Source: Henricia sp. BOLD:AAB3569
Lineage: Eukaryota > Echinodermata > Asteroidea > Spinulosida > Echinasteridae
Reading direction: 5' to 3'
Assembly (NCBI GenBank): GCA_037783545.1
Contig: JBBELK010000096.1
Location: 1,488,001-1,552,000, forward strand
Length of the DNA: 64,000 bases
Part shown: piece after piece, positions 1-64,000 of the stretch
Layout of the letters: every line of letters begins with the position of its first letter
Numbering within the stretch: position 1 is the stretch's first letter
Notes under the pieces: model-generated
What the model saw: the letters and a program-made list of their open reading frames with translations, nothing else
Databases searched by the model: none
What the model was told of the DNA's origin: nothing
Program-made: the position numbers and the translations under genes

Positions 1-139
1 AACTCAGTGGATCTCGAGAAATCAAAACGTGGAGGCAGATTCCCTAAGCAGACAAGAGGACTTGGATGACTGGGGCTATCCCACGAGTTTTTCAAATTTG
101 TGGATGGAATGTGGGGCCCACATTCGGTAGACACTACCG

Positions 140-3100
140 CATGGCACTTAGTAACTGCAATGATGCAGACTATGAACATTGGCATGTTTCCACACTGCCG
201 CAAGGCACTTAGTAACTGCAATGATGCAGACTATGATAATTGGCATGTTTCCGCACTGCCGCAAGGCACTTAGTAACTGCAATGATGCAGACTATGAACA
301 TTGGCATGTTTCCACACTGCCGCAAGGCACTTAGTAACTGCAATGATGCAGACTATGATAATTGGCATGTTTCCACACTGCCGCAAGGCACTTAGTAACT
401 GCAATGATGCAGACTATGAACATTGGCATGTTTCCACACTGCCGCAAAGCACTTAGTAACTGCAATGATGCAGACTATGAACATTGGCATGTTTCCACAC
501 TGCCGCAAGGCACTTAGTAACTGCAATGATGCAGACTATGAACATTGGCATGTTTCCGCACTGCCGCAAGGCACTTAGTAACTGCAATGATGCAGACTAT
601 GAACATTGGCATGTTTCTACACTGCCGCAAAACACTTAGTAACTGCAATGATGCAGACTATGAACATTGGCATGTTTCCACGCTGCCGCAAAGCACTTAG
701 TAACTGCAATGATGCAGACTATGAACATTGGCATGTTTCCACACTGCCGCAAAGCACTTAGTAACTGCAATGATGCAGACTATGAACATTGGCATGTTTC
801 CACACTGCCGCAAGGCACTTAGTAACTGCAATGATGCAGACTATGAACATTGGCATGTTTCCGCACTGCCGCAAGGCACTTAGTAACTGCAATGATGCAG
901 ACTATGAACATTGGCATGTTTCTACACTGCCGCAAGGCACTTAGTAACTGCAATGATGCAGACTATGAACATTGTCATGTTTCTATACTGCCGCAAGGCA
1001 CTTAGTAACTGCAATGATGCAGACTATGAACATTGGCATGTTTCCACACTGCCGCAAGGCACTTAGTAACTGCAATGATGCAGACTATGATAATTGGCAT
1101 GTTTCCACACTGCCGCAAGGCACTTAGTAACTGCAATGATGCAGACTATGAACATTGGCATGTTTCCACACTGCCGCAAAGCACTTAGTAACTGCAATGA
1201 TGCAGACTATGAACATTGGCATGTTTCCACACTGCCGAAAGGCACTTAGTAACTGCAATGATGCAGACTATGAACATTGGCATGTTTCCGCACTGCCGCA
1301 AGGCACTTAGTAACTGCAATGATGCAGACTATGAACATTGGCATGTTTCTACACTGCCGCAAAACACTTAGTAACTGCAATGATGCAGACTATGAACATT
1401 GGCATGTTTCCACACTGCCGCAAAGCACTTAGTAACTGCAATGATGCAGACTATGAACATTGGCATGTTTCCACACTGCCGCAAAGCACTTAGTAACTGC
1501 AATGATGCAGACTATGAACATTGGCATGTTTCCACACTGCCGCAAGGCACTTAGTAACTGCAATGATGCAGACTATGAACATTGGCATGTTTCCGCACTG
1601 CCGCAAGGCACTTAGTAACTGCAATGATGCAGACTATGAACATTTGCATGTTTCTACACTGCCGCAAGGCACTTAGTAACTGCAATGATGCAGACTATGA
1701 ACATTGGCATGTTTCTACACTGCCGCAAGGCACTTAGTAACTGCATTGATGCAGACTATGAACATTGTCATGTTTCTACACTGCCGCAAGGCACTTAGTA
1801 ACTGCAATGATGCAGACTATGAACATTGGCATGTTTCCACACTGCCGCAAAGCACTTAGTAACTGCAATGATGCAGACTATGAACATTGGCATGTTTCCG
1901 CACTGCCGCAAGGCACTTAGTAACTGCAATGATGCAGACTATGAACATTGGCATGTTTCCACACTGCCGCAAAGCACTTAGTAACTGCAATGATGCAGAC
2001 TATGAACATTGGCATGTTTCCACACTGCCGCAAGGCACTTTAGTAACTGCAATGATGCAGACTATGAACATTGGCATGTTTCCACACTGCCGCAAAGCAC
2101 TTAGTAACTGCAATGATGCAGACTATGAACATTGGCATGTTTCCGCACTGCCGCAAGGCACTTAGTAACTGCAACGATGCAGACTATGAACATTGGCATG
2201 TTTCCGCACTGCCGCAAGGCACTTAGTAACTGCAATGATGCAGACTATGAACATTGGCATGTTTCCACACTGCCGCAAGGCACTTAGTAACTGCAATGAT
2301 GCAGACTATGAACATTGGCATGTTTCCGCACTGCCGCAAGGCACTTAGTAACTGCAATGATGCAGACTATGAACATTGGCATGTTTCTACACTGCCGCAA
2401 AGCACTTAGTAACTGCAATGATGCAGACTATGAACATTGGCATGTTTCCACACTGCCGCAAAGCACTTAGTAACTGCAATGATGCAGACTATGAACATTG
2501 GCATGTTTCCACACTGCCGCAAAGCACTTAGTAACTGCAATGATGCAGACTATGAACATTGGCATGTTTCCACACTGCCGCAAGGCACTTAGTAACTGCA
2601 ATGATGCAGACTATGAACATTGGCATGTTTCCGCACTGCCGCAAGGCACTTAGTAACTGCAATGATGCAGACTATGAACATTGGCATGTTTCTACACTGC
2701 CGCAAGGCACTTAGTAACTGCAATGATGCAGACTATGAACATTGTCATGTTGCTACACTGCCGCAAGGCACTTAGTAACTGCAATGATGCAGACTATGAA
2801 CATTGGCATGTTTCCACACTGCCGCAAAGCACTTAGTAACTGCAATGATGCAGACTATGAACATTGGCATGTTTCCGCACTGCCGCAAGGCACTTAGTAA
2901 CTGCAATGATGCAGACTATGAACATTGGCATGTTTCCACACTGCCGCAAAGCACTTAGTAACTGCAATGATGCAGACTATGAACATTGGCATGTTTCCGC
3001 ACTGCCGCAAGGCACTTAGTAACTGCAATGATGCAGACTATGAACATTGGCATGTTTCCACACTGCCGCAAGGCACTTAGTAACTGCAATGATGCAGACT

Positions 3101-3265
3101 ATGAACATTGGCATGTTTCCGCACTGCCGCAAGGCACTTAGTAACTGCAATGATGCAGACTATGAACATTGGCATGTTTCCGCACTGCCGCAAGGCACTT
3201 AGTAACTGCAATGATGCAGACTATGAACATTGGCATGTTTCCGCACTGCCGCAAGGCACTTAGTA
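140..3265. repeat. 61-bp satellite/minisatellite array, about 51 units
   Basis: The segment is a head-to-tail array with a constant 61-bp period; for example CAAGGCACTT recurs at 201 and 262. Units differ by a few substitutions only. One extra T near 2040 is the only phase change I see. Each unit holds CTGCAATGATGCAG, an imperfect palindrome with CTGCA/TGCAG arms. Variant units recur at multiples of 61 bp, which suggests a higher-order pattern. Because 61 is not a multiple of three, short open frames appear and close every few units; I see no coding function. I cannot say whether it is centromeric, intergenic or inside a gene. Bases 1-139 before it hold nothing I recognise. Confidence 0.97.
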
Positions 3266-3430
3266 CATGTAACTACAATGATGCAGATTTGGCATGAAAA
3301 TTAGCATGTTTCCACACTGCCGCATGACACTCAGAACTACAATGATGTAGATTTGGCATGAAAATTGGCATGTTCAAGTTTCCACATTGCCGCATGGCAC
3401 TCAGTAACTGCAATGATGCAGACGTTGCAT
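3266..3430. repeat. Degenerate right edge of the 61-bp array
   Basis: About three diverged units follow the homogeneous array. They keep the words ACTACAATGATG(C/T)AG, GGCATG and CACTGCCGCATG, but have insertions of 10-20 bases and lose the fixed 61-bp spacing. Diverged flanking units are typical of tandem arrays homogenised in their centre by unequal exchange. Bases 3431-3720 hold nothing else I can identify. Confidence 0.8.
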
Positions 3431-3720
3431 GACAATTGGTATGATAATTCATAAAGTACATGTTTAAGACGTCACATAATTTTGTAATAATTTTCATTTA
3501 CCCATTCAATGTTAATATTACAGACTTCCAGATTATCGACGCACATTGGACCGTGTTATGAAAGCCTCAAGAGCACCCAGTACATTACGGAAGTAGGAGA
3601 GACACTTTGCCGAATACACGGTTTACCACACATCCCAGCAAAGATTCTTTATGGAACTGTTTACATCAAATGCACCTTATAGTAAGATTGAAGGTCTGTT
3701 TTATAGCATAAAATGGTATC

Positions 3721-4132
3721 ATGATTGTACTCCATACATCACCAAAAACCCCTGCGATGCAAAATTTCTCTGTTTCGTTATCAAAATATATTGACTTAGC
3801 AGGAATAACTGACTTCACCGATAAGTTTCTGTTTAGACCAATGATTTTTGTTAAATCTGTTCAAGTTCACAGGCTAAGAAATTGTCAACTTTCTTATACC
3901 AGATGTAGGGAGACTTTCAATGATGCACTCGAACAAGTCGGTGTCGACTCTAAGCGATTTGGCTTACACAGTTTACGCTCTGGCGGAGCCACAGCAGCTG
4001 CTGCCCTAGGAGTGCCTGACAGACTGTTTAAGAAACACGGAAGATGGCACTCCGAAATTGCGAAGGATGGATACGTTATTAAAGGAGTCGGTAGAGAAAA
4101 AGCTTGATGTATCACTTAACTTAGGTTTGTAA
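3721..4132 (+). pseudogene. DIRS/Ngaro-type tyrosine recombinase, C-terminal fragment
   Basis: The translation contains the C-terminal catalytic half of the tyrosine recombinase encoded by DIRS, PAT and Ngaro retroelements. Visible are LSYTR near residue 59, the catalytic arginine in GLHSLRSGGATAAA, the histidine in KKHGRWHSE, and the tyrosine in AKDGYV. In such elements this enzyme inserts a circular DNA intermediate without target-site duplication. Just after the catalytic tyrosine the frame breaks. The family-like C-terminal tail (ESVEKKLDVSLNLGL) continues in the next frame to a stop at 4130-4132, so a small indel has disabled it. No reverse transcriptase or N-terminal recombinase half lies beside it. 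It is a relic and is not contiguous with the DIRS-like element at 24.4-27.9 kb. Confidence 0.85.
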
Positions 4133-4472
4133 ATTTAAATTATTTAAATTTCATTTAAGTGAGCAAAGCTCGTTAAGCTTTTGTTTTATAGCACGACCAG
4201 GAAACATGGTCGATACAAGTTGATGTGGTAAAATATAAAAGAATTAAAACTGCACGATTATCGGTTTCTTATGCTCCTCCCGTTCTTTGTTACTCGAGGA
4301 GGCGGATGTAAGATGTCTGCCTGTAGCTCGTCGCCGAAGAACGATGTTACCCCATTGGTGGTGCATTTAACATGTTCTTTCTTGTAGGTTGGGTTAAGTC
4401 AGTGGGGGGAGCGGCGTGGCGCGATAGAAACTAATTTATTCACGGTTGAGCCCGCGAATTAGTGAATAAAAG
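4133..4472. other. Non-coding stretch after the recombinase fragment
   Basis: No ORF or RNA is recognised. Near 4437-4469 there is a short inverted repeat, TTTATTCAC...GTGAATAAA, just before the Tc1-like insertion. It may be part of the 3' region of the same recombinase-encoding element, but I have no second copy in the window to prove it. Confidence 0.4.
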
Positions 4473-5030
4473 TACAGTTTGGTCCTCAATATCTCGTGGT
4501 GTTCGTGCCCCGTGACTGCACAAAGCAGTTTAACTTAATAAGAAAATGCCACGCATGTCCATTCAAGACGGGGCCATTGCCATAGACCTGCTAGTGACCC
4601 TTACACCTGTAAAACAAGTAGCCCGTAGGATGGGAGTCGGACCAAATGCAATAAGAAAATTGCGTTCAAGAACTGGTCGACCCAACGTTACTACCACTTC
4701 AGACGATCACTTTGTGACAATGCATGTCCACACAGGGCAAGAGTGGTCAATGAGCTTTTAGAGATTAAAGAAATTGACCGGATGATATGGCCAGCAAACT
4801 CCCCAGATCTCAATCCCATAGAACATATTGTGTGGGATCAACTGAAGCGGACATTTGAGCGGAGAGCTGATGATCAAACGACACTCCAGCTTTGCCTCAG
4901 ACGCTGCAGGAGTGGATTACCCTTCCGCAGCGGAGGATCACCCGTCTCATTAACACAATATGCGTGATCGATGTCATCAGGTGTTACAAAAACACGGTAG
5001 TTACACAAGAGACTGAGGACCAAAACTGTA
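4473..5030 (+). mobile_element. Internally deleted Tc1/mariner-like element with TA duplication
   Basis: The element runs from about 4475 to 5028. Terminal inverted repeats begin CAGTTTGGTCCTCAAT on the left and CAGTTTTGGTCCTCAGT (reverse complement) on the right. Both ends are bordered by TA (4473-4474 and 5029-5030), the target duplication expected of Tc1/mariner transposons. At 554 bp it is far below the usual 1.3-1.6 kb of an autonomous member. It carries only the two ends of a transposase gene, so it could move only with a transposase supplied in trans. Confidence 0.9.
4546..4967 (+). pseudogene. Tc1-like transposase remnant (HTH start fused to DDE end)
   Basis: The first open frame (4546-4761, ATG start) reads MPRMSIQDGAIAIDLLVTL, then VKQVARRMGVGPNAIRKL, a helix-turn-helix of the paired-like DNA-binding domain, then GRPNVTT. 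The second (4743-4967, other frame) has IDRMIWPANSPDLNPIEHI followed by WDQLKR. WPANSPDLNPIE is the hallmark around the last part of the DD34E catalytic domain. Everything between is missing and the halves are out of frame, so no active transposase can be made. It belongs to the 554-bp element that surrounds it. Confidence 0.88.
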
Positions 5031-5282
5031 CTTGTCATGTGTGAAAAGATTTGGAAATAATTTGTTTACTGTATTTTGCAATTTTTGAAAAGTGTAAATT
5101 TCACCTTTAAATGCTGCTCATTAATGCATAACATTATACCACTTGAAATGCACGTTCCATGCATTGCACTAATCACTTACACCAAGTTTCGTGTGATTCC
5201 GAAATTTACTTTGGGAGATATAAGCAATTATTTAGGGTGAACTTACTTTTGTTGAGGTGTTTATATAGGTCAGTGCTCTTAC
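5031..5282. other. Intron sequence downstream of carboxypeptidase exon 5
   Basis: AT-rich DNA with no ORF or repeat that I can place. It follows the exon 5 donor on the minus strand, so it belongs to the next intron of the carboxypeptidase gene if that gene continues past the window edge. Confidence 0.5.
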
Positions 5283-5471
5283 CAGTGACGGGGTACCAGT
5301 CTGCTCCGTTGGTAATACCGTCTGCGAACCCCGAATCGCCACGAGGGCCACACGCGTTCTCTTTGAGCAGATGCATTCTGGGATGCAATTTTGAATACGT
5401 TCTGGCCAAGAATCGGAACACCTCGTCATCCGGGCTCTTGTGGTACAGGGTCTCCATTGCATTCTCGGCTT
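5283..5471 (-). CDS. Metallocarboxypeptidase (M14, CPM/CPD-like), exon 5
   Basis: This minus-strand exon encodes AENAMETLYHKSPDDEVFRF, LARTYSKLHPRM and then FADGITNGADWYPVTG. In carboxypeptidases M, D, N and E the same stretch reads SPDD-VF--LA-TY, then F--G-TNG--WYP--GG, just before the segment carrying the catalytic glutamate. The acceptor (..TGTAG, exon starts at 5471) and donor (GTAAGAG just below 5283) are canonical. The exon begins in phase 1, matching the end of exon 4, and ends in phase 1. Intron 4 before it is 23,518 bp. The following exons, with the catalytic Glu and the transthyretin-like domain expected in this family, are not found in 1-5282 and must lie outside the window. Confidence 0.93.
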
Positions 5472-5574
5472 CTACAGTTTTGCAAGTTAAGCAACACAAT
5501 TTATAATTTGCAGTTTTGTATTTATTGTCATAATCAATTTTAAACAGAGAGCACTCTTTTCTTGAGGGACATAT

Positions 5575-6520
5575 ACACCCAACACAGAAAGTAAGTTCCG
5601 TTTCTTTTGGCCAGTGTTCACTGGCCAAAAGAATTTTATAATTTTGCGCCAAAACAGAAGTTGCATTGTTGTCAATCTGTTCATTTTTACCCCCTGAAGA
5701 AATTGTTTTCTGGCCATTATTACGCCTTTTCGTAACTTCTGTTAACTTAAGTAAGATTATCTACAAGAACTGTTCAATAATGAGTGGGTCCTCCGTCTTT
5801 TGCAATCACCTCTACATGGGCAAACGCATGCAACAGGCAAAACAGATCAGAAGATGACAGACTATTTTATAGCCACTGTAATCCCAAAGAATTTTAACAC
5901 AGGGTTTACATCACAAAGAAAGTATTTTTTCTATAAACTCGGTGTGATTTACATGTAATACCACATGACAGTGCATCTGCAGTAATAATGTCGACTTGCG
6001 TGACAAAGTCTTGTATTACAGGAATAAAATACATTTACAGGAAAATCCAACACTTGGGAGACAACGGGAGACAACGGGATTGAGCGTAAGGAATGGCCAG
6101 CAGGATTCCCCGACTGCAACCTATGGGATGACATTAAGCGGAAGGCCAACAATTAATAAGTGAATGACGACACTTCTTTGCAGGATTTGCAAGTACGCAT
6201 TTTACAGCAGGTCTAGGCAAACTTATCAGCAGCGCATTTAAAGTTTGACGAACAGCATGCGCAAATAATGTCTTGAGGTGATTGCAAAAGACGGCGGGCC
6301 CACTCATTATTGAACAGTTCTTGCAGATAAGCACTCTGTTACATAATTAAAGTGATGTCAAGGGGTAATAACGGCAAGAAAACAGTTTTTCAGTGTGTAA
6401 AAGTGAACATATTGACAAAAGTGCAACTGCTGTTTTGGCGCAAAATGTCATAAAATGCGTGATTTCTAAGTGAAAACGGTGTCTATACTGGCCAAAAGTT
6501 GTGTGTGTAAGACATCGGTG
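5575..6520. mobile_element. Element with long imperfect inverted repeats, about 100 bp from exon 5
   Basis: The left arm (about 5575-5830) and the right arm (about 6250-6520) are inverted copies of each other. Shared words include TTTTGCGCCAAAACAG, CAAGAACTGTTCAATAATG and CGTCTTTTGCAATCACCTC. Arms of about 260 bp surround a 420-bp centre with no coding potential. This looks like a non-autonomous fold-back or MITE-like DNA element inside intron 4. I could not define a target-site duplication, so exact ends and superfamily are open. Confidence 0.65.
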
Positions 6521-8330
6521 TACACATCGCATTTTGAATAACAAAAATCAATAAAATAGTTTTTGAGTTACATCAAAAAGTATTAGACGGGAACTAACTG
6601 TTTGTGTTGGTATAGAAGTACAGGTAATTCTGCTCGAAATGTAGTGGTGCTATACAAGTGATAATAGTAAGGTTTCGGCGTGCACGGTTAGAGAGCACGA
6701 CAATTATACGTTTAGCCGAGACCGCACCCCAACCCCCGCGCCAGCAGCAAAGGAGTTCCGTCTTGCAAGAGGAGTTCCGTTCATGAAGACGAAAACAGAG
6801 CACACTGTTCGAAACGTCGAGTTCACACTCACCGGTTCTTTCCAGAACCACATATATACAAAAGAGATTCACACGGTACTACCGCAAACCCGTACACATA
6901 TTGATTTCCGTCTGACTTAAACAGCTAGAATCCCCCTTCCACATTTTTTTAGTTTTTCTGTTTATCATGGAGGTATATGTGTCTACAACACCATCACAAC
7001 TTGTTTTTTACAAAAAAATCGACAGACTTTTGCTTAAAACGTAAAGCAGTTCCAACCCTCTTCACCCAAATTCTGAAACGCTCGAGGTCACTCGGCTTGT
7101 TTATCAACAGGGTTTTGACGTCATCCTGAGAAACATACAAAACGGTCTGTGCAGTATTGAATGGAAAATACACGAAGTGAATGTTTATCATGCCTATTTT
7201 GTCCTTGTAATTCAAAATACAAACGTGAAAAACACTTCATCTAATATGACAGCAATCTACTATTACCTGTTTTGTGAAAAAACGATGAAATTGTGGCTCA
7301 CAGTGAAGCTCTTTTGAAGTAAATACTGGTGCATTGCGACGGGTGGTTTTGTCACGGAACGAACGGCATTCACAGCGGTCTGTGTACGGTCCACTGCGGG
7401 CGTAGTTTCCACGTGTTTGGACATCGGCCGTACAAGTTATAGAATGAGCGACTCATTTTTCTCTCTCTTGGTAATAGAAAAGAAAATCTTTCTGCTCTTT
7501 TTTTTCATAGTGTCTGGTAAAACATGCAACCACGCAGCTACTGGGCATATCTCTGGCTTTTTGGAACAACAAAATTCTTCAAAAAACACCATCTAAAAGA
7601 GACGGTTTTCCAGTTAAGACTCGTATGATGTACTAAGTCAATGAAGCATGGCATACAAATTGTTTTCAACAAAATCTTACCATGGAGGAAGGAAGTCTTT
7701 TCCTCCATGATCTTACTGCTAAAGTTGCTTCCTTGTCACCAAATTTAATCTTTCTGGGGCATTTATCATGTCGTATTTAGAAGACTTTATTAGTGATATT
7801 TATATACCCTGAATAAACAGTTCTTTACTATTTGTTACGATGAACAAGTTCAAGGGTCTGTCAACCTGCGACAAACCACGACAACTTACAACAACTTACG
7901 ACAATTACTCATCTATGACAAGTTACGATTACTTACGAAAAACACTGCCACTGTGTGACAATTGTACTGGCTCTGGTGATCTTAATAAATCATGAATTTT
8001 GGGAATTTCAAAGCCAAATCGCACAATGGGAGCTAAGCCGGTATTCCGCTGTGCAATATTTTCTTACGACTAGTACGTCGCAATTATCTTAAGATATGAT
8101 ACAGGTACAATTTCGTAGCGTCTCGCAGGTTGTCACAAGACTTTTGTACAGTGCAATAGTAGGAAGTATTATATGGTTTTCTTAAGGATTCTCAGCAACT
8201 TCACGACATATCTTTTAATTTGCAAATTCTAACGCTTACGAAATGTTACAATGTGCAATTTATTCCGAAAACATACAAATGTTTGCATTTATTTTATTAT
8301 AGTGATCTCCCAATTAACAGTTCCTTAAGA
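6521..8330. other. Intron 4 sequence with a short dispersed repeat
   Basis: No gene is recognised. The segment near 7720-7800 (CTTTCTGGGGCATTTATCAT and flanks) resembles 37650-37740 in the same orientation, so it is a dispersed repeat. Around 7850-7930 a CGACAA/TTACGACAA word recurs several times. A 73-codon minus-strand frame at 6994-7215 has no recognisable domain and begins without ATG. Confidence 0.4.
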
Positions 8331-8333
8331 TAA

Positions 8334-9645
8334 TAATAATAATAATAATAATAATAATCAGCATTTATAGAGCGCTCTTACACGAGGTATCACAGCGCTT
8401 AACAATGACAACTATGACTTAAACAAAAATGTCTTTACAGTTTTCTTAAAACTTTATAATGACGATGATGTGCGAATATCCTTAGGCAGAATGTTCCAAA
8501 GGCGTGGGGCGTATGCATAGAACCCTAGTTCGCCCACCGAAGAGCGCACCCTTGGTACAACAAGCAATAAATTGTCCGAGGAAGACCTAAGACCAGGCCG
8601 TCCAGGCTGGTACACATCGATGAGGTCAGTGAGATATGATGGAGCCTTGTTATGGAAACATCTATAAACCAAAGTGAGAATTTTGAAAACAATTCGATGA
8701 TGAACCGGAAGCCAGTGAAGTTGATGAAGGAGGGGTGTAACATGATCGTATTTCCTGTTTCTATAAATCAGCTTAGCCGCACGGTTCTGAATACGTTGTA
8801 GCCTTTGAACATTTGATGATGAAATACCTTGAAGCAAGGCATTAGCATAGTCAAGCCTTGAGGTGATAACAGCGCGGACTGCCTGCTCGCATGTAGGTTT
8901 GTCGATGTATTGCCTTATACGGCCCAAGTTGCAAAGATGAAAGTTAAGGGAACGACACGTAGATGACACATGATGGTCCATCTTCATTGTGGAATCAAAT
9001 TCCACTCCAAGATTTCGAACGGTGTTGGATGGTTTAATAACGGCACTCCCAATTTGAAGTGACACATTCGACAAAAGATGTCTTGCATATGGAGTTGTGA
9101 CAACCAAGAACTGTGTCTTGTCAGAGTTGAGCTTCAGCATGTTGTGCAACATCCACTTTTGCAAGTCGGCAATGCATGCTGACAAAGATGACAGACCAGC
9201 CTCAACAGCATCAGCGTTCTTTGGATTAACAGCAATGTACAGCTGTACATCATCTGCGTATAAGTGATACGACACGCCCTGATGCTGCTTGATTACATTA
9301 GAGATGGGGCGGGTATACATGGTGAACAGTTGCGGGCCAATCACTGAGCCCTGAGGGACTCCGCAGTTGAGAGGTTCAGGTTCCGACAACTCATTGTCGA
9401 TCTTGACCCTGCATGTTCTGCCACGTAAATATGACCTTAGCCATGTCACAGGGGCATCTGAGAATCCGAAGTCTCTTGACAAACGATGGAGCAATACTGA
9501 GTGGTCAACCAAATCAAAGGCCGCTGATAGGTCAAGGAACACCAACATGACTGCTTGCTTCTGATCAAGGGCCTTCATAATGTCACTCTTAACCTTCAGC
9601 AAAGCAGTCTCGGTACTATGACCACTCCGATAAGCCGATTGGAGT
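8334..9645 (-). mobile_element. CR1-like non-LTR retrotransposon, 5'-truncated
   Basis: Read on the minus strand, the segment holds the C-terminal half of a reverse transcriptase, a short 3'UTR with GCGCTCTATAAATGCTG, and a 3' tail of ATT repeats (8334-8357 on the plus strand, as AAT). A 3' microsatellite tail and 5' truncation are normal for CR1/L2-type elements, which move by target-primed reverse transcription and often stop early. The 5' break lies near 9645. I could not define a target duplication. Confidence 0.9.
8417..9645 (-). pseudogene. CR1-like reverse transcriptase, C-terminal part
   Basis: The frame starts inside SAYRSGHSTETALLKVKSDI and then shows the RT motifs in order: VFLDLSAAFDLVDH (first catalytic Asp), NCGVPQGSVIGPQLF, and YHLYADDVQLY (the YADD pair). 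The C-terminal 'thumb' words ITSRLDYANALL, RLQRIQNRAAKLI and LHWLPVHHRI follow. These are typical of the CR1/L2 group. An in-frame TAA near 8451 interrupts the C-terminus, with similar coding (SFKKTVKTFLFKS) continuing to 8417. The endonuclease is absent, so the copy is dead. Confidence 0.92.
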
Positions 9646-9955
9646 TAATTAACGGAATCGTGACGTAATTTTACGGACGCGTCCGGCCGACGGCTGTTTC
9701 TTGTTATTCCACAACGTGGCGTTTTGAAACAACATGTTGACAATTGACTCCAGTGTTGACGTTTTTTTCCGATGGAGATAGCGATGTTTTTTCTTGCTCA
9801 TCGCATTCATTTCATGACGACAGCGACGAAGAATCATCCAGTGAATTTCCTACGGTTGAACCGTATCAGTTTGAGCCAGAATTAACCAAAGAATAAATCC
9901 GAGAACAACGCGAGTCCGGTGTTCGAATCGACGACCGAAGTCCACAAGTCCAGCT
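9646..9955. other. Spacer between the CR1-like copy and the inverted TIR elements
   Basis: A plus-strand frame around 9810-9890 reads SDEESSSEFPTVEPYQFEPE before a stop. It looks protein-like (acidic, then PYQFEP) and could be a fragment of a transposon-encoded protein, but it is too short to assign. The TIR element at 9956 begins directly after it. Confidence 0.3.
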
Positions 9956-10889
9956 TAATGCTACGTTTACACCATGTCCCCGGCAGTCCCGGCGCCCCAG
10001 TAGAGGAGCACCGTGGAAGCACCGGGATGGACGTCGGGGAGCGTAGGGGACCGGGGTGGCGAAACGTGAATGACCGTAGCTCACCTTTGCCACCGGCCGG
10101 TGACCGGCCAATGAGCAGCTCTGTCAAAAATTTTGCCCCGGCAGTCCCGGCACTAATCGTCCTGGGCCGCAGTGGGACGGGGCTTCCGTCACAGGGCGTG
10201 ACGGACCGCAGTGTGCCTTGACTCACCGGGGTGTGGCACGTGGGGTGCCGGGGACCTCTGATCGCCTCACGCTCCGCCACGTTTGGAAGCCCGGCACCCC
10301 ACGGTCTGCCAGGGCCCGTCACGGTAGTGACGTCAAGTCAAGGTGTGTGACGGTTGTTGCTCAGGGCCAGTTACGCCTCACTGCGTCGCGCTCCAGGACG
10401 AAGTGAAAATGAAGGTGTGGAGCGCACTATTTATACCCACCGGGGCTCACCGGGAGACCACCGGGTGACCACCGGGGCGTGAAACGTGACAGCTGCCACG
10501 TTCAGTCGCAGGGCGTCGCAGCAGACCCTCGCACACCGTTGGGAACGTATTGGGCCGGGACAACAAACGTGACACGAACGGGACGGACGTGAGGCACCGC
10601 ATCAGAACTTAGCAGGCCGGCCTGGGACGTGGACCCATCCGTAGTGGAACGGCGCTTGAAACGTAGAGCGCCGTCCCGGTTCCGGGGCGCGCCGTCCGCC
10701 TCGCGTCCCGGAACCGGCACGGCGCGCCACGCTTTCCGTACCGGGACGTAACGCACCGTGGTAGAACGCAACACACCGGCTCAACTAGGGCTGAGTCGAG
10801 CCAAAGTAATAAAAGACAATAACAGTTCCACCGCACGCCACGTTTTGGCCAAACCGGGGCGCCGGGGACATGGTGTAAACGTAGCATTA
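9956..10889 (-). mobile_element. CpG-rich TIR element (MITE-like), copy 1
   Basis: The 934-bp element is bounded by TAATGCTACGTTTACACC on the left and its reverse complement GGTGTAAACGTAGCATTA on the right. Beyond the TIRs the ends continue with the similar CATGTCCCCGGC. It has no transposase ORF. It is strongly GC- and CpG-rich in an AT-rich setting. Copy 2 lies in opposite orientation 135 bp away, and most of the interior aligns as an inverted repeat. A perfect TATAAATAG lies inside on the minus strand. The superfamily is unknown; TA is a possible target duplication but is ambiguous because it is included in the TIR. Confidence 0.85.
10427..10435 (-). promoter_or_regulatory. TATA-box-like TATAAATAG inside TIR element copy 1
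   Basis: The consensus TATA word lies in GC-rich DNA and is followed on the minus strand by CTCCACACCTTCATTTTCAC. That places a pyrimidine-A initiator-like site about 25 bp downstream. The same arrangement is kept in copy 2. Promoter activity is inferred from sequence alone. Confidence 0.4.
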
Positions 10890-11024
10890 GGGGGAGTCCT
10901 CGGGCCCCAAATCGTGCTGGGTATAAGGAGATCTTAAGCAAAAATCACATAGAACACGGTACGTGCACGGTGGCGTACGGTAGAGCGCGGTGCTATACCG
11001 TGCTCTACCGGCCCGAAAATCGCG

Positions 11025-11964
11025 TAATGCTACGTTTACACCATGTCCCCGGCAGTCCCGGCGCCCCGCTTTGGCCAAAACGTAGCGTGCCGTGGAACTT
11101 TTGTCGTCTTTTTATTACTTTGGCTCGACTCGGCCCTAGTTGGGCCGGTGTGTTGCGTTCTACCACGGTGCGTTACGTCCCGGTACGTAAAGCGTGGCGC
11201 GCCGTGCTGGTTCTGGGCCGCGAGGCGGACGGCGCGCTACGTTTTAAGCGCCGTTCCACTACGGATGGGTCCACGTCCCAGGCCGGCCTGCTAAGTTCTA
11301 ATGCGGTGCCTCACGTCCGTCCCGTTCGTGTCACGTTTGTTGTCCCGGCCCAATACGTTCCCGACGGTGTGCAAGGGTCTGCTGCGGCGCCCTGCGACTG
11401 AACGTGGCAGCTGTCCCGTTTCACACCCCGGTGGTCACCCGGTGGTCTCCCGGTTGGTATAAATAGTGCGCTCCACACCTTCATTTTCACTTCGTCCTGG
11501 AGCGCGACGCAGTGAGGCGTAACTGGCCGTGAGCAACAACCGTGGCGCACCGCAGTTGACCAGGCCGCATTCACACCATGTTGTGGCCGCTACCGTGTCG
11601 GGCCCTGGCAGACCGTGGGGTGCCGGGCTTCCAAACGTGGCGGAGCGCGAGGCACCGGCCGCGATCAGAGTTCCCCGGCACCCCAAGGTGCCACACCCCG
11701 GTGAGTCAAGGCACACTGCGGTCCGTCACGCCCTGTGACGGAAGCCCCGTCCCACTGCGGCCCAGGACGATTCTCATTAGTGCCGGGACTGCCGGGGCAA
11801 ATTTTTGACAGAGCTGCTCACCGGCCGGTGGCAAGGGTGAGCTACGGTCATTCACGTTTCGCCACCCCGGTCCCCTACGCTCCCCGACGTCCATCCCGGT
11901 GCCTCCCCGGTGCTCCTCTACCGGGGCGCCGGGACTGCCGGGGACATGGTGTAAACTTAGCATA
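11025..11964 (+). mobile_element. CpG-rich TIR element (MITE-like), copy 2, inverted relative to copy 1
   Basis: The element starts TAATGCTACGTTTACACC and ends with GGTGTAAACTTAGCAT. It aligns to copy 1 in reverse orientation over nearly its whole length. A central segment differs: about 11545-11605 here against 10320-10350 in copy 1. The two copies and the 135-bp spacer form a 2-kb palindrome. Long apparent ORFs on both strands are a by-product of high GC content. No transposase motif is seen. Confidence 0.85.
11458..11466 (+). promoter_or_regulatory. TATA-box-like TATAAATAG inside TIR element copy 2
   Basis: This is the mirror counterpart of the site in copy 1, pointing rightwards and followed by GCGCTCCACACCTTCATTTT. 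With copy 1 it forms a divergent pair of promoter-like sites about 1 kb apart. Function is inferred, not shown. Confidence 0.4.
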
Positions 11965-12480
11965 AAATCGAGGGTCGACGGTCACTGTCCCCACGATACA
12001 ACACGGCAGAACGCGGTAGAACAGCGTATCAACACGGCTATACCGTGTGTCTGCCGTGTTCCTACCGTGTTCCAAACACGATCTGCCGTGTTCTAACCGT
12101 GGTCTACCGTATCTCCACCGTATATCTACCGTGTTGCAACAGTATTCAAACGTACCTCCCGGAAGAACGCGGTGTCTACACGGTGTCTACACGGTAGCCC
12201 CGGCGCCAACACGGTGTCCACACGGTAGAGCCGGCGCCAGCACGGTAGCGCACGGTAGAGGCGACGCAGCCGGTACAGTGCGGTGTCCGTGCGGTGAATT
12301 CTTAATTTGTAAACATTTTAAAAATTAGAAATCCATTTCCCGGCACAGCGCGGTAGCCCACGGTAGAGCGCGGTAGCCCACGGTACCGATACGGTTACCT
12401 CTGCGGTAGAGCGCGGTAGATGCCGATCTTCTACCGTGTTGTACCGTACCTCCAGTGTGACTGTAGCCATAGCGCGGTAG
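11965..12480. repeat. Degenerate CACGGTAGA / TCTACCGTG repeat tract
   Basis: Short words CACGGTAGA, ACACGGTGTC and their complement TCTACCGTGTT recur dozens of times at irregular 9-21-bp spacing on both strands. The 135-bp spacer between the two TIR elements (10955-11015) has the same vocabulary (GTACGGTAGAGCGCGGTG). The TIR element pair probably inserted into this tract. No coding function is apparent. Confidence 0.7.
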
Positions 12481-12944
12481 CAAATAGGCTGGTTACCGAA
12501 ATATCTTGTTCTAGAAACCAGACTACACGCGCGAGGCTCAATCACAGCCTTGTTCTTTTGTCCATGCCGTGTTTTATGGGCGGCGACCCTTTATGCTAAT
12601 TTTTCAAAATGAGAGCACCGAGACGTAACCTTACTGGTTAACGTATTTTTTGACAGAACAATACGGTGATGTTTGAAAAATAGCAGACTTTCCGTATGTA
12701 TACCCAGTTAGTAAGTTCACAAACCCGTCTGTACAAAAAATATGTGAGGGCTATCTTCTGGTCTTCGAGAATTTGTCGGTTGTATAATTCACAATGCATG
12801 ATAATAGTGTCATGCATTGTGTACGCACTCATGACATGCAACACACACGTACACTGCAAAAGCAACAAGCATATCACATCACTGTAGCATACGTACGTAC
12901 TTACGAGGACACACTGTACTTATGATTGGACGTTATGCAAGATA
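12481..12944. other. AT-rich intron sequence
   Basis: I see no gene, RNA or clear repeat. TACGTACGTAC-type simple words occur near 12890-12900. Confidence 0.5.
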
Positions 12945-13300
12945 TGAATATAGTTTTGGGCACATTTGCATATTTTCGTGGTTTGGGCCACCTCATTTGC
13001 ATGATTTTGGGCACCGTAATTTGCATGATTTTGGGCACTTCTACCACTATGAGCAAAAACATGTACATGTTCATTGTAACCCCATTGTTAGTAACAATGG
13101 TGTGTGCCCAATTTCCATTGTTAGATGTTCATAGTATACATGGGTTTTCGCGCATGCGCACAGATGAAAGCTGTCAAGTTGGGATACGCGCACACGCGAT
13201 TAGGGGTAGTACGCAAAGCCCCATTCGCGACGCGCGCGCTGTATTGGCACGCGCACGCGTACGCCATAAGGATGAACGAACTTGGTTGCTATAGACAAAA
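12945..13300 (+). mobile_element. Relic of the P-like DNA transposon family (5' part)
   Basis: This segment is an inverted match to about 20095-20420 inside the TIR element at 19459-20482. Shared words include CCACCTCATTTGCATGATTT, TTTTCGCGCATGCGCACAGAT and GGATGAACGAACTTGGTTGC. The terminal inverted repeat is not preserved at the left edge, and an insertion of about 75 bp lies near 13050-13130. The copy extends into an ORF with a THAP-like start at 13459, which is missing in the short element. It is probably a remnant of a longer, protein-coding relative. Confidence 0.65.
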
Positions 13301-13458
13301 ATTACCCCTTCAACGTTGGTGGCTATGTCGCGTCCGCCATTGCGAGGCGCCAGAAAAATAGTTTCCCGCCGCGCCCAGCAATCAACAGCAGTGCATGCAA
13401 GTTGCAACAAACGCGTCACATTATACGTAACAAAAACTCCATATTCTCGACGCTCTGT

Positions 13459-13626
13459 ATGGCCTCTAAACCATCAATAAAAAGAATGGCAGGCTCTGGG
13501 AAGCCATGTGCCGTCGTAAGATGCAAGAGTAGCTACAAAAGGCTCAGAAAAGGAAAGTTTGAAACGTGTGAAGAGCACGCGCCAGAAATAGAAGAGCGTT
13601 ATGTGTTTGCATCGTTTTCCAACTGA
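13459..13626 (+). CDS. Short THAP-like zinc-finger fragment (putative transposase start)
   Basis: An ATG-initiated 55-aa frame contains KPCAVVRCKSSYKRLRKGKF followed by ETCEEHAPEI. The Cys-x4-Cys ... Cys-x2-His arrangement resembles the C2CH layout of THAP-type DNA-binding domains found at the start of P-element transposases. The spacing between the two halves (17 residues) is shorter than usual for THAP, so this could be a broken or related finger. No exon continuation is recognised after the TGA. It lies directly downstream of DNA shared with an element that has P-like ends, which supports the reading. An unrelated chance ORF remains possible. Confidence 0.35.
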   Translation: MASKPSIKRMAGSGKPCAVVRCKSSYKRLRKGKFETCEEHAPEIEERYVFASFSN

Positions 13627-14299
13627 CGTCCAGTCCACAGCTCAACGTACTAGCGAGCCAAACATGAAAGTCAATGGCCTTATCCAGTGGGTATTTTAGG
13701 CCATGGACAAAAATCTGTAGGAGGCCTAGAAATTGAGTTTCGTCTTAACTTTTTAGGGGCAACTTAAAATTAGGTGATCTTAACTAATTCGAATATGCTG
13801 AATCCGAATCTGCTTGTTCACATTGCCGTAACTTGCACATTAAAGGGACACACCGGCTTTGTTGGGCTATTTTGGGCTCGAAATAGACCCATACATTATT
13901 CTGAAGCGCTTTCCAGAGTAATTTAGATATACTCGCGAATGGGCCGCCTTCAGCGGCCCTTTCGCTCGTAATTTTGTCCAAGGTTAATTTTGTCCTGCTG
14001 TGCCGGCGATGGACCCTGCAGCCGATATGGTTTGCTGTTGCTGAAGCTGCATTGGTTAACTTCGAACAAGTTGCGCGTCTTAGCTTTGTAGGGTTGTGTA
14101 CGCGAAGCCGAAAAGCGTAACGTGATTGTTGGTTGTCCGGGTTAGCGAAATGTACACATCATGACGATTGTGACGTTTGGTGAACGAAATGGTGACGATA
14201 GTCACGGTTGCCGGAGCGAAGTATAAACTAAAGTGTTCGTCCTCGTTCACTGACACAATGTGGTCATATTTTTCCAAAAAAAAAAGTTATTCTGCGATC
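13627..14299. other. Intron sequence without recognisable genes
   Basis: I see no gene. Near 13787 the words ACTAATTCGAATATGCTGAA resemble the starts of units in the following tandem array, so a diverged unit may lie here. Confidence 0.4.
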
Positions 14300-15215
14300 T
14301 TTTAAAGGGGGAAATAAATGGGAATTTTTGCCCGTTTTGGGTCAGAAATAGTATATATTTTGGCCATAATGCAGCCATTTTAAATTCAAATGTTTTGAAA
14401 ATTGGTACAGCTACTAATTCGATAGTGCCGAATCCGATTCTTGTTGTTCCATTGTTCCCAGCGTGAACGTTAATGCAGGAGGACCAATTATTTAGGGATA
14501 TATTGCAAATTTGTGGTAAAAATAGTGATTTTTGCCATATACCTTTGTTTTAAGTTCAAATGCTTTCATATTTGGTACAGCCACTAATTCGATAGTTCTG
14601 AATCTGAATATGGTTGTTTAATTGTTCCTAGCTTTTACGTTAACACAGGAGGATCAATTATTTAGTGAATGTTTGCAAATTTTGGGTCTAAAATAGTGAT
14701 TTAAGTTCAGATACATGTACCTTCAATTTTGGTGCAAATATCGTGCTGAAACCAATTACGGGTGATAACATTGCCCCAGCTTGCTTATTGACGCAGGAGG
14801 TAATTTTGGGGGATTTTTTGGTCAAATATATAGTATTTCTGTCATAATGCCTTCGTTTCAAATCTCAAATATTTGAAATTTGGCACATCTATAGTGTTCA
14901 ATCCAAATATTGTTGGTTAAATGTTTTAAGATTCCACTATAATGCAAGATGAACATTTTTGGGGATTTTTGGTCCATTTTTTGAATTTGTTTTTTTTTGC
15001 TATGTAATGTCCTCAAATGCTGAAGTCGATTTTGATTGTCCCATCATGAAGGTTGGCCCTTTTTGAGATTTTGCCCATTTTTGGTCAAAACAATATTTTG
15101 CCAAATGATGTCAATCTCCAAGTTTAAATGCATTTAAATTTGAAACAGATACCAATTCAAACAGATTATCCCATATTGAACATTTAAACTCGAATGCAGA
15201 TATGCTGAACATAAT
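14300..15215. repeat. Degenerate tandem array, units of about 150-170 bp
   Basis: At least four units follow one another. Unit starts are near 14402 (GGTACAGCTACTAATTCGAT), 14573 (GGTACAGCCACTAATTCGAT), 14730 (GGTGCAAATATCGTGC) and 14881 (GGCACATCTATAGTG). Each contains an ACGCAGGAGG or CACAGGAGG word, a TTTGGGTC/TTTTGGTC word and an ATAGT(G/A)TTT word. Divergence grows to the right. I see no ORF. Confidence 0.7.
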
Positions 15216-15289
15216 GCTGAACATTAATTTTGCTTGTTTTTATAACGCCTATAGAGGTTATCACTTAGAAACGACTGCAGTGGTCGTCA

Positions 15290-15574
15290 TTGAACATAGC
15301 GCCTGTCGAGGTGATGACAATTAAAAGAGTGCCAACCTAGAAAGGTGTCTCGCTGTATATGATTAAAAGTGCCCAACTGTTCTCAACCCCGTCCCCAACT
15401 GAGCGCAAGAATCTGTTGTTGCTGCGGCGCTTCGCTTGCTCGATCGCCGCCGCGTTGCTTTTTCTCCTGACTTCCCCCAAACGAGCCCACCTCCTAGGCC
15501 TTGTCAGAGTAGACCGCTCGCTGGCAACCGCCGAGGAACGACTCTGGGTCACTGTCGGTGCGATAACCGCCACA
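15290..15574 (+). mobile_element. LTR of a retrotransposon (3' part of a 5' LTR)
   Basis: The segment immediately before the primer binding site ends in CCGCCACA, the CA end expected of an LTR. It contains GTATATGATTAAAAG as a possible TATA region near 15355. The left boundary is not visible because no second LTR copy exists in the window, so the start given is a guess. Confidence 0.5.
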
Positions 15575-15577
15575 AAT

Positions 15578-15595
15578 TGGTGTCAGAAGTGGGAT
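15578..15595 (+). promoter_or_regulatory. Primer binding site, tRNA-Leu-like
   Basis: TGGTGTCAGAAGTGGGAT starts with TGG, the complement of the tRNA CCA end. It resembles the complement of a tRNA-Leu 3' end, as in many gypsy-like elements. It sits 3 bp after the LTR end and 33 bp before the gag-like ATG, which is the normal order. Confidence 0.75.
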
Positions 15596-15628
15596 TGGTG
15601 CCGCGAGAAGAGTAACATGTAATAGGGG

Positions 15629-16060
15629 ATGTATCTGGAGGAAGAGTTGCCGAAACTTCCCGAGTTTGGTGAGACTACGGGTGCTGTTGGGGAGTCTGTA
15701 GACCTAAGGAAGTACCGAATGGAGAAAAATCAGTTGGCAGAGCTGCTAATGCAGCTGCAGTCGGAGGTTCGGGAATTAACATTAGAGAGAGCTGAAGAAC
15801 GCGGGCGACGGGACTGGAAGGTGTCAGATACGCCATACACATCCATGGTAACGCACCTGATGAGCGGCCGGGAGGAACCATTCACCTCGACTCCTAGACC
15901 ACGTACTAGGACACAGGTGACGCCTGTGATACCTCCAAACACACCAGTATCAACAACAACATTTGCATCCGACAAGACGCCAAGAGCCGTTTCCGTTCCA
16001 CCGGTGTCCCGATCTCAGATGTTCCGCGTGCTCAGATGTTCCGATGACCAAATACGGTAG
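15629..16060 (+). pseudogene. Gag-like N-terminal fragment of an LTR retrotransposon
   Basis: The ATG-initiated 143-aa frame starts MYLEEELPKLPEFGETTGAV and then has a charged, leucine-rich segment (KNQLAELLMQLQSEVRELTL, residues about 34-53) that looks like a coiled coil. A Pro/Thr-rich stretch follows. Position directly after LTR and PBS identifies it as the start of gag. No zinc knuckle, protease or polymerase follows, so only the 5' end of the element remains. The host function is none; it is an intronic relic. Confidence 0.6.
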
Positions 16061-16749
16061 CTTACAATTAAACAATTAAACTTTTATAACACCACCCACA
16101 GTCTGTTTGAAGCCCAAATACAACAGAAGCTTGGAAGTTTGCACAATTGTGATCGTTTTCATGAATACTTTTAAAGATTAAAAACACAAATAAGATATGT
16201 TATAAAGCGTTCGGAGATGACGTTGAATAAAGGTACTATTGTAATTTTTTGAGAAAGTCCACAATTCCTTGGCTATTACGGGTTGCAGTCTTCTTTAATG
16301 GATTATTTCTTGCTATATAGGCTCCGAGGTATCCGATGGACTAATGCAAGTCTTGTTCATAGTCAGTTCTCTATCAGATATGTTGCTCCAAAATATCGTG
16401 ACGGAGATGACCAAAAATCCAGGGACACGATTTTTGATTTCATGCAAATATGGTTTAATGATGTAATTTTAAATTTTGCATTTGGAGGAGACCAACTATA
16501 CTTGGCTTCTGGTAGTATAATTATCTTTTTAAGCTGCTTATTTTAAAAATTATGGCAATGGGGACATTTTGAGAGACACCACCGGGACATGCGTTTTTGG
16601 GGTATTTTGAAGGTTCATCGTAAAAAATAAGCACCCTGTCGATTTTTTACCGCTTAAAAATAAGATTTTCATTATATAGTTTTTGAGATGTAGCATCTCA
16701 AAGTGTCGGGACACGAAAATAGACACTTACTGAAGAATGACCCGGGAAT
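16061..16749. other. Intron sequence without recognisable genes
   Basis: An 87-codon plus-strand frame at 16283-16546 has no recognisable domain and no ATG-supported context I trust. I see nothing else here. Confidence 0.45.
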
Positions 16750-17170
16750 GTTTACCTGAACATTGATATACACATAGATGGGCATCTAATCTGCATGATT
16801 CTGTTATCAAAAGTACGGTACCACGTTTCCTGTTCGAGATGTCGCTCCCCGAAAACTCTCATTTTTGATTATCGTGGTAACTTGTTTTCATTTTTGGCTC
16901 CCCATGGTGCCCACATGGATGGCAAAATGAGCCTCCTCTTCTGAGGGGTGGTTCCCCCGATAGGTCTCTACCCACGCTATTGAAACTTACATATCTTAAA
17001 ATACTGTATCCAATCTATCTTTGGTATAAAATTTGGTTTGGTATATTTTTTCCTTCATGGATTTTTGAATTTTTGTAAAAGGTCAATATTTTGCTCAATA
17101 ACGCTAGTTTTAATTGCATTATACATAGTATACAACATGTTACTAAAGGAGAGCAGTCTAATATGTCATA

Positions 17171-17743
17171 TTCATAAATACCTTGGACAGTTTACGCATC
17201 CCTATTGGCTGAAAGCACGTCACATGGGCAGTCTTAAATTAGCGATAAAGAATAGTGATAATGCCCGGCTGGCTGTCCCGCGTTTGTGCCGTAGTCATCG
17301 CGTATATGGAAAACGCACACACACAAAGAAACTGCACGCGCCTGAAAGCAAATTGTGCACTAATATCCATGTCGTGTGCGTGCGCGAGCAACACGCCTGC
17401 GTTACTCGTAACGCGCGCGATCGAACAAAAACAACATCACGCACAGCTCGCAGTTGTAAGAACGCCGTGTTGACACTAGACTGTAGGCATAGGAAAGTGA
17501 ATGCAAAATATGGCAAAACGACGAGCTAATTTTGGTGAATTTTACCGATTTACACGAAAAGGTATTTATCAATGGGATTAAAAGTAGGTTTGGCCAATCT
17601 TAAACAACCCGTTTAAAACCAGCTAGGGGTCCTGGGCACTGATAATGCCCTCGCCTGGCGGCTCGGGCATTATCAGTGCCCAGGACCCCTAGCTGGCTTT
17701 AAACGTGTGTTTAAGATTGGCCAAACCTACTTTTAACCCCTAA
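17171..17743 (+). mobile_element. 573-bp insertion without target duplication, 3' hairpin end (Helitron-like?)
   Basis: Comparison with the inverted paralog gives an exact empty site, reading ATGTCATATTTAATACCTG there. Here the insertion splits it after ATGTCATA and before TTTAATACC, with no duplicated bases. The insertion begins TTCATAAATACC and ends CCCCTAA, with one base of uncertainty at the borders. The 3' end is occupied by a hairpin of about 167 bp. Insertion between A and T (or T and T), a CTRR-like end and a 3' hairpin fit Helitron or Helentron-type elements. However, the hairpin is much longer than the usual Helitron stem. No coding sequence is present. Confidence 0.6.
17574..17740. 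repeat. Long hairpin: 77-bp arms, 14-bp loop
   Basis: The left arm 17574-17650 and the right arm 17665-17740 are near-perfect reverse complements around the loop TCGCCTGGCGGCTC. Arms include GGTTTGGCCAATCTTAAAC, CCAGCTAGGGGTCCTGGGCA and CTGATAATGCCC. A few mismatches lie near AACAACCCG. The hairpin sits at the 3' end of the 573-bp insertion. Confidence 0.92.
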
Positions 17744-18293
17744 TTTAATACCTGTTCAATTCTACAGGTTGTCAGTTCGAATCCAGGTGATGGCAATGTG
17801 AGTGTGCCCTTGGGCAAGACACTTTGCTATGGACTATCTGGTTTCACCGGGAGCAAATGGATACATGTATGAGAGTGAAAGTGTTCTGTGTTTGATTGTT
17901 GAGCTCTCATCATGAGAGTCCAACAGGGCTGTATGCTCTGCAGTGAGCCTAGTGACCAGGGGTAATAATGTGGGCACCTTGCTTATAGTAGATTTGTGTG
18001 CATACTATAATATGTTATTGGGACACGACAACTGAGTGGTGGGGTGCACTCTGTATGCGGGATGAACTCTGTATGCCTTCAAAAGTGGGCACGTGCACCC
18101 ACAATAGACCGTGTAAGTTGACCTCGAGAACGAGCGGGACTCTGCGAGACTCGTTGACTTCCGGAGACCTTAGATAGGAATTATATCATGCGTGGGGGCA
18201 GTTTCGTTACCGATTCGGGGTCCACTATAAAGCTATAAACATCCTTAAAATCTCATTTATCACCTGTGCGAAATGTTGATTGAGCAAAAAGTT

Positions 18294-18610
18294 GGGGAGT
18301 CAGGTTGGCGTAGCGGCTCTTTCCTCGCCTTCCACCAATGTGGCCCTGGTTCGAATCCCGTCCAGGTTCGAATCCCGTCCGGGTCAGTATGTGGATTGGG
18401 TTCTCAGTCCCTGCCTGATTCCGTGGGTTTTCCCCATACACGGTGGTGTGTGGGGCTTTCCTCCCACATCTAAAACTGAGAATTTCTTCCTGTTCCATAG
18501 TACTTCGTGGCCATGCTGAAGAACCTCCTAAGGTGGCTACAGGGCAACGACTTAAGTCGGCGAATCTCAGCAACCAGATCCCTTTAGGGGATCATACGAA
18601 AGAAGAAGAA
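18294..18610 (+). mobile_element. tRNA-derived SINE with target-site duplication
   Basis: The element has a pol III A-box-like TGGCGTAGCGGCTC near 18306 and a B box GGTTCGAATCC at 18348-18358. The B box is repeated at 18365-18375 by a 17-bp tandem duplication. The tail is (GAA)n. The 11-bp word AGCAAAAAGTT occurs immediately on both sides (18283-18293 and 18610-18620), a clear target duplication from LINE-assisted insertion. The SINE-body region (GTGGGTTTTCCCCATACACG and following) is unrelated to tRNA. The partner LINE cannot be named. Confidence 0.9.
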
Positions 18611-18620
18611 GCAAAAAGTT

Positions 18621-19450
18621 AATACAATTTTAAATATTTATGTGTCTGACATAAACTGGTAACCCTACACGTAATAAAAAAAAACCATACCGCCATGACA
18701 CCGCGTCGCTGGTAGTCTGCAACTGGTGCACACATTTTGCCGCAGTGTAGTTGCCGCGAATTCAGTGCATTATGGCCGTTTTCAAAAGTACTCGATTCGG
18801 ATTCATACGGTCTTTGCGATTTCCGGTGAAAAATCAAAGAAGGTGAAAAATCAAAGGAGATCGTCACAACGTTAAAACCCCACCATGCCATTCCCGACAG
18901 GTCCGTCTCCGGAAGTGTGACCTGAAACGAGACTATTACAGTCTATAGCGGGTGGGGATATTTTATGTGTGTCGGCACTAGGGGCCTTATGTTTTGTCGT
19001 TTTTTATTTTCTTTGTTTTTTTTACAATGCACATTGGTTAGCATGGCATACAGAGAGACTACCCTCCCCAGGTCTGATGAACAATATGCACACGAAGCTC
19101 ATGACATAATCAAAGCATAATCTAAAACACTCTCCTAGGATCTTGATGATCCTGATGAAAAATGCATCTTTCCAAGGTAAAACATAAGGTAATGAAACAT
19201 CACTTTTCACTAGCATGTACCCTTCCAGGTACAGGTACCACAGAGACCGGGATTCTAGCCACCAACCTGTGGATTTCACCAAAATCTTGGATTCATCAGT
19301 CTGTTACAGTACACCACTCAGTTGTCGTGCCCCAATAACATATTATAGTATTGTGACGGAACAATAACTACATGTATATAGGCCCTAGGCACCAACTGTA
19401 TGTTTTAAGCACAAAACCAACTGTATGTTTTGAGCACATGTATTGAGTCA
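18621..19450. other. Intron sequence with small repeats
   Basis: I see no gene. The segment 19300-19356 is an inverted match to 18003-18050 (CACGACAACTGAGTGGT). A 22-bp word, ACCAACTGTATGTTTT with AGCAC, is tandemly doubled near 19390-19437. Confidence 0.5.
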
Positions 19451-19458
19451 CTCGCACA

Positions 19459-20482
19459 CACAGATATCTATTAACAACAAGATAGGAAACGACAGTGTTA
19501 TTTAATGGCACATCACCGTAACCGGCTTGGGGCGGTTCCGAACGTGTGCGCGTGCGTACAACATTAAATATTTATGTAATTTATGTTTGATCTCATGACG
19601 TCAAAATTAACATACCCGGAGAAAAAAAATGTAAAAACGGCCATCTTGTTTTTGACCAGTGTGGCGCAAATTCCGGGCTTATTATGCTGAAAATATACTT
19701 TAAACTTGTAACCATGGAGCTATAAAGGTGATGTAGTTTGAATATTGTATCTAATTGAAGCAATCTCCTGACAGAATAGAATCTGCCACGATAATGCAAG
19801 GTTTATTTAAGACAATTTTCGTCGCGACGATATGGACTCCTTACCGCATACTACATAGCGGACGGAGTCCGGGATATGAAGTTCCAAAAACATGGCACAA
19901 ACTTTATAAGAAAGGTTTTCAAATTGTCTACCTTGTGCTGGAAGACGATGTGCAAACAAGGTTCCGTGTGTCCTAATCTCTGGCATTGACGGGTTTAGAA
20001 ATACCCTACACATCACCAAACTGCTATAATCCGGAGGAAAATGGCAACAAGTCACGCTAAATTGTGCACAGAAATACCAATATACGTATACAGCTTAGCA
20101 ACCAAGTTCGTTCATCCTTCTGGTGTACGCGTACGCGTGCCAATACAGCGCGCACGCCGCGAATGTGGCTTTGCGTACGCTACCATTAATCGCGTGTGCG
20201 CATCGAGCGTATCCAAACTTGAGGACGCGACGCGAGTCACGCGACAGCAGCTTTTATCTGTGCGCATGCGCGAAAACTCGTGTAGAAGTGCTTAAAATCA
20301 TGCAAATTACGGTGCCAAAAATCATGCAAATGAGGTGGCTTAAACCACGCAAATATGCAAATACTTATGCAAATGGTGCCCAAAAGTATGTAAATAAGGG
20401 TGCCCAAAACTATGCTAATGAGAAGGTGGGGTTATGCGCGTGCGGCCTCCGTTTCCTATCTTGTTGTTAATAGATATCTGTG
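19459..20482. mobile_element. 1.02-kb non-autonomous DNA transposon with 32-bp TIRs and 8-bp duplication (P-like)
   Basis: The left TIR (19459-19490) begins CACAGATATCTATTAACAAC and the right TIR (20451-20482) is its exact reverse complement. The 8-bp word CTCGCACA flanks both ends (19451-19458 and 20483-20490). An 8-bp duplication with TIRs of about 31 bp starting CA is the pattern of P elements; hAT elements also make 8-bp duplications but usually have shorter TIRs. There is no transposase gene. Related DNA at 12945-13626 leads into a THAP-like ORF, and a partial copy lies at 28028-28325. Confidence 0.82.
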
Positions 20483-20490
20483 CTCGCACA

Positions 20491-23400
20491 TTACAAGTCG
20501 GGAATCCTGTTGTCTGATTGGTCGATCAAGTTTAGGCACTGTTGTATGGTAAAGAGAAATTGTGCTTAGTCTAGGGGGCCTAAAACTTTATGTAACCCGT
20601 GGTTCGCATTTCCAAAACGGCAGGAGTCAACCGGTAAAGGTTTACCCCCTTTTGGAAAGACATCAACGATTTCTAATAACTCCGCAGAAACGAGAATTGT
20701 ACAATGAATTAATTTTTATTGTAAGATGTTAAGGCTGAATAGAAAAGCAATGGAAAAGTAAATACACAAAAGAACAGGATCCTGCAAATTTAAATAATAT
20801 ATAAAAGGCGCCAAATAAAAAAAAGAGTCTCCCTATGGGCCCAGTTCTTGTGCAGGTGTGTGTACATGTAGTTTATAGCAGAGTACTTGCGGTATCGATC
20901 AGGGTTTCGGCTTGAGTTGAGTTCAGTTCGGGGTAGACATGGGCTTGGCCGCAGAGTCAGGGCACTACCGGTAAAAGTCCATTCTAGGACGGTTTGTGGC
21001 CCACAGCCGAACAGTTCAAACCTGAACAGAGAGTTATAAAGTGGTCCGTGCCACATTACAAAGTTCTACCGCAAATGTGTAAATAGTGCGGAGAAAATGA
21101 GAACTCCTCACTAGGGACATTTTGCCCTTCATGGCAACTAATGGTGACCATAATGTGAGGGTTGCTCTCCCATAATTATGTAAACAATATACTCTCAGTC
21201 TATGAATCTCAATCTTGGGGAAAAGCCAAGGTCATTTACCAGTATAGGCTAGTCCTTGATATACAAGTGAGGGAATTAATTACCCTTAAAACAGAATTTG
21301 GCAAAGCTTTAAATATTAAAGTCGGCTTTTACAGAACTGACCAGGGATCCTTGCTCAACAAGGCTCAAAGTGGATCCCCGTATATTTTAGATGTATGCAT
21401 TAAACTTATATGTTTTATCACAGGAAATTTCTACATATGTCATATAGGTTTTCTTCAACATCACCAGCTTCTCAAAACCTTATGTCGGGATAATAATTTA
21501 ATATCTCCGAATGAGGACTTGAAGCCAAACAAGTACTCGCAACAAAAAATAAAAGGAAAACTTAAACAAAACAACCGACTTGATATCGTAAATTCTACGA
21601 TATCCGCAAACATTGGAAACTTATCTTTTTACGAAATGAATTATTTTACACGTTTAGTTTTTATACGATGGTCGGCTGGCCATCGCGTTTCTCTCAGAAA
21701 TCAAAACAAAATTAACGTAAGAGCCCAATTAGAACTAATCAGTCCATGGACCATTGGCAAACCATTAAGCTCGAGTTTTTAAAGGTTGCCGCATGATAGA
21801 ATAGTTTAAATATAAAACAACGAATAAGGAAAGGTATTAAATCACACACTGATTTAGATCTAGAGGCTTGGGCTAGCATGGTCCAGATAAACGGACTAAA
21901 CAGGTAGTTACACACATTACACAATGTACATATCGCATGCATGTGTACTGTAGTGTATGCCTCATTGAAATGCTTCAAGTGAAATATTACAAAAATAAAA
22001 AGGTGTTGCAACTAAACAAATGGCAATGACTACGGTAAATTATATAGTGAAATCTCAAAATGTCTAACTTTGGGAACTCGAAACTCAAGTTTAAAGCGCA
22101 TTCCAAAGGTCATTTTACTCGAAACAAAGCATAAAAGAAGGAAAATACATGTATTTGCAGTGTACACTGTGTACTACAGTGTAGGTTTTATATGGAATTT
22201 TGGTCAACTCGACTTAGCTTATTTGCCCGAGTTCCGAGTTTGGTAATATTAAGAATCTGAATATGCACATCATTCTTTAAACAATACAAAATACACCGGA
22301 CTTACCTGAACAGAGAGCCAACGTTCGTGTACAGTGTGCAGATGTACTGGAGTGGGAATCTCCCACGTCTCCAAACCGTGTAATGCGGTGCAAAAGTGTG
22401 GAGTCAACGCTCAACCCAAACAACAGTGAAGAATGCACAAGTGTACAATACAAAAGTGTACAAGTCGATCACAAAAGCGTACGGTCGATCAGCACTTAAC
22501 ACACTTAACAGATACATGTGGTCAGGACGATGGCAAAAGCTTGAATGAAATTTCGGGGCCAGCAAGTGCCCAAAACATGGATCGCGAGCACATGGTCATC
22601 CTAGGCTTTCATTGGTCAGAACTTAAACAATCATGCATGACCTTAAACCCTATTGGTCACTCTGTTACAGGATGTGATCTCACAGCCCATAAAGATAAAA
22701 TCAAACGATGAGGGATTAATGTTCCCTACATCCTGCTTGCCTACCAGGGGGCTAGAGTTGGTACATCAGTTGCTAATTGGCAACAGGTACACACACAAAA
22801 GGCCACCCATAATATTCTAGGAAAAGGGGAAGATAAAAGGCTTAAAGAAAGAATAACAATGCAAGGCTAAATCAGTAAAACTAACATCAAAGGATATAGT
22901 GAAAAACAAGTGCAGAAATTAACAGCTAAAAGAAGTTGTTAAATCTGTACAAAGTAGAGATTAGACATAAAATAAAGTTGTAACAAACTACCACTTTGGG
23001 GTGGGGTTACATTTATAAAGTGGCGTTCAGGCTAGCCACGAGAGAGTTGGGTGGCGCCGGCCGCCGCGCCGGGCGCTGACTTTCTAGAGAGAGTTTCCCT
23101 TCGATTGTTAAATTGTTTAAATTAGGGGGCTCGTGAGTGTGAAGGAGAGACATGGCGGATAAAGATGAATGATTAAAGACATGATCACTGTTGTTTTCTG
23201 ATTCCTTGCCTCCGTCCACCAATTATTAGTCTATAGTTTGGCTCCACCTAGGAATAAGCAAATCGGGAGCAAAGTTCCTTAAGTTGATCCGCCCTTAAGT
23301 TTCTCCACTCATATTCCGAGCTCCGATTCCAAAGTCCGATTCCGATTACTCCGACTCCACAGTCTCACTCTGATTCCTCCGTCTCACAAACCACTGGTGC

Positions 23401-23504
23401 TGCGTCCCACCACTACAGGGGTTCCACAAAGCAGAGGCGGAACGCTACCAACCGGACCAGCCTTGACGGAAGCTGGTACGGCCCGTCACAGTATGCACAC
23501 ATAT
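20491..23504. other. Intron 4 sequence, mostly unexplained
   Basis: No gene, RNA or element is recognised over 3 kb. The longest open frame is on the plus strand, about 21162-21782 (206 codons). It lacks an ATG until near its end and has no recognisable domain. A short GC-rich block lies near 23030-23080. Confidence 0.45.
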
Positions 23505-24285
23505 CTACTACATGTATAAGCAAGGTGCCCACTTTATTACCCCTGGTCACTGGGCTCACTGGAAAGCAAACAGCCCTAGTTGCCTGTTTGACTCTCATGA
23601 TGAGAGCCCAACAATCAAACACAGAACACTTCCACTCTCATACATGTACATGTAGGTACATGTATCCATTTGCTCCCGGTGAAGCCAGGTAGTCTATAGC
23701 AAAGCGTCTTGCCCAAGGGCACACTCACATTGCCATCACCTGGATTTGAACTGACAACCTGTAGAATTGAACAGGTATTAAATATGACATATTAGACTGC
23801 TCTCATATATAGTAACATGTTGTATAATGTATATAATGCAATTAAAACTAGCGTTTTTGAGCAATATATTGACCTTTTACAAAAATTCAAAAAAAACATG
23901 AAGGAAAAAAGATACCAAACCAAATTTTATACAAAAGATAGATTGAATGCAGTATTTTAAGATTTCAATCAAAATGAGGAGGGTCATTTTGCCATTTTTC
24001 TTTGCGAACCCACTTTTAAACCTTGACCACGCCCCCAAAAAGGGTGGAATTGCTTTGCCCTTGATATGAAGCAAACCCATGTGCCTTGTGTGTGTGCATA
24101 TAAAATATGAAGTCAATCCAACTATCCATGTGGGACCTTGGGGAGCCAAAAATGCAAAAAAGTTACCACGATAATCAAAAATGAAGGTTTTCGTGGAGCG
24201 ACATCTGGTAAAGGAAACGTGGTACCGTACTTTTGATAACAGAATCGTGCAGATTGGAAGCCAATCTAGTATGTGTATATCAATT
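23505..24285 (-). repeat. Dispersed repeat, arm B of an inverted pair (with 16750-18060)
   Basis: This is a reverse-orientation copy of 16750-18060 without the 573-bp insertion, and so serves as the empty site. It carries about 170 bp (near 23960-24130) that is shorter or different in arm A. The DIRS-like element begins about 95 bp after its end. Confidence 0.8.
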
Positions 24286-24379
24286 TCCCAAGCATTTCTG
24301 AGCTACATGTACAAGCCTCCAAAAATGTGATAAACTTCAATGGCACGGCTATAATTGGGAAAATGTACGTGGGTAGGGT

Positions 24380-24526
24380 ATGCTATTTCTTTTCGTTATC
24401 GAACGACAGGTGCGGCTCAATAGAGCCGTTGCGTAACAACTTTCGTTACGCTCCAAAGCTTTTCTCTATAAAAGCTATAGCATTGCATCAATGCCTTTCT
24501 TCTCGGTTGAGCATTCGAACCTCGCT
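24380..24526 (+). repeat. Direct repeat A1 of the DIRS-like element
   Basis: Begins ATGCTATTTCTTTTCGTTAT and ends in GAACCTCGCT. It is essentially identical to 26639-26785; the only difference I noticed is GCATCAATG against GCACCAATG. Confidence 0.93.
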
Positions 24527-24635
24527 CACATAGGCTGCGTTTGTCATTGTGCACGCGCTTTACAAATACAGTACACTTGCCGTGCCATACTGTGCCATTA
24601 CTGTATGTACTAACTCGTCGCTTTCTTCACGACGT

Positions 24636-25145
24636 ATGAAGATCAACAAGCCAGTAACAGCGAGATCTTGTCTGCAATTCCCTTCAAAAGAAAATTGCTG
24701 CTACTACGAAGAAGCAAAGGCTCTCGGAGACCCCAACTTCTCTCAAGAGCGACGGCAACCGTAAACAATTTGAACATTTGGAGAAGGTCAAAGAACTGAT
24801 CGAAACGGCCCTGGAGACCGACGACCAGACGTCCGTCAATGAAAGTCTTGCCGAGGCATTGGAGCTCGTGAAAAAACGACAAAAAACTCATTAAGTTGGC
24901 AGACCGATCGCCTCACTTTGGTCTATCGTGAAAGAATACGTCGCCGACTACCTTGCCAAACGGAAGACTCCGATGTCGAAAACCGACTGCGGAAAGCGGA
25001 GAGATCAGCCGCCGCCAAGAAAGCTGCAGAGGCAGCTTAGAAGTCGAAGAAAGGCAAAAACACTGCTTCCATGCCTCGTGTTTCTATGGTGCCGCATATA
25101 ACCAGCGAAATTTTCGTCGCTACCCTAGCTATTTCTGTTGCCACC
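24636..25145 (+). pseudogene. Gag-like ORF relic of the DIRS-like element
   Basis: Protein-like sequence runs through several frames. MKINKPVTARSCLQFPSKEN and YYEEAKALGDPNFS are followed in another frame by KQFEHLEKVKELIETALETD and LAEALELVKKRQKTH. Further on come VKEYVADYLAK-like and KKAAEAA-like pieces. The helical, charged character and the position after the A repeat match the first ORF of DIRS/Ngaro elements, which is thought to be gag-like. At least three frameshifts or stops make it non-functional. The assignment rests on position and pattern, not on a catalytic motif. Confidence 0.55.
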
Positions 25146-25317
25146 TTTAACACCGGCGACAACATCAAGACCGGGCGCCAGACGGCGTAAAAGGTAGATT
25201 GAAACCTTGTTCTAATATTGGTCCGAGCAGTTGAAAGAAAACCTTTTGGCTATTGATACCATAATTCATGGTTCATAGTCTACCCCGCCCCCCCCCCTTT
25301 AGCGCCAAAAAATAACA

Positions 25318-25845
25318 GTGCTACCATATCAAATGTTCATAGACAACACTAACGTATCTGCAATTCTCAAACACGGCAGTGTTACGCCAGATTTGCATCG
25401 CTTAGCCGTTGACATTTTTTCTTTGTGTCGGTCGCAAGACATTATCATTATGTCGGAATGGCTCCCTATGAGTGAGAATAAAATTGCTGACAAAATCAGT
25501 AAATTTAAGGATTATGATAATTGGGCTATCGATGATCATTCTTTCTCTATAATCGATTATTTTTGGGGGCCAACATACGGTGGACTGTTTTGCGTCACCA
25601 CAAACCACAAAACTGCCCGTTTTCAACGCCAAATTCTGGTGTAAGGGCGTATCCGGAGTCGATGCCTTTTGCCTTTTGCCTCTGGTCTAGAGGCAACAAT
25701 TATTTTTGCCCACCTGTCTCCCTCATCGTTCAGATTGTCGAACGCATGGAGGAGAGCAAGGTACAGGGAACTGTTGTTCCGAAGTGGCCCTCGTCACACT
25801 TTTGGCCCATCATTTGTCCAGATGGTGTCCATAGACCGCCGAAAT
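25318..25845 (+). pseudogene. RNase H domain relic of a DIRS-like pol
   Basis: The frame 25318-25644 reads IDNTNVSAILKHGSVTPDLH, then LAVDIFSLCRSQDIIIMSEW and NKIADKISKFKDYDNWAIDD. The IDN and N-IADK-SK words are the RNase H signature of DIRS-type polyproteins, which degrade the RNA strand of the RNA-DNA hybrid. A frameshift near 25640 moves the rest to another frame: GVRAYPESMPF, then NYFCPPVSLIVQIVERMEES and VVPKWPSSHFWPII, the usual C-terminal extension. The upstream reverse transcriptase is deleted. Confidence 0.8.
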
Positions 25846-26496
25846 GAATACGTCACTTTTTGTTGGTTGCCTAGGCAATTGGCTCTAAACTAAAAATCAC
25901 TCGACCAGTTCCGTGCGCTTTTGCAATTGACTTTTGAAGACGGCCATGATAGTTTAGAGCCAATTGCCATGGAAACCACGTCACACTTCGGCTGTCTAAT
26001 TGCATGGTCAAATTCGAGCCCGGCAACTTATGAGAATAACCTTTTCCCCATCTTCACTAAGTTCCAATTCACAATTCAACAAAACGCCACTTTTTTTAAA
26101 TTTTATCACTGGCCCTTAGATTCGATTGTAGCAGTTTTCCTATAGACCATCCAATCGTTGGTTCGGCTGCTCGGACCTTGGTTACCGCAATCTATGTATG
26201 AAATGAATATGAATGTGTGAATATCCGATAGTTTTCGGAAAATTCATTATTTTACTATACATGTATTTGCATGAGAGGGTTTTTGTTTAGACGCGATTTG
26301 TAAGTCGTCTGGCTGATTTGTATAGCCTTCTACCCCGGTCCTTTCGGACCACTGTGACAAGTTGATTTTGTTAACCCTGAAATAATCTGTGGACCAAATA
26401 AAGACCGTTTGGTGTCGATATTAGCCAATTTGTCGGCTGAGCGATAATTCACTCCCAGTGACGCACTGAACCTGTCTTTGACGTCTCTCATTGTCG

Positions 26497-26638
26497 GCGA
26501 GTTCATGTGCTCCCCATCCAATTGTTCACCAAAAATTGTTTCTTGTCTCCTTTTCCTTTAATTGTGGTATTGAATTCATCCACATGAGGAAGATATAGAA
26601 AAGAAATTAATTTTCTGACGTAGGAACGTAGGAAGAAA
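26497..26638 (+). repeat. Direct repeat B1 of the DIRS-like element
   Basis: Begins GCGAGTTCATGTGCTCCCCA and ends GTAGGAAGAAAA. It matches 27729-27873, apart from a 2-base insertion and one or two substitutions. The next base starts repeat A2. Confidence 0.93.
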
Positions 26639-26785
26639 ATGCTATTTCTTTTCGTTATCGAACGACAGGTGCGGCTCAATAGAGCCGTTGCGTAACAACT
26701 TTCGTTACGCTCCAAAGCTTTTCTCTATAAAAGCTATAGCATTGCACCAATGCCTTTCTTCTCGGTTGAGCATTCGAACCTCGCT
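26639..26785 (+). repeat. Direct repeat A2 of the DIRS-like element
   Basis: Second copy of the 147-bp A repeat, directly joined to B1. The B1-A2 junction is what a circular intermediate would bring together. Confidence 0.93.
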
Positions 26786-27217
26786 TTCCCTCCCGCCCAA
26801 ACTACCCTTTAAAAATAAACAATTTAAACCAAACAACCAACATTGCAGGGAGCAGGGAGTGCACCCCCGAGCGGTGTCCTAGGATGCACCCACGTTTCCT
26901 CTTAAAAAATAAGGGGTTTTTCGTGGCCTCCGAGCGCCAGCAAAAATGCTGGACTGACACCGTTCGCCCTGCTTTCGAAATCGACTATAATTTTAATTTT
27001 CATATAATGTTTATATTATCCAATTAATTTGGGTATAACAAACAGACCAAAAACAAACATAACATTTATAGAGCAAATTTTGTGTCAGGCGGGAGTATTC
27101 GAAAAGCAGTGTTTCTGCTTTTTACGCAATTAAGTATTGTCTGTAATGACTCATTGGAAACTTTAGCTTTCCTACGCTTTTTGGCGTAAATTCGTACGGA
27201 TTTTAGCTCGTTTTTTC

Positions 27218-27487
27218 TTGGCAGAATGCTGGAACACAGCCATAACATCCTTAAAAGATCCTACTTTACGCGACCTCGCTACCAACGTCCTGCCGACTTT
27301 GCTGCTGTCCGTCCAAGCCGACTCTACGCAGCGACGTGGAAGCGCTGGGAGCTTTTGGTGGACTAGTACCAGCCAGGCATCACGGCTTTTCCGCGCGTCA
27401 GCACCCAACGCACTGACAGCAGCTGTTGAACGCGCACACAATTTGACAGATCCAAAACTGATCAACTTGGACAAGCTTCTCACGTGA
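27218..27487 (+). pseudogene. Tyrosine recombinase N-terminal relic (DIRS-like)
   Basis: The frame reads DPTLRDLATNVLPTLLLSVQ, ADSTQRR, FWWTS and LTAAVERAHNLTDPKLINLD. This resembles the N-terminal core-binding half of DIRS/Ngaro recombinases: a leucine-rich start, an 'ADST-R-Y' word, then A---WAH-L-DP. The catalytic C-terminal half is absent. It lies between A2 and B2. Internal deletions are likely, because the usual spacing between these blocks is longer. Confidence 0.55.
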
Positions 27488-27728
27488 CAAAAGCCAGAAC
27501 TTAACAACTCACATCATACCGTTCCACATCATACACGGCAGATGGAGAACAGATAAAGCTCGAAATGCTTACATTAAGCTTGATCATGAGACGACCTTTA
27601 TTCCTTGTCAATCACTTGTATTGTTCCTTTTTACTGGAACAAATGAATGAGTCAACATGTAATATTCCTTAACAAAAGATGGATCTAAGCAGATCCAGTG
27701 TATGTTCTATTTGTGTAGAATAAACTGA

Positions 27729-27873
27729 GCGAGTTCATGTGCTCCGCCCATCCAATTGTTCACCAAAAATTGTTTCTTGTCTCCTTTTCCTTTAATTGTG
27801 GTCTTGAATTCATCCACATGAGGAAGATATAGAAAAGAAATTAATTTTCTGACGTAGGAACGTAGGAAGAAAA
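27729..27873 (+). repeat. Direct repeat B2 of the DIRS-like element
   Basis: Second copy of the B repeat. Nothing beyond 27873 matches the sequence after B1 (which is A2), so this is the right end of the element. Confidence 0.9.
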
Positions 27874-28027
27874 GGCATTTTCTGGAGGTCATATCTCAGC
27901 AACGAGTTGGAGTTGGCCTCTAAATTTGTTTTACATGTTCATGACATAGTATTTTCAGGAAAGGTTTTGTCCAAATCCGAGTCGGACCCCTGACAACCTC
28001 TGGGTGATTTCACACGGAATGACCCTG

Positions 28028-28325
28028 CTTCAATTAGATACTATATTCAAACCAGATCACCTAGGTTACAAGTTTAAATGATAATTCCATCCTTAGGCTA
28101 GTAATAAGCCCGTAATTTGCGCGACACTGATCAAAAAGCAAGATGGCCGTTTTTTCAATTATTTTCTCCGGATATGTTAATTTTGACGTCATGGAGTAAA
28201 ACAAATTTCCATAAATGTTTAATATTACGCATGCGTACACGTTCGAAACCGCCCCAATCGGTTACGGTGATGTGCCATTCAATAACAGACTGGTTTCTCA
28301 TCTTGTTGTTAAATAGAAATCTGTG
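28028..28325 (-). mobile_element. Partial copy of the P-like transposon family
   Basis: The segment is an inverted match to 19459-19770. It includes CGGTTACGGTGATGTGCCAT, TTAATTTTGACGTCATG and the diverged terminal repeat ending TTTCTATTTAACAACAAG on the opposite strand. Only one end is present. It lies just to the right of the DIRS-like element. Confidence 0.75.
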
Positions 28326-28989
28326 GTCGGAACTGAATTGCGTTTTAAACAAAAGGCTGCCGGTTTTTGACGGAAAACACGTTGTAATCGAGTTGTAGAA
28401 ACATAAACCTTCACTATAAACAGGAAAACAAAACAAAAATGTGGATGGGGGATACCTAGCTGTTGGAAGCCACTGGAAAAACTATTAAAAACAGGAACAA
28501 CAGCACAACATAACTAAAGAGTAATGCCGATAAACTGCCTTGTGGAAATTTCAGCCACATATATGCAGTGATACTTTATAGAGACCCTTAAAAATCCATG
28601 CACGGGTTTTGTGTGAATGCAAATGAATGGTAACAAAAACAAAATTTGCAAACGATTTGAAAATAGCAATTTCTCCCACAAAGGTACCATTTTTCTCCGG
28701 GAAAAATCATGTGGTGTTTGCTACCATTTCTATCAACACTTTTGGTCGACTTTTTCTTGTCAACTTGTGAAGTAAAAATGTTGGGCAACTGCGAATAGTG
28801 TACTGGGACTTTAACCCCATACCGCCAAATGCATTGGCTTACTTTTGGGACGCCATTATAATTGATGGGTTTCTTAAACAAAACAAAACGTTGAAATTTT
28901 GTGAAACTTTGTATTTCTCCTTCTCCCCGAGCCTATAAGACATGGTTTAGTTACCCTTTACGTCATTTACATTTTGTCAAAAAACGTAC
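28326..28989. other. Intron sequence with one arm of a dispersed repeat
   Basis: The segment near 28670-28860 is an inverted, diverged match to about 33900-34130; both contain CACATGATTTTCCC or its complement and TTGACAAGAAAAA. No coding function is seen apart from exon 4, which begins at 28990. Confidence 0.5.
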
Positions 28990-29174
28990 CTGGTGTACTA
29001 GTGTCGTACGGATAGTTGGCCACGAGCGCCCCTCCGTGGAAGTTCGCGGACAGTACGAACCGATTTCGCTGTATCCAGTCAATCACGGCTTTCGTCTCTG
29101 GCTGAATGGGGCCGCTGGTCGGTTGGAAGTAGTCGGGAAAGTTACGGTTCAGATCATAACCGTTGATGTTCGCT
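28990..29174 (-). CDS. Metallocarboxypeptidase (M14, CPM/CPD-like), exon 4
   Basis: The exon encodes [32 protein letters not shown] and [19 protein letters not shown]. It holds the Asn-Arg pair (N159/R160 by my count from the ATG) that binds the substrate carboxylate in M14 enzymes, and the third zinc ligand, His196, in ANFHGGALV. The acceptor is TTGCACAG at the exon start (29174) and the donor is GTACGT below 28990. The exon starts in phase 2 and ends in phase 1, matching its neighbours. By family knowledge, such enzymes remove C-terminal Arg or Lys from peptides, in the secretory pathway or at the cell surface. Confidence 0.96.
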
Positions 29175-29964
29175 CTGTGCAAGGGAAACGAAAGACCACC
29201 AGTGAGCTAAAAATCATATGAAAAACTTGCGGAAATCTGCTCACGGAGCCTCACGACTTGGTGTTTTAAAACGTGAAAATCACGGGCACTATCCCTATAT
29301 TTTCCCCTGTGACTGAAAACTAATAATGTGTTGCCTACCTACTCAGATCGCACACCATTTGAAAGTGTAAATAACCCTCCTTCAGTTAATGCATATGTTA
29401 TATTTTCTGATTTCGTCGCAGGGAAGTAGCCTTTTTTTTGCGATTAAAAATGGGTTAAAATGGTAATAAATGGATTTCCTATAGAAGGCCAAACGAATTT
29501 CCTGGGGAAGGAGGTCAGCGCATTAAATATAACGGCAAAACCATTACTGTTTATCGTATATACTGTACTGCCAGGTCGAATGTTGAAATAAAAATGAAGA
29601 TTATTCTCTTTTCACTCGTATGTAAGAATCGTCTTGATTGGTTGAAAGAAGAAAACAAATGTTTTTTTTTTTAATTGAAGTTTGATTTGCTTTCATTTTC
29701 GAGCAAAGCCACTGACCTCTGTGGGGATTATACTATTTATTTCGAGGGATGTAGTCTGAGGAGTGTGGCTTTGTTTTGTACCATTTTAATTTGTCGTTTA
29801 GTTTATCAGATAGAAACAAGTTATTTGTGTTGCCATAACAACATATATATAGAGTATTATTCTAGTGAAAGTCATTGATTAATCCATGTATCGTTGTACA
29901 CCCGATTTGATTACTCCAATATCTTGCATCCTATGAGCGGTTACTGTGTGTGTGAAATCATCCA
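29175..29964. other. Intron 3, left part
   Basis: AT-rich intron sequence with no repeat or ORF that I can support. Together with the MITE below it forms the 1138-bp intron between exons 3 and 4. Confidence 0.5.
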
Positions 29965-30244
29965 CAGGGGCGGATCCGGGGGGGGGGGGGGGGAGGGGCG
30001 TTGGGGGCGCACGCCCCCCCCCCCTTTCCCCCCCAAAAATAAATAAATAAACTTTCCCTGCTTAAAGTGGTTAAATATTGCCTCAGATCGCACCACAGCA
30101 TCTAGAATCCATCTAGAAGCCGTCGGGGCTTCGCGCTACGCGCTCGCTATTTCATTGTCATCAGCATTTCATGCTTAAAAATTTCACGCTCCCCCTCCCA
30201 CCCCCCCCCCCCCCCCCCTTTTCAAAATCCTGGATCCGCCCCTG
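29965..30244. mobile_element. 280-bp hAT-like MITE with CAGGGGCGGATCC ends
   Basis: Both ends are exact inverted copies of CAGGGGCGGATCC (29965-29977 and 30232-30244). ATCCA is present on each side (29960-29964 and 30245-30249). Inside the TIRs lie long G and C tracts (29978-30020 and 30200-30218), which could pair with each other. The CAG start is hAT-like, but an 8-bp duplication is not evident, so the superfamily is uncertain. It sits in intron 3 of the carboxypeptidase gene. Confidence 0.8.
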
Positions 30245-30312
30245 ATCCATGCATGATGTCTTTTCTGTCCGGAATCGCGTCAAAGTTTTTCATATGGCAA
30301 CTCCGTCCTCAC

Positions 30313-30485
30313 CTCAAATCCACACCTCTGCATTTCTGTTTGGACGCTTCAAATCCATCCGGATTCATGGATGGCATGATGTGAATTCTCGTTGTATCCA
30401 GCAATGTCCGCACCTCTGGGTTCCCTGCTCTGTACTCACGGAGTAGGTACTCGAGAAGATGCAGTAGAAGTTCTCTGCCAACGGC
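30313..30485 (-). CDS. Metallocarboxypeptidase (M14, CPM/CPD-like), exon 3
   Basis: The exon encodes [50 protein letters not shown] and KCRGVDL (residues 93-149). The words VGRELLLHL and [15 protein letters not shown] are nearly diagnostic for the CPN/E subfamily of M14. The acceptor (ACCTTTTAG) and donor (GTGAGGACG) are canonical. The exon begins in phase 0 and ends in phase 2, and the split codon to exon 4 makes Arg150. Neighbouring introns are 789 and 1138 bp. Confidence 0.97.
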
Positions 30486-31274
30486 CTAAAAGGTCATGTG
30501 AGGTGTTTCAAAATAACATGATAATTCAAATTCAGGCCCTGTAAACATGCTGCTCAGCAATAACTATCATTATTGCACATGTTTTATAAAATGTCTTATG
30601 TGTTGGGCATTGGCACCCACAAATTTCATTCTGGAATGGTTGTTGTAAAATATATGTAGCCTACATGTGTGTGCCACGCGTAAAGTTTTCGGCGTCAACT
30701 GAAGAGTGTCCCATGCGTAACACCAATTTTACTGATTTGTCACTTTATGTATTAACTGAAACAATTAATGACTCTGCTGAAAATCTTTTTCGAACATTGC
30801 CACTTCTAATAAGGTATGTGGTGTACACTGGTTCAAAATCTGTAGATATGTGGTTATTTCTGATTTTTTGACACTTATTTTGAAACACTGTATCTGTTTG
30901 AGCATTGAATTAAAGAAAGGTTGTCGCCGTGATCAAATTGCGCTCTTTAGCGAGGTTCTTTCAAATCGGTTTATGTCACCATGCACTTATGAATAATGCA
31001 TTTCAGGTGCGTGACGCACTTGAAAGGTGCCGTCTTTTCACAAAATAGGGTGTAGGGTAGGCTCTTTGACAATGCATGTAACGCCCTGCGCACACACATT
31101 CGAAGCCAGCCAGGAGATCTACACTTTCACACACGGTGAAAATCAAGTTTAACGAGAAAAGATTTGTTGCCTTCTGCAATGAATAAAGCAAATTTCACCC
31201 AGCTTCAGAAATCGTTTATTGGCTCTTTAAAAATACCATAATGTTTGTCGCATGCAGTTTGTGTATGCATTTAC

Positions 31275-31375
31275 CTCATTTCCGTGCATATTACCCACGT
31301 ACTTGGCCTCGGGTCTTCCAGTAACTCGACCGTGCGGCTTGGTACCAGCTACCGCCAAAACCCAAAGGTCCCGGC
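31275..31375 (-). CDS. Metallocarboxypeptidase (M14, CPM/CPD-like), exon 2
   Basis: The 101-bp exon encodes GRDLWVLAVAGTKPHGRVTG and RPEAKYVGNMHGNE (residues 59-92, first Gly split with exon 1). HGNE supplies the HxxE zinc ligands His89 and Glu92. The acceptor AG lies just above 31375 and the donor GTAAATGC below 31275. Phase is 1 at the start and 0 at the end. The RxLWVL...Y-GNMHGNE pattern matches carboxypeptidases M, D and E. Confidence 0.96.
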
Positions 31376-31699
31376 CTACCACAAAATGATATCAAAATAA
31401 TGTTATCCTAAACCATACCGATGCTAGCTGGAAAACATGTCACGTAGAAATCATGTAACAACTAGTGTATGAACATTGTCCCCCATGGTCTAATGCGTAA
31501 ACCCTAGTGGGAAAATCGGTTACCCGTATCTTGATCGACCAATAACAAACATTTTGCAAAATATAGAGCGAAATATAAACCAATATTGGCCATCGAGGGC
31601 ACATTATCTCAGTCCAGTCTTCGCTCGTTCTCAGCCGCCCATACTGGGCGCTGAGACCATCGATATATATTCACTGGATGAAGCAACTACGTCTAAAAT
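31376..31699. other. Intron 1, left end
   Basis: I see no coding or repeat feature. Intron 1 (6733 bp) contains the fold-back structure that follows. Confidence 0.45.
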
Positions 31700-33690
31700 T
31701 GAAACCACCGTCCGCCATTGTACCCCACCAAATACAATGCCTTGCCTAAACTGGTCATACTGTCTTCACTAGTCTACATGTGTTGAGTAGAATGCAAGCT
31801 ATAGTCCGGGAGCCCACTGGGATTTGATGTGACTTTTGCGCCCAAAAGGTTTGACTGCTAAAATGAGTTGTATGGACCGTGGTAACTGTGGAAAGGCAAT
31901 TCTTGCAAAACGGGGGTGGTGCGTTTGGGGAGGGGGACCGCTGACAAAACCCCCAAAAATCGGTTTTAATTAGACTTTCGCGCCCAAGCATAATTCCGGT
32001 ACCAAATGATAGCCAACAATGTGCCAATCACGAAATTACAACGTAAGAACGGAAAATATGTTGCGTAATTAATTTAAGAACGGTCTTAATTAGTCAAAAA
32101 ATCTGTTTTAATTAGACTTCCGCGCCCAAGCACAATTCTGGCACCATATGATAGCCAACAGCGTGCTGATCACAAAAATATAACGTAAGAACGGAAAATA
32201 TGGTGCAAATTTGGTTTAAGAACGGTCTTAATTAGTGCTTATTTAGCGCGCGCCGTTAGTAACACTCGAGAAAAGACTAACATGCAGCGAACCACGTGCT
32301 CACACACACGCACATTCGTACGTGGCGGTGGCGCGCGCTAGTCTTCTCACAGGGCATGTGTAGCTGTATGTGTATGCTGTACAATACAATGTACACAAGC
32401 CGTTCGTAAAGCGCATATAGCAAGTATTATGCGACTTCGATATTATGAAGTATGACTTAGATAATACAAAGCCGTTGTACATAGCTTATTTTGTTTCTAT
32501 TCCATGTAGTCCATGGGCTACCAGAACACCCCTCCCCCCCCCCTACCCTCCCCCTTGGGATTTTCAAGACAACTTTTTTTGGGAACCTTGACCATAGAGC
32601 TATTCAAATCAGGTTGTTTGCAAATTCCCTACTGGTGGGTGTGGCCGTGGGGGCGTATTTTCAAAACGGCCGCCAAAATCCCTGTTTTTGACCATGCCAC
32701 GTGGGAGGACGGGTTTTTCTTTTGGTACCACCGCTAAAAATGCATTGTAGAAATGGTGTCCCCCTCTTAAATGCTCAAAACCCCCTTAAAGAAATATTTT
32801 GAAAAATGGCTAACTATATCAGAACTCTGGAGGGCGCTGTTGACACAATTAAGTTAGCAAAGTTGTACTTTCAGGGGCGGATCCAGGCTTTTTTGAAAAA
32901 GGGGGGTCAGGTGAACTTCCCCCTTTCCAACCCTCTTTTTCTGGCATTGTACCAATGGCTGTCGGTTTTTGGTCCCTACCTTATTGCCTGGGATTCAACA
33001 GAATATTTGCCTTGAACTGATACGGTTATTTCAAAGAGGCCCTTTTTGGTGGGTTTTTTTTTGGAGGGGGAGGGGGGGGGGGGGGGGGGGGGGGGTAAGA
33101 AAGACCTCAAATACCAATATTTTATCCCCAGACCATTTGCCAGGTACTAAAACCATTATGGGGTGACACTTAGAACCAAAATACATACATGTGATGTAAG
33201 TCTGTGCTTGCATAACAGCACAAATAGGTTTTTAGTGATTTTAAGGGGGAAATTTCCCCCCCCCCCCTAACTCCTTATTCCACCAGTATTAATTTTGCAA
33301 ACAAGCAGATATTGCAATGGTACACTATCGGCTACCCAGAAAAAGTGGTCTCCAAAAATCCCGAGTGGGGGGGGGGGGGGGGGGGGGGGGGAGGGTTTCG
33401 GTTGGTAGGTAGCCCATGGACTAATGAGAGAAATGACTCTGTGGCATATGATTATACGGTTATAAGATAACATTACGGTGTTTATATAGGCCTATATATA
33501 CCTCCGTTATATAAATCATAAAGCGTGATTCCCATAAACGCGTGTTTGGGGAGCGATGTTCGGTGGGCAGTTAAGTTGCTTGGTCAGGGATGTGAGTAGT
33601 AAACAATACGAGGGAGGCAAATGGGAATCCAGTCACATAAAAGAGAACTTAACGTGGAAACGTTCTATACTTTTGAATACGAAAACATTG
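31700..33690. repeat. Left arm of a large fold-back (pairs with 35625-36570)
   Basis: The arm matches 35625-36570 in reverse orientation. Words include GCCATTGTACCCCAC, GGGAGCCCACTGGGATTTGA, TTAGACTTTCGCGCCCAAGC and CGCGCGCCGTTAGTAACACT. The arm is interrupted at 32507-33423 by an inserted element. It also contains an internal tandem of a module of about 150 bp (TTTTAATTAGACTT(T/C)CGCGCCC, twice). Arm identity is moderate by eye. The 1.9-kb loop 33691-35624 holds no gene. Confidence 0.75.
32507..33423. mobile_element. 917-bp TIR element inserted in the left fold-back arm, 3-bp duplication ATG
   Basis: The ends are TAGTCCATGGGCTACC and its exact reverse complement. The uninterrupted right arm reads TTCCATGAGAGAAATGAC at this point. 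Here the same sequence is split so that ATG occurs on both sides, giving a clean 3-bp duplication. Subterminal C- and G-runs (about 32529-32560 and 33366-33393) and a further G-run at 33067-33096 are present. A second hAT-like end word (CAGGGGCGGATCCAGG) lies inside at 32872. No transposase is seen. A 3-bp duplication occurs in PIF/Harbinger and CACTA elements, but the ends do not decide between them. Confidence 0.75.
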
Positions 33691-35624
33691 AAAAAAGGCC
33701 TGGGCAAATTTAAGAGCAAAAAGAGAAGTTAAAAAGAGGAAGTTTCACACATATACCTGTTATCCACAGTTTGCATGCCTGCAGACGTTTTATTGCGGAG
33801 GAACCATGAAATGAAATTCAAGTAACGTTACTAAATAATTGTATTGTGTTTGAATGAAACAACACCTGCTAAAATACAGAAATACAAACTTAAGGAATAC
33901 GCCGGGTTTTCCATTGTCCTGTAAGCCCAATACAACATTTTTTTGCAGTTCCTAAACTTCACGAGTTGACAAGAAAAATCCGACTCTATTCCAGATTCTG
34001 GGCGATATTCTTTCGATATTCTAGTGTTGACGGACAGCAATGGTAACAAACATGGTAACAAACACCACATGATTTTCCCAGTGTAAAATAGTACCCTTTT
34101 GGAAGAAATTGCCAACTGAAGGTGCTTTTTTAACATTAATTTATGCACACACAAAAAAATCTTATGTAACACTGTTATATCTGTTTTTAAAGGTTTTCCA
34201 ATCGTTATATCTAGATGAGCCTGGATCCGCCACTGGTGAACGGGAAACTGAGGTCCTTCTGGGAAATAAGGGATAATTTTTAAAAAAATCGACCTTAATT
34301 TAGTAAAAGGTGGTCCGTGAAATGATTCTTATTCGACTGGAATAAACATTATGCACCAGTACAGTTTACCACATCTTGGAGTGTTAGATTTGGAGTGTTA
34401 GATTATAAAAAAATAAATGGGCATGTTGGGCATGTGCACACCTGTCCAAAGCAGTCCGTGACATAGGGCTATATGCCCGGAGAAACTCACTTTAGGCATG
34501 TTTACACGGAGGTTGTTCCCCCGAGGGAACGAATCAAATGCATTTGTTGGGGCGTACTCTCGGGTTGGCGTAGTGATTCTTTATACCCAGCACGATATAT
34601 ATGACAAAGGGACTCCTCCTAACGCCCCTATACCTCAACCCACACTTCCCTTCAACGCACCCGCTCCCCCCCCCCCCCCCCCCGCCCCCACCCCCCCAAA
34701 ATAAAAGGAATTACTTTGGAATCCCTGGATGTTTGATACACAAATAATGGGGGAACAATGATGGGGGAATACCCTCTGCCACATATCGTGCTGCATTTTG
34801 TGAATTATTTATTACCATATGCCTGCAGTCATGCAACATATTTTTTGTTAAATGCCTCGAACAAACCGATGCTGTATAGTCATCTTTGTTTTATACTAAT
34901 TTGTATAACATAATTATACACGTGTTAAAATGTGAAGTGAACGCAATATTTTGGCCAACATTTCGAACATAAAAAAGAAACCGTTGTGTTACTCCAGGTT
35001 AGAGGCGATTTGTTTTTCTGGTATGGGTTAATGCGGATAACGTTTCCACTTGCCCATGCCTTTTTTTTTATCGATATAGAGCTCTATTCCTTAGCGTTGA
35101 TCTACATCCCAGATTAAGATTTAGGTATGAACACAGCCTATGATACATGTACATTAGGTTTAGGAGAGGGTATGGTTTGAAAGTCTGTGCTTTGCATGAT
35201 AAACCTCACAACACTCGTCCCTTTTCTGAAGATTTGTTTTTTTTACTGATACAGAAGCGCTTATATCGGGGTGTATACACGCTACTTCACGCAATATGCT
35301 ATAGCCCTAAAATGAGAAACTAAGAGGAAAATTAAACACCCTCTGGAAAAACCTTGCAAACAACCCATTTAAACAATAATAATGATTAATTCGGTACACG
35401 ACCCATTTAGTTCCAAAACCCAGGCTACAGCGGGACGTGTTGAAATATTTCAAATATTAAAAAAAATGGACAACTTTCTTGCCTGTATTTTGCAACATTA
35501 TTATTAAATTATAATGGGGAAATTACGATGGCAACAAATCCCTGCAATGAAACGTCTTCAAACATGCAATCTGCATGTGAAACTCAACTTTTCAGTTGAT
35601 TTCCTCATTGCTCTTGAATTTTCG
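33691..35624. other. Loop between the fold-back arms, intron 1
   Basis: No gene is seen. It contains a diverged copy of the 28670-28860 repeat near 33900-34130, a hAT-like end word CCTGGATCCGCCACTG at 34220-34235, and a C-run near 34666-34696. Confidence 0.45.
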
Positions 35625-36570
35625 TGTGCAAATGTACAGAAAGTTTCCACTTTTTTTCTCTTTATGTGTCTCAATTCCCATTTGCCTTCTCGTATTGTTT
35701 ACAGCTCACATCTCCGAGCAAGAAACTGCCTATACCGAACACGGCCCCAAAACATGCATATAGGCCTATATACTAGGGAATCACGCTTGCGGAGGTACAC
35801 TGTAATGTTATCGTATGACTGTATAATCCCATGCCAAAGTCATTTCTCTCATGGAAAAGAAGCAAAAAATAAGCTATAAACAACGGCTTTTTAATATCGA
35901 AGTCCAGTATCATTGTACAGCGCACACTAGCTACACATGCCCTGTAAAAAGACTAGCGCGCGCCAGCGCCACATACGAATCTGTGTTTAACGTTTGTGTG
36001 TGTGTGAGCGCGTGGTTCGCCGCATGTTAGTCTTTTCTCGAGTGTTACTAACGGCGCGCGCTAAATTAGCACTAATTAATACCGTTCTTAAACCAAATTT
36101 GCACCATATTTTGCGTTCTTACGTTATATTTTTGTGATCAGCACGCTGTGGGCTGTCACATGGTGCCAGAATTATGCTTGGGCGCGGAAGTCTAATTAAA
36201 ACGTATTTTTTGACTAATTAAGACCGTTCTTAAATTAATTACGCACCATATTTTCCGTTCTTACGTTATAATTTCGTGATTGGCACATTGTCGGCTATCA
36301 TTTGGTACCGGAATTATGCTTGGGCGCGAAAGTCTAATTAAAACCGATTTTTGGGGGTTTTGTCAGCGTCCCCCTCCCCAAACGCACCACTCCCGTTTTG
36401 CAAGAATTGCCTTTCCACAGTTACCACGGTCCATACAACTCATTTTAGCAGTCAAACCTTTTGGGCGCAAAAGTCACATCAAATCCCAGTGGGCTCCCGG
36501 ACTAATATGGCCGGGGAGCAGTCTAGGCCAAGCACTGTTCGTGGGGTACAATGGCGGCCATCCTCTTGCA
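35625..36570. repeat. Right arm of the large fold-back
   Basis: Reverse-orientation counterpart of 31700-33690, without the 917-bp insertion. Both arms share the GCGCGCGC-rich block with TCTCGAGTGTTACTAACGGC and the CGTTCTTACGTTATA word. Confidence 0.75.
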
Positions 36571-37169
36571 ACAGTGCCCCTTTAACGCACTCCCTAACTC
36601 CTGCGTACAGTGGCCCTGTTGAAAAAGGCCCCATTTGGCGGTGGGACTAGCGAGAGAAATCTTGTCGCCTCTGCTGGACCAATCAGGACGCTTGCAGTGC
36701 ATTGTGCAGCACGATTGCAGGCATTCAAATGTAACGCGCGCAGATTGTAAACACCGTGCATGCATGTGATACATGTACTCGGTAATGCTGGCCGTTGTCC
36801 GCGTCGGCGATTGGCTGCTATTTAAAGCATATTGGGGAATCCGTTCCATTACATTCGTCAGCATGCATCCCTGTTATTAATTTGAAAAACTGTGGAGTAA
36901 ATAAGGTTCGTCGTTTGAAAGTTTGGTAGGAATGGGACAGTCATAAGGAACCGAACCCAATACAATTTCTGGAAAGTATAGAAATTGTTTCTTTTCGGCA
37001 TAACATGACCGAATTGATTAAATTACATCAAAATGACTCGGGCGTGAGTTGGCTTAAGACAACAGCCGGCTCGCTCCACAGATTTGCGTGTATTTCCTCA
37101 GGGTATTGTCACGTCGCTTTGCAGAGTAGAAATTCCCTGAGATCTCAGGATGAATGGCGGCCGGCGCAT
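36571..37169. other. Intron 1 sequence
   Basis: I see no gene. CCAAT-like words (GACCAATCAGG, CGATTGGCTG) and TATTTAAAG occur near 36680-36825, but the spacing is not that of a normal promoter and no plus-strand ORF follows. Confidence 0.35.
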
Positions 37170-37231
37170 GGGGGTTGGGGGGAGGGGGGGTGGGGGGGGG
37201 GTGGGGGTGGGGGGGGGGGGGGGGGGGGGGT

Positions 37232-37268
<37 letters not shown>

Positions 37269-37301
37269 GGGGGGGGGGGGGGGGGGGGGGGTGGTGGTGG
37301 T
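37170..37301 (+). repeat. 132-bp nearly pure G tract
   Basis: Almost all bases are G, with about ten T or A interruptions, ending in GTGGTGGTGGT. On the strand of the carboxypeptidase transcript it reads as poly-C. It would form G-quadruplexes readily and is a hotspot for length change and assembly error. The apparent glycine- or proline-rich ORFs across it are not genes. Confidence 0.9.
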
Positions 37302-38108
37302 CTCGCTACCCCACCTAAGAGGAGTAGGGATTGTCAATTTTCGCGTGTCAAAATCAGCACCCTTGGGGCAAAATTTAGTTGATAAAAATCCCCACCCACG
37401 GGTGCAAAACATTCGCGTCTTGCTATCAGATGCACAGACATTTTTTTCAATAAAGAAACGTGACCAAACCCACCTAAGGGGTGGAACAGCGCAGGGGGAG
37501 GGGAAACAATTGCTAGGTGTATTATGTATTGGCTGTTTTCGAGCAATCGTTTGTGGAAAAACTACCATACACGTTCGCCAGTTTAGACATCATGCACTGT
37601 CTATGGAGCATGACATAACAAAAAGAAGTGTTTTCAAAGAAAAACGTGATATTTTCTCATTGGTAAAATCATGTTTCCTGACCAAATGTTTACTTTCTGG
37701 GGCATTATCATGTCATATTAGGAAGAATTAGTGGCGAACGTGTATGGTATTTAGGCCTATACCGCGTTATATCATTCACTCGCATTCAAAATCGTATTTT
37801 ATAACACTTTAAAGCCCGTATGCTGTTATGGACGATTTGCAATGTCCGAAAATGTTATTCAACCATTTGACCGGAAAAACCTTAAATGGAAGATAATGGT
37901 TCCCACTGTCAAATGCAAGATTTTGCCCGAGATTATATCTTTTTATGAGGAAACGGTAATTGAAAATGAATTTACATGTATATGAATGTGTGTGTACACA
38001 ATTTTTTTTAAACAAAAGAGCGCCTTAATATAGCACATTTTCTCGAAATGGACACCATTTTCCATTGTTTTCTCTGGACACTTTTTGTCATTACACAATT
38101 ATCCATAC
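37302..38108. other. Intron 1, right end
   Basis: I see no coding sequence. The segment 37640-37740 is a dispersed repeat shared with 7720-7800. Confidence 0.5.
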
Positions 38109-38283
38109 CTTGTACTGATTTTCCAATGCTGTAGATGTGACTGTTGTCCGGAAACTCGTTTTTCAATGACGACATCACTGACGTCAGCTGCGCATGGTTG
38201 TGGTACTCAAACTTCACAATAGGCAGAGCGCTTACTGCGCATGACGTCACGAGCAGGAGCCAGTGCACATACTCGGACCACAT
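38109..38283 (-). CDS. Metallocarboxypeptidase (M14, CPM/CPD-like), exon 1 with signal peptide
   Basis: The exon starts at the ATG at 38283 and encodes MWSEYVHWLLLVTSCAVSAL, a typical signal peptide. Next come KFEYHNHAQLTSVMSSLKNE and HIYSIGKSVQ, the start of the carboxypeptidase domain (F-YH----L---L in the family, then SIGKSV-GR). The donor GTATGG lies below 38109 and the exon ends in phase 1, matching exon 2. No propeptide is visible, which fits the CPN/E subfamily rather than digestive CPA/CPB. Two TGACGTCA octamers lie within the exon. The 5'UTR and promoter cannot be placed. Confidence 0.92.
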
Positions 38284-39763
38284 GGCGAAACAGTTATCGA
38301 TTTCACTTCCAAATCAGCCGAAGAAATTGGTTATTTTATGGAAATTGGGGAAAGGAATAAAAAATAACAACGGGGAAAGTAAACACAAAATTCACACCAA
38401 GCAAACGTTCGCGTAGTTTTCCGCCTTCTAACATATACGTTATTATTTTGTTCTGCCTGGTAAATTCCGGTTGCCCTTATTTTAAAAGCATATGTATGTA
38501 TAGTGTATGCCTGAAACAATAACAAAATGAGTAACACTTCCGTCCCACTAATAAGCCATTCCACAGACGCTTATGATCTGACGAAACCACAGAATGCAAT
38601 ACCGTACTCGACAATGCATTGGGTCATGGAAACGCCCATCTTATAGTGTCATAAAACCCAACTTTACCCCTCTAAAAATATTAGGACATATTTATTCATT
38701 TATCTCACGTTTTTATTTACTGCTAAATGAGTTTACTCGACTGTTGCTATACGTTACTTACCCATAACCAAATTATGAATGCTTCTTCAGTCTTCAGACT
38801 CGAAAACGGGGTTACGCGCACTTTTTTTTCACTCGTTGATAATTTTTCAGTTGAATAATATATAGTGAAAACGGTGGTGTCATATCCATGTGTCATATAG
38901 ATATCCATCTATCTGAGCTGCGACGACTCGGGTGCATGCTTTATTAATACTGAATATGGAAATAATGACACATTTCCGATTGGTCAACTGGGCCCAGTTC
39001 CTTTTTGTTAACAACGTGGATCAGTGTTGCTGCACGACGCAGCGGAAACCATGACCTCATACGTGGTCTACGGTAACATATCAAGCCCTTCCGGCTTGTC
39101 TGGGATTGACAGATGATAGAGTTTAACTGAGCAATTAAAACAAAAGAAAGAAAATGTTCAACAAACTGAAAAAGGTTACACTCTTTAAACTCACGGGCTT
39201 TACAAAATGATACTATACCTTTCCAAAAGATATCTTGCGAAAATGGTGGTGATCGAGTTCAAGGTGTGAGTTATCTTGCTTGGAGCATATCCAGTTTTTA
39301 GTCGTCGCGAAAAGGTGGGGTGGCCTGGGGCGGAAGCATTTGATAGTAGGTGCTTAATAATTTTCCTGTTCATTATTTATAAATGTATGTTAGTTTTCGG
39401 AATAATTACTTGTACATTTAATTCATGATTGCAAATATCCTGTTTTCTTCTCATAATAGTAATTTAGGGAGATATTTTATATAATTTTCGAAATAAAATG
39501 AAATCAATTTCTGGAAGAAAACAAATCGGAGCACGTTCCTTTAAGAACAGACTCGGGATGACGTTGTTGTTGTTGCTGTTGTTGTTAATTTTATGGCATC
39601 TTCGGTAACTAAGGCCCTTTATGCCATTAACTATACGGGTTTAGCTTTAACTATACTTTATTATCAACTTGAGATGACGAAGAAGGAGTTGCAGTTTTAG
39701 AAGTGGGGGAAAATACCCAGGGGAAAACCCACGCGTTTAAGTAGGGACTGCAAACCCAATTAA
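38284..39763. other. Region upstream of carboxypeptidase exon 1
   Basis: The promoter or 5'UTR of the minus-strand gene should lie here, but no feature is decisive. CATAAAATAACCAATTTC (minus strand, near 38320-38335) is TATA- and CCAAT-like. A GTT-rich simple repeat lies at about 39564-39590. I see no ORF of note. Confidence 0.4.
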
Positions 39764-40816
39764 CATAGAGGATTTCCATCACTTCCTGCTGCTCGCGAGC
39801 GCCCGGAAGATCTGTATCAACGCCTTGTAGCGTTTGTTGAAGACGGCCTTCTCCTTCGCGACTCCGGCATATGCCATCATGGCATACCCATTATGGAAGA
39901 TGAGGAGCTCACCCCCACACTCGAAAATGTTATCGTACTCACGTGGCTGAGGCTCATCCACCCCACCCTCCCTAGACTTGTCAAACAACGCTATGGTACC
40001 GAACTCCGCTCACGCACACTGGCATCTATCAAACCCGAGATCTCACAAGCCCTCGACTCCCTCCTGGATGAACTCCACACATCCGAGGACGCACGATCAA
40101 TGCGCACTTCCACCTTTCGGCCAACCTCGTCCACGAGACCGAAACCTAGAAAGACGACACCGCAACCACAGAACAGTAAACCGTTCAAGTCGTGTCCACT
40201 GTGTAAGCAGGTTGGTCGATCAGACTCTCTCCACTTCCTTAGCGAGTGCCCACACTTACCCGAACGAGACCGCAAATACATAGCGAGAGCTCGCCAAGTT
40301 GCCAGCATTTACGAAGAGGTGGATGACTCTAATGAGGAAACCCTTGAGCATACATGTGTACCAGTCGACCAGTTCCCTGAACCATCCGCACTCCGTGTCC
40401 AAATTCGTCAATCTCCATACTTTGACGCATTTCTTGGCCATCACGTGACACGCATCATAATCGACAGCGGAGCAACTGGAAATCTGATTCGCAACTCTAC
40501 AGCCACAGAACTTGGGGTCAAGATCTCAAAGAGTTCCCAATCGGCACACCAGGCAGACGGATCATCCCCCCTGAACGTCGTAGGGAAGACCAAACTAACC
40601 CTCACGAGAGATAGCAGAAACTTTCAGTTCGAGGGCCTCGTCGTAGAAAATCTTGACGTCGAAATTTTGGCTGGTACTCCATTCATGGAAATCAATGACA
40701 TTTCAATTCGGCCAGCCAAACGCCAAGTTATTCTGGGTGACGGTACTACCTACCTGTATGGTTCCGAAGGAAAGCCCCCCTCAAACCATACGGTTCGTCG
40801 AGCCCATGTACTCTGA
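39764..40816 (+). pseudogene. Gag-protease ORF of the gypsy-like element
   Basis: The frame is open from 39764 and its first ATG is at 39893. The sequence before the ATG (RPEDLYQRLVAFVEDGLLL) already looks like gag, so the true start has been lost. A zinc-knuckle-like CPLCKQVGRSDSLHFLSEC (Cys-x2-Cys-x9-His-x4-Cys) is followed by a retropepsin active site, IIIDSGATGNLI, near residue 193, and AGTPFMEINDI further on. The frame closes at TGA (40814-40816). Protein-like sequence resumes in the same frame (VWPGEFIEVQLPSDVF), so this TGA interrupts a formerly continuous polyprotein. A CGA-to-TGA change at a CpG would explain it. Confidence 0.82.
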
Positions 40817-41159
40817 GCCCCCTCCCATGGCACTACCGTATGGCCGGGTGAGTTCATCGAAGTTCAACTTCCCAGCGACGTCTTCACAAATGACAACCTT
40901 TTCGCACTCGAGCCCCGCACCGACACAAGTGCCAAATCACAGTCGTTGACTCTATGGGCCCCTCCAAGCCTCATACATAGTGTCGCTGGCAAAGTGCGCA
41001 TCCCAAATCTCACCACCGAGCCCCGCGTTCTACGACGACAGGAACAATTCTGCCAAGTACGGTCATTGTTCATACCTCAAATGCCCGATGAACAATCAGC
41101 CACCCCGACAGTCACCAAACCTGCTCCCCGCCAGCGCCCACGCACACCCAACGCGGCCC

Positions 41160-42128
41160 CTCGCTTCTCTGTCTCTGTCGCTTCGCCCATTAGACGGCCC
41201 TCTCTCTGTGATCCGCACAGACCCAGCACCAGGCTTCACTCGGCTAGTCCAGGACAAACTCCTCCAACAACATCGAATTTGTATTGAGATTGGCCGTATC
41301 AAAAACCCCAACAAGAACCCAAACGCTGAGAAAGCAGTTCGCGAATTGGAAGACGAGCTACTACGCCAAGACCCAACCGGCAGTCCAGCAACACCACTCA
41401 CGCTTTCGCTTGCCACCGCAGTCTTGAACTCTCGTATTCGTAACCGAGGTTTGTCGGCACGCGAAATGTGGTTCCAACGCGACCAATTCACCAACCAACA
41501 GATTCCGTTTGCTGATCTTAACATGATCCAGGCCCAGCACCAACATCGTACTTGTAACCACCCGCACAGCGAAAAATGCAAAGCCCCTCTGAAGTCTCCT
41601 CCACCTGACACACCGGTTGAGGTTGGCGACCTGGTTTACCTATACAGTGACCGCAACAAGTCTTGTGCACGAAGTCGCTATCTTGTCTCGTCTGTCGACG
41701 GTCTGTGGTGCAACATCCGCAAATTTGTTGGCTCCCAACTTAGGAGCATCTTGTACCGTGTCAAGAACTCTGAGTGCTACAAAGTTCCCTGCAATTTGGA
41801 TCGTACCCTGCAACACTTTTGCAATTATAACGCCCACGATGATGATGATTACTCCGAACCTGTGCCACAGCCCCCCAAACCGTCGGACATTCCGCATGAA
41901 CTATCTGCTCCAGCCGATAGTACATCCGACGCCGTTTCCGACAGTGCCCATCCAGCTCCAGATTCTAGTCCCAATGTAACCATGACTAATGACTCGTTTG
42001 CTGATCAGCCTGACACATCTACAAGTGTTTCACAAGAGATGCCTAACCCATCACATACTCAACCCAGACGCTCCAGTCGTCAGCGCCGCCCCCCACCCCC
42101 CCGGTCACTTGAAAGACTTTATTGTTGA
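41160..42128 (+). pseudogene. Integrase C-terminal part of the gypsy-like element
   Basis: The frame contains GPLSVIRTDPAPGF (second catalytic Asp), IGRIKNPNKNPNAEKAVREL with the catalytic Glu region, and LSLATAVLNSRIRNRGLSAR. It continues with EMWFQRDQFTNQQIP, VGDLVYLYSDRNKS and LVSSVDGLWCNIRKFVGSQL, an SH3-like DNA-binding C-terminus. A proline/serine-rich tail ends in RRSSRQRRPPPPRSLERL. The first catalytic Asp and zinc domain are missing, so integration activity is not expected. The frame differs from that of the upstream linker, consistent with a deletion junction. Confidence 0.85.
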
Positions 42129-42589
42129 CTTTTGATTAGTCTGTTGGAAACTTTTCTATGTTTGGGGCAGAATAATCCCCAAAGGCTCGAGGGTAGTCCA
42201 CCCCTATGACAGCCTTCCTGTTTTTTCCTGTGTTATAGTGTTACTTAGGTTCAACATTGCATTATCATGTTTATTTCTGTTCGCCTGTTGCCCTTGTTTG
42301 ATTGCTCGCTGTAATCTCCCGATTTGACTGTTCTATCTTTATGAGGACATTCTACGTTTGGACCTTTTGTCCGTTTGATTGCCATCTTTTCCCCTTTTAA
42401 AATAATGGACTAATGGTAAATAGAAGGAGTCACGCCAGTTCAGTCTAGCGCCCTCTGGTGTTCGCCTTTACTTCACTTCCTGTTTTGGTTTTCACTGTTT
42501 GGATTGTGATAATACTTGACCTGTTTGCAGTATTAAAAGCCATAGTTTCTCATGAAAACGAGTTCTATTTTGATCGTGTATGTTTGGAC

Positions 42590-43292
42590 ATCCAACTATA
42601 TACTACTCCCATAGTGGAGCTGGGGGTAGAGTTAAACCATAAATTGAGTTGGGCAGATCATATAAGTAGTGTAACCTCAAAATCATAAAAAATATTGGGA
42701 CTTCTTCGCAGAAACCTACAAAGCTGTTCAACAAAAGTAAAGGAGATTGCTTATAAAACACTTGTCAGACCCAAACTTGAGTACTGTGCCAGTATATGGG
42801 ATCCCTACCACCAAGACCAAAAGGATAGACTGGAGGCCGTACAACGTAGGGCAGCCAGATTTGTCTGCAGTGATTTCCGGCGCAAGAGTAGCGTGTCGTT
42901 GATGATTAGCAATCTTGAATGGAAGTCATTGGAAGAGCGTAGGACAGTATCCAGACTGACGCTTTTGTACAAGTCTGTACATCGACACTGATCATTTTCA
43001 ACTCAAACCTGGGGGGCTAGTTGCTACAAGAATATCCACCCACCAACAAGAAAAGATTGTTTTAAATACTCCTTCTTTCCTCGAACTTTTGCTGAGTGGA
43101 ATCTCTTGCCTGCAACGACTCGTGAGACCGTTTCAGTTGAGATCTTTAAGACCAAAGTCAATGAGATGCAGCTGTCCTCGTTCCTAAGTTGCCCACTATT
43201 ACAATTTTAGTCTACCAGCTGCGCCTGCGCCTGCAACTGATATATCCCGACGAGGAGATTGTTGCAGTATTTGACAGATACATATACAGAGA
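42590..43292 (+). mobile_element. Jockey-superfamily non-LTR element, 3' fragment
   Basis: Frames contain VELGVELNHKLSWADHISSV, LGLLRRNL, IAYKTLVRPKLEYCASIWDP and RLEAVQRRAARFVCSDFRRK. These are the thumb and C-terminal region of a reverse transcriptase of the CR1/L2/RTE-X type. A further shifted frame has TFAEWNLLPATTRE. In-frame stops at about 42686 and 42989 kill it. The 3'UTR runs to an ACAGATACATATACAGA tail near 43270-43292. The element is truncated 5' at about 42590, within or beside the end of the gypsy-like element. Confidence 0.82.
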
Positions 43293-43349
43293 CAGGGAAC
43301 TAGTCTATTTCGGTTCAGAATCTGAACCGAAATAAACTAGTTCCCTGTC
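43291..43349. repeat. 59-bp near-perfect palindrome
   Basis: The left arm GACAGGGAACTAGTCTATTT-CGGTTCAGA and the right arm TCTGAACCG-AAATAAACTAGTTCCCTGTC pair at 28 of 29 positions around a single A at 43320. It lies exactly at the end of the non-LTR 3' fragment tail. Confidence 0.95.
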
Positions 43350-44668
43350 CATACATTTCAAAAATCGGAAACGGAAAACAAAACAGGATCTCGGACTTGG
43401 AACCAAGTCTAACTACAACAACAATATGGCTAGTCTTTACTAAAGACGTTAACTGTCTGTGTTTGTCACACGTTCATGTGAGCACACTTGCATGCCCAAT
43501 AGAGGGCGGAATTCAAGTACTTGTATTTGGACTGTCGTACGTGTGGATTTGGACCCAGTTAAAGTTGCATTGCCCGTGTTTCGGTGAAAGGATTAAACAA
43601 ATTAATTTACACAAGCGAACGAATTTAGAAAGCTTACGTGTCTCTGTAACGAAAAATATCAAAAACTTAAATTTCCGACGTCGGGAATTGGAGATACAAG
43701 CCTTTTTCTTGAAACGTGCTTCACATGTTGTACATGTGCGCGTACGCTCATATGTACATAGTATGTGTACAATGTACACATGTACGCGCACATGTACATT
43801 TACGTCATAACGCTGTCGATTAAATGACCTGCCAGCCATTTAATCATTTCTTGTTTTTAATCGACTGGCATTAATCCTTGACGGATTTTTACGTTCTTGG
43901 TACCAAATGTAAGCTGATAACTTTTTCTATTCTAGAAAAATACCTATTTAACTTTAAAAAAAAAAAATTGTACGCCCAAATCGGCCCAAACACGGGCAGT
44001 GCAACTTTAACGTCTTTACGATCTTGGCATTTGAGGGCGGGACCAGACTATGCTAATATCAGATGATGTTTGCATTATTCATTGTCGTGGTTGGTGATTG
44101 ACGGAAGATTGTAAAATAATGCATGCATCAGCAAAGAGTTCACAACGCGTAATGTCAACAGGTCAACTGTTCGGTAAACATACATAAAATTTGCCGAACA
44201 TGTGAGCCGTTTTACGGGCGAGTTTCCCGGTCCAGCTTCCGCGTTGTGAACTGAGCCTCAGATCTAGAATGACTGAAGCCAAATAGGGGAACTAGAATCC
44301 AGAGGGAAAGTGAGGTCACTCCCCCCTCTCCCCCTCCCCCGCCCCTTACTTTTATTTTGATTTTAAATTCTCATAATTTTGCTAATATAACAATAACAGT
44401 TTGGGCCGATATAGCCACTCGATAGTGATTAGTCTGCTTTTTTGGCAATCCTTCGATCTGGGGTGCCAACACAATTTGTCTAGGTGATTTGTGTAATTGT
44501 CATTGTCATCACATTGCTGTTTTTGTAGATACATGTACTGGGAAATAGTGAATAAATTGCAATAAAATGTCCAGTCATGGTCCAGCAAAAACAACCTTTT
44601 GTTTGCATGATTAATGTTTAGCCCCCAAAACCAAAATCATAATACCCATGTACAAAGTAGGGGAGGGT
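43350..44668. other. Intergenic sequence with a second palindrome
   Basis: No gene is supported. Arms TGTACATGTGCGCGTAC (43730-43746) and GTACGCGCACATGTACA (43781-43797) are exact inverted copies around an AT-rich centre. A C-rich stretch lies near 44320-44345. The 137-codon plus-strand frame at 43397-43810 has no domain. Confidence 0.5.
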
Positions 44669-45173
44669 GGGGTTAGTTGGAACATTTTTCACAAAATCGA
44701 CTATAAAACACTAACATAATTTCTAGGGTTAATGTAAAATCATATTGATTTTGAAGGATTGAGGAGTGTTGGGGTTAAAGAAAAAACAACCGTACCACTT
44801 CAAGCATACATAATTATTTGGGCTACAAATTAATGGAGCTTATAAAATGTTACGCCTCGCTGGTTTCTCGGATAATCCACCTTGAACATGACCATGTCAG
44901 CTGTTCCGACTAGCCCCACCTATGGGGTAAGTTGAAACATGGTATGTTGTCAATTAAAAACTACTATAACTTCTGTGATCACCCTAATTATCAAGGCATA
45001 CACTTAAGCTGTAAATTGAGGTGCTAATCAACTCTTTGGGGTACAGGGAGTCATTGACAACTGCTCACTTACAATGCAGTGAAACGTGTATATAGATGCC
45101 ACCTTCGGGACTGGCAACTATAAACAGGTGGCCTGTTTCATGTGGTCAATGAAACATGTTCCAACTAGCCCCC
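44669..45173. repeat. Two 249-250-bp units, each bounded by an inverted 16-bp motif
   Basis: GGGGTTAGTTGGAACA (44669) and its complement TGTTCCGACTAGCCCC (ending 44917) bound the first unit. GGGGTAAGTTGAAACA (44924) and TGTTCCAACTAGCCCC (ending 45173) bound the second. A fifth motif lies near 45361. The interiors are diverged but share words such as AAAAC(T)ACTA near the start. This may be a tandemly duplicated TIR element, or two insertions of one family. Confidence 0.6.
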
Positions 45174-45452
45174 TCATTTTGTTCCAAATAAACCCGCTGG
45201 CCTGTTTAAAAACAGGGACTACAATTTGACATCTCGTTAACCTCATTTTGTACTCAAAAACTAGTCGAGTGAATCTATGAACATCATTAGCATACAATGC
45301 AATATTTCTTAAAAATAACTAATGCCGTGGAAGAAAATATAAATGTTTCAACATACCCACTGTTCCAAGTAACACCTCTCTTCTACTAATGGTGTATAGC
45401 TGTATTTATATCAGCCGTGCGCAGCACGCTGGTATATTGTGATCGTCCGATT

Positions 45453-45475
45453 TCTTTCTTTCTTTCTTTCTAAAT

Positions 45476-45514
<39 letters not shown>
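45453..45514. repeat. (CTTT)n microsatellite, target of the Tx1-like array (left end)
   Basis: About fifteen CTTT repeats with one interruption, TAAATTC, near 45470. The first retrotransposon copy begins directly after it. The same interruption recurs between copies 1 and 2 and after copy 3. Confidence 0.97.
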
Positions 45515-45577
45515 CGTGGCGGTCGTGTTTCTATCGAGCTCCGGAAAACGTAAGAAAATCTTAGCTTTTGACTTATT

Positions 45578-45609
45578 CCGGTTACAAATTTTTATACTGT
45601 TGTAACCGG
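45578..45609 (+). promoter_or_regulatory. Conserved 5'UTR hairpin, copy 1
   Basis: CCGGTTACAA and TTGTAACCGG form a 10-bp perfect stem with a 12-base loop. Copy 2 has the same stem (52538-52569). Copy 3 has CCGGTTACAA with TTGTGACCGG (59330-59360), where the single change keeps pairing as G-U. The role may lie in translation or RNP assembly; this is inferred. Confidence 0.6.
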
Positions 45610-45710
45610 TATAACATACAGATTCTGCTGGACCATCCTCGATTTGTCAGGTTTTATTAATTTTGTGTATTTTTAAGGTTTATTTTTGTTCATTTCTGTT
45701 ACGTTTCCTC

Positions 45711-45770
45711 ATGGCCGGCCGTTGCGGTCAGTCGTGCGGAACCCGCCATGCAGGGTCAGCCCAGCACTAG
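45711..45770 (+). CDS. Upstream ORF of 19 codons overlapping the ORF1 start, copy 1
   Basis: The ATG at 45711 opens MAGRCGQSCGTRHAGSAQH and stops at TAG 45768-45770. It overlaps the ORF1 start codon (45748) by 23 bases in another frame. The same 19-codon frame, with the same stop, exists in copy 2 (52671-52730) and copy 3 (59462-59521). The ORF1 ATG has the better context (G at -3), so leaky scanning or reinitiation could set ORF1 levels. Part of the conservation comes from the ORF1 coding overlap. Confidence 0.5.
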   Translation: MAGRCGQSCGTRHAGSAQH

Positions 45771-47475
45771 CACGGCTGGCTCTGCTGGCTCCATTGTTCC
45801 TGGTGACGAACCCTTTCAGGGCGTCACCAGGGACAATGGTGTGTTTTTCAAAGCGGCTGACAATGTCTCCGTTCAAGGGTACATAGACGCCATTGCAAAT
45901 CAATTACCCCCACAATCTATCGTTTCGGCTTCAAGAATTTCTAATGGTCGCATTGCTTTTTACCTCAGCTCGAGACAGGCAGTCATCGAGGCGGTCCAAG
46001 ATGGCCTATCCTACGATGGCTCCTATCTCGAGCTGACTCCTCTTGTCCGCCCCACAACCCGATTAACTCTCTCCAATGTTTACCCTGAGATACCGAACGG
46101 AGTCATTGCCAGCCAGCTCTCATCGTTTTGTAAGGTGGTGTCTCAGATTCGGCCCATACCCCTCGGACTAAAAAACAAAAATCTATCTCACATTATGAGT
46201 TTCCGGCGACAGGTTCAAGTTATTCTCAGTACAAATGTCACTCCCCCCGACCACATACATTTTTCTAATTCCGGAACCAACTATCGCGTTTTTCTCTCCA
46301 CCGAGTCTGTTCGGTGCTTCTCCTGCCGGGAGTTTGGTCACGTTAGCAAAAACTGTAAAAAAAACCTCTCCTCCAATTCTGATAACCAACCCGACCCATC
46401 CACTGACAATCCACTCAACCCACCACCCACGTTCATGCACGGTAAAAACAAGAAATCAGATCCTAAACACCCTCCAAAACAATCAAAATCCTCCTCTACC
46501 GCCCCTCCCATTCCTGCTCCGCGCTCGACCGTGGCCGGTGGCGGCCCGTCCACGTCGGCTGGTTTTTCGGGCTCGGCCGGCGCACCGAGCGTGGCCGGCA
46601 CTCTGCAGCCGGCCAGTGCCGGTGGGCTTGCCGGGTCCGCGCCGCCGAATTCCACCGGGGCCGGGTCCGTCGCGGGCGCGTCTTGCGCGGATGCCACCCC
46701 TCCTCGACCAAAATCCACACACGTTCCTTGTTCTCCCCCCGCCCCTTCCAGAACCTTCTCTGAAGCCCTTACCAAAAGAAAACAACCTCCATCTACCTCT
46801 CCTCCGTCTCCCTTCAAAATGACCACACTTAAATCCTCTTCACCAGTTCGAAAAATAGCTCGACGTTCTCCTTCCGTGTCTCAGGCACTTGATATCCCAA
46901 CACCAGTTCCACCCCCCTCCCCTTTTCCCCCTCCCGTGTCCACTCCCCTTACCCCTCCCGTATCCACCCCTTTTGTCCCCAGCCCCACACCTCCTCCCCT
47001 CACCCCTATCTCTGTCCCCATACTACCCTCTTTTTCCTCCGCCCCTACCACCCCTCAACCGGGCCCCAGTGCCTCTGCTTCTGATCCCAGTTCCACTGCC
47101 CCTCTTCCCAGTGGCCCACCCGTACCAAATCCTACCTCCGTCCTTCCTATGTCACAAACGTCAGTTATTTCTACTCCTGGCAGCGGAAGCACTGACACGG
47201 ACTCGATGACCTGGGAGGATAGTCAGACGTGTCAGACTGAAGAAGATCTCACGTCTGACATCCTCCCAGTTACACATGGCCCCCTGTCGTCGGAACAACT
47301 CTTAAAATTTCTCACCTCCGTTAAAGCCCGCAAGAGGCCGGCCAAGATTGCCAGAACATTTACCTCTGACATCCCTGGGCTGGCCAAACAACTCAAAACC
47401 CTTCGAACACACGCTCCCCTGGGTAAAAACATGCTGCAGCGGATACATAAACTCGCCACCACACTAGGTAAATAA
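45748..47475 (+). CDS. ORF1 protein of the Tx1-like element, copy 1 (575 aa)
   Basis: ORF1p is expected to bind element RNA and act as its chaperone in the RNP. The N-terminal third is globular. A CCHC zinc knuckle, CFSCREFGHVSKNC (C190, C193, H198, C203), is followed by a basic NKKSDPKHPPK stretch. A long low-complexity region rich in Pro, Ser, Ala and Gly follows (about residues 230-480). A conserved C-terminal block comes last: DSMTWEDSQT, SEQLLKFLTSVKARKRPAKI and LRTHAPLGKNMLQRIHKLA. A single zinc knuckle is fewer than in some Tx1-clade ORF1 proteins. The start at 45748 is shared by all three copies. The stop is 19 bp before the ORF2 ATG. Confidence 0.93.
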   Translation: MQGQPSTSTAGSAGSIVPGDEPFQGVTRDNGVFFKAADNVSVQGYIDAIANQLPPQSIVSASRISNGRIAFYLSSRQAVIEAVQDGLSYDGSYLELTPLVRPTTRLTLSNVYPEIPNGVIASQLSSFCKVVSQIRPIPLGLKNKNLSHIMSFRRQVQVILSTNVTPPDHIHFSNSGTNYRVFLSTESVRCFSCREFGHVSKNCKKNLSSNSDNQPDPSTDNPLNPPPTFMHGKNKKSDPKHPPKQSKSSSTAPPIPAPRSTVAGGGPSTSAGFSGSAGAPSVAGTLQPASAGGLAGSAPPNSTGAGSVAGASCADATPPRPKSTHVPCSPPAPSRTFSEALTKRKQPPSTSPPSPFKMTTLKSSSPVRKIARRSPSVSQALDIPTPVPPPSPFPPPVSTPLTPPVSTPFVPSPTPPPLTPISVPILPSFSSAPTTPQPGPSASASDPSSTAPLPSGPPVPNPTSVLPMSQTSVISTPGSGSTDTDSMTWEDSQTCQTEEDLTSDILPVTHGPLSSEQLLKFLTSVKARKRPAKIARTFTSDIPGLAKQLKTLRTHAPLGKNMLQRIHKLATTLGK

Positions 47476-47494
47476 TTTTCTTTCTCTCTTTGCA

Positions 47495-50400
47495 ATGGAG
47501 TTTCTGTATCTGCTTTATGCCTGCACGATGACACTGTCATTGATAACTTTAAACACTGGAGGCTGTGCCTCTCCCATCAAAAATGCATCTTTGCAAGTTC
47601 TTTTTGACAGGGTTTATCATAACCCTGACATCATCCTTCTTCAAGAAACATATAATCTTAACGACAAAAACTCGTGCTGGAATATGTGGTCCCATACCCC
47701 GTATTGCTCTCCCGGCCTTACCATGGGGTCGGGAGTGACTACCCTTATCAATACTAGCAAAATTGACGTAATTTCTCACTCTTCTATCGTTGCCGGATAT
47801 GTTCATTACATTCATTTCAAATTCCAAGACTCTATTTACCACCTTTATAATACTTACATTCCTCAAAATGACAAAGACGCCCTTGGTGCTATTCAGTCCA
47901 TTGTGGACCACAGTTCCAGCATCGATGGCAGTGTCTTCGTTGCTGGTGATTTTAATTGTACTCTAAACCCAAGTCTCGATCGTCTGCGTACGACCATTGA
48001 ACGCAGGCCCAAAGTTTCGGTGGCTCTCAGAGACGCTGTTGGTGCACTGTCCCTCTGTGACGCCTGGCGCAGACTGAACCCCACCAAAACGGAGTTCACC
48101 TGGCTTCGAAACAATCCGGCGAACGTACACGGTGTTTTGAAAGCCAGGTTGGACCGTTTCTACATTCCCCCTCATCTCATCTCTTCGATTAGTTCTTCCT
48201 CTATTATCCCCTGTTCTCTCTCTGACCACAGTGCTGTACAGATTACCCTAAAAATTCCGACTAGTCTCCAGAAGGGAAGTGCCTATTGGCACTTTAACAA
48301 TTCTCTTCTGGAAGACGAAAATTACAAAGAAATTATACGTCACTTTTGGGGTGATTGGACAACCAAAAAGCGGGACTTCCCTGATCTAGCCTCGTGGTGG
48401 GATTTTGGGAAGTCCCACATAAAGTCCATCACCCAGATGTACAGCACTAAAGTGGCCAGAGAGAAACGGCAAAACTTTCTCAAACTTAATCAACAAATCA
48501 ACGAGCTTCAGTCTGCGCCAGACTTCACGCCCGAAGTCAAAGTTGCTCTTGCTGAACAAAGAGATAACTTAAATTTCCTTCTTAAATCCGAGGCTAAAGG
48601 CGCACTCGTCAGATCACGTTTCAAATTCTCTACTGAAATTGACACTTGCTCGACCTATTTCTTCAACCTTGAAAAGAATAATTCCACCTCCAAACACATC
48701 TCTCGGGTCAGACTCCCTTCCGGATATATTTCCGAAGACCCGACAGAAATCAAAACCCATATTCGTGACTTTTATAAATCACTTTACTCTCAAACCTCTA
48801 CAGACGAGGGCGCCTTCAGTGAACTCATTACCGGGATAAATCGGCTGGATCCTGCAGAGTCGGATGACCTCGATCGTCCTCTGACTCTGGAGGAACTTGA
48901 CCTCGCCGTTGGGCAACTTGGCAAAAACAAAACGCCCGGCCTCGATGGCCTCACTTCCGAATTTTTCCAATGCTTTTGGCCTGCTCTCAAAGACGACTTT
49001 CTTGCTGTTCTAAACTCATCTCTTGTTTCTGGTTCTCTTCCTCATTCGTTTAGACGGGGCGTCATCACTCTTCTTCCCAAAAAAGGGGATTTGGCCGATT
49101 TAGCCAACTGGCGCCCCGTCTCCCTTCTCAATACAGACTATAAGATTTTTGCCAAGTTGCTTGCCGGCAGGCTCAAGCAGTGCATTGGCAGCGTCATCGA
49201 CCCGGACCAGAGCAACTGTGTTCCAGGCCGATCCATACACAACAACCTAAATTTAATTCGTGACACTTTGTTTTATTGTAATGTTAATGATCTTCCCCTA
49301 GCCGTGGTCAACCTCGATCAGAAGAAAGCCTTCGATAACGTTGACCACGGCTACCTGTTCAATGTAATGAGAGCCATGGGCTTTGGGGACTGGTTCATTC
49401 GACACATCCAACTCTTATACAGCGGCACCGAGAGCCTCGTCAAAGTCGGTGGCTCCCTGACCGCTCCCTTCTCTTTTGAGAAGGGAATAAGGCAGGGATG
49501 CCCGCTTTCGGGGCTGTTGTACACTATCGCCATCGAACCTTTGCTTCATAACTTCCGACAGAAAATTTCCGACTTCTCTCTTCGTATTCCCGGCTCCAAC
49601 ACCCCGTTGGTCGTGTCGGCGTACGCAGACGACGTGACAGTGTTCATTACCAGCAATGCAGGCTTTGGCGTCGCGGAAAGGGTCTACGGCCTTTTCAGGG
49701 ACGCCTCCGCAGCATGTTTAAACACCCAAAAGTCCCAGGGTTTGTGGGTCGGTTCCTGGACCGGACGAAATGACAAGCCCTTAAATTTTTCCTGGAACAG
49801 TGAAGGCCTCGCTTTTCTTGGAGTTCATCTTGGCAATACTAATAATTACAACAATCAAAACTGGACTAAATGCAAAGAAAAACTCAACAAAACTCTCTCT
49901 TCCTGGTTCCGTCTTCTTCACACCCTCTCATTCAAAGGCAAGGTTATCGTTGCCAATCAACTCGCCGCCTCCAAAATTTTTCACAGCCTGGCTGTCTTGT
50001 CACCCCCTGATAACGTCGTAGATGAACTCCAGAAAAGCCTTGTCAATTTCGTCTGGTCCAACAAGAGACACTACCTGAAAAAAGATACTTTGTATCAAAA
50101 GCCTGACAATGGAGGGATAGGTCTAGCATGCCTCCAAGCACGCATCATGACCTTCAGACTCGGTACTGCGCAACGTTTTCTCAATCTTTCCCCCCACCCC
50201 GCCTTTTCCTTTATGTCATATTTCCTTCGCCAGTACCGAAAACTAAATTACGACTTTCAACTTTTCCACCTTCGTACCGATCCCAAATTCCACACCAGTC
50301 TCCCCGTTTTCTACAGTGACATTTTGCGTGCTTGGACGGCGTCCGGAGCTCGCATTGAAGCGCGACCCGACGATATCAACCACGTCATGAACCTGCCCCT

Positions 50401-51388
50401 AAATAACGCCCTCATTAACGATGCAGCTGGTGATGGGGAAATCCCACCCGTGCGGCTCAAAGCGTGCGGGACCACCCTTGTCCGCCACATTATTGACGTC
50501 AAGACCGGACACTGGATAGATGGCCGTGCTCTCCTTTCATCTTTCCGTGGACTTCGCCCACCGTCTCTTCGCCTCCTACAACAAGACCTTCACCGCCTTC
50601 ACCTCACTCTCCTTCAAGCTTTTCCCGTGTTCTTCTGTGCAGATGGTCTCCGTGACTCCCAGTTTGACATCGGAGACATCCTAAGATACCCCGACTCTCC
50701 CGTCGCCTTCAATTTACCATCTGCACAGAAAGGCCTCTCCGCACCATCCAAAGCTATCTACGCCAATTTCATCCAAGTCCTCACCTCTCCTCCTTCATCT
50801 TGTTCTTCACACTGGCACAGAAATGGTTTCCTCGACTCCGGTACTCCAATCCAATGGACAAACATTTATAAGCTTCCCACTTCAAAGAAAGAGGGCGACG
50901 TCCAATTTCAACTGCTTCACAACTTTCTGCCCTCCCTGACTGTCCTTCATCATATCAACCCGGACATTGCCTCCACCTGCGGATGGTGCGGAGAGAGAGG
51001 CACGATACAACATCTCTTCATCCAGTGCCCGGCCATCCAACCAACCCTTCGCCTCCTCGCTTCTCTCCTGGCTGACCTCCTCCCGTCTCTACATCTCAAT
51101 TTTGACATCTACTGGGCTCTGATCCCGCACGCGAAGGGCCGCACGAAAGGGGCGGTCCACCTAGCTAACTACCTCATCATCAGCTGTAAAAACGTCATTT
51201 ACTTTCTCTACCGTACTTCCCATTTTGTCGATCCTAAAATTGTCTGGCTCCAGCGCATCAAAAACAAGATTATCATTGAGTTCTCTTTTTACAAATCGAT
51301 CAACAACGTTAATGGTTTTCTGACCAAGTGGTCTTTCAAAAACACCCTCTTCACTTTCAATGACAACAGAATGACGTGGTTGATATAG
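47495..51388 (+). CDS. ORF2 polyprotein (endonuclease-RT-CCHC), copy 1 (1297 aa, intact)
   Basis: Residues about 10-250 form an AP-type endonuclease: N20 in LITLNTGG, E51 in ILLQET, D152/N154 in AGDFN, and D244-H245 in SDHSAV. The reverse transcriptase spans about 450-790: KNKTPGLDGLTSEFFQCF, LPKKGDLADLANWRPVSLLN, D608 in LDQKKAFDNVDH, RQGCPLSGLLY, and the catalytic pair D712-D713 in SAYADDVTVF. The C-terminus has a CCHC motif (C1162, C1165, H1173, C1178). Together these would nick the target and copy the RNA there by target-primed reverse transcription. All catalytic residues are present and the frame is uninterrupted. The domain order and motifs place it in the L1/Tx1 group. Confidence 0.96.
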   Translation: MEFLYLLYACTMTLSLITLNTGGCASPIKNASLQVLFDRVYHNPDIILLQETYNLNDKNSCWNMWSHTPYCSPGLTMGSGVTTLINTSKIDVISHSSIVAGYVHYIHFKFQDSIYHLYNTYIPQNDKDALGAIQSIVDHSSSIDGSVFVAGDFNCTLNPSLDRLRTTIERRPKVSVALRDAVGALSLCDAWRRLNPTKTEFTWLRNNPANVHGVLKARLDRFYIPPHLISSISSSSIIPCSLSDHSAVQITLKIPTSLQKGSAYWHFNNSLLEDENYKEIIRHFWGDWTTKKRDFPDLASWWDFGKSHIKSITQMYSTKVAREKRQNFLKLNQQINELQSAPDFTPEVKVALAEQRDNLNFLLKSEAKGALVRSRFKFSTEIDTCSTYFFNLEKNNSTSKHISRVRLPSGYISEDPTEIKTHIRDFYKSLYSQTSTDEGAFSELITGINRLDPAESDDLDRPLTLEELDLAVGQLGKNKTPGLDGLTSEFFQCFWPALKDDFLAVLNSSLVSGSLPHSFRRGVITLLPKKGDLADLANWRPVSLLNTDYKIFAKLLAGRLKQCIGSVIDPDQSNCVPGRSIHNNLNLIRDTLFYCNVNDLPLAVVNLDQKKAFDNVDHGYLFNVMRAMGFGDWFIRHIQLLYSGTESLVKVGGSLTAPFSFEKGIRQGCPLSGLLYTIAIEPLLHNFRQKISDFSLRIPGSNTPLVVSAYADDVTVFITSNAGFGVAERVYGLFRDASAACLNTQKSQGLWVGSWTGRNDKPLNFSWNSEGLAFLGVHLGNTNNYNNQNWTKCKEKLNKTLSSWFRLLHTLSFKGKVIVANQLAASKIFHSLAVLSPPDNVVDELQKSLVNFVWSNKRHYLKKDTLYQKPDNGGIGLACLQARIMTFRLGTAQRFLNLSPHPAFSFMSYFLRQYRKLNYDFQLFHLRTDPKFHTSLPVFYSDILRAWTASGARIEARPDDINHVMNLPLNNALINDAAGDGEIPPVRLKACGTTLVRHIIDVKTGHWIDGRALLSSFRGLRPPSLRLLQQDLHRLHLTLLQAFPVFFCADGLRDSQFDIGDILRYPDSPVAFNLPSAQKGLSAPSKAIYANFIQVLTSPPSSCSSHWHRNGFLDSGTPIQWTNIYKLPTSKKEGDVQFQLLHNFLPSLTVLHHINPDIASTCGWCGERGTIQHLFIQCPAIQPTLRLLASLLADLLPSLHLNFDIYWALIPHAKGRTKGAVHLANYLIISCKNVIYFLYRTSHFVDPKIVWLQRIKNKIIIEFSFYKSINNVNGFLTKWSFKNTLFTFNDNRMTWLI

Positions 51389-52424
51389 TCACCACACTCC
51401 CCTTCTCGATTCTGGGGTCTCTTCTCCCCGGGGCAGCTGCTTGAGTCTGTCGAGACATGGCGTATGCCACTGTTCTGGGGAGAGGATGCCCCACTACGAA
51501 CCTCCTCCCGGGTTCTGTCTTGGGATTGGCCCCTTTGGGGGTGCTCTCTCTTTGGAGCAGCAGCTCGAGAAATCGAGACATGGCAGTGGCCACTGCTCTG
51601 GGGAGGGGGTGCTTCCGCCTGGGGATTTCCCGGGGCTGTGCCCGGGAGGGGTGTCCTTACTTTTCTTTTTTGCCGGGTGGGACTTGCGGTCGGCTTCGGC
51701 ATGTTTGTCCCGGGGTCGGCTGCTCGACTCGTCGAGACGTGGGGTATCCCTCCGGCCTTGGGGCGGGCTGAACTACGTCGACAACTCGCTGGTGCCTGGA
51801 TTGGTTGCTCGACCGTTCTAGGTGCTGGCGAGTGCTTTGTTCCCACCCGTGCTTTGTCCACACCTCATCCCTTCCCGGTGGACGGAGGAGGGTAGCTGTG
51901 CTATGTCATAAGCACAGCGCGGTGTTTTTACCGCCCTCTACCGTCCGCCTTTCCCTGCCTGTGCCGCCACGTGCGGGTGCTCTGCGCCTGCACACTGTGG
52001 TTGGCGGCCCCGGCTTTTCCCCGCCCATCTCCTTTTGGAATGGGCACTCTCTTCTCTCCCTTCCCCTCCCCTGGATTTCAGTTTATTCAAGGCGAACATT
52101 GTGTTTTCTACTGATTGTTTTTCTTTGTTTAATTATTTTCCTAATGTAAAACGGAAAGTACCGTTAATTTATATTTATTGAAAGGTAATGTTTTCATGAT
52201 TGTATTTCCTTGTTTTTAAAAACGGAAAGTACCGTTTCTGTTTATTTGATGATCCTTGTTTATTATTTCCTGTTTAACAAATACTTTTGTTCAAAGTACA
52301 ATTTGGTTTTTCCTTATTTGCATCCTTGTGTAATTATTTAAGTTAATTGTTTTTAGTTTGTAAATATTGTTCTTTTGTTTACTGAGGATGTAATAAAGTT
52401 TTTCTTGGAAAAGTCAAAAAAAAG
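51389..52424 (+). other. 3'UTR of copy 1 with repeated hairpin modules
   Basis: Three related modules start near 51431, 51554 and 51714. Each has a CTCGA...TCGAGAC stem (for example GCTCGAGAAATCGAGAC) followed by ATGGC or GTGGG and a CT(C)TGGGG word. Further down, AACGGAAAGTACCGTT, a 5-bp-stem inverted repeat, occurs twice 71 bp apart (52150-52165 and 52221-52236). AATAAAG at 52393 precedes the A-rich end. These parts are kept in the other copies and may be the RNA signal recognised by ORF2p. Confidence 0.7.
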
Positions 52425-52435
52425 TCTTTCTAAAT

Positions 52436-52474
<39 letters not shown>
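52425..52474. repeat. (CTTT)n junction between copies 1 and 2
   Basis: CTTTCTAAATTCTTTC followed by about ten CTTT units. The TAAATT interruption is the same as on the left of copy 1. Confidence 0.97.
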
Positions 52475-52707
52475 CGTGGCAGTCGTGTTTCTATCGAGCT
52501 CCGGAAAACGTAAGAAAATCTTAGCTTTTGACTTATTCCGGTTACAAATTTTCATACTGTTGTAACCGGTATAACATACAGATCCTGCTGGACCATCCTC
52601 GATTTGTCAGGTTTTATTAATTTTGTGTAATTTTAAGGTTTATTTTTGTTCATTTCTGTTAAGTTTCCTCATGGCTGGCCGTTGCGGTCAGTCGTGCGGA
52701 ACCCGCC

Positions 52708-54370
52708 ATGCAGGGTCAGCCCAGCACTAGCACGGCTGGCTCTGCTGGCTCCATTGTTCCTGGTGACGGCCCCTTTCCGGGCGTCACCAGGAACAATGGC
52801 GTGTCTTTCAACACTACATTGATGTTATATCAACTCAATTACCATCACAATCCATACTGTCCGCATCAAGAATTTCCAATGGTCGTATTGCTTTCTATCT
52901 CAGCTCGAGACAGGCAGTCATCGAGGCGGTCCAAGATGGCCTCTCCTACGATGGCTCCTATCTCGAGCTGACTCCACTCGTTCGTCCTACTACCCGGTTG
53001 ACTCTTTCAAACGTCTACCCAGAAGTTCCGAACGGAGTCATTGTCGGTCAGCTTTCCTCTTTCTGTAAGGTCGTGTCTCAGATTCGGCCCATACCCCTGG
53101 GACTAAAAAACAAAACCCAATCGCACATAATGAGTTTCCGACGACAGGTCCAAGTTCTTCTCGATCCCACCATTAATCCTCCCGACCACATTAATTTTAT
53201 TTATTCAGGAACAAATTATCGTGTCTTTCTCACTACCGAGTCGGTTCGGTGTTTCCACTGCCGGGAGTTCGTCCACATCAGCAAGAACTGCAAAAAACAC
53301 CACCCCTCCATCCCCGACAACCAACCCGACCCGACCACAGACAACCCGCTCAATCCACCTCCCACGTTCATGCACAGTAAAAACAAAAAATCCGATCCAA
53401 AACATCCTCCCAAAAAATCTAATCAGTCCACGACCGCCCCTCCTAAACCTGCCCCGAGGTCGACGGTGCCTGCGAGCGCCCCGCCCCGGTCGGCCGGTGT
53501 TTCGGGCCCGGCTGGTACTGCCAGCACGCACGGTGCTGACGGTGCGGCTGGTGCTCCGCGGCCGGCCGGTGCCGGTGGGCCTGCTGCGGGCGCCGCGAGC
53601 GCTGGTGCCACCCCCCTTGGACAGAACACTGCGCACATTTATGGCTCTCCTCCCGCCCCCTCCAGGACTTTTTCGGAGGTCCTTACTAAACGAAAAAAAC
53701 CTTTAAATGCCTCTCCCCCGACCCCCTTCAAAATGACCACCCTCAAACCTTCTTCCCCTGTACGAAAAATGGCCCGTAATTCTAAGAGCCCTAAATCTGC
53801 GCAGTCTCCTTCAGTCTCTCAGGCTCTCAACACCCCAACACCAGTTCCTCCCCCTCGCCCTTTTCCCCTCCCGTCCCCACCCCTCCTGCCCACATCCCTA
53901 CCCTGGTCACTCCCTCTCATATCCTTCCTCCTCCTGTCCCCGCCCCTATTCCCGCACCGCGCTCCATTGCCTCTGCCGCTCCCTCCCCTCAGCCGGGTCC
54001 CAGTGCCCGTGTCCCCGCCCCTCCTTCACTAAATCCCACCACTCCCATCTCCATGTCACAAACATCGGTTCTTTCTACTCCCGGCGGCGGAAGCACCGAC
54101 ACGGACTCGATGACCTGGGAGGATACTCAGACGGAAGAAGATCTTTTGTCTGACATCCTCCCAGTCACCCGCGGCCCCCTGTCGTCGGAACAACTCATGA
54201 AATTCTTGTGCTCCGTCAAATCCTGCAAGAGGCCAGCCAAGATTGCCAGAAAGTATACTTCTGACATTCCTGGGCTGGCCAGACAACTCAAAACTCTCCG
54301 CACGCACGCTCCCCTGGGTAAAAACATGCTGCAGCGGATACATAAACTCGCCACCACGCTTGGTAAATAA
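52708..54370 (+). pseudogene. ORF1 of copy 2, frameshifted
   Basis: The start (MQGQPSTSTAGSAGSIVPGD) matches copy 1. A deletion of about 30 bases after the NGVSFN codons (near 52811) shifts the frame. Good coding resumes by 52998 and includes the zinc knuckle CFHCREFVHISKNC. A second shift occurs in the proline-rich region near 53870. The conserved C-terminus (54053-54370) is again in another frame. Amino-acid identity to copy 1 in the knuckle region is roughly 80% by eye, much lower than in ORF2. Confidence 0.9.
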
Positions 54371-54390
54371 ATTTATTTTCTTTGTTTATA

Positions 54391-57300
54391 ATGGAGTTTC
54401 TGTATCTGCTGTATGCCTGCACGATGACACTGTCATTGATAACTTTGAACACTGGAGGCTGTGCCTCTCCCATCAAAAATGCATCTTTGCAAGTTCTTTT
54501 TGACAGGGTTTACCATAACCCTGACATCATCCTTCTTCAAGAAACATATAATCTTAACGACAAAAACTCGTGCTGGAATATGTGGTCCCATACCCCGTAT
54601 TGCTCTCCCGGCCTCACCATGGGGTCGGGAGTGACTACCCTTATCAACACAAGCAAAATTGACGTAATTTCTCACTCTTCTATCGTTGCCGGATATGTTC
54701 ATTACATTCACTTCAAATTCCAAGACTCTATTTACCACCTTTATAATACTTACATTCCTCAAAATGACAAAGACGCCCTTGGTGCTATTCAGTCCATCGT
54801 GGACCACAGTTCCAGCATCAATGGCAGTGTCTTCGTTGCTGGTGATTTTAATTGTACTCTAAATCCAAGTCTCGATCGTCTGCGTACGACCATTGAACGC
54901 AGGCCCAAAGTTTCGGTGGCTCTCAGAGACGCTGTTGGTGCACTGTCCCCCTGTGACGCCTGGCGCAGACTGAACCCCACCAAAACGGAGTTCACCTGGC
55001 TTCGAAACAACCCGGCGAACGTGCACGGTGTTTTGAAAGCCAGGTTGGACCGTTTTTACATTCCTCCTCATCTTATCTCTTCGATTAGTTCTTCATCTGT
55101 TATCCCCTGTTCTCTCTCTGACCACAGTGCTGTGCAGATTACCCTAAAAATTCCGACTAGTCTCCAGAAGGGAAGTGCCTATTGGCACTTTAACAATTCT
55201 CTTCTGGAAGACGAAAATTACAAAGAAATTATACGTCACTTTTGGGGTGATTGGACAACCAAAAAGCGGGACTTCCCTGATCTAGCCTCGTGGTGGGATT
55301 TTGGGAAGTCCCACAAAGTCCATCACCCAGATGTACAGCACTAAAGTGGCCAAGGAGAAACGGCAAAACTTTCTCCAACTTAATAAACAAATCAACGAGC
55401 TTCAGTCTGCGCCAGACTTCACGCCCGAAGTCAAAGCTGCTCTTGCTGAACAAAGAGATAACTTAAATTTCCTTCTTAAGTCCGAGGCTAAAGGCGCACT
55501 CGTCAGATCACGTTTCAAATTCTCTACTGAAATTGACACTTGCTCTACCTATTTCTTCAACCTTGAAAAGAATAATTCCACCTCCAAACACATCTCTCGG
55601 GTCAGACTCCCTTCCGGAAATATTTCCGAAGACCCGACAGAAATCAAAACTCATATTCGTGACTTTTACAAATCACTTTACTCTCAAATCTCTACCGACG
55701 AGGGCGCCTTCAGTGAACTCATTACCGGGATAAATCGACTGGATCCTGCAGAGTCGGATGACCTCGATTGTCCTCTGACTCTGGAGGAACTTGACCTCGC
55801 CGTTGGGCAACTTGGCAAAAACAAAACGCCCGGCCTCGATGGCCTCACTTCCGAATTTTTCCAATGCTTTTGGCCTGCTCTCAAAGACGACTTTCTTGCT
55901 GTTCTAGACGCATCTCTTGTTTCTGGTTCTCTTCCTCATTCATTTAGACGGGGCGTCATCACCCTTCTTCCCAAAAAAGGGGATTTGGCCGATTTAGCCA
56001 ACTGGCGCCCCGTCTCCCTTCTCAATACAGACTATAAGATTTTTGCCAAGTTGCTTGCCGGCAGGCTCAAGCAGTGCATTGGCAGCGTCATCGACCCGGA
56101 CCAGAGCTACTGTGTTCCGGGCCGATCCATCCACAACAACTTAAATTTAATTCGTGACACTCTGTTTTATTGTAATGTCAATGATCTTCCCCTAGCCGTG
56201 GTCAACCTCGATCAGAAGAAAGCCTTCGATAACGTTGACCACGGCTATCTGTTCAATGTAATGAGAGCCATGGGCTTTGGGGACCGGTTCATTCGACACA
56301 TCCATCTCTTATACAGCGGCACCGAGAGCCTCGTCAAAGTCGGTGGCTCCCTGACCGCTCCCTTCTCTTTTGAGAAGGGAATAAGGCAGGGATGCCCGCT
56401 CTCGGGGCTGTACACTATCGCCATTGAACCCTTGCTTCATAACTTCCGACAGAAAATGTCCGACTTCTCACTTCGTATTCCCGGCTCCAACACCCCGTTG
56501 GTCGTGTCGGCGTACGCAGACGACGTGACAGTGGAAAGGTCTACGGCCTTTTCAGGGACGCCTCCGCAGCATGTTTAAACACTCAAAAGTCCCAGGGTTT
56601 GTGGGCCGGTTCCTGGACCGGACGAAGTGACAAGCCCTTAAATTTTTCCTGGAACAGTGAAGGCCTCGCTTTTCTTGGAGTTCATCTTGGCAATACTAAT
56701 AATTACAACAATCAAAACTGGACAAAATGCAAAGAAAAACTCAACAAAACTCTCTTATCCTGGTCCCGTCTTCTTCACACCCTCTCATTCAAAGGCAAGG
56801 TTATCATTGCCAATCAACTCGCCGCCTCCAAAATTTTTCACAGCCTGGCTGTCTTGTCACCCCCCGATAACGTCGTAGATGAACTCCAGAAAAGCCTTGT
56901 CAATTTCGTCTGGTCCAACAAGAGACACTACCTAAAAAAAGATACGTTGTATCAAAAACCTGACAATGGAGGGATAGGTCTAGCATGCCTCCAAGCACGC
57001 ATCATGACCTTTAGACTCGGTACTGCGCAACGTTTTCTCAATCTTTCCCCCCACCCCGCCTTTTCCTTTGTCATATTTCCTTCGCCAGTACCGAAAACTA
57101 AATTACGACTTTCAACTTTTCCACCTTCGTACCGATCCTAAATTCCACACCAGTCTCCCCGTTTTCTACAGTGACATTTTGCGTGCTTGGACGGCGTCCG
57201 GAGCTCGCATTGAAGCGCGACCCGACGATATCAACCACGTCATTAACCTGCCCCTAAATAGCACACTCATGGACGATGCAGCTGGTGATGGGGAATCGCC

Positions 57301-58246
57301 TCCCGTGCGGCTCAAAGCGTGCGGGGCCACTCTCGTCCGTCACCTGCTAGATCCAGCAACAGGACACTGGATGGATGGCCACGCTCTTCTTTCGCCTTTC
57401 CGTGGACTTCGTCCCCCCTCTCATCGCCTCTTGGAACAAGACCTTCACCACTTTCACCTCGCTCTTCTTCAAGCTTTTCCTCCCATTTTCTGTGCAGATG
57501 GCCTGCAAGGCCCCCGGATGAACACTGAGAATGTTCCAACATACCCCGACTCTGCGGTTTGCTTCATTTTGCCATCTGCACAGAGTGGACTCTCCGCACC
57601 ATCCAAAACCATCTACGGCCTTTTCATCACGCTCCTCAACTCACCTGTTTCATCGTCTTTAGCTTCTCATTGGCACAGACTTGGCTTTCTGGACTCTTCC
57701 ACTTCAATACAATGGACAGAAATATATCGCTTGCCAACTTCAAAGAAAGAAGGAGATGTGCAATTTCAACTTCTGCACAACTTCCTACCCTCCCTCACTG
57801 TTCTTCATCATTTCAACCTGGACATCTCCTCCAATTGTGGATGGTGCGAAGAGCGCGGAACGATTCAGCATCTCTTCATCCAGTGCCCGGCCATCCAACC
57901 CACCCTCGACCTTCTCGCTTCTCTTCTGGCTCGTCTTCTCCCGTCTCTACATCTCAATTTTGACATCTACTGGGCTCTAGTCCCGCACGCAAAGAGCCGC
58001 ACAAAAGAAGCCGTCCGCCTCGCCAACTACCTCATCATCAGCTGCAAAAATATCATCTACTTTTTGTACCGTACTTCCCACTTTGTTAACCCTAAAACGG
58101 TTTGGCTCCAAAGAATAAAGAACAAAATTCTCATCGAATTTTCCTTTTACAAATCTGTAAATAGTATTGATAATTTTCTTCGCAAGTGGTCTTTCAATGA
58201 CACTCTCTTTACTTACAATAATAACGGAATGACGTGGTTGATATAG
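54391..58246 (+). pseudogene. ORF2 of copy 2, several frameshifts
   Basis: The endonuclease (54391-55311) differs from copy 1 by about three residues in 310. A 2-base loss near 55312 (GKSHK instead of GKSHIK) shifts the frame. The RT continues in 55301-56578 with the YADD pair. It also has a one-codon deletion at GLYTIAIEP and a deletion just after YADDVTV that truncates it. A third segment is 56599-57141. Near 57068 a 2-base loss shifts the frame again, and the C-terminus with CGWCEERGTIQHLFIQC ends at 58246. From about 57265 onward identity to copy 1 falls to roughly 80%. Confidence 0.93.
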
Positions 58247-59239
58247 TCACCACACTCCCCTTCTTGATTTTGGGGTCTCTTCTCCCCGGGGCAGTTGCTC
58301 GAGTCTGTCGAGACATGGCGTATGCCACTGCTCTGGGGAGAGGATGCCCCACTACTAACCTCCTCTCGGGTATTGTCCTGGGATTGGCCCATTTTGGGGG
58401 TGCTCTCTCTTTGGAGCAGCAGCTCGAGAAATCGAGACATGGCAATGGCCACTGCTCTGGGGAGGGGGTGCTTCCACCTGGGGCTCGTCCCGGGGATGTG
58501 CCCGGGAGGGGGTCCTTACATTTTCTCCTTTTTGCCGAGTGGGACTTGCGGTCGGCTTCGGCTTGCTTGTCCCGGGGTCGGCTGCTCGACTCGTCGAGAC
58601 GTGGGGTATCCCTCCGGCCTTGGGGCGAGCTGAACGACGTCGACAGCTCGCTGGTGCCTGGATCGGTTGCTCGACCGTTCTGGGTGCTGGCGAGTGCTTT
58701 TTTCCCACCCGTGCTTTTCCCCACCCCATCCCTTCCTGGTGGACGGAGGAGGGTTGCTGTGCTCTGTCATAAGCACAGCGCGGTGTTTTTTACCGCCCTC
58801 TACCGTCCGCCTTTCCCTGTCTGGGCCGCCACGTGCGGGTGCTCTGCGCCTGCACGCTGTGGTTGGCGGCCCCGGCTTTCCCCCGCCCATCTCCAGATTT
58901 TGTTTTCTCCTGATTGTTTTTCTTTGTTTAATTATTTTCCAAATGTAAAACGGAAGTACCGTTAATTTATATTTATTTAAAGGTAATGTTTTCATGATTG
59001 TATTTCCTTGTTTTTCTTTACTTGTTTCAAAATGGAAAGTACCGTTAATTTCTGTTTATTTGATGATCCTTGGTTATTATTTCCTGTTTAACAAATACTT
59101 TTGTTCAAAGTACAATTTGTTTTTCCTTAGTTGCATCCTTGTGTAATTATTGAAGTTAATTGTTTTTTAGTTTGTAAATATTGTTCTTTCGTTTACCGAG
59201 GATGTAATAAAGTTTTTCTTGGAAAAGTCAAAAAAAAAG
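58247..59239 (+). other. 3'UTR of copy 2
   Basis: The same three CTCGA-hairpin modules are present, near 58297, 58418 and 58576. The two AACGGAAAGTACCGTT words are degenerate here (AACGGAAGTACCGTT near 58948 and ATGGAAAGTACCGTT near 59032). AATAAAG lies at 59207. Identity to copy 1 is high in the first part. Confidence 0.7.
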
Positions 59240-59265
59240 TCTTTCTTTCTTTCTTTCTTTCTTCT
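59240..59265. repeat. (CTTT)n junction between copies 2 and 3
   Basis: About five CTTT units, ending CTTCTCGTGG at the start of copy 3. The TAAATT interruption is absent here. Confidence 0.95.
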
Positions 59266-59498
59266 CGTGGCGGTCGTGTTTCTATCGAGCTCCGGAAAAC
59301 GTAAGAAAATCCTAGCTTTTTAAAGCTTTCCGGTTACAAATTTTATATCATTGTGACCGGTTAGATATACAGATTCAACTAGACCATCCTCTATTTGTCA
59401 GGTTTTCTCATTTTGTAGTAATTTTAGTGTATATTTTGGTTCATTCCTTTGGGTTTTTGCTATGGCTGGCCGTTACGGTCAGTCAAGCGGAACCCGCC

Positions 59499-61234
59499 AT
59501 GCAGGGTCAGCCCAGCACTAGCACGGCTGGCTCTGCTGGCTCCATTGTTCCTGGTGACGAGCCTTTTACGGGTGTTACCAGGAACAATGGCGTGTCTTTC
59601 AATGCGGCTGACAATGTCTCCATTCGGGAATACATGGACGCCATCTCCAAACAACTATCCGCACAAACAATTGTTTCCGCTTCACGGATTTCTAATGGCA
59701 GAATTGCTTTCTACCTCAGCTCGAGACAGGCGGTCATCGAGGCGGTCCAAGATGGACTGTCCTACGATGGCTCCTATCTCGAGCTGACCCCTCTAGTCCG
59801 ACCCACAACTCGCCTCACCCTTTCGAACATATACCCCGAAATCCCGAATGGAGTCATTGCGGCCAACCTGTCTTCCTTTTGTAAGATAGTGTCGCAGATC
59901 AGGCCTACCCCCTTGAGACTCAAACACAAAGACCTTTTCCATGTAATGAGCTTCCGACGACAGGTTCAAGTCCTCCTCAACCCGAATGCCAACCCTCCCA
60001 ATCACATAAATTTTACGTATTCCAATACTAACTATCGAGTTTTCCTGTCTACTGAGTCGGTTCGGTGTTTCTCTTGCCAGGAGCTTGGCCACATTAGCAA
60101 AAACTGCAAGAAACAGAACCACTCTAATCCCGACAATCAACCTGACCCCGTCAATGACAACCCTCTCAATCCACCACCCGTCTTCATGCACGGTAAAAAC
60201 AAAAAATCCGATCACAAACACCCTCCCAAAGTCTCAAAACCTAAACAGCCCAACCCTTTTGTGACCGCCCCTTCCAAACCCGTTCCTCCCAAACCAGCTC
60301 CCCGCTCGACCGTGCCTGCCGGCGGCCCGTCCTCTCACCCCGGTGGGAAAGGCAGGCCGTCCTCGGCCGGGGTCCCGGGTGCCGGTGCGCCGCCGGCCCC
60401 GGTCCTTTCCGTCCCCGTGCCTGGTACGAGCGCGGCCAGCGGAAATACAACCCTCTCCCAAGAGAATGTGCATATTCTTGGCTCTCCTCCCCCTCCTTCG
60501 AGAACTTTCTCCGAAGTCATCACCAAACGGAAACAACCTCCCTTAAATTCTTCTCCATCTCCTTTCAAACTGACCACCCTCAAATTCTCATCCCCTGTTC
60601 ACAAAATTGCCAAAACGACAGAAAGCCCAAAATGTGCACTTTCTCAAACCCAGGATGAAACCCAAGTCCCCCCACCATCTCCTTTTGCCCATCCCGTCCC
60701 CAACCCTTCCCCCACCCCTTCCCTCTCCCCTGTCCCCATCCCCACACCTGCCCCCTCCCCCACACCTGCCACCTCCCCCACACCTGCCCCCTCCCCCGTC
60801 GCCACCCCAACTCCTACACATGTCCCGCCCACACCTGCCTCCGCCCCGCCCATTTCCGTGCCTTCCAGCCCTATTCCTGGCCCCTCTTCCCCCACTCCCC
60901 CCGCCCCTTCACCCCAATGTCTTCCTCACAAACACTTTCAACTCCCGGCGATAGAAACACTGACACCGACTCCATGCAATGGGAGGATACTCAGACGGAT
61001 GATGATCTGACGTCTGATATCCTCCCTGCATCCAATGGCACCCTGTCGTCGGTGGAGCTCATAAAATTCCTTGCCACAGTTAAATCCCGGAAGAAACCAG
61101 TCCAGGTTGCAAATAAATTCACTTCCAACATACCTGGACTGGTCAAACAACTAAAACCTCTACGAAATTACGCGCCCCTTGGCAAGGCAATGCAGCAGAG
61201 GATACAAAAGCTCCTTGTACGTTTAGATAACTAA
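59499..61234 (+). pseudogene. ORF1 of copy 3, one frameshift
   Basis: From the ATG at 59499 the frame is open to about 60910 and contains the knuckle CFSCQELGHISKNC and the Pro-rich region. This includes a tandem TPAPSPTPATSPTPAPSP stretch. A single shift near 60910, in the Pro-rich region, moves the conserved C-terminus (60917-61234: DSMQWEDTQT, NYAPLGKAMQQRIQKL) to another frame. Apart from this shift ORF1 is intact. Confidence 0.88.
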
Positions 61235-61255
61235 GTACCTTTTTTACTTTCTTCA

Positions 61256-62500
61256 ATGGATGCTTTCTTACGTGTATTTAAGGCCTGCGTCATGGCATTG
61301 TCGCTGCTCACACTTAACACGGGGGGATGTTCTTCCCCTATCAAAAATATCTCTGTTCAAATATTTACTAACAAGCGACACTACCTTAAAACACCTATGT
61401 TATATAGAAAACCTGACAATGGAGGACTTGGTCTGACATGCCTCCAAGCACGCATCATGACTTTCAGATTCAGTACTACTCAACGCTTTCTAAACCTCTC
61501 ATCTCATCACGCCTTTTCCTTCATGGCTCACTTCCTACGACAATACCGAAAACTCAATTATGATTACGAACTTTTCCATTTTCAAACCGACCCCAAATAT
61601 CATACCAGTCTTCCCGTGTTCTATGCCGACATTTTGTGTGCTTGGACGGCCTCCGGAGCGCGACTAGAAACACGTCCGGATGATATCAGCCACGTCATAA
61701 ATTTGCCAATTAATAGCGCCCGCGGTGACGATGCAGCTGTTGATGGGGAGGCGCCACCCGCGCGGCTCAAAGCGTGCGGGGTCTCGCTAGTCCGCCAAGT
61801 CTTTCTACCGGACACTGGATAGACAATCAAACGCTCATCGCCTCTTTCTCTGGTTTACGTCCTCCATCTCTCCGTCCTCTACATCAAGACCTCCAGCATC
61901 TCCGTTCCTGTCTTCTTCAAACTTTTCCAGATATTTTCTGTACGGATGGACTCCGTCACGCCCAGGCTGAAATTGGAAACATCCCCAGACACCCGGTCTC
62001 CGCCGTAAATTTCGGCCTGTCATCCGTACAGAATGGACTCTCCGCACCATCTAAAATCGTCTACAACAACCTTGTCACCACACTGCACCCACCGGCTTCG
62101 CCATCTCCTTCCTACTGGCACAAACTGGGCTTTATCGACCCGTCCACTTATATTCAGTGGAGTGAAATCTTTCGGTTGCCAACGTCAAAAAAGGAAGGAG
62201 ATGCATGTGCAGTTCAGACTTCTTCACAATTTTCTTCCATCTCTGACAGTCCTTCATCAAATCTACCCGGATATCGCCTCAACCTGCGGATGGTGCGGAG
62301 AGCGAGGAACCATCGAACATCTCTTTATCCAATGTACGGCCATCCAACCAACTTTACGTCTTCTCGCTACTCCTCTCAATCGTCTTCTGCCGTCTCTTCA
62401 CCTTCACCTTCGACGTCTACTGGGCGCTGATCCCGCATGCAAAGAGCCGCGCTAAGGAAGCAGTTCGTATTAACAATGAAATGACGTGGCTGATATAATC
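61256..62500 (+). pseudogene. ORF2 of copy 3, endonuclease and RT deleted
   Basis: The first 35 codons (MDAFLRVFKACVMALSLLTL, NTGGCSSPIKNISVQ) are joined directly to NKRHYLKTPMLYRKPDNGG, which corresponds to residue about 858 of copy 1. All endonuclease catalytic residues after N20 and the whole RT are missing. The C-terminal part is frameshifted near 61790 and 62200 but retains CGWCGERGTIEHLFIQC. A second deletion just before the end joins AVRINNE to MTWLI, ending at TAA 62498-62500. Confidence 0.92.
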
Positions 62501-63102
62501 GCCACCTATATTGTTTTTCTTTTTGGGGTCTCTTCTCCCCGGGGCAGCTGCTCGAGTCTGTCGAGACATGGCGTATGCCACTGCTCTGGGGGGAGAGGAT
62601 GCCCCACTACGAACCTCCTCCCGGGTGCTGTCCGGGGATTGGCCCCTTTTGGAGGTGCTCTCTCTTTGGAGCAGCAGCTCGAGAAATCGAGACATGGCAA
62701 TGGCCACTGCTCTGGGGAGGGGGTGCTTCCGCCCGGGGATCGTCTCGGGGCTGTGCCCGGGAGGGTTTTGTTTTCTCCTGATTGTTTTTCTTTGTTTAAT
62801 TATTTTCCAAATGTAAAAGTACCGTTAATTTATATTTATTTAAAGGTAATGTTTTCATGATTGTATTTCCTTGGTTTTCTTTACTTGTTTCAAAACGGAA
62901 AGTACCGTTAATTTCTGTTTATTTGATGATCCTTGGTTATTATTTCCTGTTTAACAAATACTTTTGTTCAAAGTACAATTTGTTTTTCCTTAGTTGCATC
63001 CTTGTGTAATTATTTAAGTTAATTGTTTTTTAGTTTGTAAATATTGTTCTTTCGTTTACCGAGGATGTAATAAAGTTTTTCTTGGAAAAGTAAAAAAAAA
63101 AG
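62501..63102 (+). other. 3'UTR of copy 3, shortened
   Basis: Only the first two CTCGA-hairpin modules remain (near 62546 and 62668); the third and following GC-rich DNA are deleted at about 62766. The AACGGAAAGTACCGTT word is kept at 62895, and AATAAAG near 63069. Confidence 0.7.
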
Positions 63103-63147
63103 TCTTTCTTTCTTTCTTTCTTTCTTTCTAAATTCTTTCTTTCTTCG
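63103..63147. repeat. (CTTT)n microsatellite, right end of the array
   Basis: About six CTTT units, then TAAATTC and two more units before unique sequence TCGGGCAAACGG begins. Confidence 0.95.
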
Positions 63148-64000
63148 GGCAAACGGTCACGTGACATCACATATCTGCTAATAACTGCCAAACGCCGTGG
63201 CCGATTTCAACCAGATTTGGACAGAGTCTTCCTTGACCGGAGTCCTATCTTGGGTGACCACCACGTGATGTCAATGATCAACTACTGGTCACTACTGGTC
63301 ATTTTCTTCAAAATTGTAAAATGCTTCTTCTTCCACAGTTTTGACCCAATTAATGTCAAATGTGGTCAGTAACATCTTTGGACCAAGCTACATATGGGTT
63401 GTTCACAGAATTTGGCCATCGGCTACCTAATGGTCAGTACGGGTCATTTTCTTTGGAATGACCCAAATGCTATATGTGCCAATATCCTTTGTCGTTTTCA
63501 GCCAATTTTGGACAGTATCTTCGTTGATCCGAGTCCCATCTTATACAAAATGCTTCTTAAGAGTTCTATAGGTCATTGGTCAGTCCAGTGGCCGAAATTT
63601 TCAACTTGGTCTGGTCGTATGGCAACATGAAGGTCATTTTCGGGGTCAGCGAGGAAGCGCAATTTTTTTGAGGTGGTGGTCAGTGATCAGCAGTGGCCGA
63701 AATTTTAAACTTCGTCCAAAATGGACTTTGGGTGGTATTTTTGGAATCTACGTTCAATGGCGAGCTAAAAAATACCAAACATCGACAAAACTGACCACTG
63801 GTCAGTTTTGGCCGAAATTGTAAACTTTGTCATGTAGACTAAAAAAGTTACATGCGAAGAACTTACACAAATCAGAATAACAAAAAATGCATTTTTTTTG
63901 TCCAGTCACTATTGGAACTCGCTGTTTGTTTATTTCATCAATGACAAAATAAAATTCAAAAGTGCGATACCCTCACCTGGTTTTAGAAATCACTATCGGG
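63148..64000. repeat. Diverged repeated sequence right of the array
   Basis: Two units related over about 300 bp start near 63203 (TTCAACCAGATTTGGACAGA) and 63499 (TTCAGCCAATTTTGGACAGT); each continues with a GAGTC(C)CATCTT-like word. TGGCCGAAATTTT(C/A)AACTT recurs near 63590, 63694 and 63808, and GGTCATTTTC recurs several times. No protein or RNA gene is supported. Confidence 0.6.

Follow-up and report, generated by a model that had tools for sequence, protein, structure and literature searches.

The window, a 64 000-nt stretch of DNA, carries an array of three LINE copies. We regard them, with high confidence, as having inserted independently into a Helentron and as belonging to a LINE specific for (TTTC)n. 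The array has probably grown by serial insertion, with crossing-over as the rival route. On the best reading this is nested parasitism, in which the LINE family uses the Helentron's CTTT repeat as a renewable landing pad.

Structure of the LINE array

Copy 1 (45516..52414, 6.9 kb) is full length and is followed by a C-A8-G tail; copy 2 (52476..59228, 6.75 kb) is also full length, with broken frames; copy 3 (59267..63091, 3.8 kb) belongs to a third subfamily and has an internal deletion of ∼2.4 kb in ORF2. All three are on the plus strand, as are the adjoining (TTTC)n stretches: the target tract left of copy 1 (45451..45514), the junction of copies 1 and 2 (52425..52475, ∼50 bp) and the tract right of copy 3 (63103..63143), each with one TAAATTC interruption, and the junction of copies 2 and 3 (59240..59266, 26 bp). 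The preliminary description had three same-strand copies arranged head to tail, with common start and end bases next to CTTT and spacers of 25–50 bp; we found the copies as described, the spacers measured 50 and 26 bp, and the end motifs were shared by all three. Each copy starts with GTGGC[G/A]GTCGTG, preceded by (TTTC)n, T and one further base, and ends with GGAAAAGT, an A-run and G before (TTTC)n. These end motifs had 45 and 50 matches genome-wide (740 Mb); since the reversed motifs had none, the matches are not due to chance. A tRNA scan over the window found none.

Copies 1 and 2 are 97–98% identical in the endonuclease-RT core and differ elsewhere, the divergence being 2–29% depending on position along the length. 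Over 366 bp, copies 2 and 3 share 97.5% identity in their 3′-tails, more than elsewhere in these copies. Copies 1 and 2 are mosaic; recombination between copies therefore happens. The nearest relatives of each array copy sit at other loci, not within the array; for copy 1, kin on contigs C194, C622 and C1338 had 99.4–99.7% identity in the end stretches compared. The three copies formed three groups both in a tree of 30 5′-ends and in a tree of 28 3′-ends, and a single clade was rejected in each (AU P = 3.6e-07 and 1.0e-31, respectively).

Coding capacity and class of the LINE

Copy 1 was said to have two intact ORFs, and it does: ORF1 (45748..47475, plus strand) encodes 575 aa and ORF2 (47495..51388, plus strand) 1297 aa. 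ORF1 has one CCHC zinc knuckle (aa 190–203), below Pfam's cut-off. L1-type ORF1s combine an RNA-binding fold with a CCHC knuckle; in the structure model of our ORF1 (pLDDT 41) the order of strands and helices is RRM-like yet unreliable, the model being too poor for use. ORF2 has an AP-type endonuclease (Exo_endo_phos in Pfam), a reverse transcriptase (RVT_1, with YADD) and a C-terminal zf-RVT below cut-off. Among solved proteins it matched human LINE-1 ORF2p with E = 2e-78 and R2 with E = 8e-23. By its predicted ORF2 domains and its closest match, to L1 ORF2p, the element is an L1-group non-LTR retrotransposon; it is best read as an L1-group LINE that would be specific for (TTTC)n and have Tx1-like habits.

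Both ORFs of copy 2 were matched solely as pieces in differing frames. In copy 3, ∼800 codons are missing from the endonuclease-RT region, and the matched pieces contain three stops. In the genome, ORF2 was free of internal stops at 25 of 36 scored places.

The host element is a HINE-like Helentron

The (TTTC)n of the array belongs to a dispersed non-autonomous Helentron, which carries this tetranucleotide repeat internally and has the layout 5′ subTIR/IR hairpin, (TTTC)n with TAAATTC interruptions, and right arm with 3′ subTIR and hairpin. The left end of the host copy (45407..45450, plus strand) consists of the subTIR/IR hairpin (TATATCAGCC...GCTGGTATA) and a spacer to CCGA; the right part (63144..64000, plus strand) begins with TTCGGGCAAACGGTCACGTGACATCAC, and runs on outside the window to the 3′ subTIR, the hairpin and the end of the element (C96:1552578-1552616). 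The element thus extends from 45407 to a point 616 bp past the window. It sits in an outer high-copy repeat (44401..45406, plus strand; 40 other matches at 91–97% among those scored, of 1741 candidates, for the queried 44401–45400). Both outer flanks match one empty paralogous site (L104), and comparison with this site places the insertion of the Helentron at T|T and shows no duplication of the target.

At the left end 37 distinct upstream 25-mers stop at the same point, with T at −1 in 37/37, and the end folds as a hairpin; at the right end, after CTCTAG, T is found at +1 in 27/27 and at +2 in 25/27 distinct flanks. The left-arm motif occurs at 154 places genome-wide (≤3 mismatches). (TTTC) units were present in all 21 empty copies parsed, out of 30 loci retrieved with right-arm sequence; six of the 21 have three interruptions (L077, L078, L079, L081, L084 and L091, the last with one TGAATTC).

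According to the excerpts of PMC4067079 and PMC7492417, HINE/DINE-1/Cg_HINE elements have a 5′ subTIR with a complementary inverted repeat, a 4-nt microsatellite in the left flank and a T-rich site, without target duplication; a HINE further has its 3′ subTIR 38–60 bp, and a palindrome 8–35 bp, from the 3′-end (PMC4067079, excerpt). All these features are seen in the host repeat: the subTIRs are ATATCAGCC (5′) and GGCTGATAT (3′), of which the second begins 39 nt from the end, and the 3′ palindrome GTGCTTCGTGAAGCAC is 12 nt from the end. By its subTIRs, palindrome, TT site and left-flank 4-nt microsatellite, the host repeat is, as judged from sequence, a HINE-like element. A MITE or other TIR transposon was rejected given the HINE features and the lack of target duplication; a plain genomic microsatellite was rejected because the flanks at many loci are one repeat. 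(CTTT)n, proposed earlier as the target, is indeed the immediate target; that account was incomplete in that it missed the Helentron to which the microsatellite belongs.

Occupancy of the Helentron family

The complete list of LINE 5′-ends with at most one mismatch to a 23-mer has 70 entries: 41 adjoin a Helentron left arm, 22 adjoin the tail of another LINE and seven are unassigned. Since the tract follows a left arm in 41/70 and another LINE in 22/70, the LINE family is in effect a parasite of the Helentron. The expectations of a sequence-specific L1-type LINE and of stacking in one locus are supported; of the 70 ends, 63 adjoin either the target or the tail of a LINE. The 70 ends exceed the number of independent events, as some of them are haplotigs or products of segmental duplication (C163/C1063, C272/C798, three on C62 and probably several on C154). 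The 41 left arms include three diverged ones, on C62, and a remnant at C1338:87220.

For 60 3′-ends (two end types), 30 lead to the Helentron right arm, 21 to another LINE and three to other DNA, with six unplaced. At L023 and L027 a short (TTTC)n tract is followed by other DNA, the Helentron arms lying further out. Among 11 3′-ends with two or three mismatches, six have a known flank, one of them (C599, L106) in a different CTTTC-containing repeat. Direct LINE–LINE junctions are found also on C8, C104, C163/C1063, C231, C272/C798, C308, C886, C984 and C1018, and along C1338. All assigned copies are in the Helentron's orientation, the coordinate pairing having been made on one strand only.

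Conversely, 100 of the 154 left arms were listed, 80 of them decidable: 49 are empty and 31 occupied. As empty Helentrons exist (49 of the 100 listed left arms), the (TTTC)n tract is independent of the LINE. Of the listed (TTTC)5 tracts, 35/47 are inside the Helentron anyway; preference for the Helentron and preference for (TTTC)n are therefore not separable on this count. A reversed (TTTC)n pattern cannot serve as a control, because reversal gives the identical repeat.

Contig pairs with equal spacing are C163/C1063, C272/C798, C242/C842 and C268/C518; outer left flanks match for C163/C1063 and, at another locus, for C272/C798. As to co-mobilization of Helentron and LINE, no case of the same LINE and junction with different outer flanks was seen among the few loci available.

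Junctions and a possible mechanism

All 34 5′-ends with a known flank follow (TTTC)n, contrary to the possibility, raised at the outset, that most copies lie in non-CTTT DNA. At 29 of them the junction is T plus one base, in 28 cases right after a whole TTTC unit; the other five read TAAATTCTTTC|GTGG. The 3′ junctions are uniform (30/30): an A-rich tail, then GTC or GTA, with whole TTTC units following at once in 27. On either side the LINE ends keep a fixed phase relative to the repeat. The phases of left and right tracts imply a target duplication of 3 mod 4. A duplication of 7 bp fits two loci compared with existing empty alleles (C194 versus L081 and C1 versus L069).

One could picture the ORF2 endonuclease nicking the (GAAA)n strand, always in the same phase; from the resulting 3′ OH, reverse transcription of the RNA would be primed at its A-rich tail, and a second nick would yield a duplication of 7 or 7+4k bp. 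The Helentron provides many dispersed (TTTC)n tracts. As (TTTC)n would persist to the left and right of each new insertion, the site would never be exhausted and arrays would grow.

Alternative explanations

Stacking alone might have come about by unequal crossing-over in which alleles or Helentrons with different single LINEs recombined within their (TTTC)n flanks. This would accord with the junction of copies 1 and 2, TAAATTC(TTTC)9T, which resembles the left flanks of a stand-alone copy on C684 and of copy 1, with the different subfamilies of the array copies and with the mosaic nature of copies 1 and 2. However, empty alleles with three interruptions already exist, so that serial insertion needs no exchange, and the match of both outer flanks to one empty paralogous site makes exchange between loci unlikely here; we consider crossing-over the less probable route, though one to be reckoned with. 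That a single LINE was tandemly duplicated by segmental duplication and diverged later is extremely improbable for the window. Three copies on C62 do share a duplicated outer flank and group together, and copies 2 and 3 have closely similar 3′-tails; yet the window has no outer flank between copies, and kinship and both trees rule out tandem duplication of one unit, barring massive gene conversion. The array as one segmental duplication unit, considered in the preliminary description, is refuted by the same data.

Such repeats are hard to assemble, and an artefact has to be weighed; we think it very unlikely, as the same two-LINE arrangement with a common outer left flank is present on C163 and C1063, another recurs with a spacing between arms of 13,532 bp on C272 and 13,531 bp on C798, and copies 1 and 2 differ by 2–29% along their length. 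Finally, the LINE could recognize the Helentron itself, by arm sequences or chromatin, with (TTTC)n alone being insufficient: 31 of 80 decidable tracts are occupied versus none of eight listed (TTTC)5 tracts outside Helentrons (judged by end motifs only). Eight tracts are few, though, LINEs insert also between older LINEs, kilobases from the arms, and a related LINE family, found head-to-tail in (TTTA)n, occupies tracts with unrelated flanks at the three single places read. Recognition of the Helentron thus appears doubtful compared with targeting of (TTTC)n.

Comparison with known systems

The founder of the Tx1 clade, Tx1L, is a Xenopus laevis element that has the DNA transposon Tx1D as its target. 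It is likewise a two-ORF LINE with an AP-type endonuclease and a target inside another transposon; the present host, in contrast, is a rolling-circle Helentron, its tetranucleotide microsatellite serves as the target, and the copies form head-to-tail stacks. Kibi and Koshi, Tx1-group LINEs targeting (TC)n and (TTC)n, are likewise microsatellite-specific, whereas the present LINE targets (TTTC)n that belongs to a mobile element, and a related family is found in (TTTA)n. TRAS and SART, R1-group LINEs at telomeric repeats, also insert into a short tandem repeat and regenerate the site; unlike them, the present elements are L1-group and reside in dispersed Helentrons.

Coates et al. in 2010 reportedly described a lepidopteran Helitron-like family tied to (GAAA)n and disrupting the microsatellite. 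This is the same repeat, (GAAA)n being (TTTC)n on the other strand; the title mentions no LINE. The HINE accounts, as excerpted from PMC4067079 and PMC7492417, describe no LINE living in the microsatellite.

One could speculate further, at slightly less than even confidence, that LINEs of one lineage, all targeting tetranucleotide microsatellites, changed over between scattered (TTTA)n and (TTTC)n, and that those on (TTTC)n came to parasitize a single Helentron family exclusively, which would act as a self-spreading landing pad. Several LINE subfamilies would have an endonuclease-RT core in common, around which ORF1 and ORF2 ends are exchanged; they would compete in one niche and pile up in arrays of at least nine.

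Implications

Long tandem arrays of LINEs can have origins other than segmental duplication. The two-level partnership of mobile elements seen here can be counted within one genome, as empty, single and multiple occupancy, and the subfamilies with open ORF2, together with the (TTTA)n family, allow tests of target switching by LINE endonucleases. It can also be tested whether an array can grow indefinitely when the target regenerates, and whether parasitizing a transposon limits damage to genes.

Structure of the window array

Within the 740.7-Mb genome, the window spans 1488001-1552000 of contig C96. The three LINEs of the array lie on the plus strand (copy 1, 45516-52414; copy 2, 52476-59228; copy 3, 59267-63091), and the head-to-tail trio in one orientation claimed in the preliminary description was borne out. 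Its statement that only microsatellite separates the copies also held: from each A-rich tail to the next copy there is nothing but (TTTC)n, the repeat also written (CTTT)n. Copy 1 does carry the two ORFs attributed to it: ORF1 (575 aa) has a weak CCHC match; ORF2 (1297 aa) has an endonuclease, a reverse transcriptase (RT) with YADD and a weak zinc match at the C-terminus, its nearest solved protein being human LINE-1 ORF2p. Both ORFs of copy 2 were matched piecewise only, with pieces in different frames; copy 3 is missing ∼800 codons of ORF2 and has three stops within its matched pieces. The first ∼55 bases of the LINE (45516-45570) are nearly invariant in 14 copies from several subfamilies and look promoter-like; an inverted repeat, CCGGTTACAA...TTGTAACCGG, comes next (45578-45609).

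Elsewhere in the window we saw a tandem array (131-3423; 61-bp unit, ∼54 copies, 95% matches); a partial reverse transcriptase ORF of 382 aa on the minus strand (8454-9602); inverted repeats of ∼590 bp with 93% identity and a 142-bp unit doubled in each (31802-36504), which look like a TIR element; and, in the region 39893-45406, a gag-type aspartyl protease ORF (39893-40816) and a high-copy repeat (44401-45400).

The host of the microsatellite

Past the microsatellite, one pair of sequences recurs across loci, TATATCAGCCGTGCGCAGCACGCTGGTATATTGTGATCGTCCGA on the left and TTCGGGCAAACGGTCACGTGACATCAC on the right. Genome-wide (≤3 mismatches) the right arm was found at 175 places, the left arm at 154 and the far right terminus at 182; about 100 of each were itemised. 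DNA upstream of the left arm varies by locus (37 different 25-mers, duplicated loci contributing some of them), which identifies the host as a dispersed mobile element. On the 5′ side it has an inverted repeat whose complement allows a hairpin, with a tetranucleotide tract nearby; on its 3′ side a copy of the inverted repeat begins 39 nt before the end and a palindrome lies 12 nt before the end; T borders the element on both sides. These features fit the description of HINEs, non-autonomous Helentrons, in the parts of the sources consulted (PMC4067079; PMC7492417).

The Helentron copy of the window is itself inserted in another high-copy repeat. A paralogue of this outer repeat without insertion reads GCTGTATTTCGATAATT. 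At the filled site the sequence is GCTGTATT-TATATC...CTCTAGT-TCGATAATT, and comparison with the empty paralogue shows no duplication; the nesting is therefore outer repeat, Helentron, three LINEs.

Genome-wide ends and occupancy of Helentron tracts

With ≤3 mismatches, the 5′ end motif was found at 50 places genome-wide and the 3′ end motif at 45, while the reversed motifs, taken as controls, were found at none. A second type of 3′ end was seen at 15 places, and a third in two flanks (L047, L068). A 23-base 5′ motif gave a complete listing of 91 places; the 70 with ≤1 mismatch were taken as 5′ ends of the (TTTC)n family, leaving out 21 with 3 mismatches (17 with a GACGTGTTTCTCTCGAGCTCC start, three on contig C490 and one on C2).

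The left arm adjoins 41 of these 70 5′ ends and the tail of another LINE 22; the remaining seven, without assignment, had no listed arm ≤200 bp away on either strand. Thirteen assignments were based on flank sequence rather than coordinates, among them those to three arms on C62 that have diverged and to the remnant of an arm on C1338; coordinate pairing required the same strand. LINE 3′ ends are followed by the right arm (30/60), another LINE (21/60) or other DNA (3/60), with 6/60 unassigned and 10 labels based on flank sequence. Among the left arms listed (100 of 154), 49 were empty (right arm ≤155 bp away), 31 were occupied (LINE 5′ end ≤200 bp away) and 20 fitted neither class.

Is the LINE drawn to the repeat alone? 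Within the first 100 places listed of 475, 35 of 47 (CTTT)5 tracts stand beside LINE or Helentron elements, four further tracts have a Helentron terminus 0.6-1.3 kb away, and none of the last eight has a searched LINE end motif. By hand arithmetic, this points weakly (about 0.02) to a preference for more than the repeat alone.

Junctions and target duplication

The association of 5′ ends with the repeat, proposed earlier, was confirmed: the sequenced 5′ junctions stand in phase with (TTTC)n. Of the 34, 29 have T and a further base, which may be C, A or T, and 28 of these lie immediately past a whole TTTC unit; the other five have TAAATTCTTTC followed by GTGG, and three more of the TAAATTCTTTC type were read from the 3′ side (L014, L028, L032). 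LINEs with the 5′ tip CGTGGCGGTCGTGTCTCTATC begin directly past TAAATTCTTTC in 8/8 loci read (L062, L099-L102, L014, L028, L032), as if this interruption of the tract were aimed at or carried along; at L062 the tip sits on a copy-1-like body.

All 30 sequenced 3′ ends have an A-rich tail and then GTC or GTA, followed by whole TTTC units in 27, by the right arm directly in two and by TGAATTC in one. As the tail of the related family described below has GTA and then TTTA, the final two bases of GTC/GTA may belong to the target, although the few GTA ends before TTTC (L009, L010, L032, L055) do not simply fit this reading. Summed LINE flanks, compared with the empty alleles that exist, are consistent with a 7-bp duplication or with one of 7 + 4k bp; as microsatellites change in length, we infer a target duplication of such size rather than read it directly.

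Origin of the array

One could suppose that the array arose as a single duplication unit. Trees were built from 30 five-prime ends and from 28 three-prime ends, two of the original 30 (C308a and C227) being unalignable and left out; in both, each of the three copies fell into a different group, and a single clade was rejected. Copy 1 is 99.5% identical at its 3′ end to C622 and C194, and 99.7% at its 5′ end to C194. For copy 2, the 3′ end matches C684 at 99.2% identity; the 5′ end reaches 96.7% at best (C899). The 5′ end of copy 3 is 98.9% identical to one copy on C1338, while its partly deleted 3′ stretch has a best identity of 95.3%, copy 2 reaching 93.8% there; copies 2 and 3 share 97.5% identity over their final 366 bp.

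Copies 1 and 2 (45516-59228) form a mosaic: their identity is 97-98% in the endonuclease-RT core but drops to 71-84% across ORF1 and to 74-86% at the C-terminal end of ORF2; on C684, a copy-1-like 5′ end is joined to a copy-2-like 3′ end. Hence, the LINE subfamilies recombine. The longest run has nine 5′ ends within 48 kb of C1338, plus one short copy seen in a flank alone (L031). Two contig pairs, C163/C1063 and C272/C798, have a common outer flank and insertion structure and are probably unmerged haplotypes.

Related families

Out of 3349 first-look candidates, 36 places were scored, and ORF2 was free of internal stops at 25: at 16 of the 26 that lie on contigs also bearing (TTTC)n family ends (identity 71-100%), and at 9 of the 10 that form a group with 70-71% identity (C376, C28, C764, C103, C1493, C24), on whose contigs the end motifs searched for the (TTTC)n family had no match. 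Five relatives of the latter group lie on C376.

On C518 (383371-403743; L107, L108), LINEs of a related family, recognised by the 5′ motif GACGTGTTTCTCTCGAGCTCCCG, stand head to tail, their four 5′ ends 6.77-6.80 kb apart. Five of the 17 places listed with GACGTGTTTCTCTCGAGCTCCCG or its two-base variant were read, and (TTTA)n was present at both of the junctions covered on C518 and at all three single sites (C43, C871, C881; L109-L111). The outer flanks of these single sites are unrelated, with no common host element.

Relation to known target-specific LINEs

The kind of association is already known, as LINEs targeting transposons or microsatellites have been described: Tx1L is a LINE in the DNA transposon Tx1D, and Kibi and Koshi are specific for the microsatellites (TC)n and (TTC)n. 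Transposons and microsatellites are listed among LINE targets (PMC4640811; PMC8869645), and the Tx1 clade is one of three target-specific groups (PMC4640811). The link between Helitron-like elements and (GAAA)n is not new either, since a title in a reference list (PMC4067079) already ties a lepidopteran family to these microsatellites. A partnership of a LINE with a Helentron's microsatellite was not found among the titles and abstract openings searched. As far as this search extends, a LINE family housed in the (TTTC)n of a Helentron is new, and so are the pair of (TTTC)n and (TTTA)n families and the scale of their stacking.
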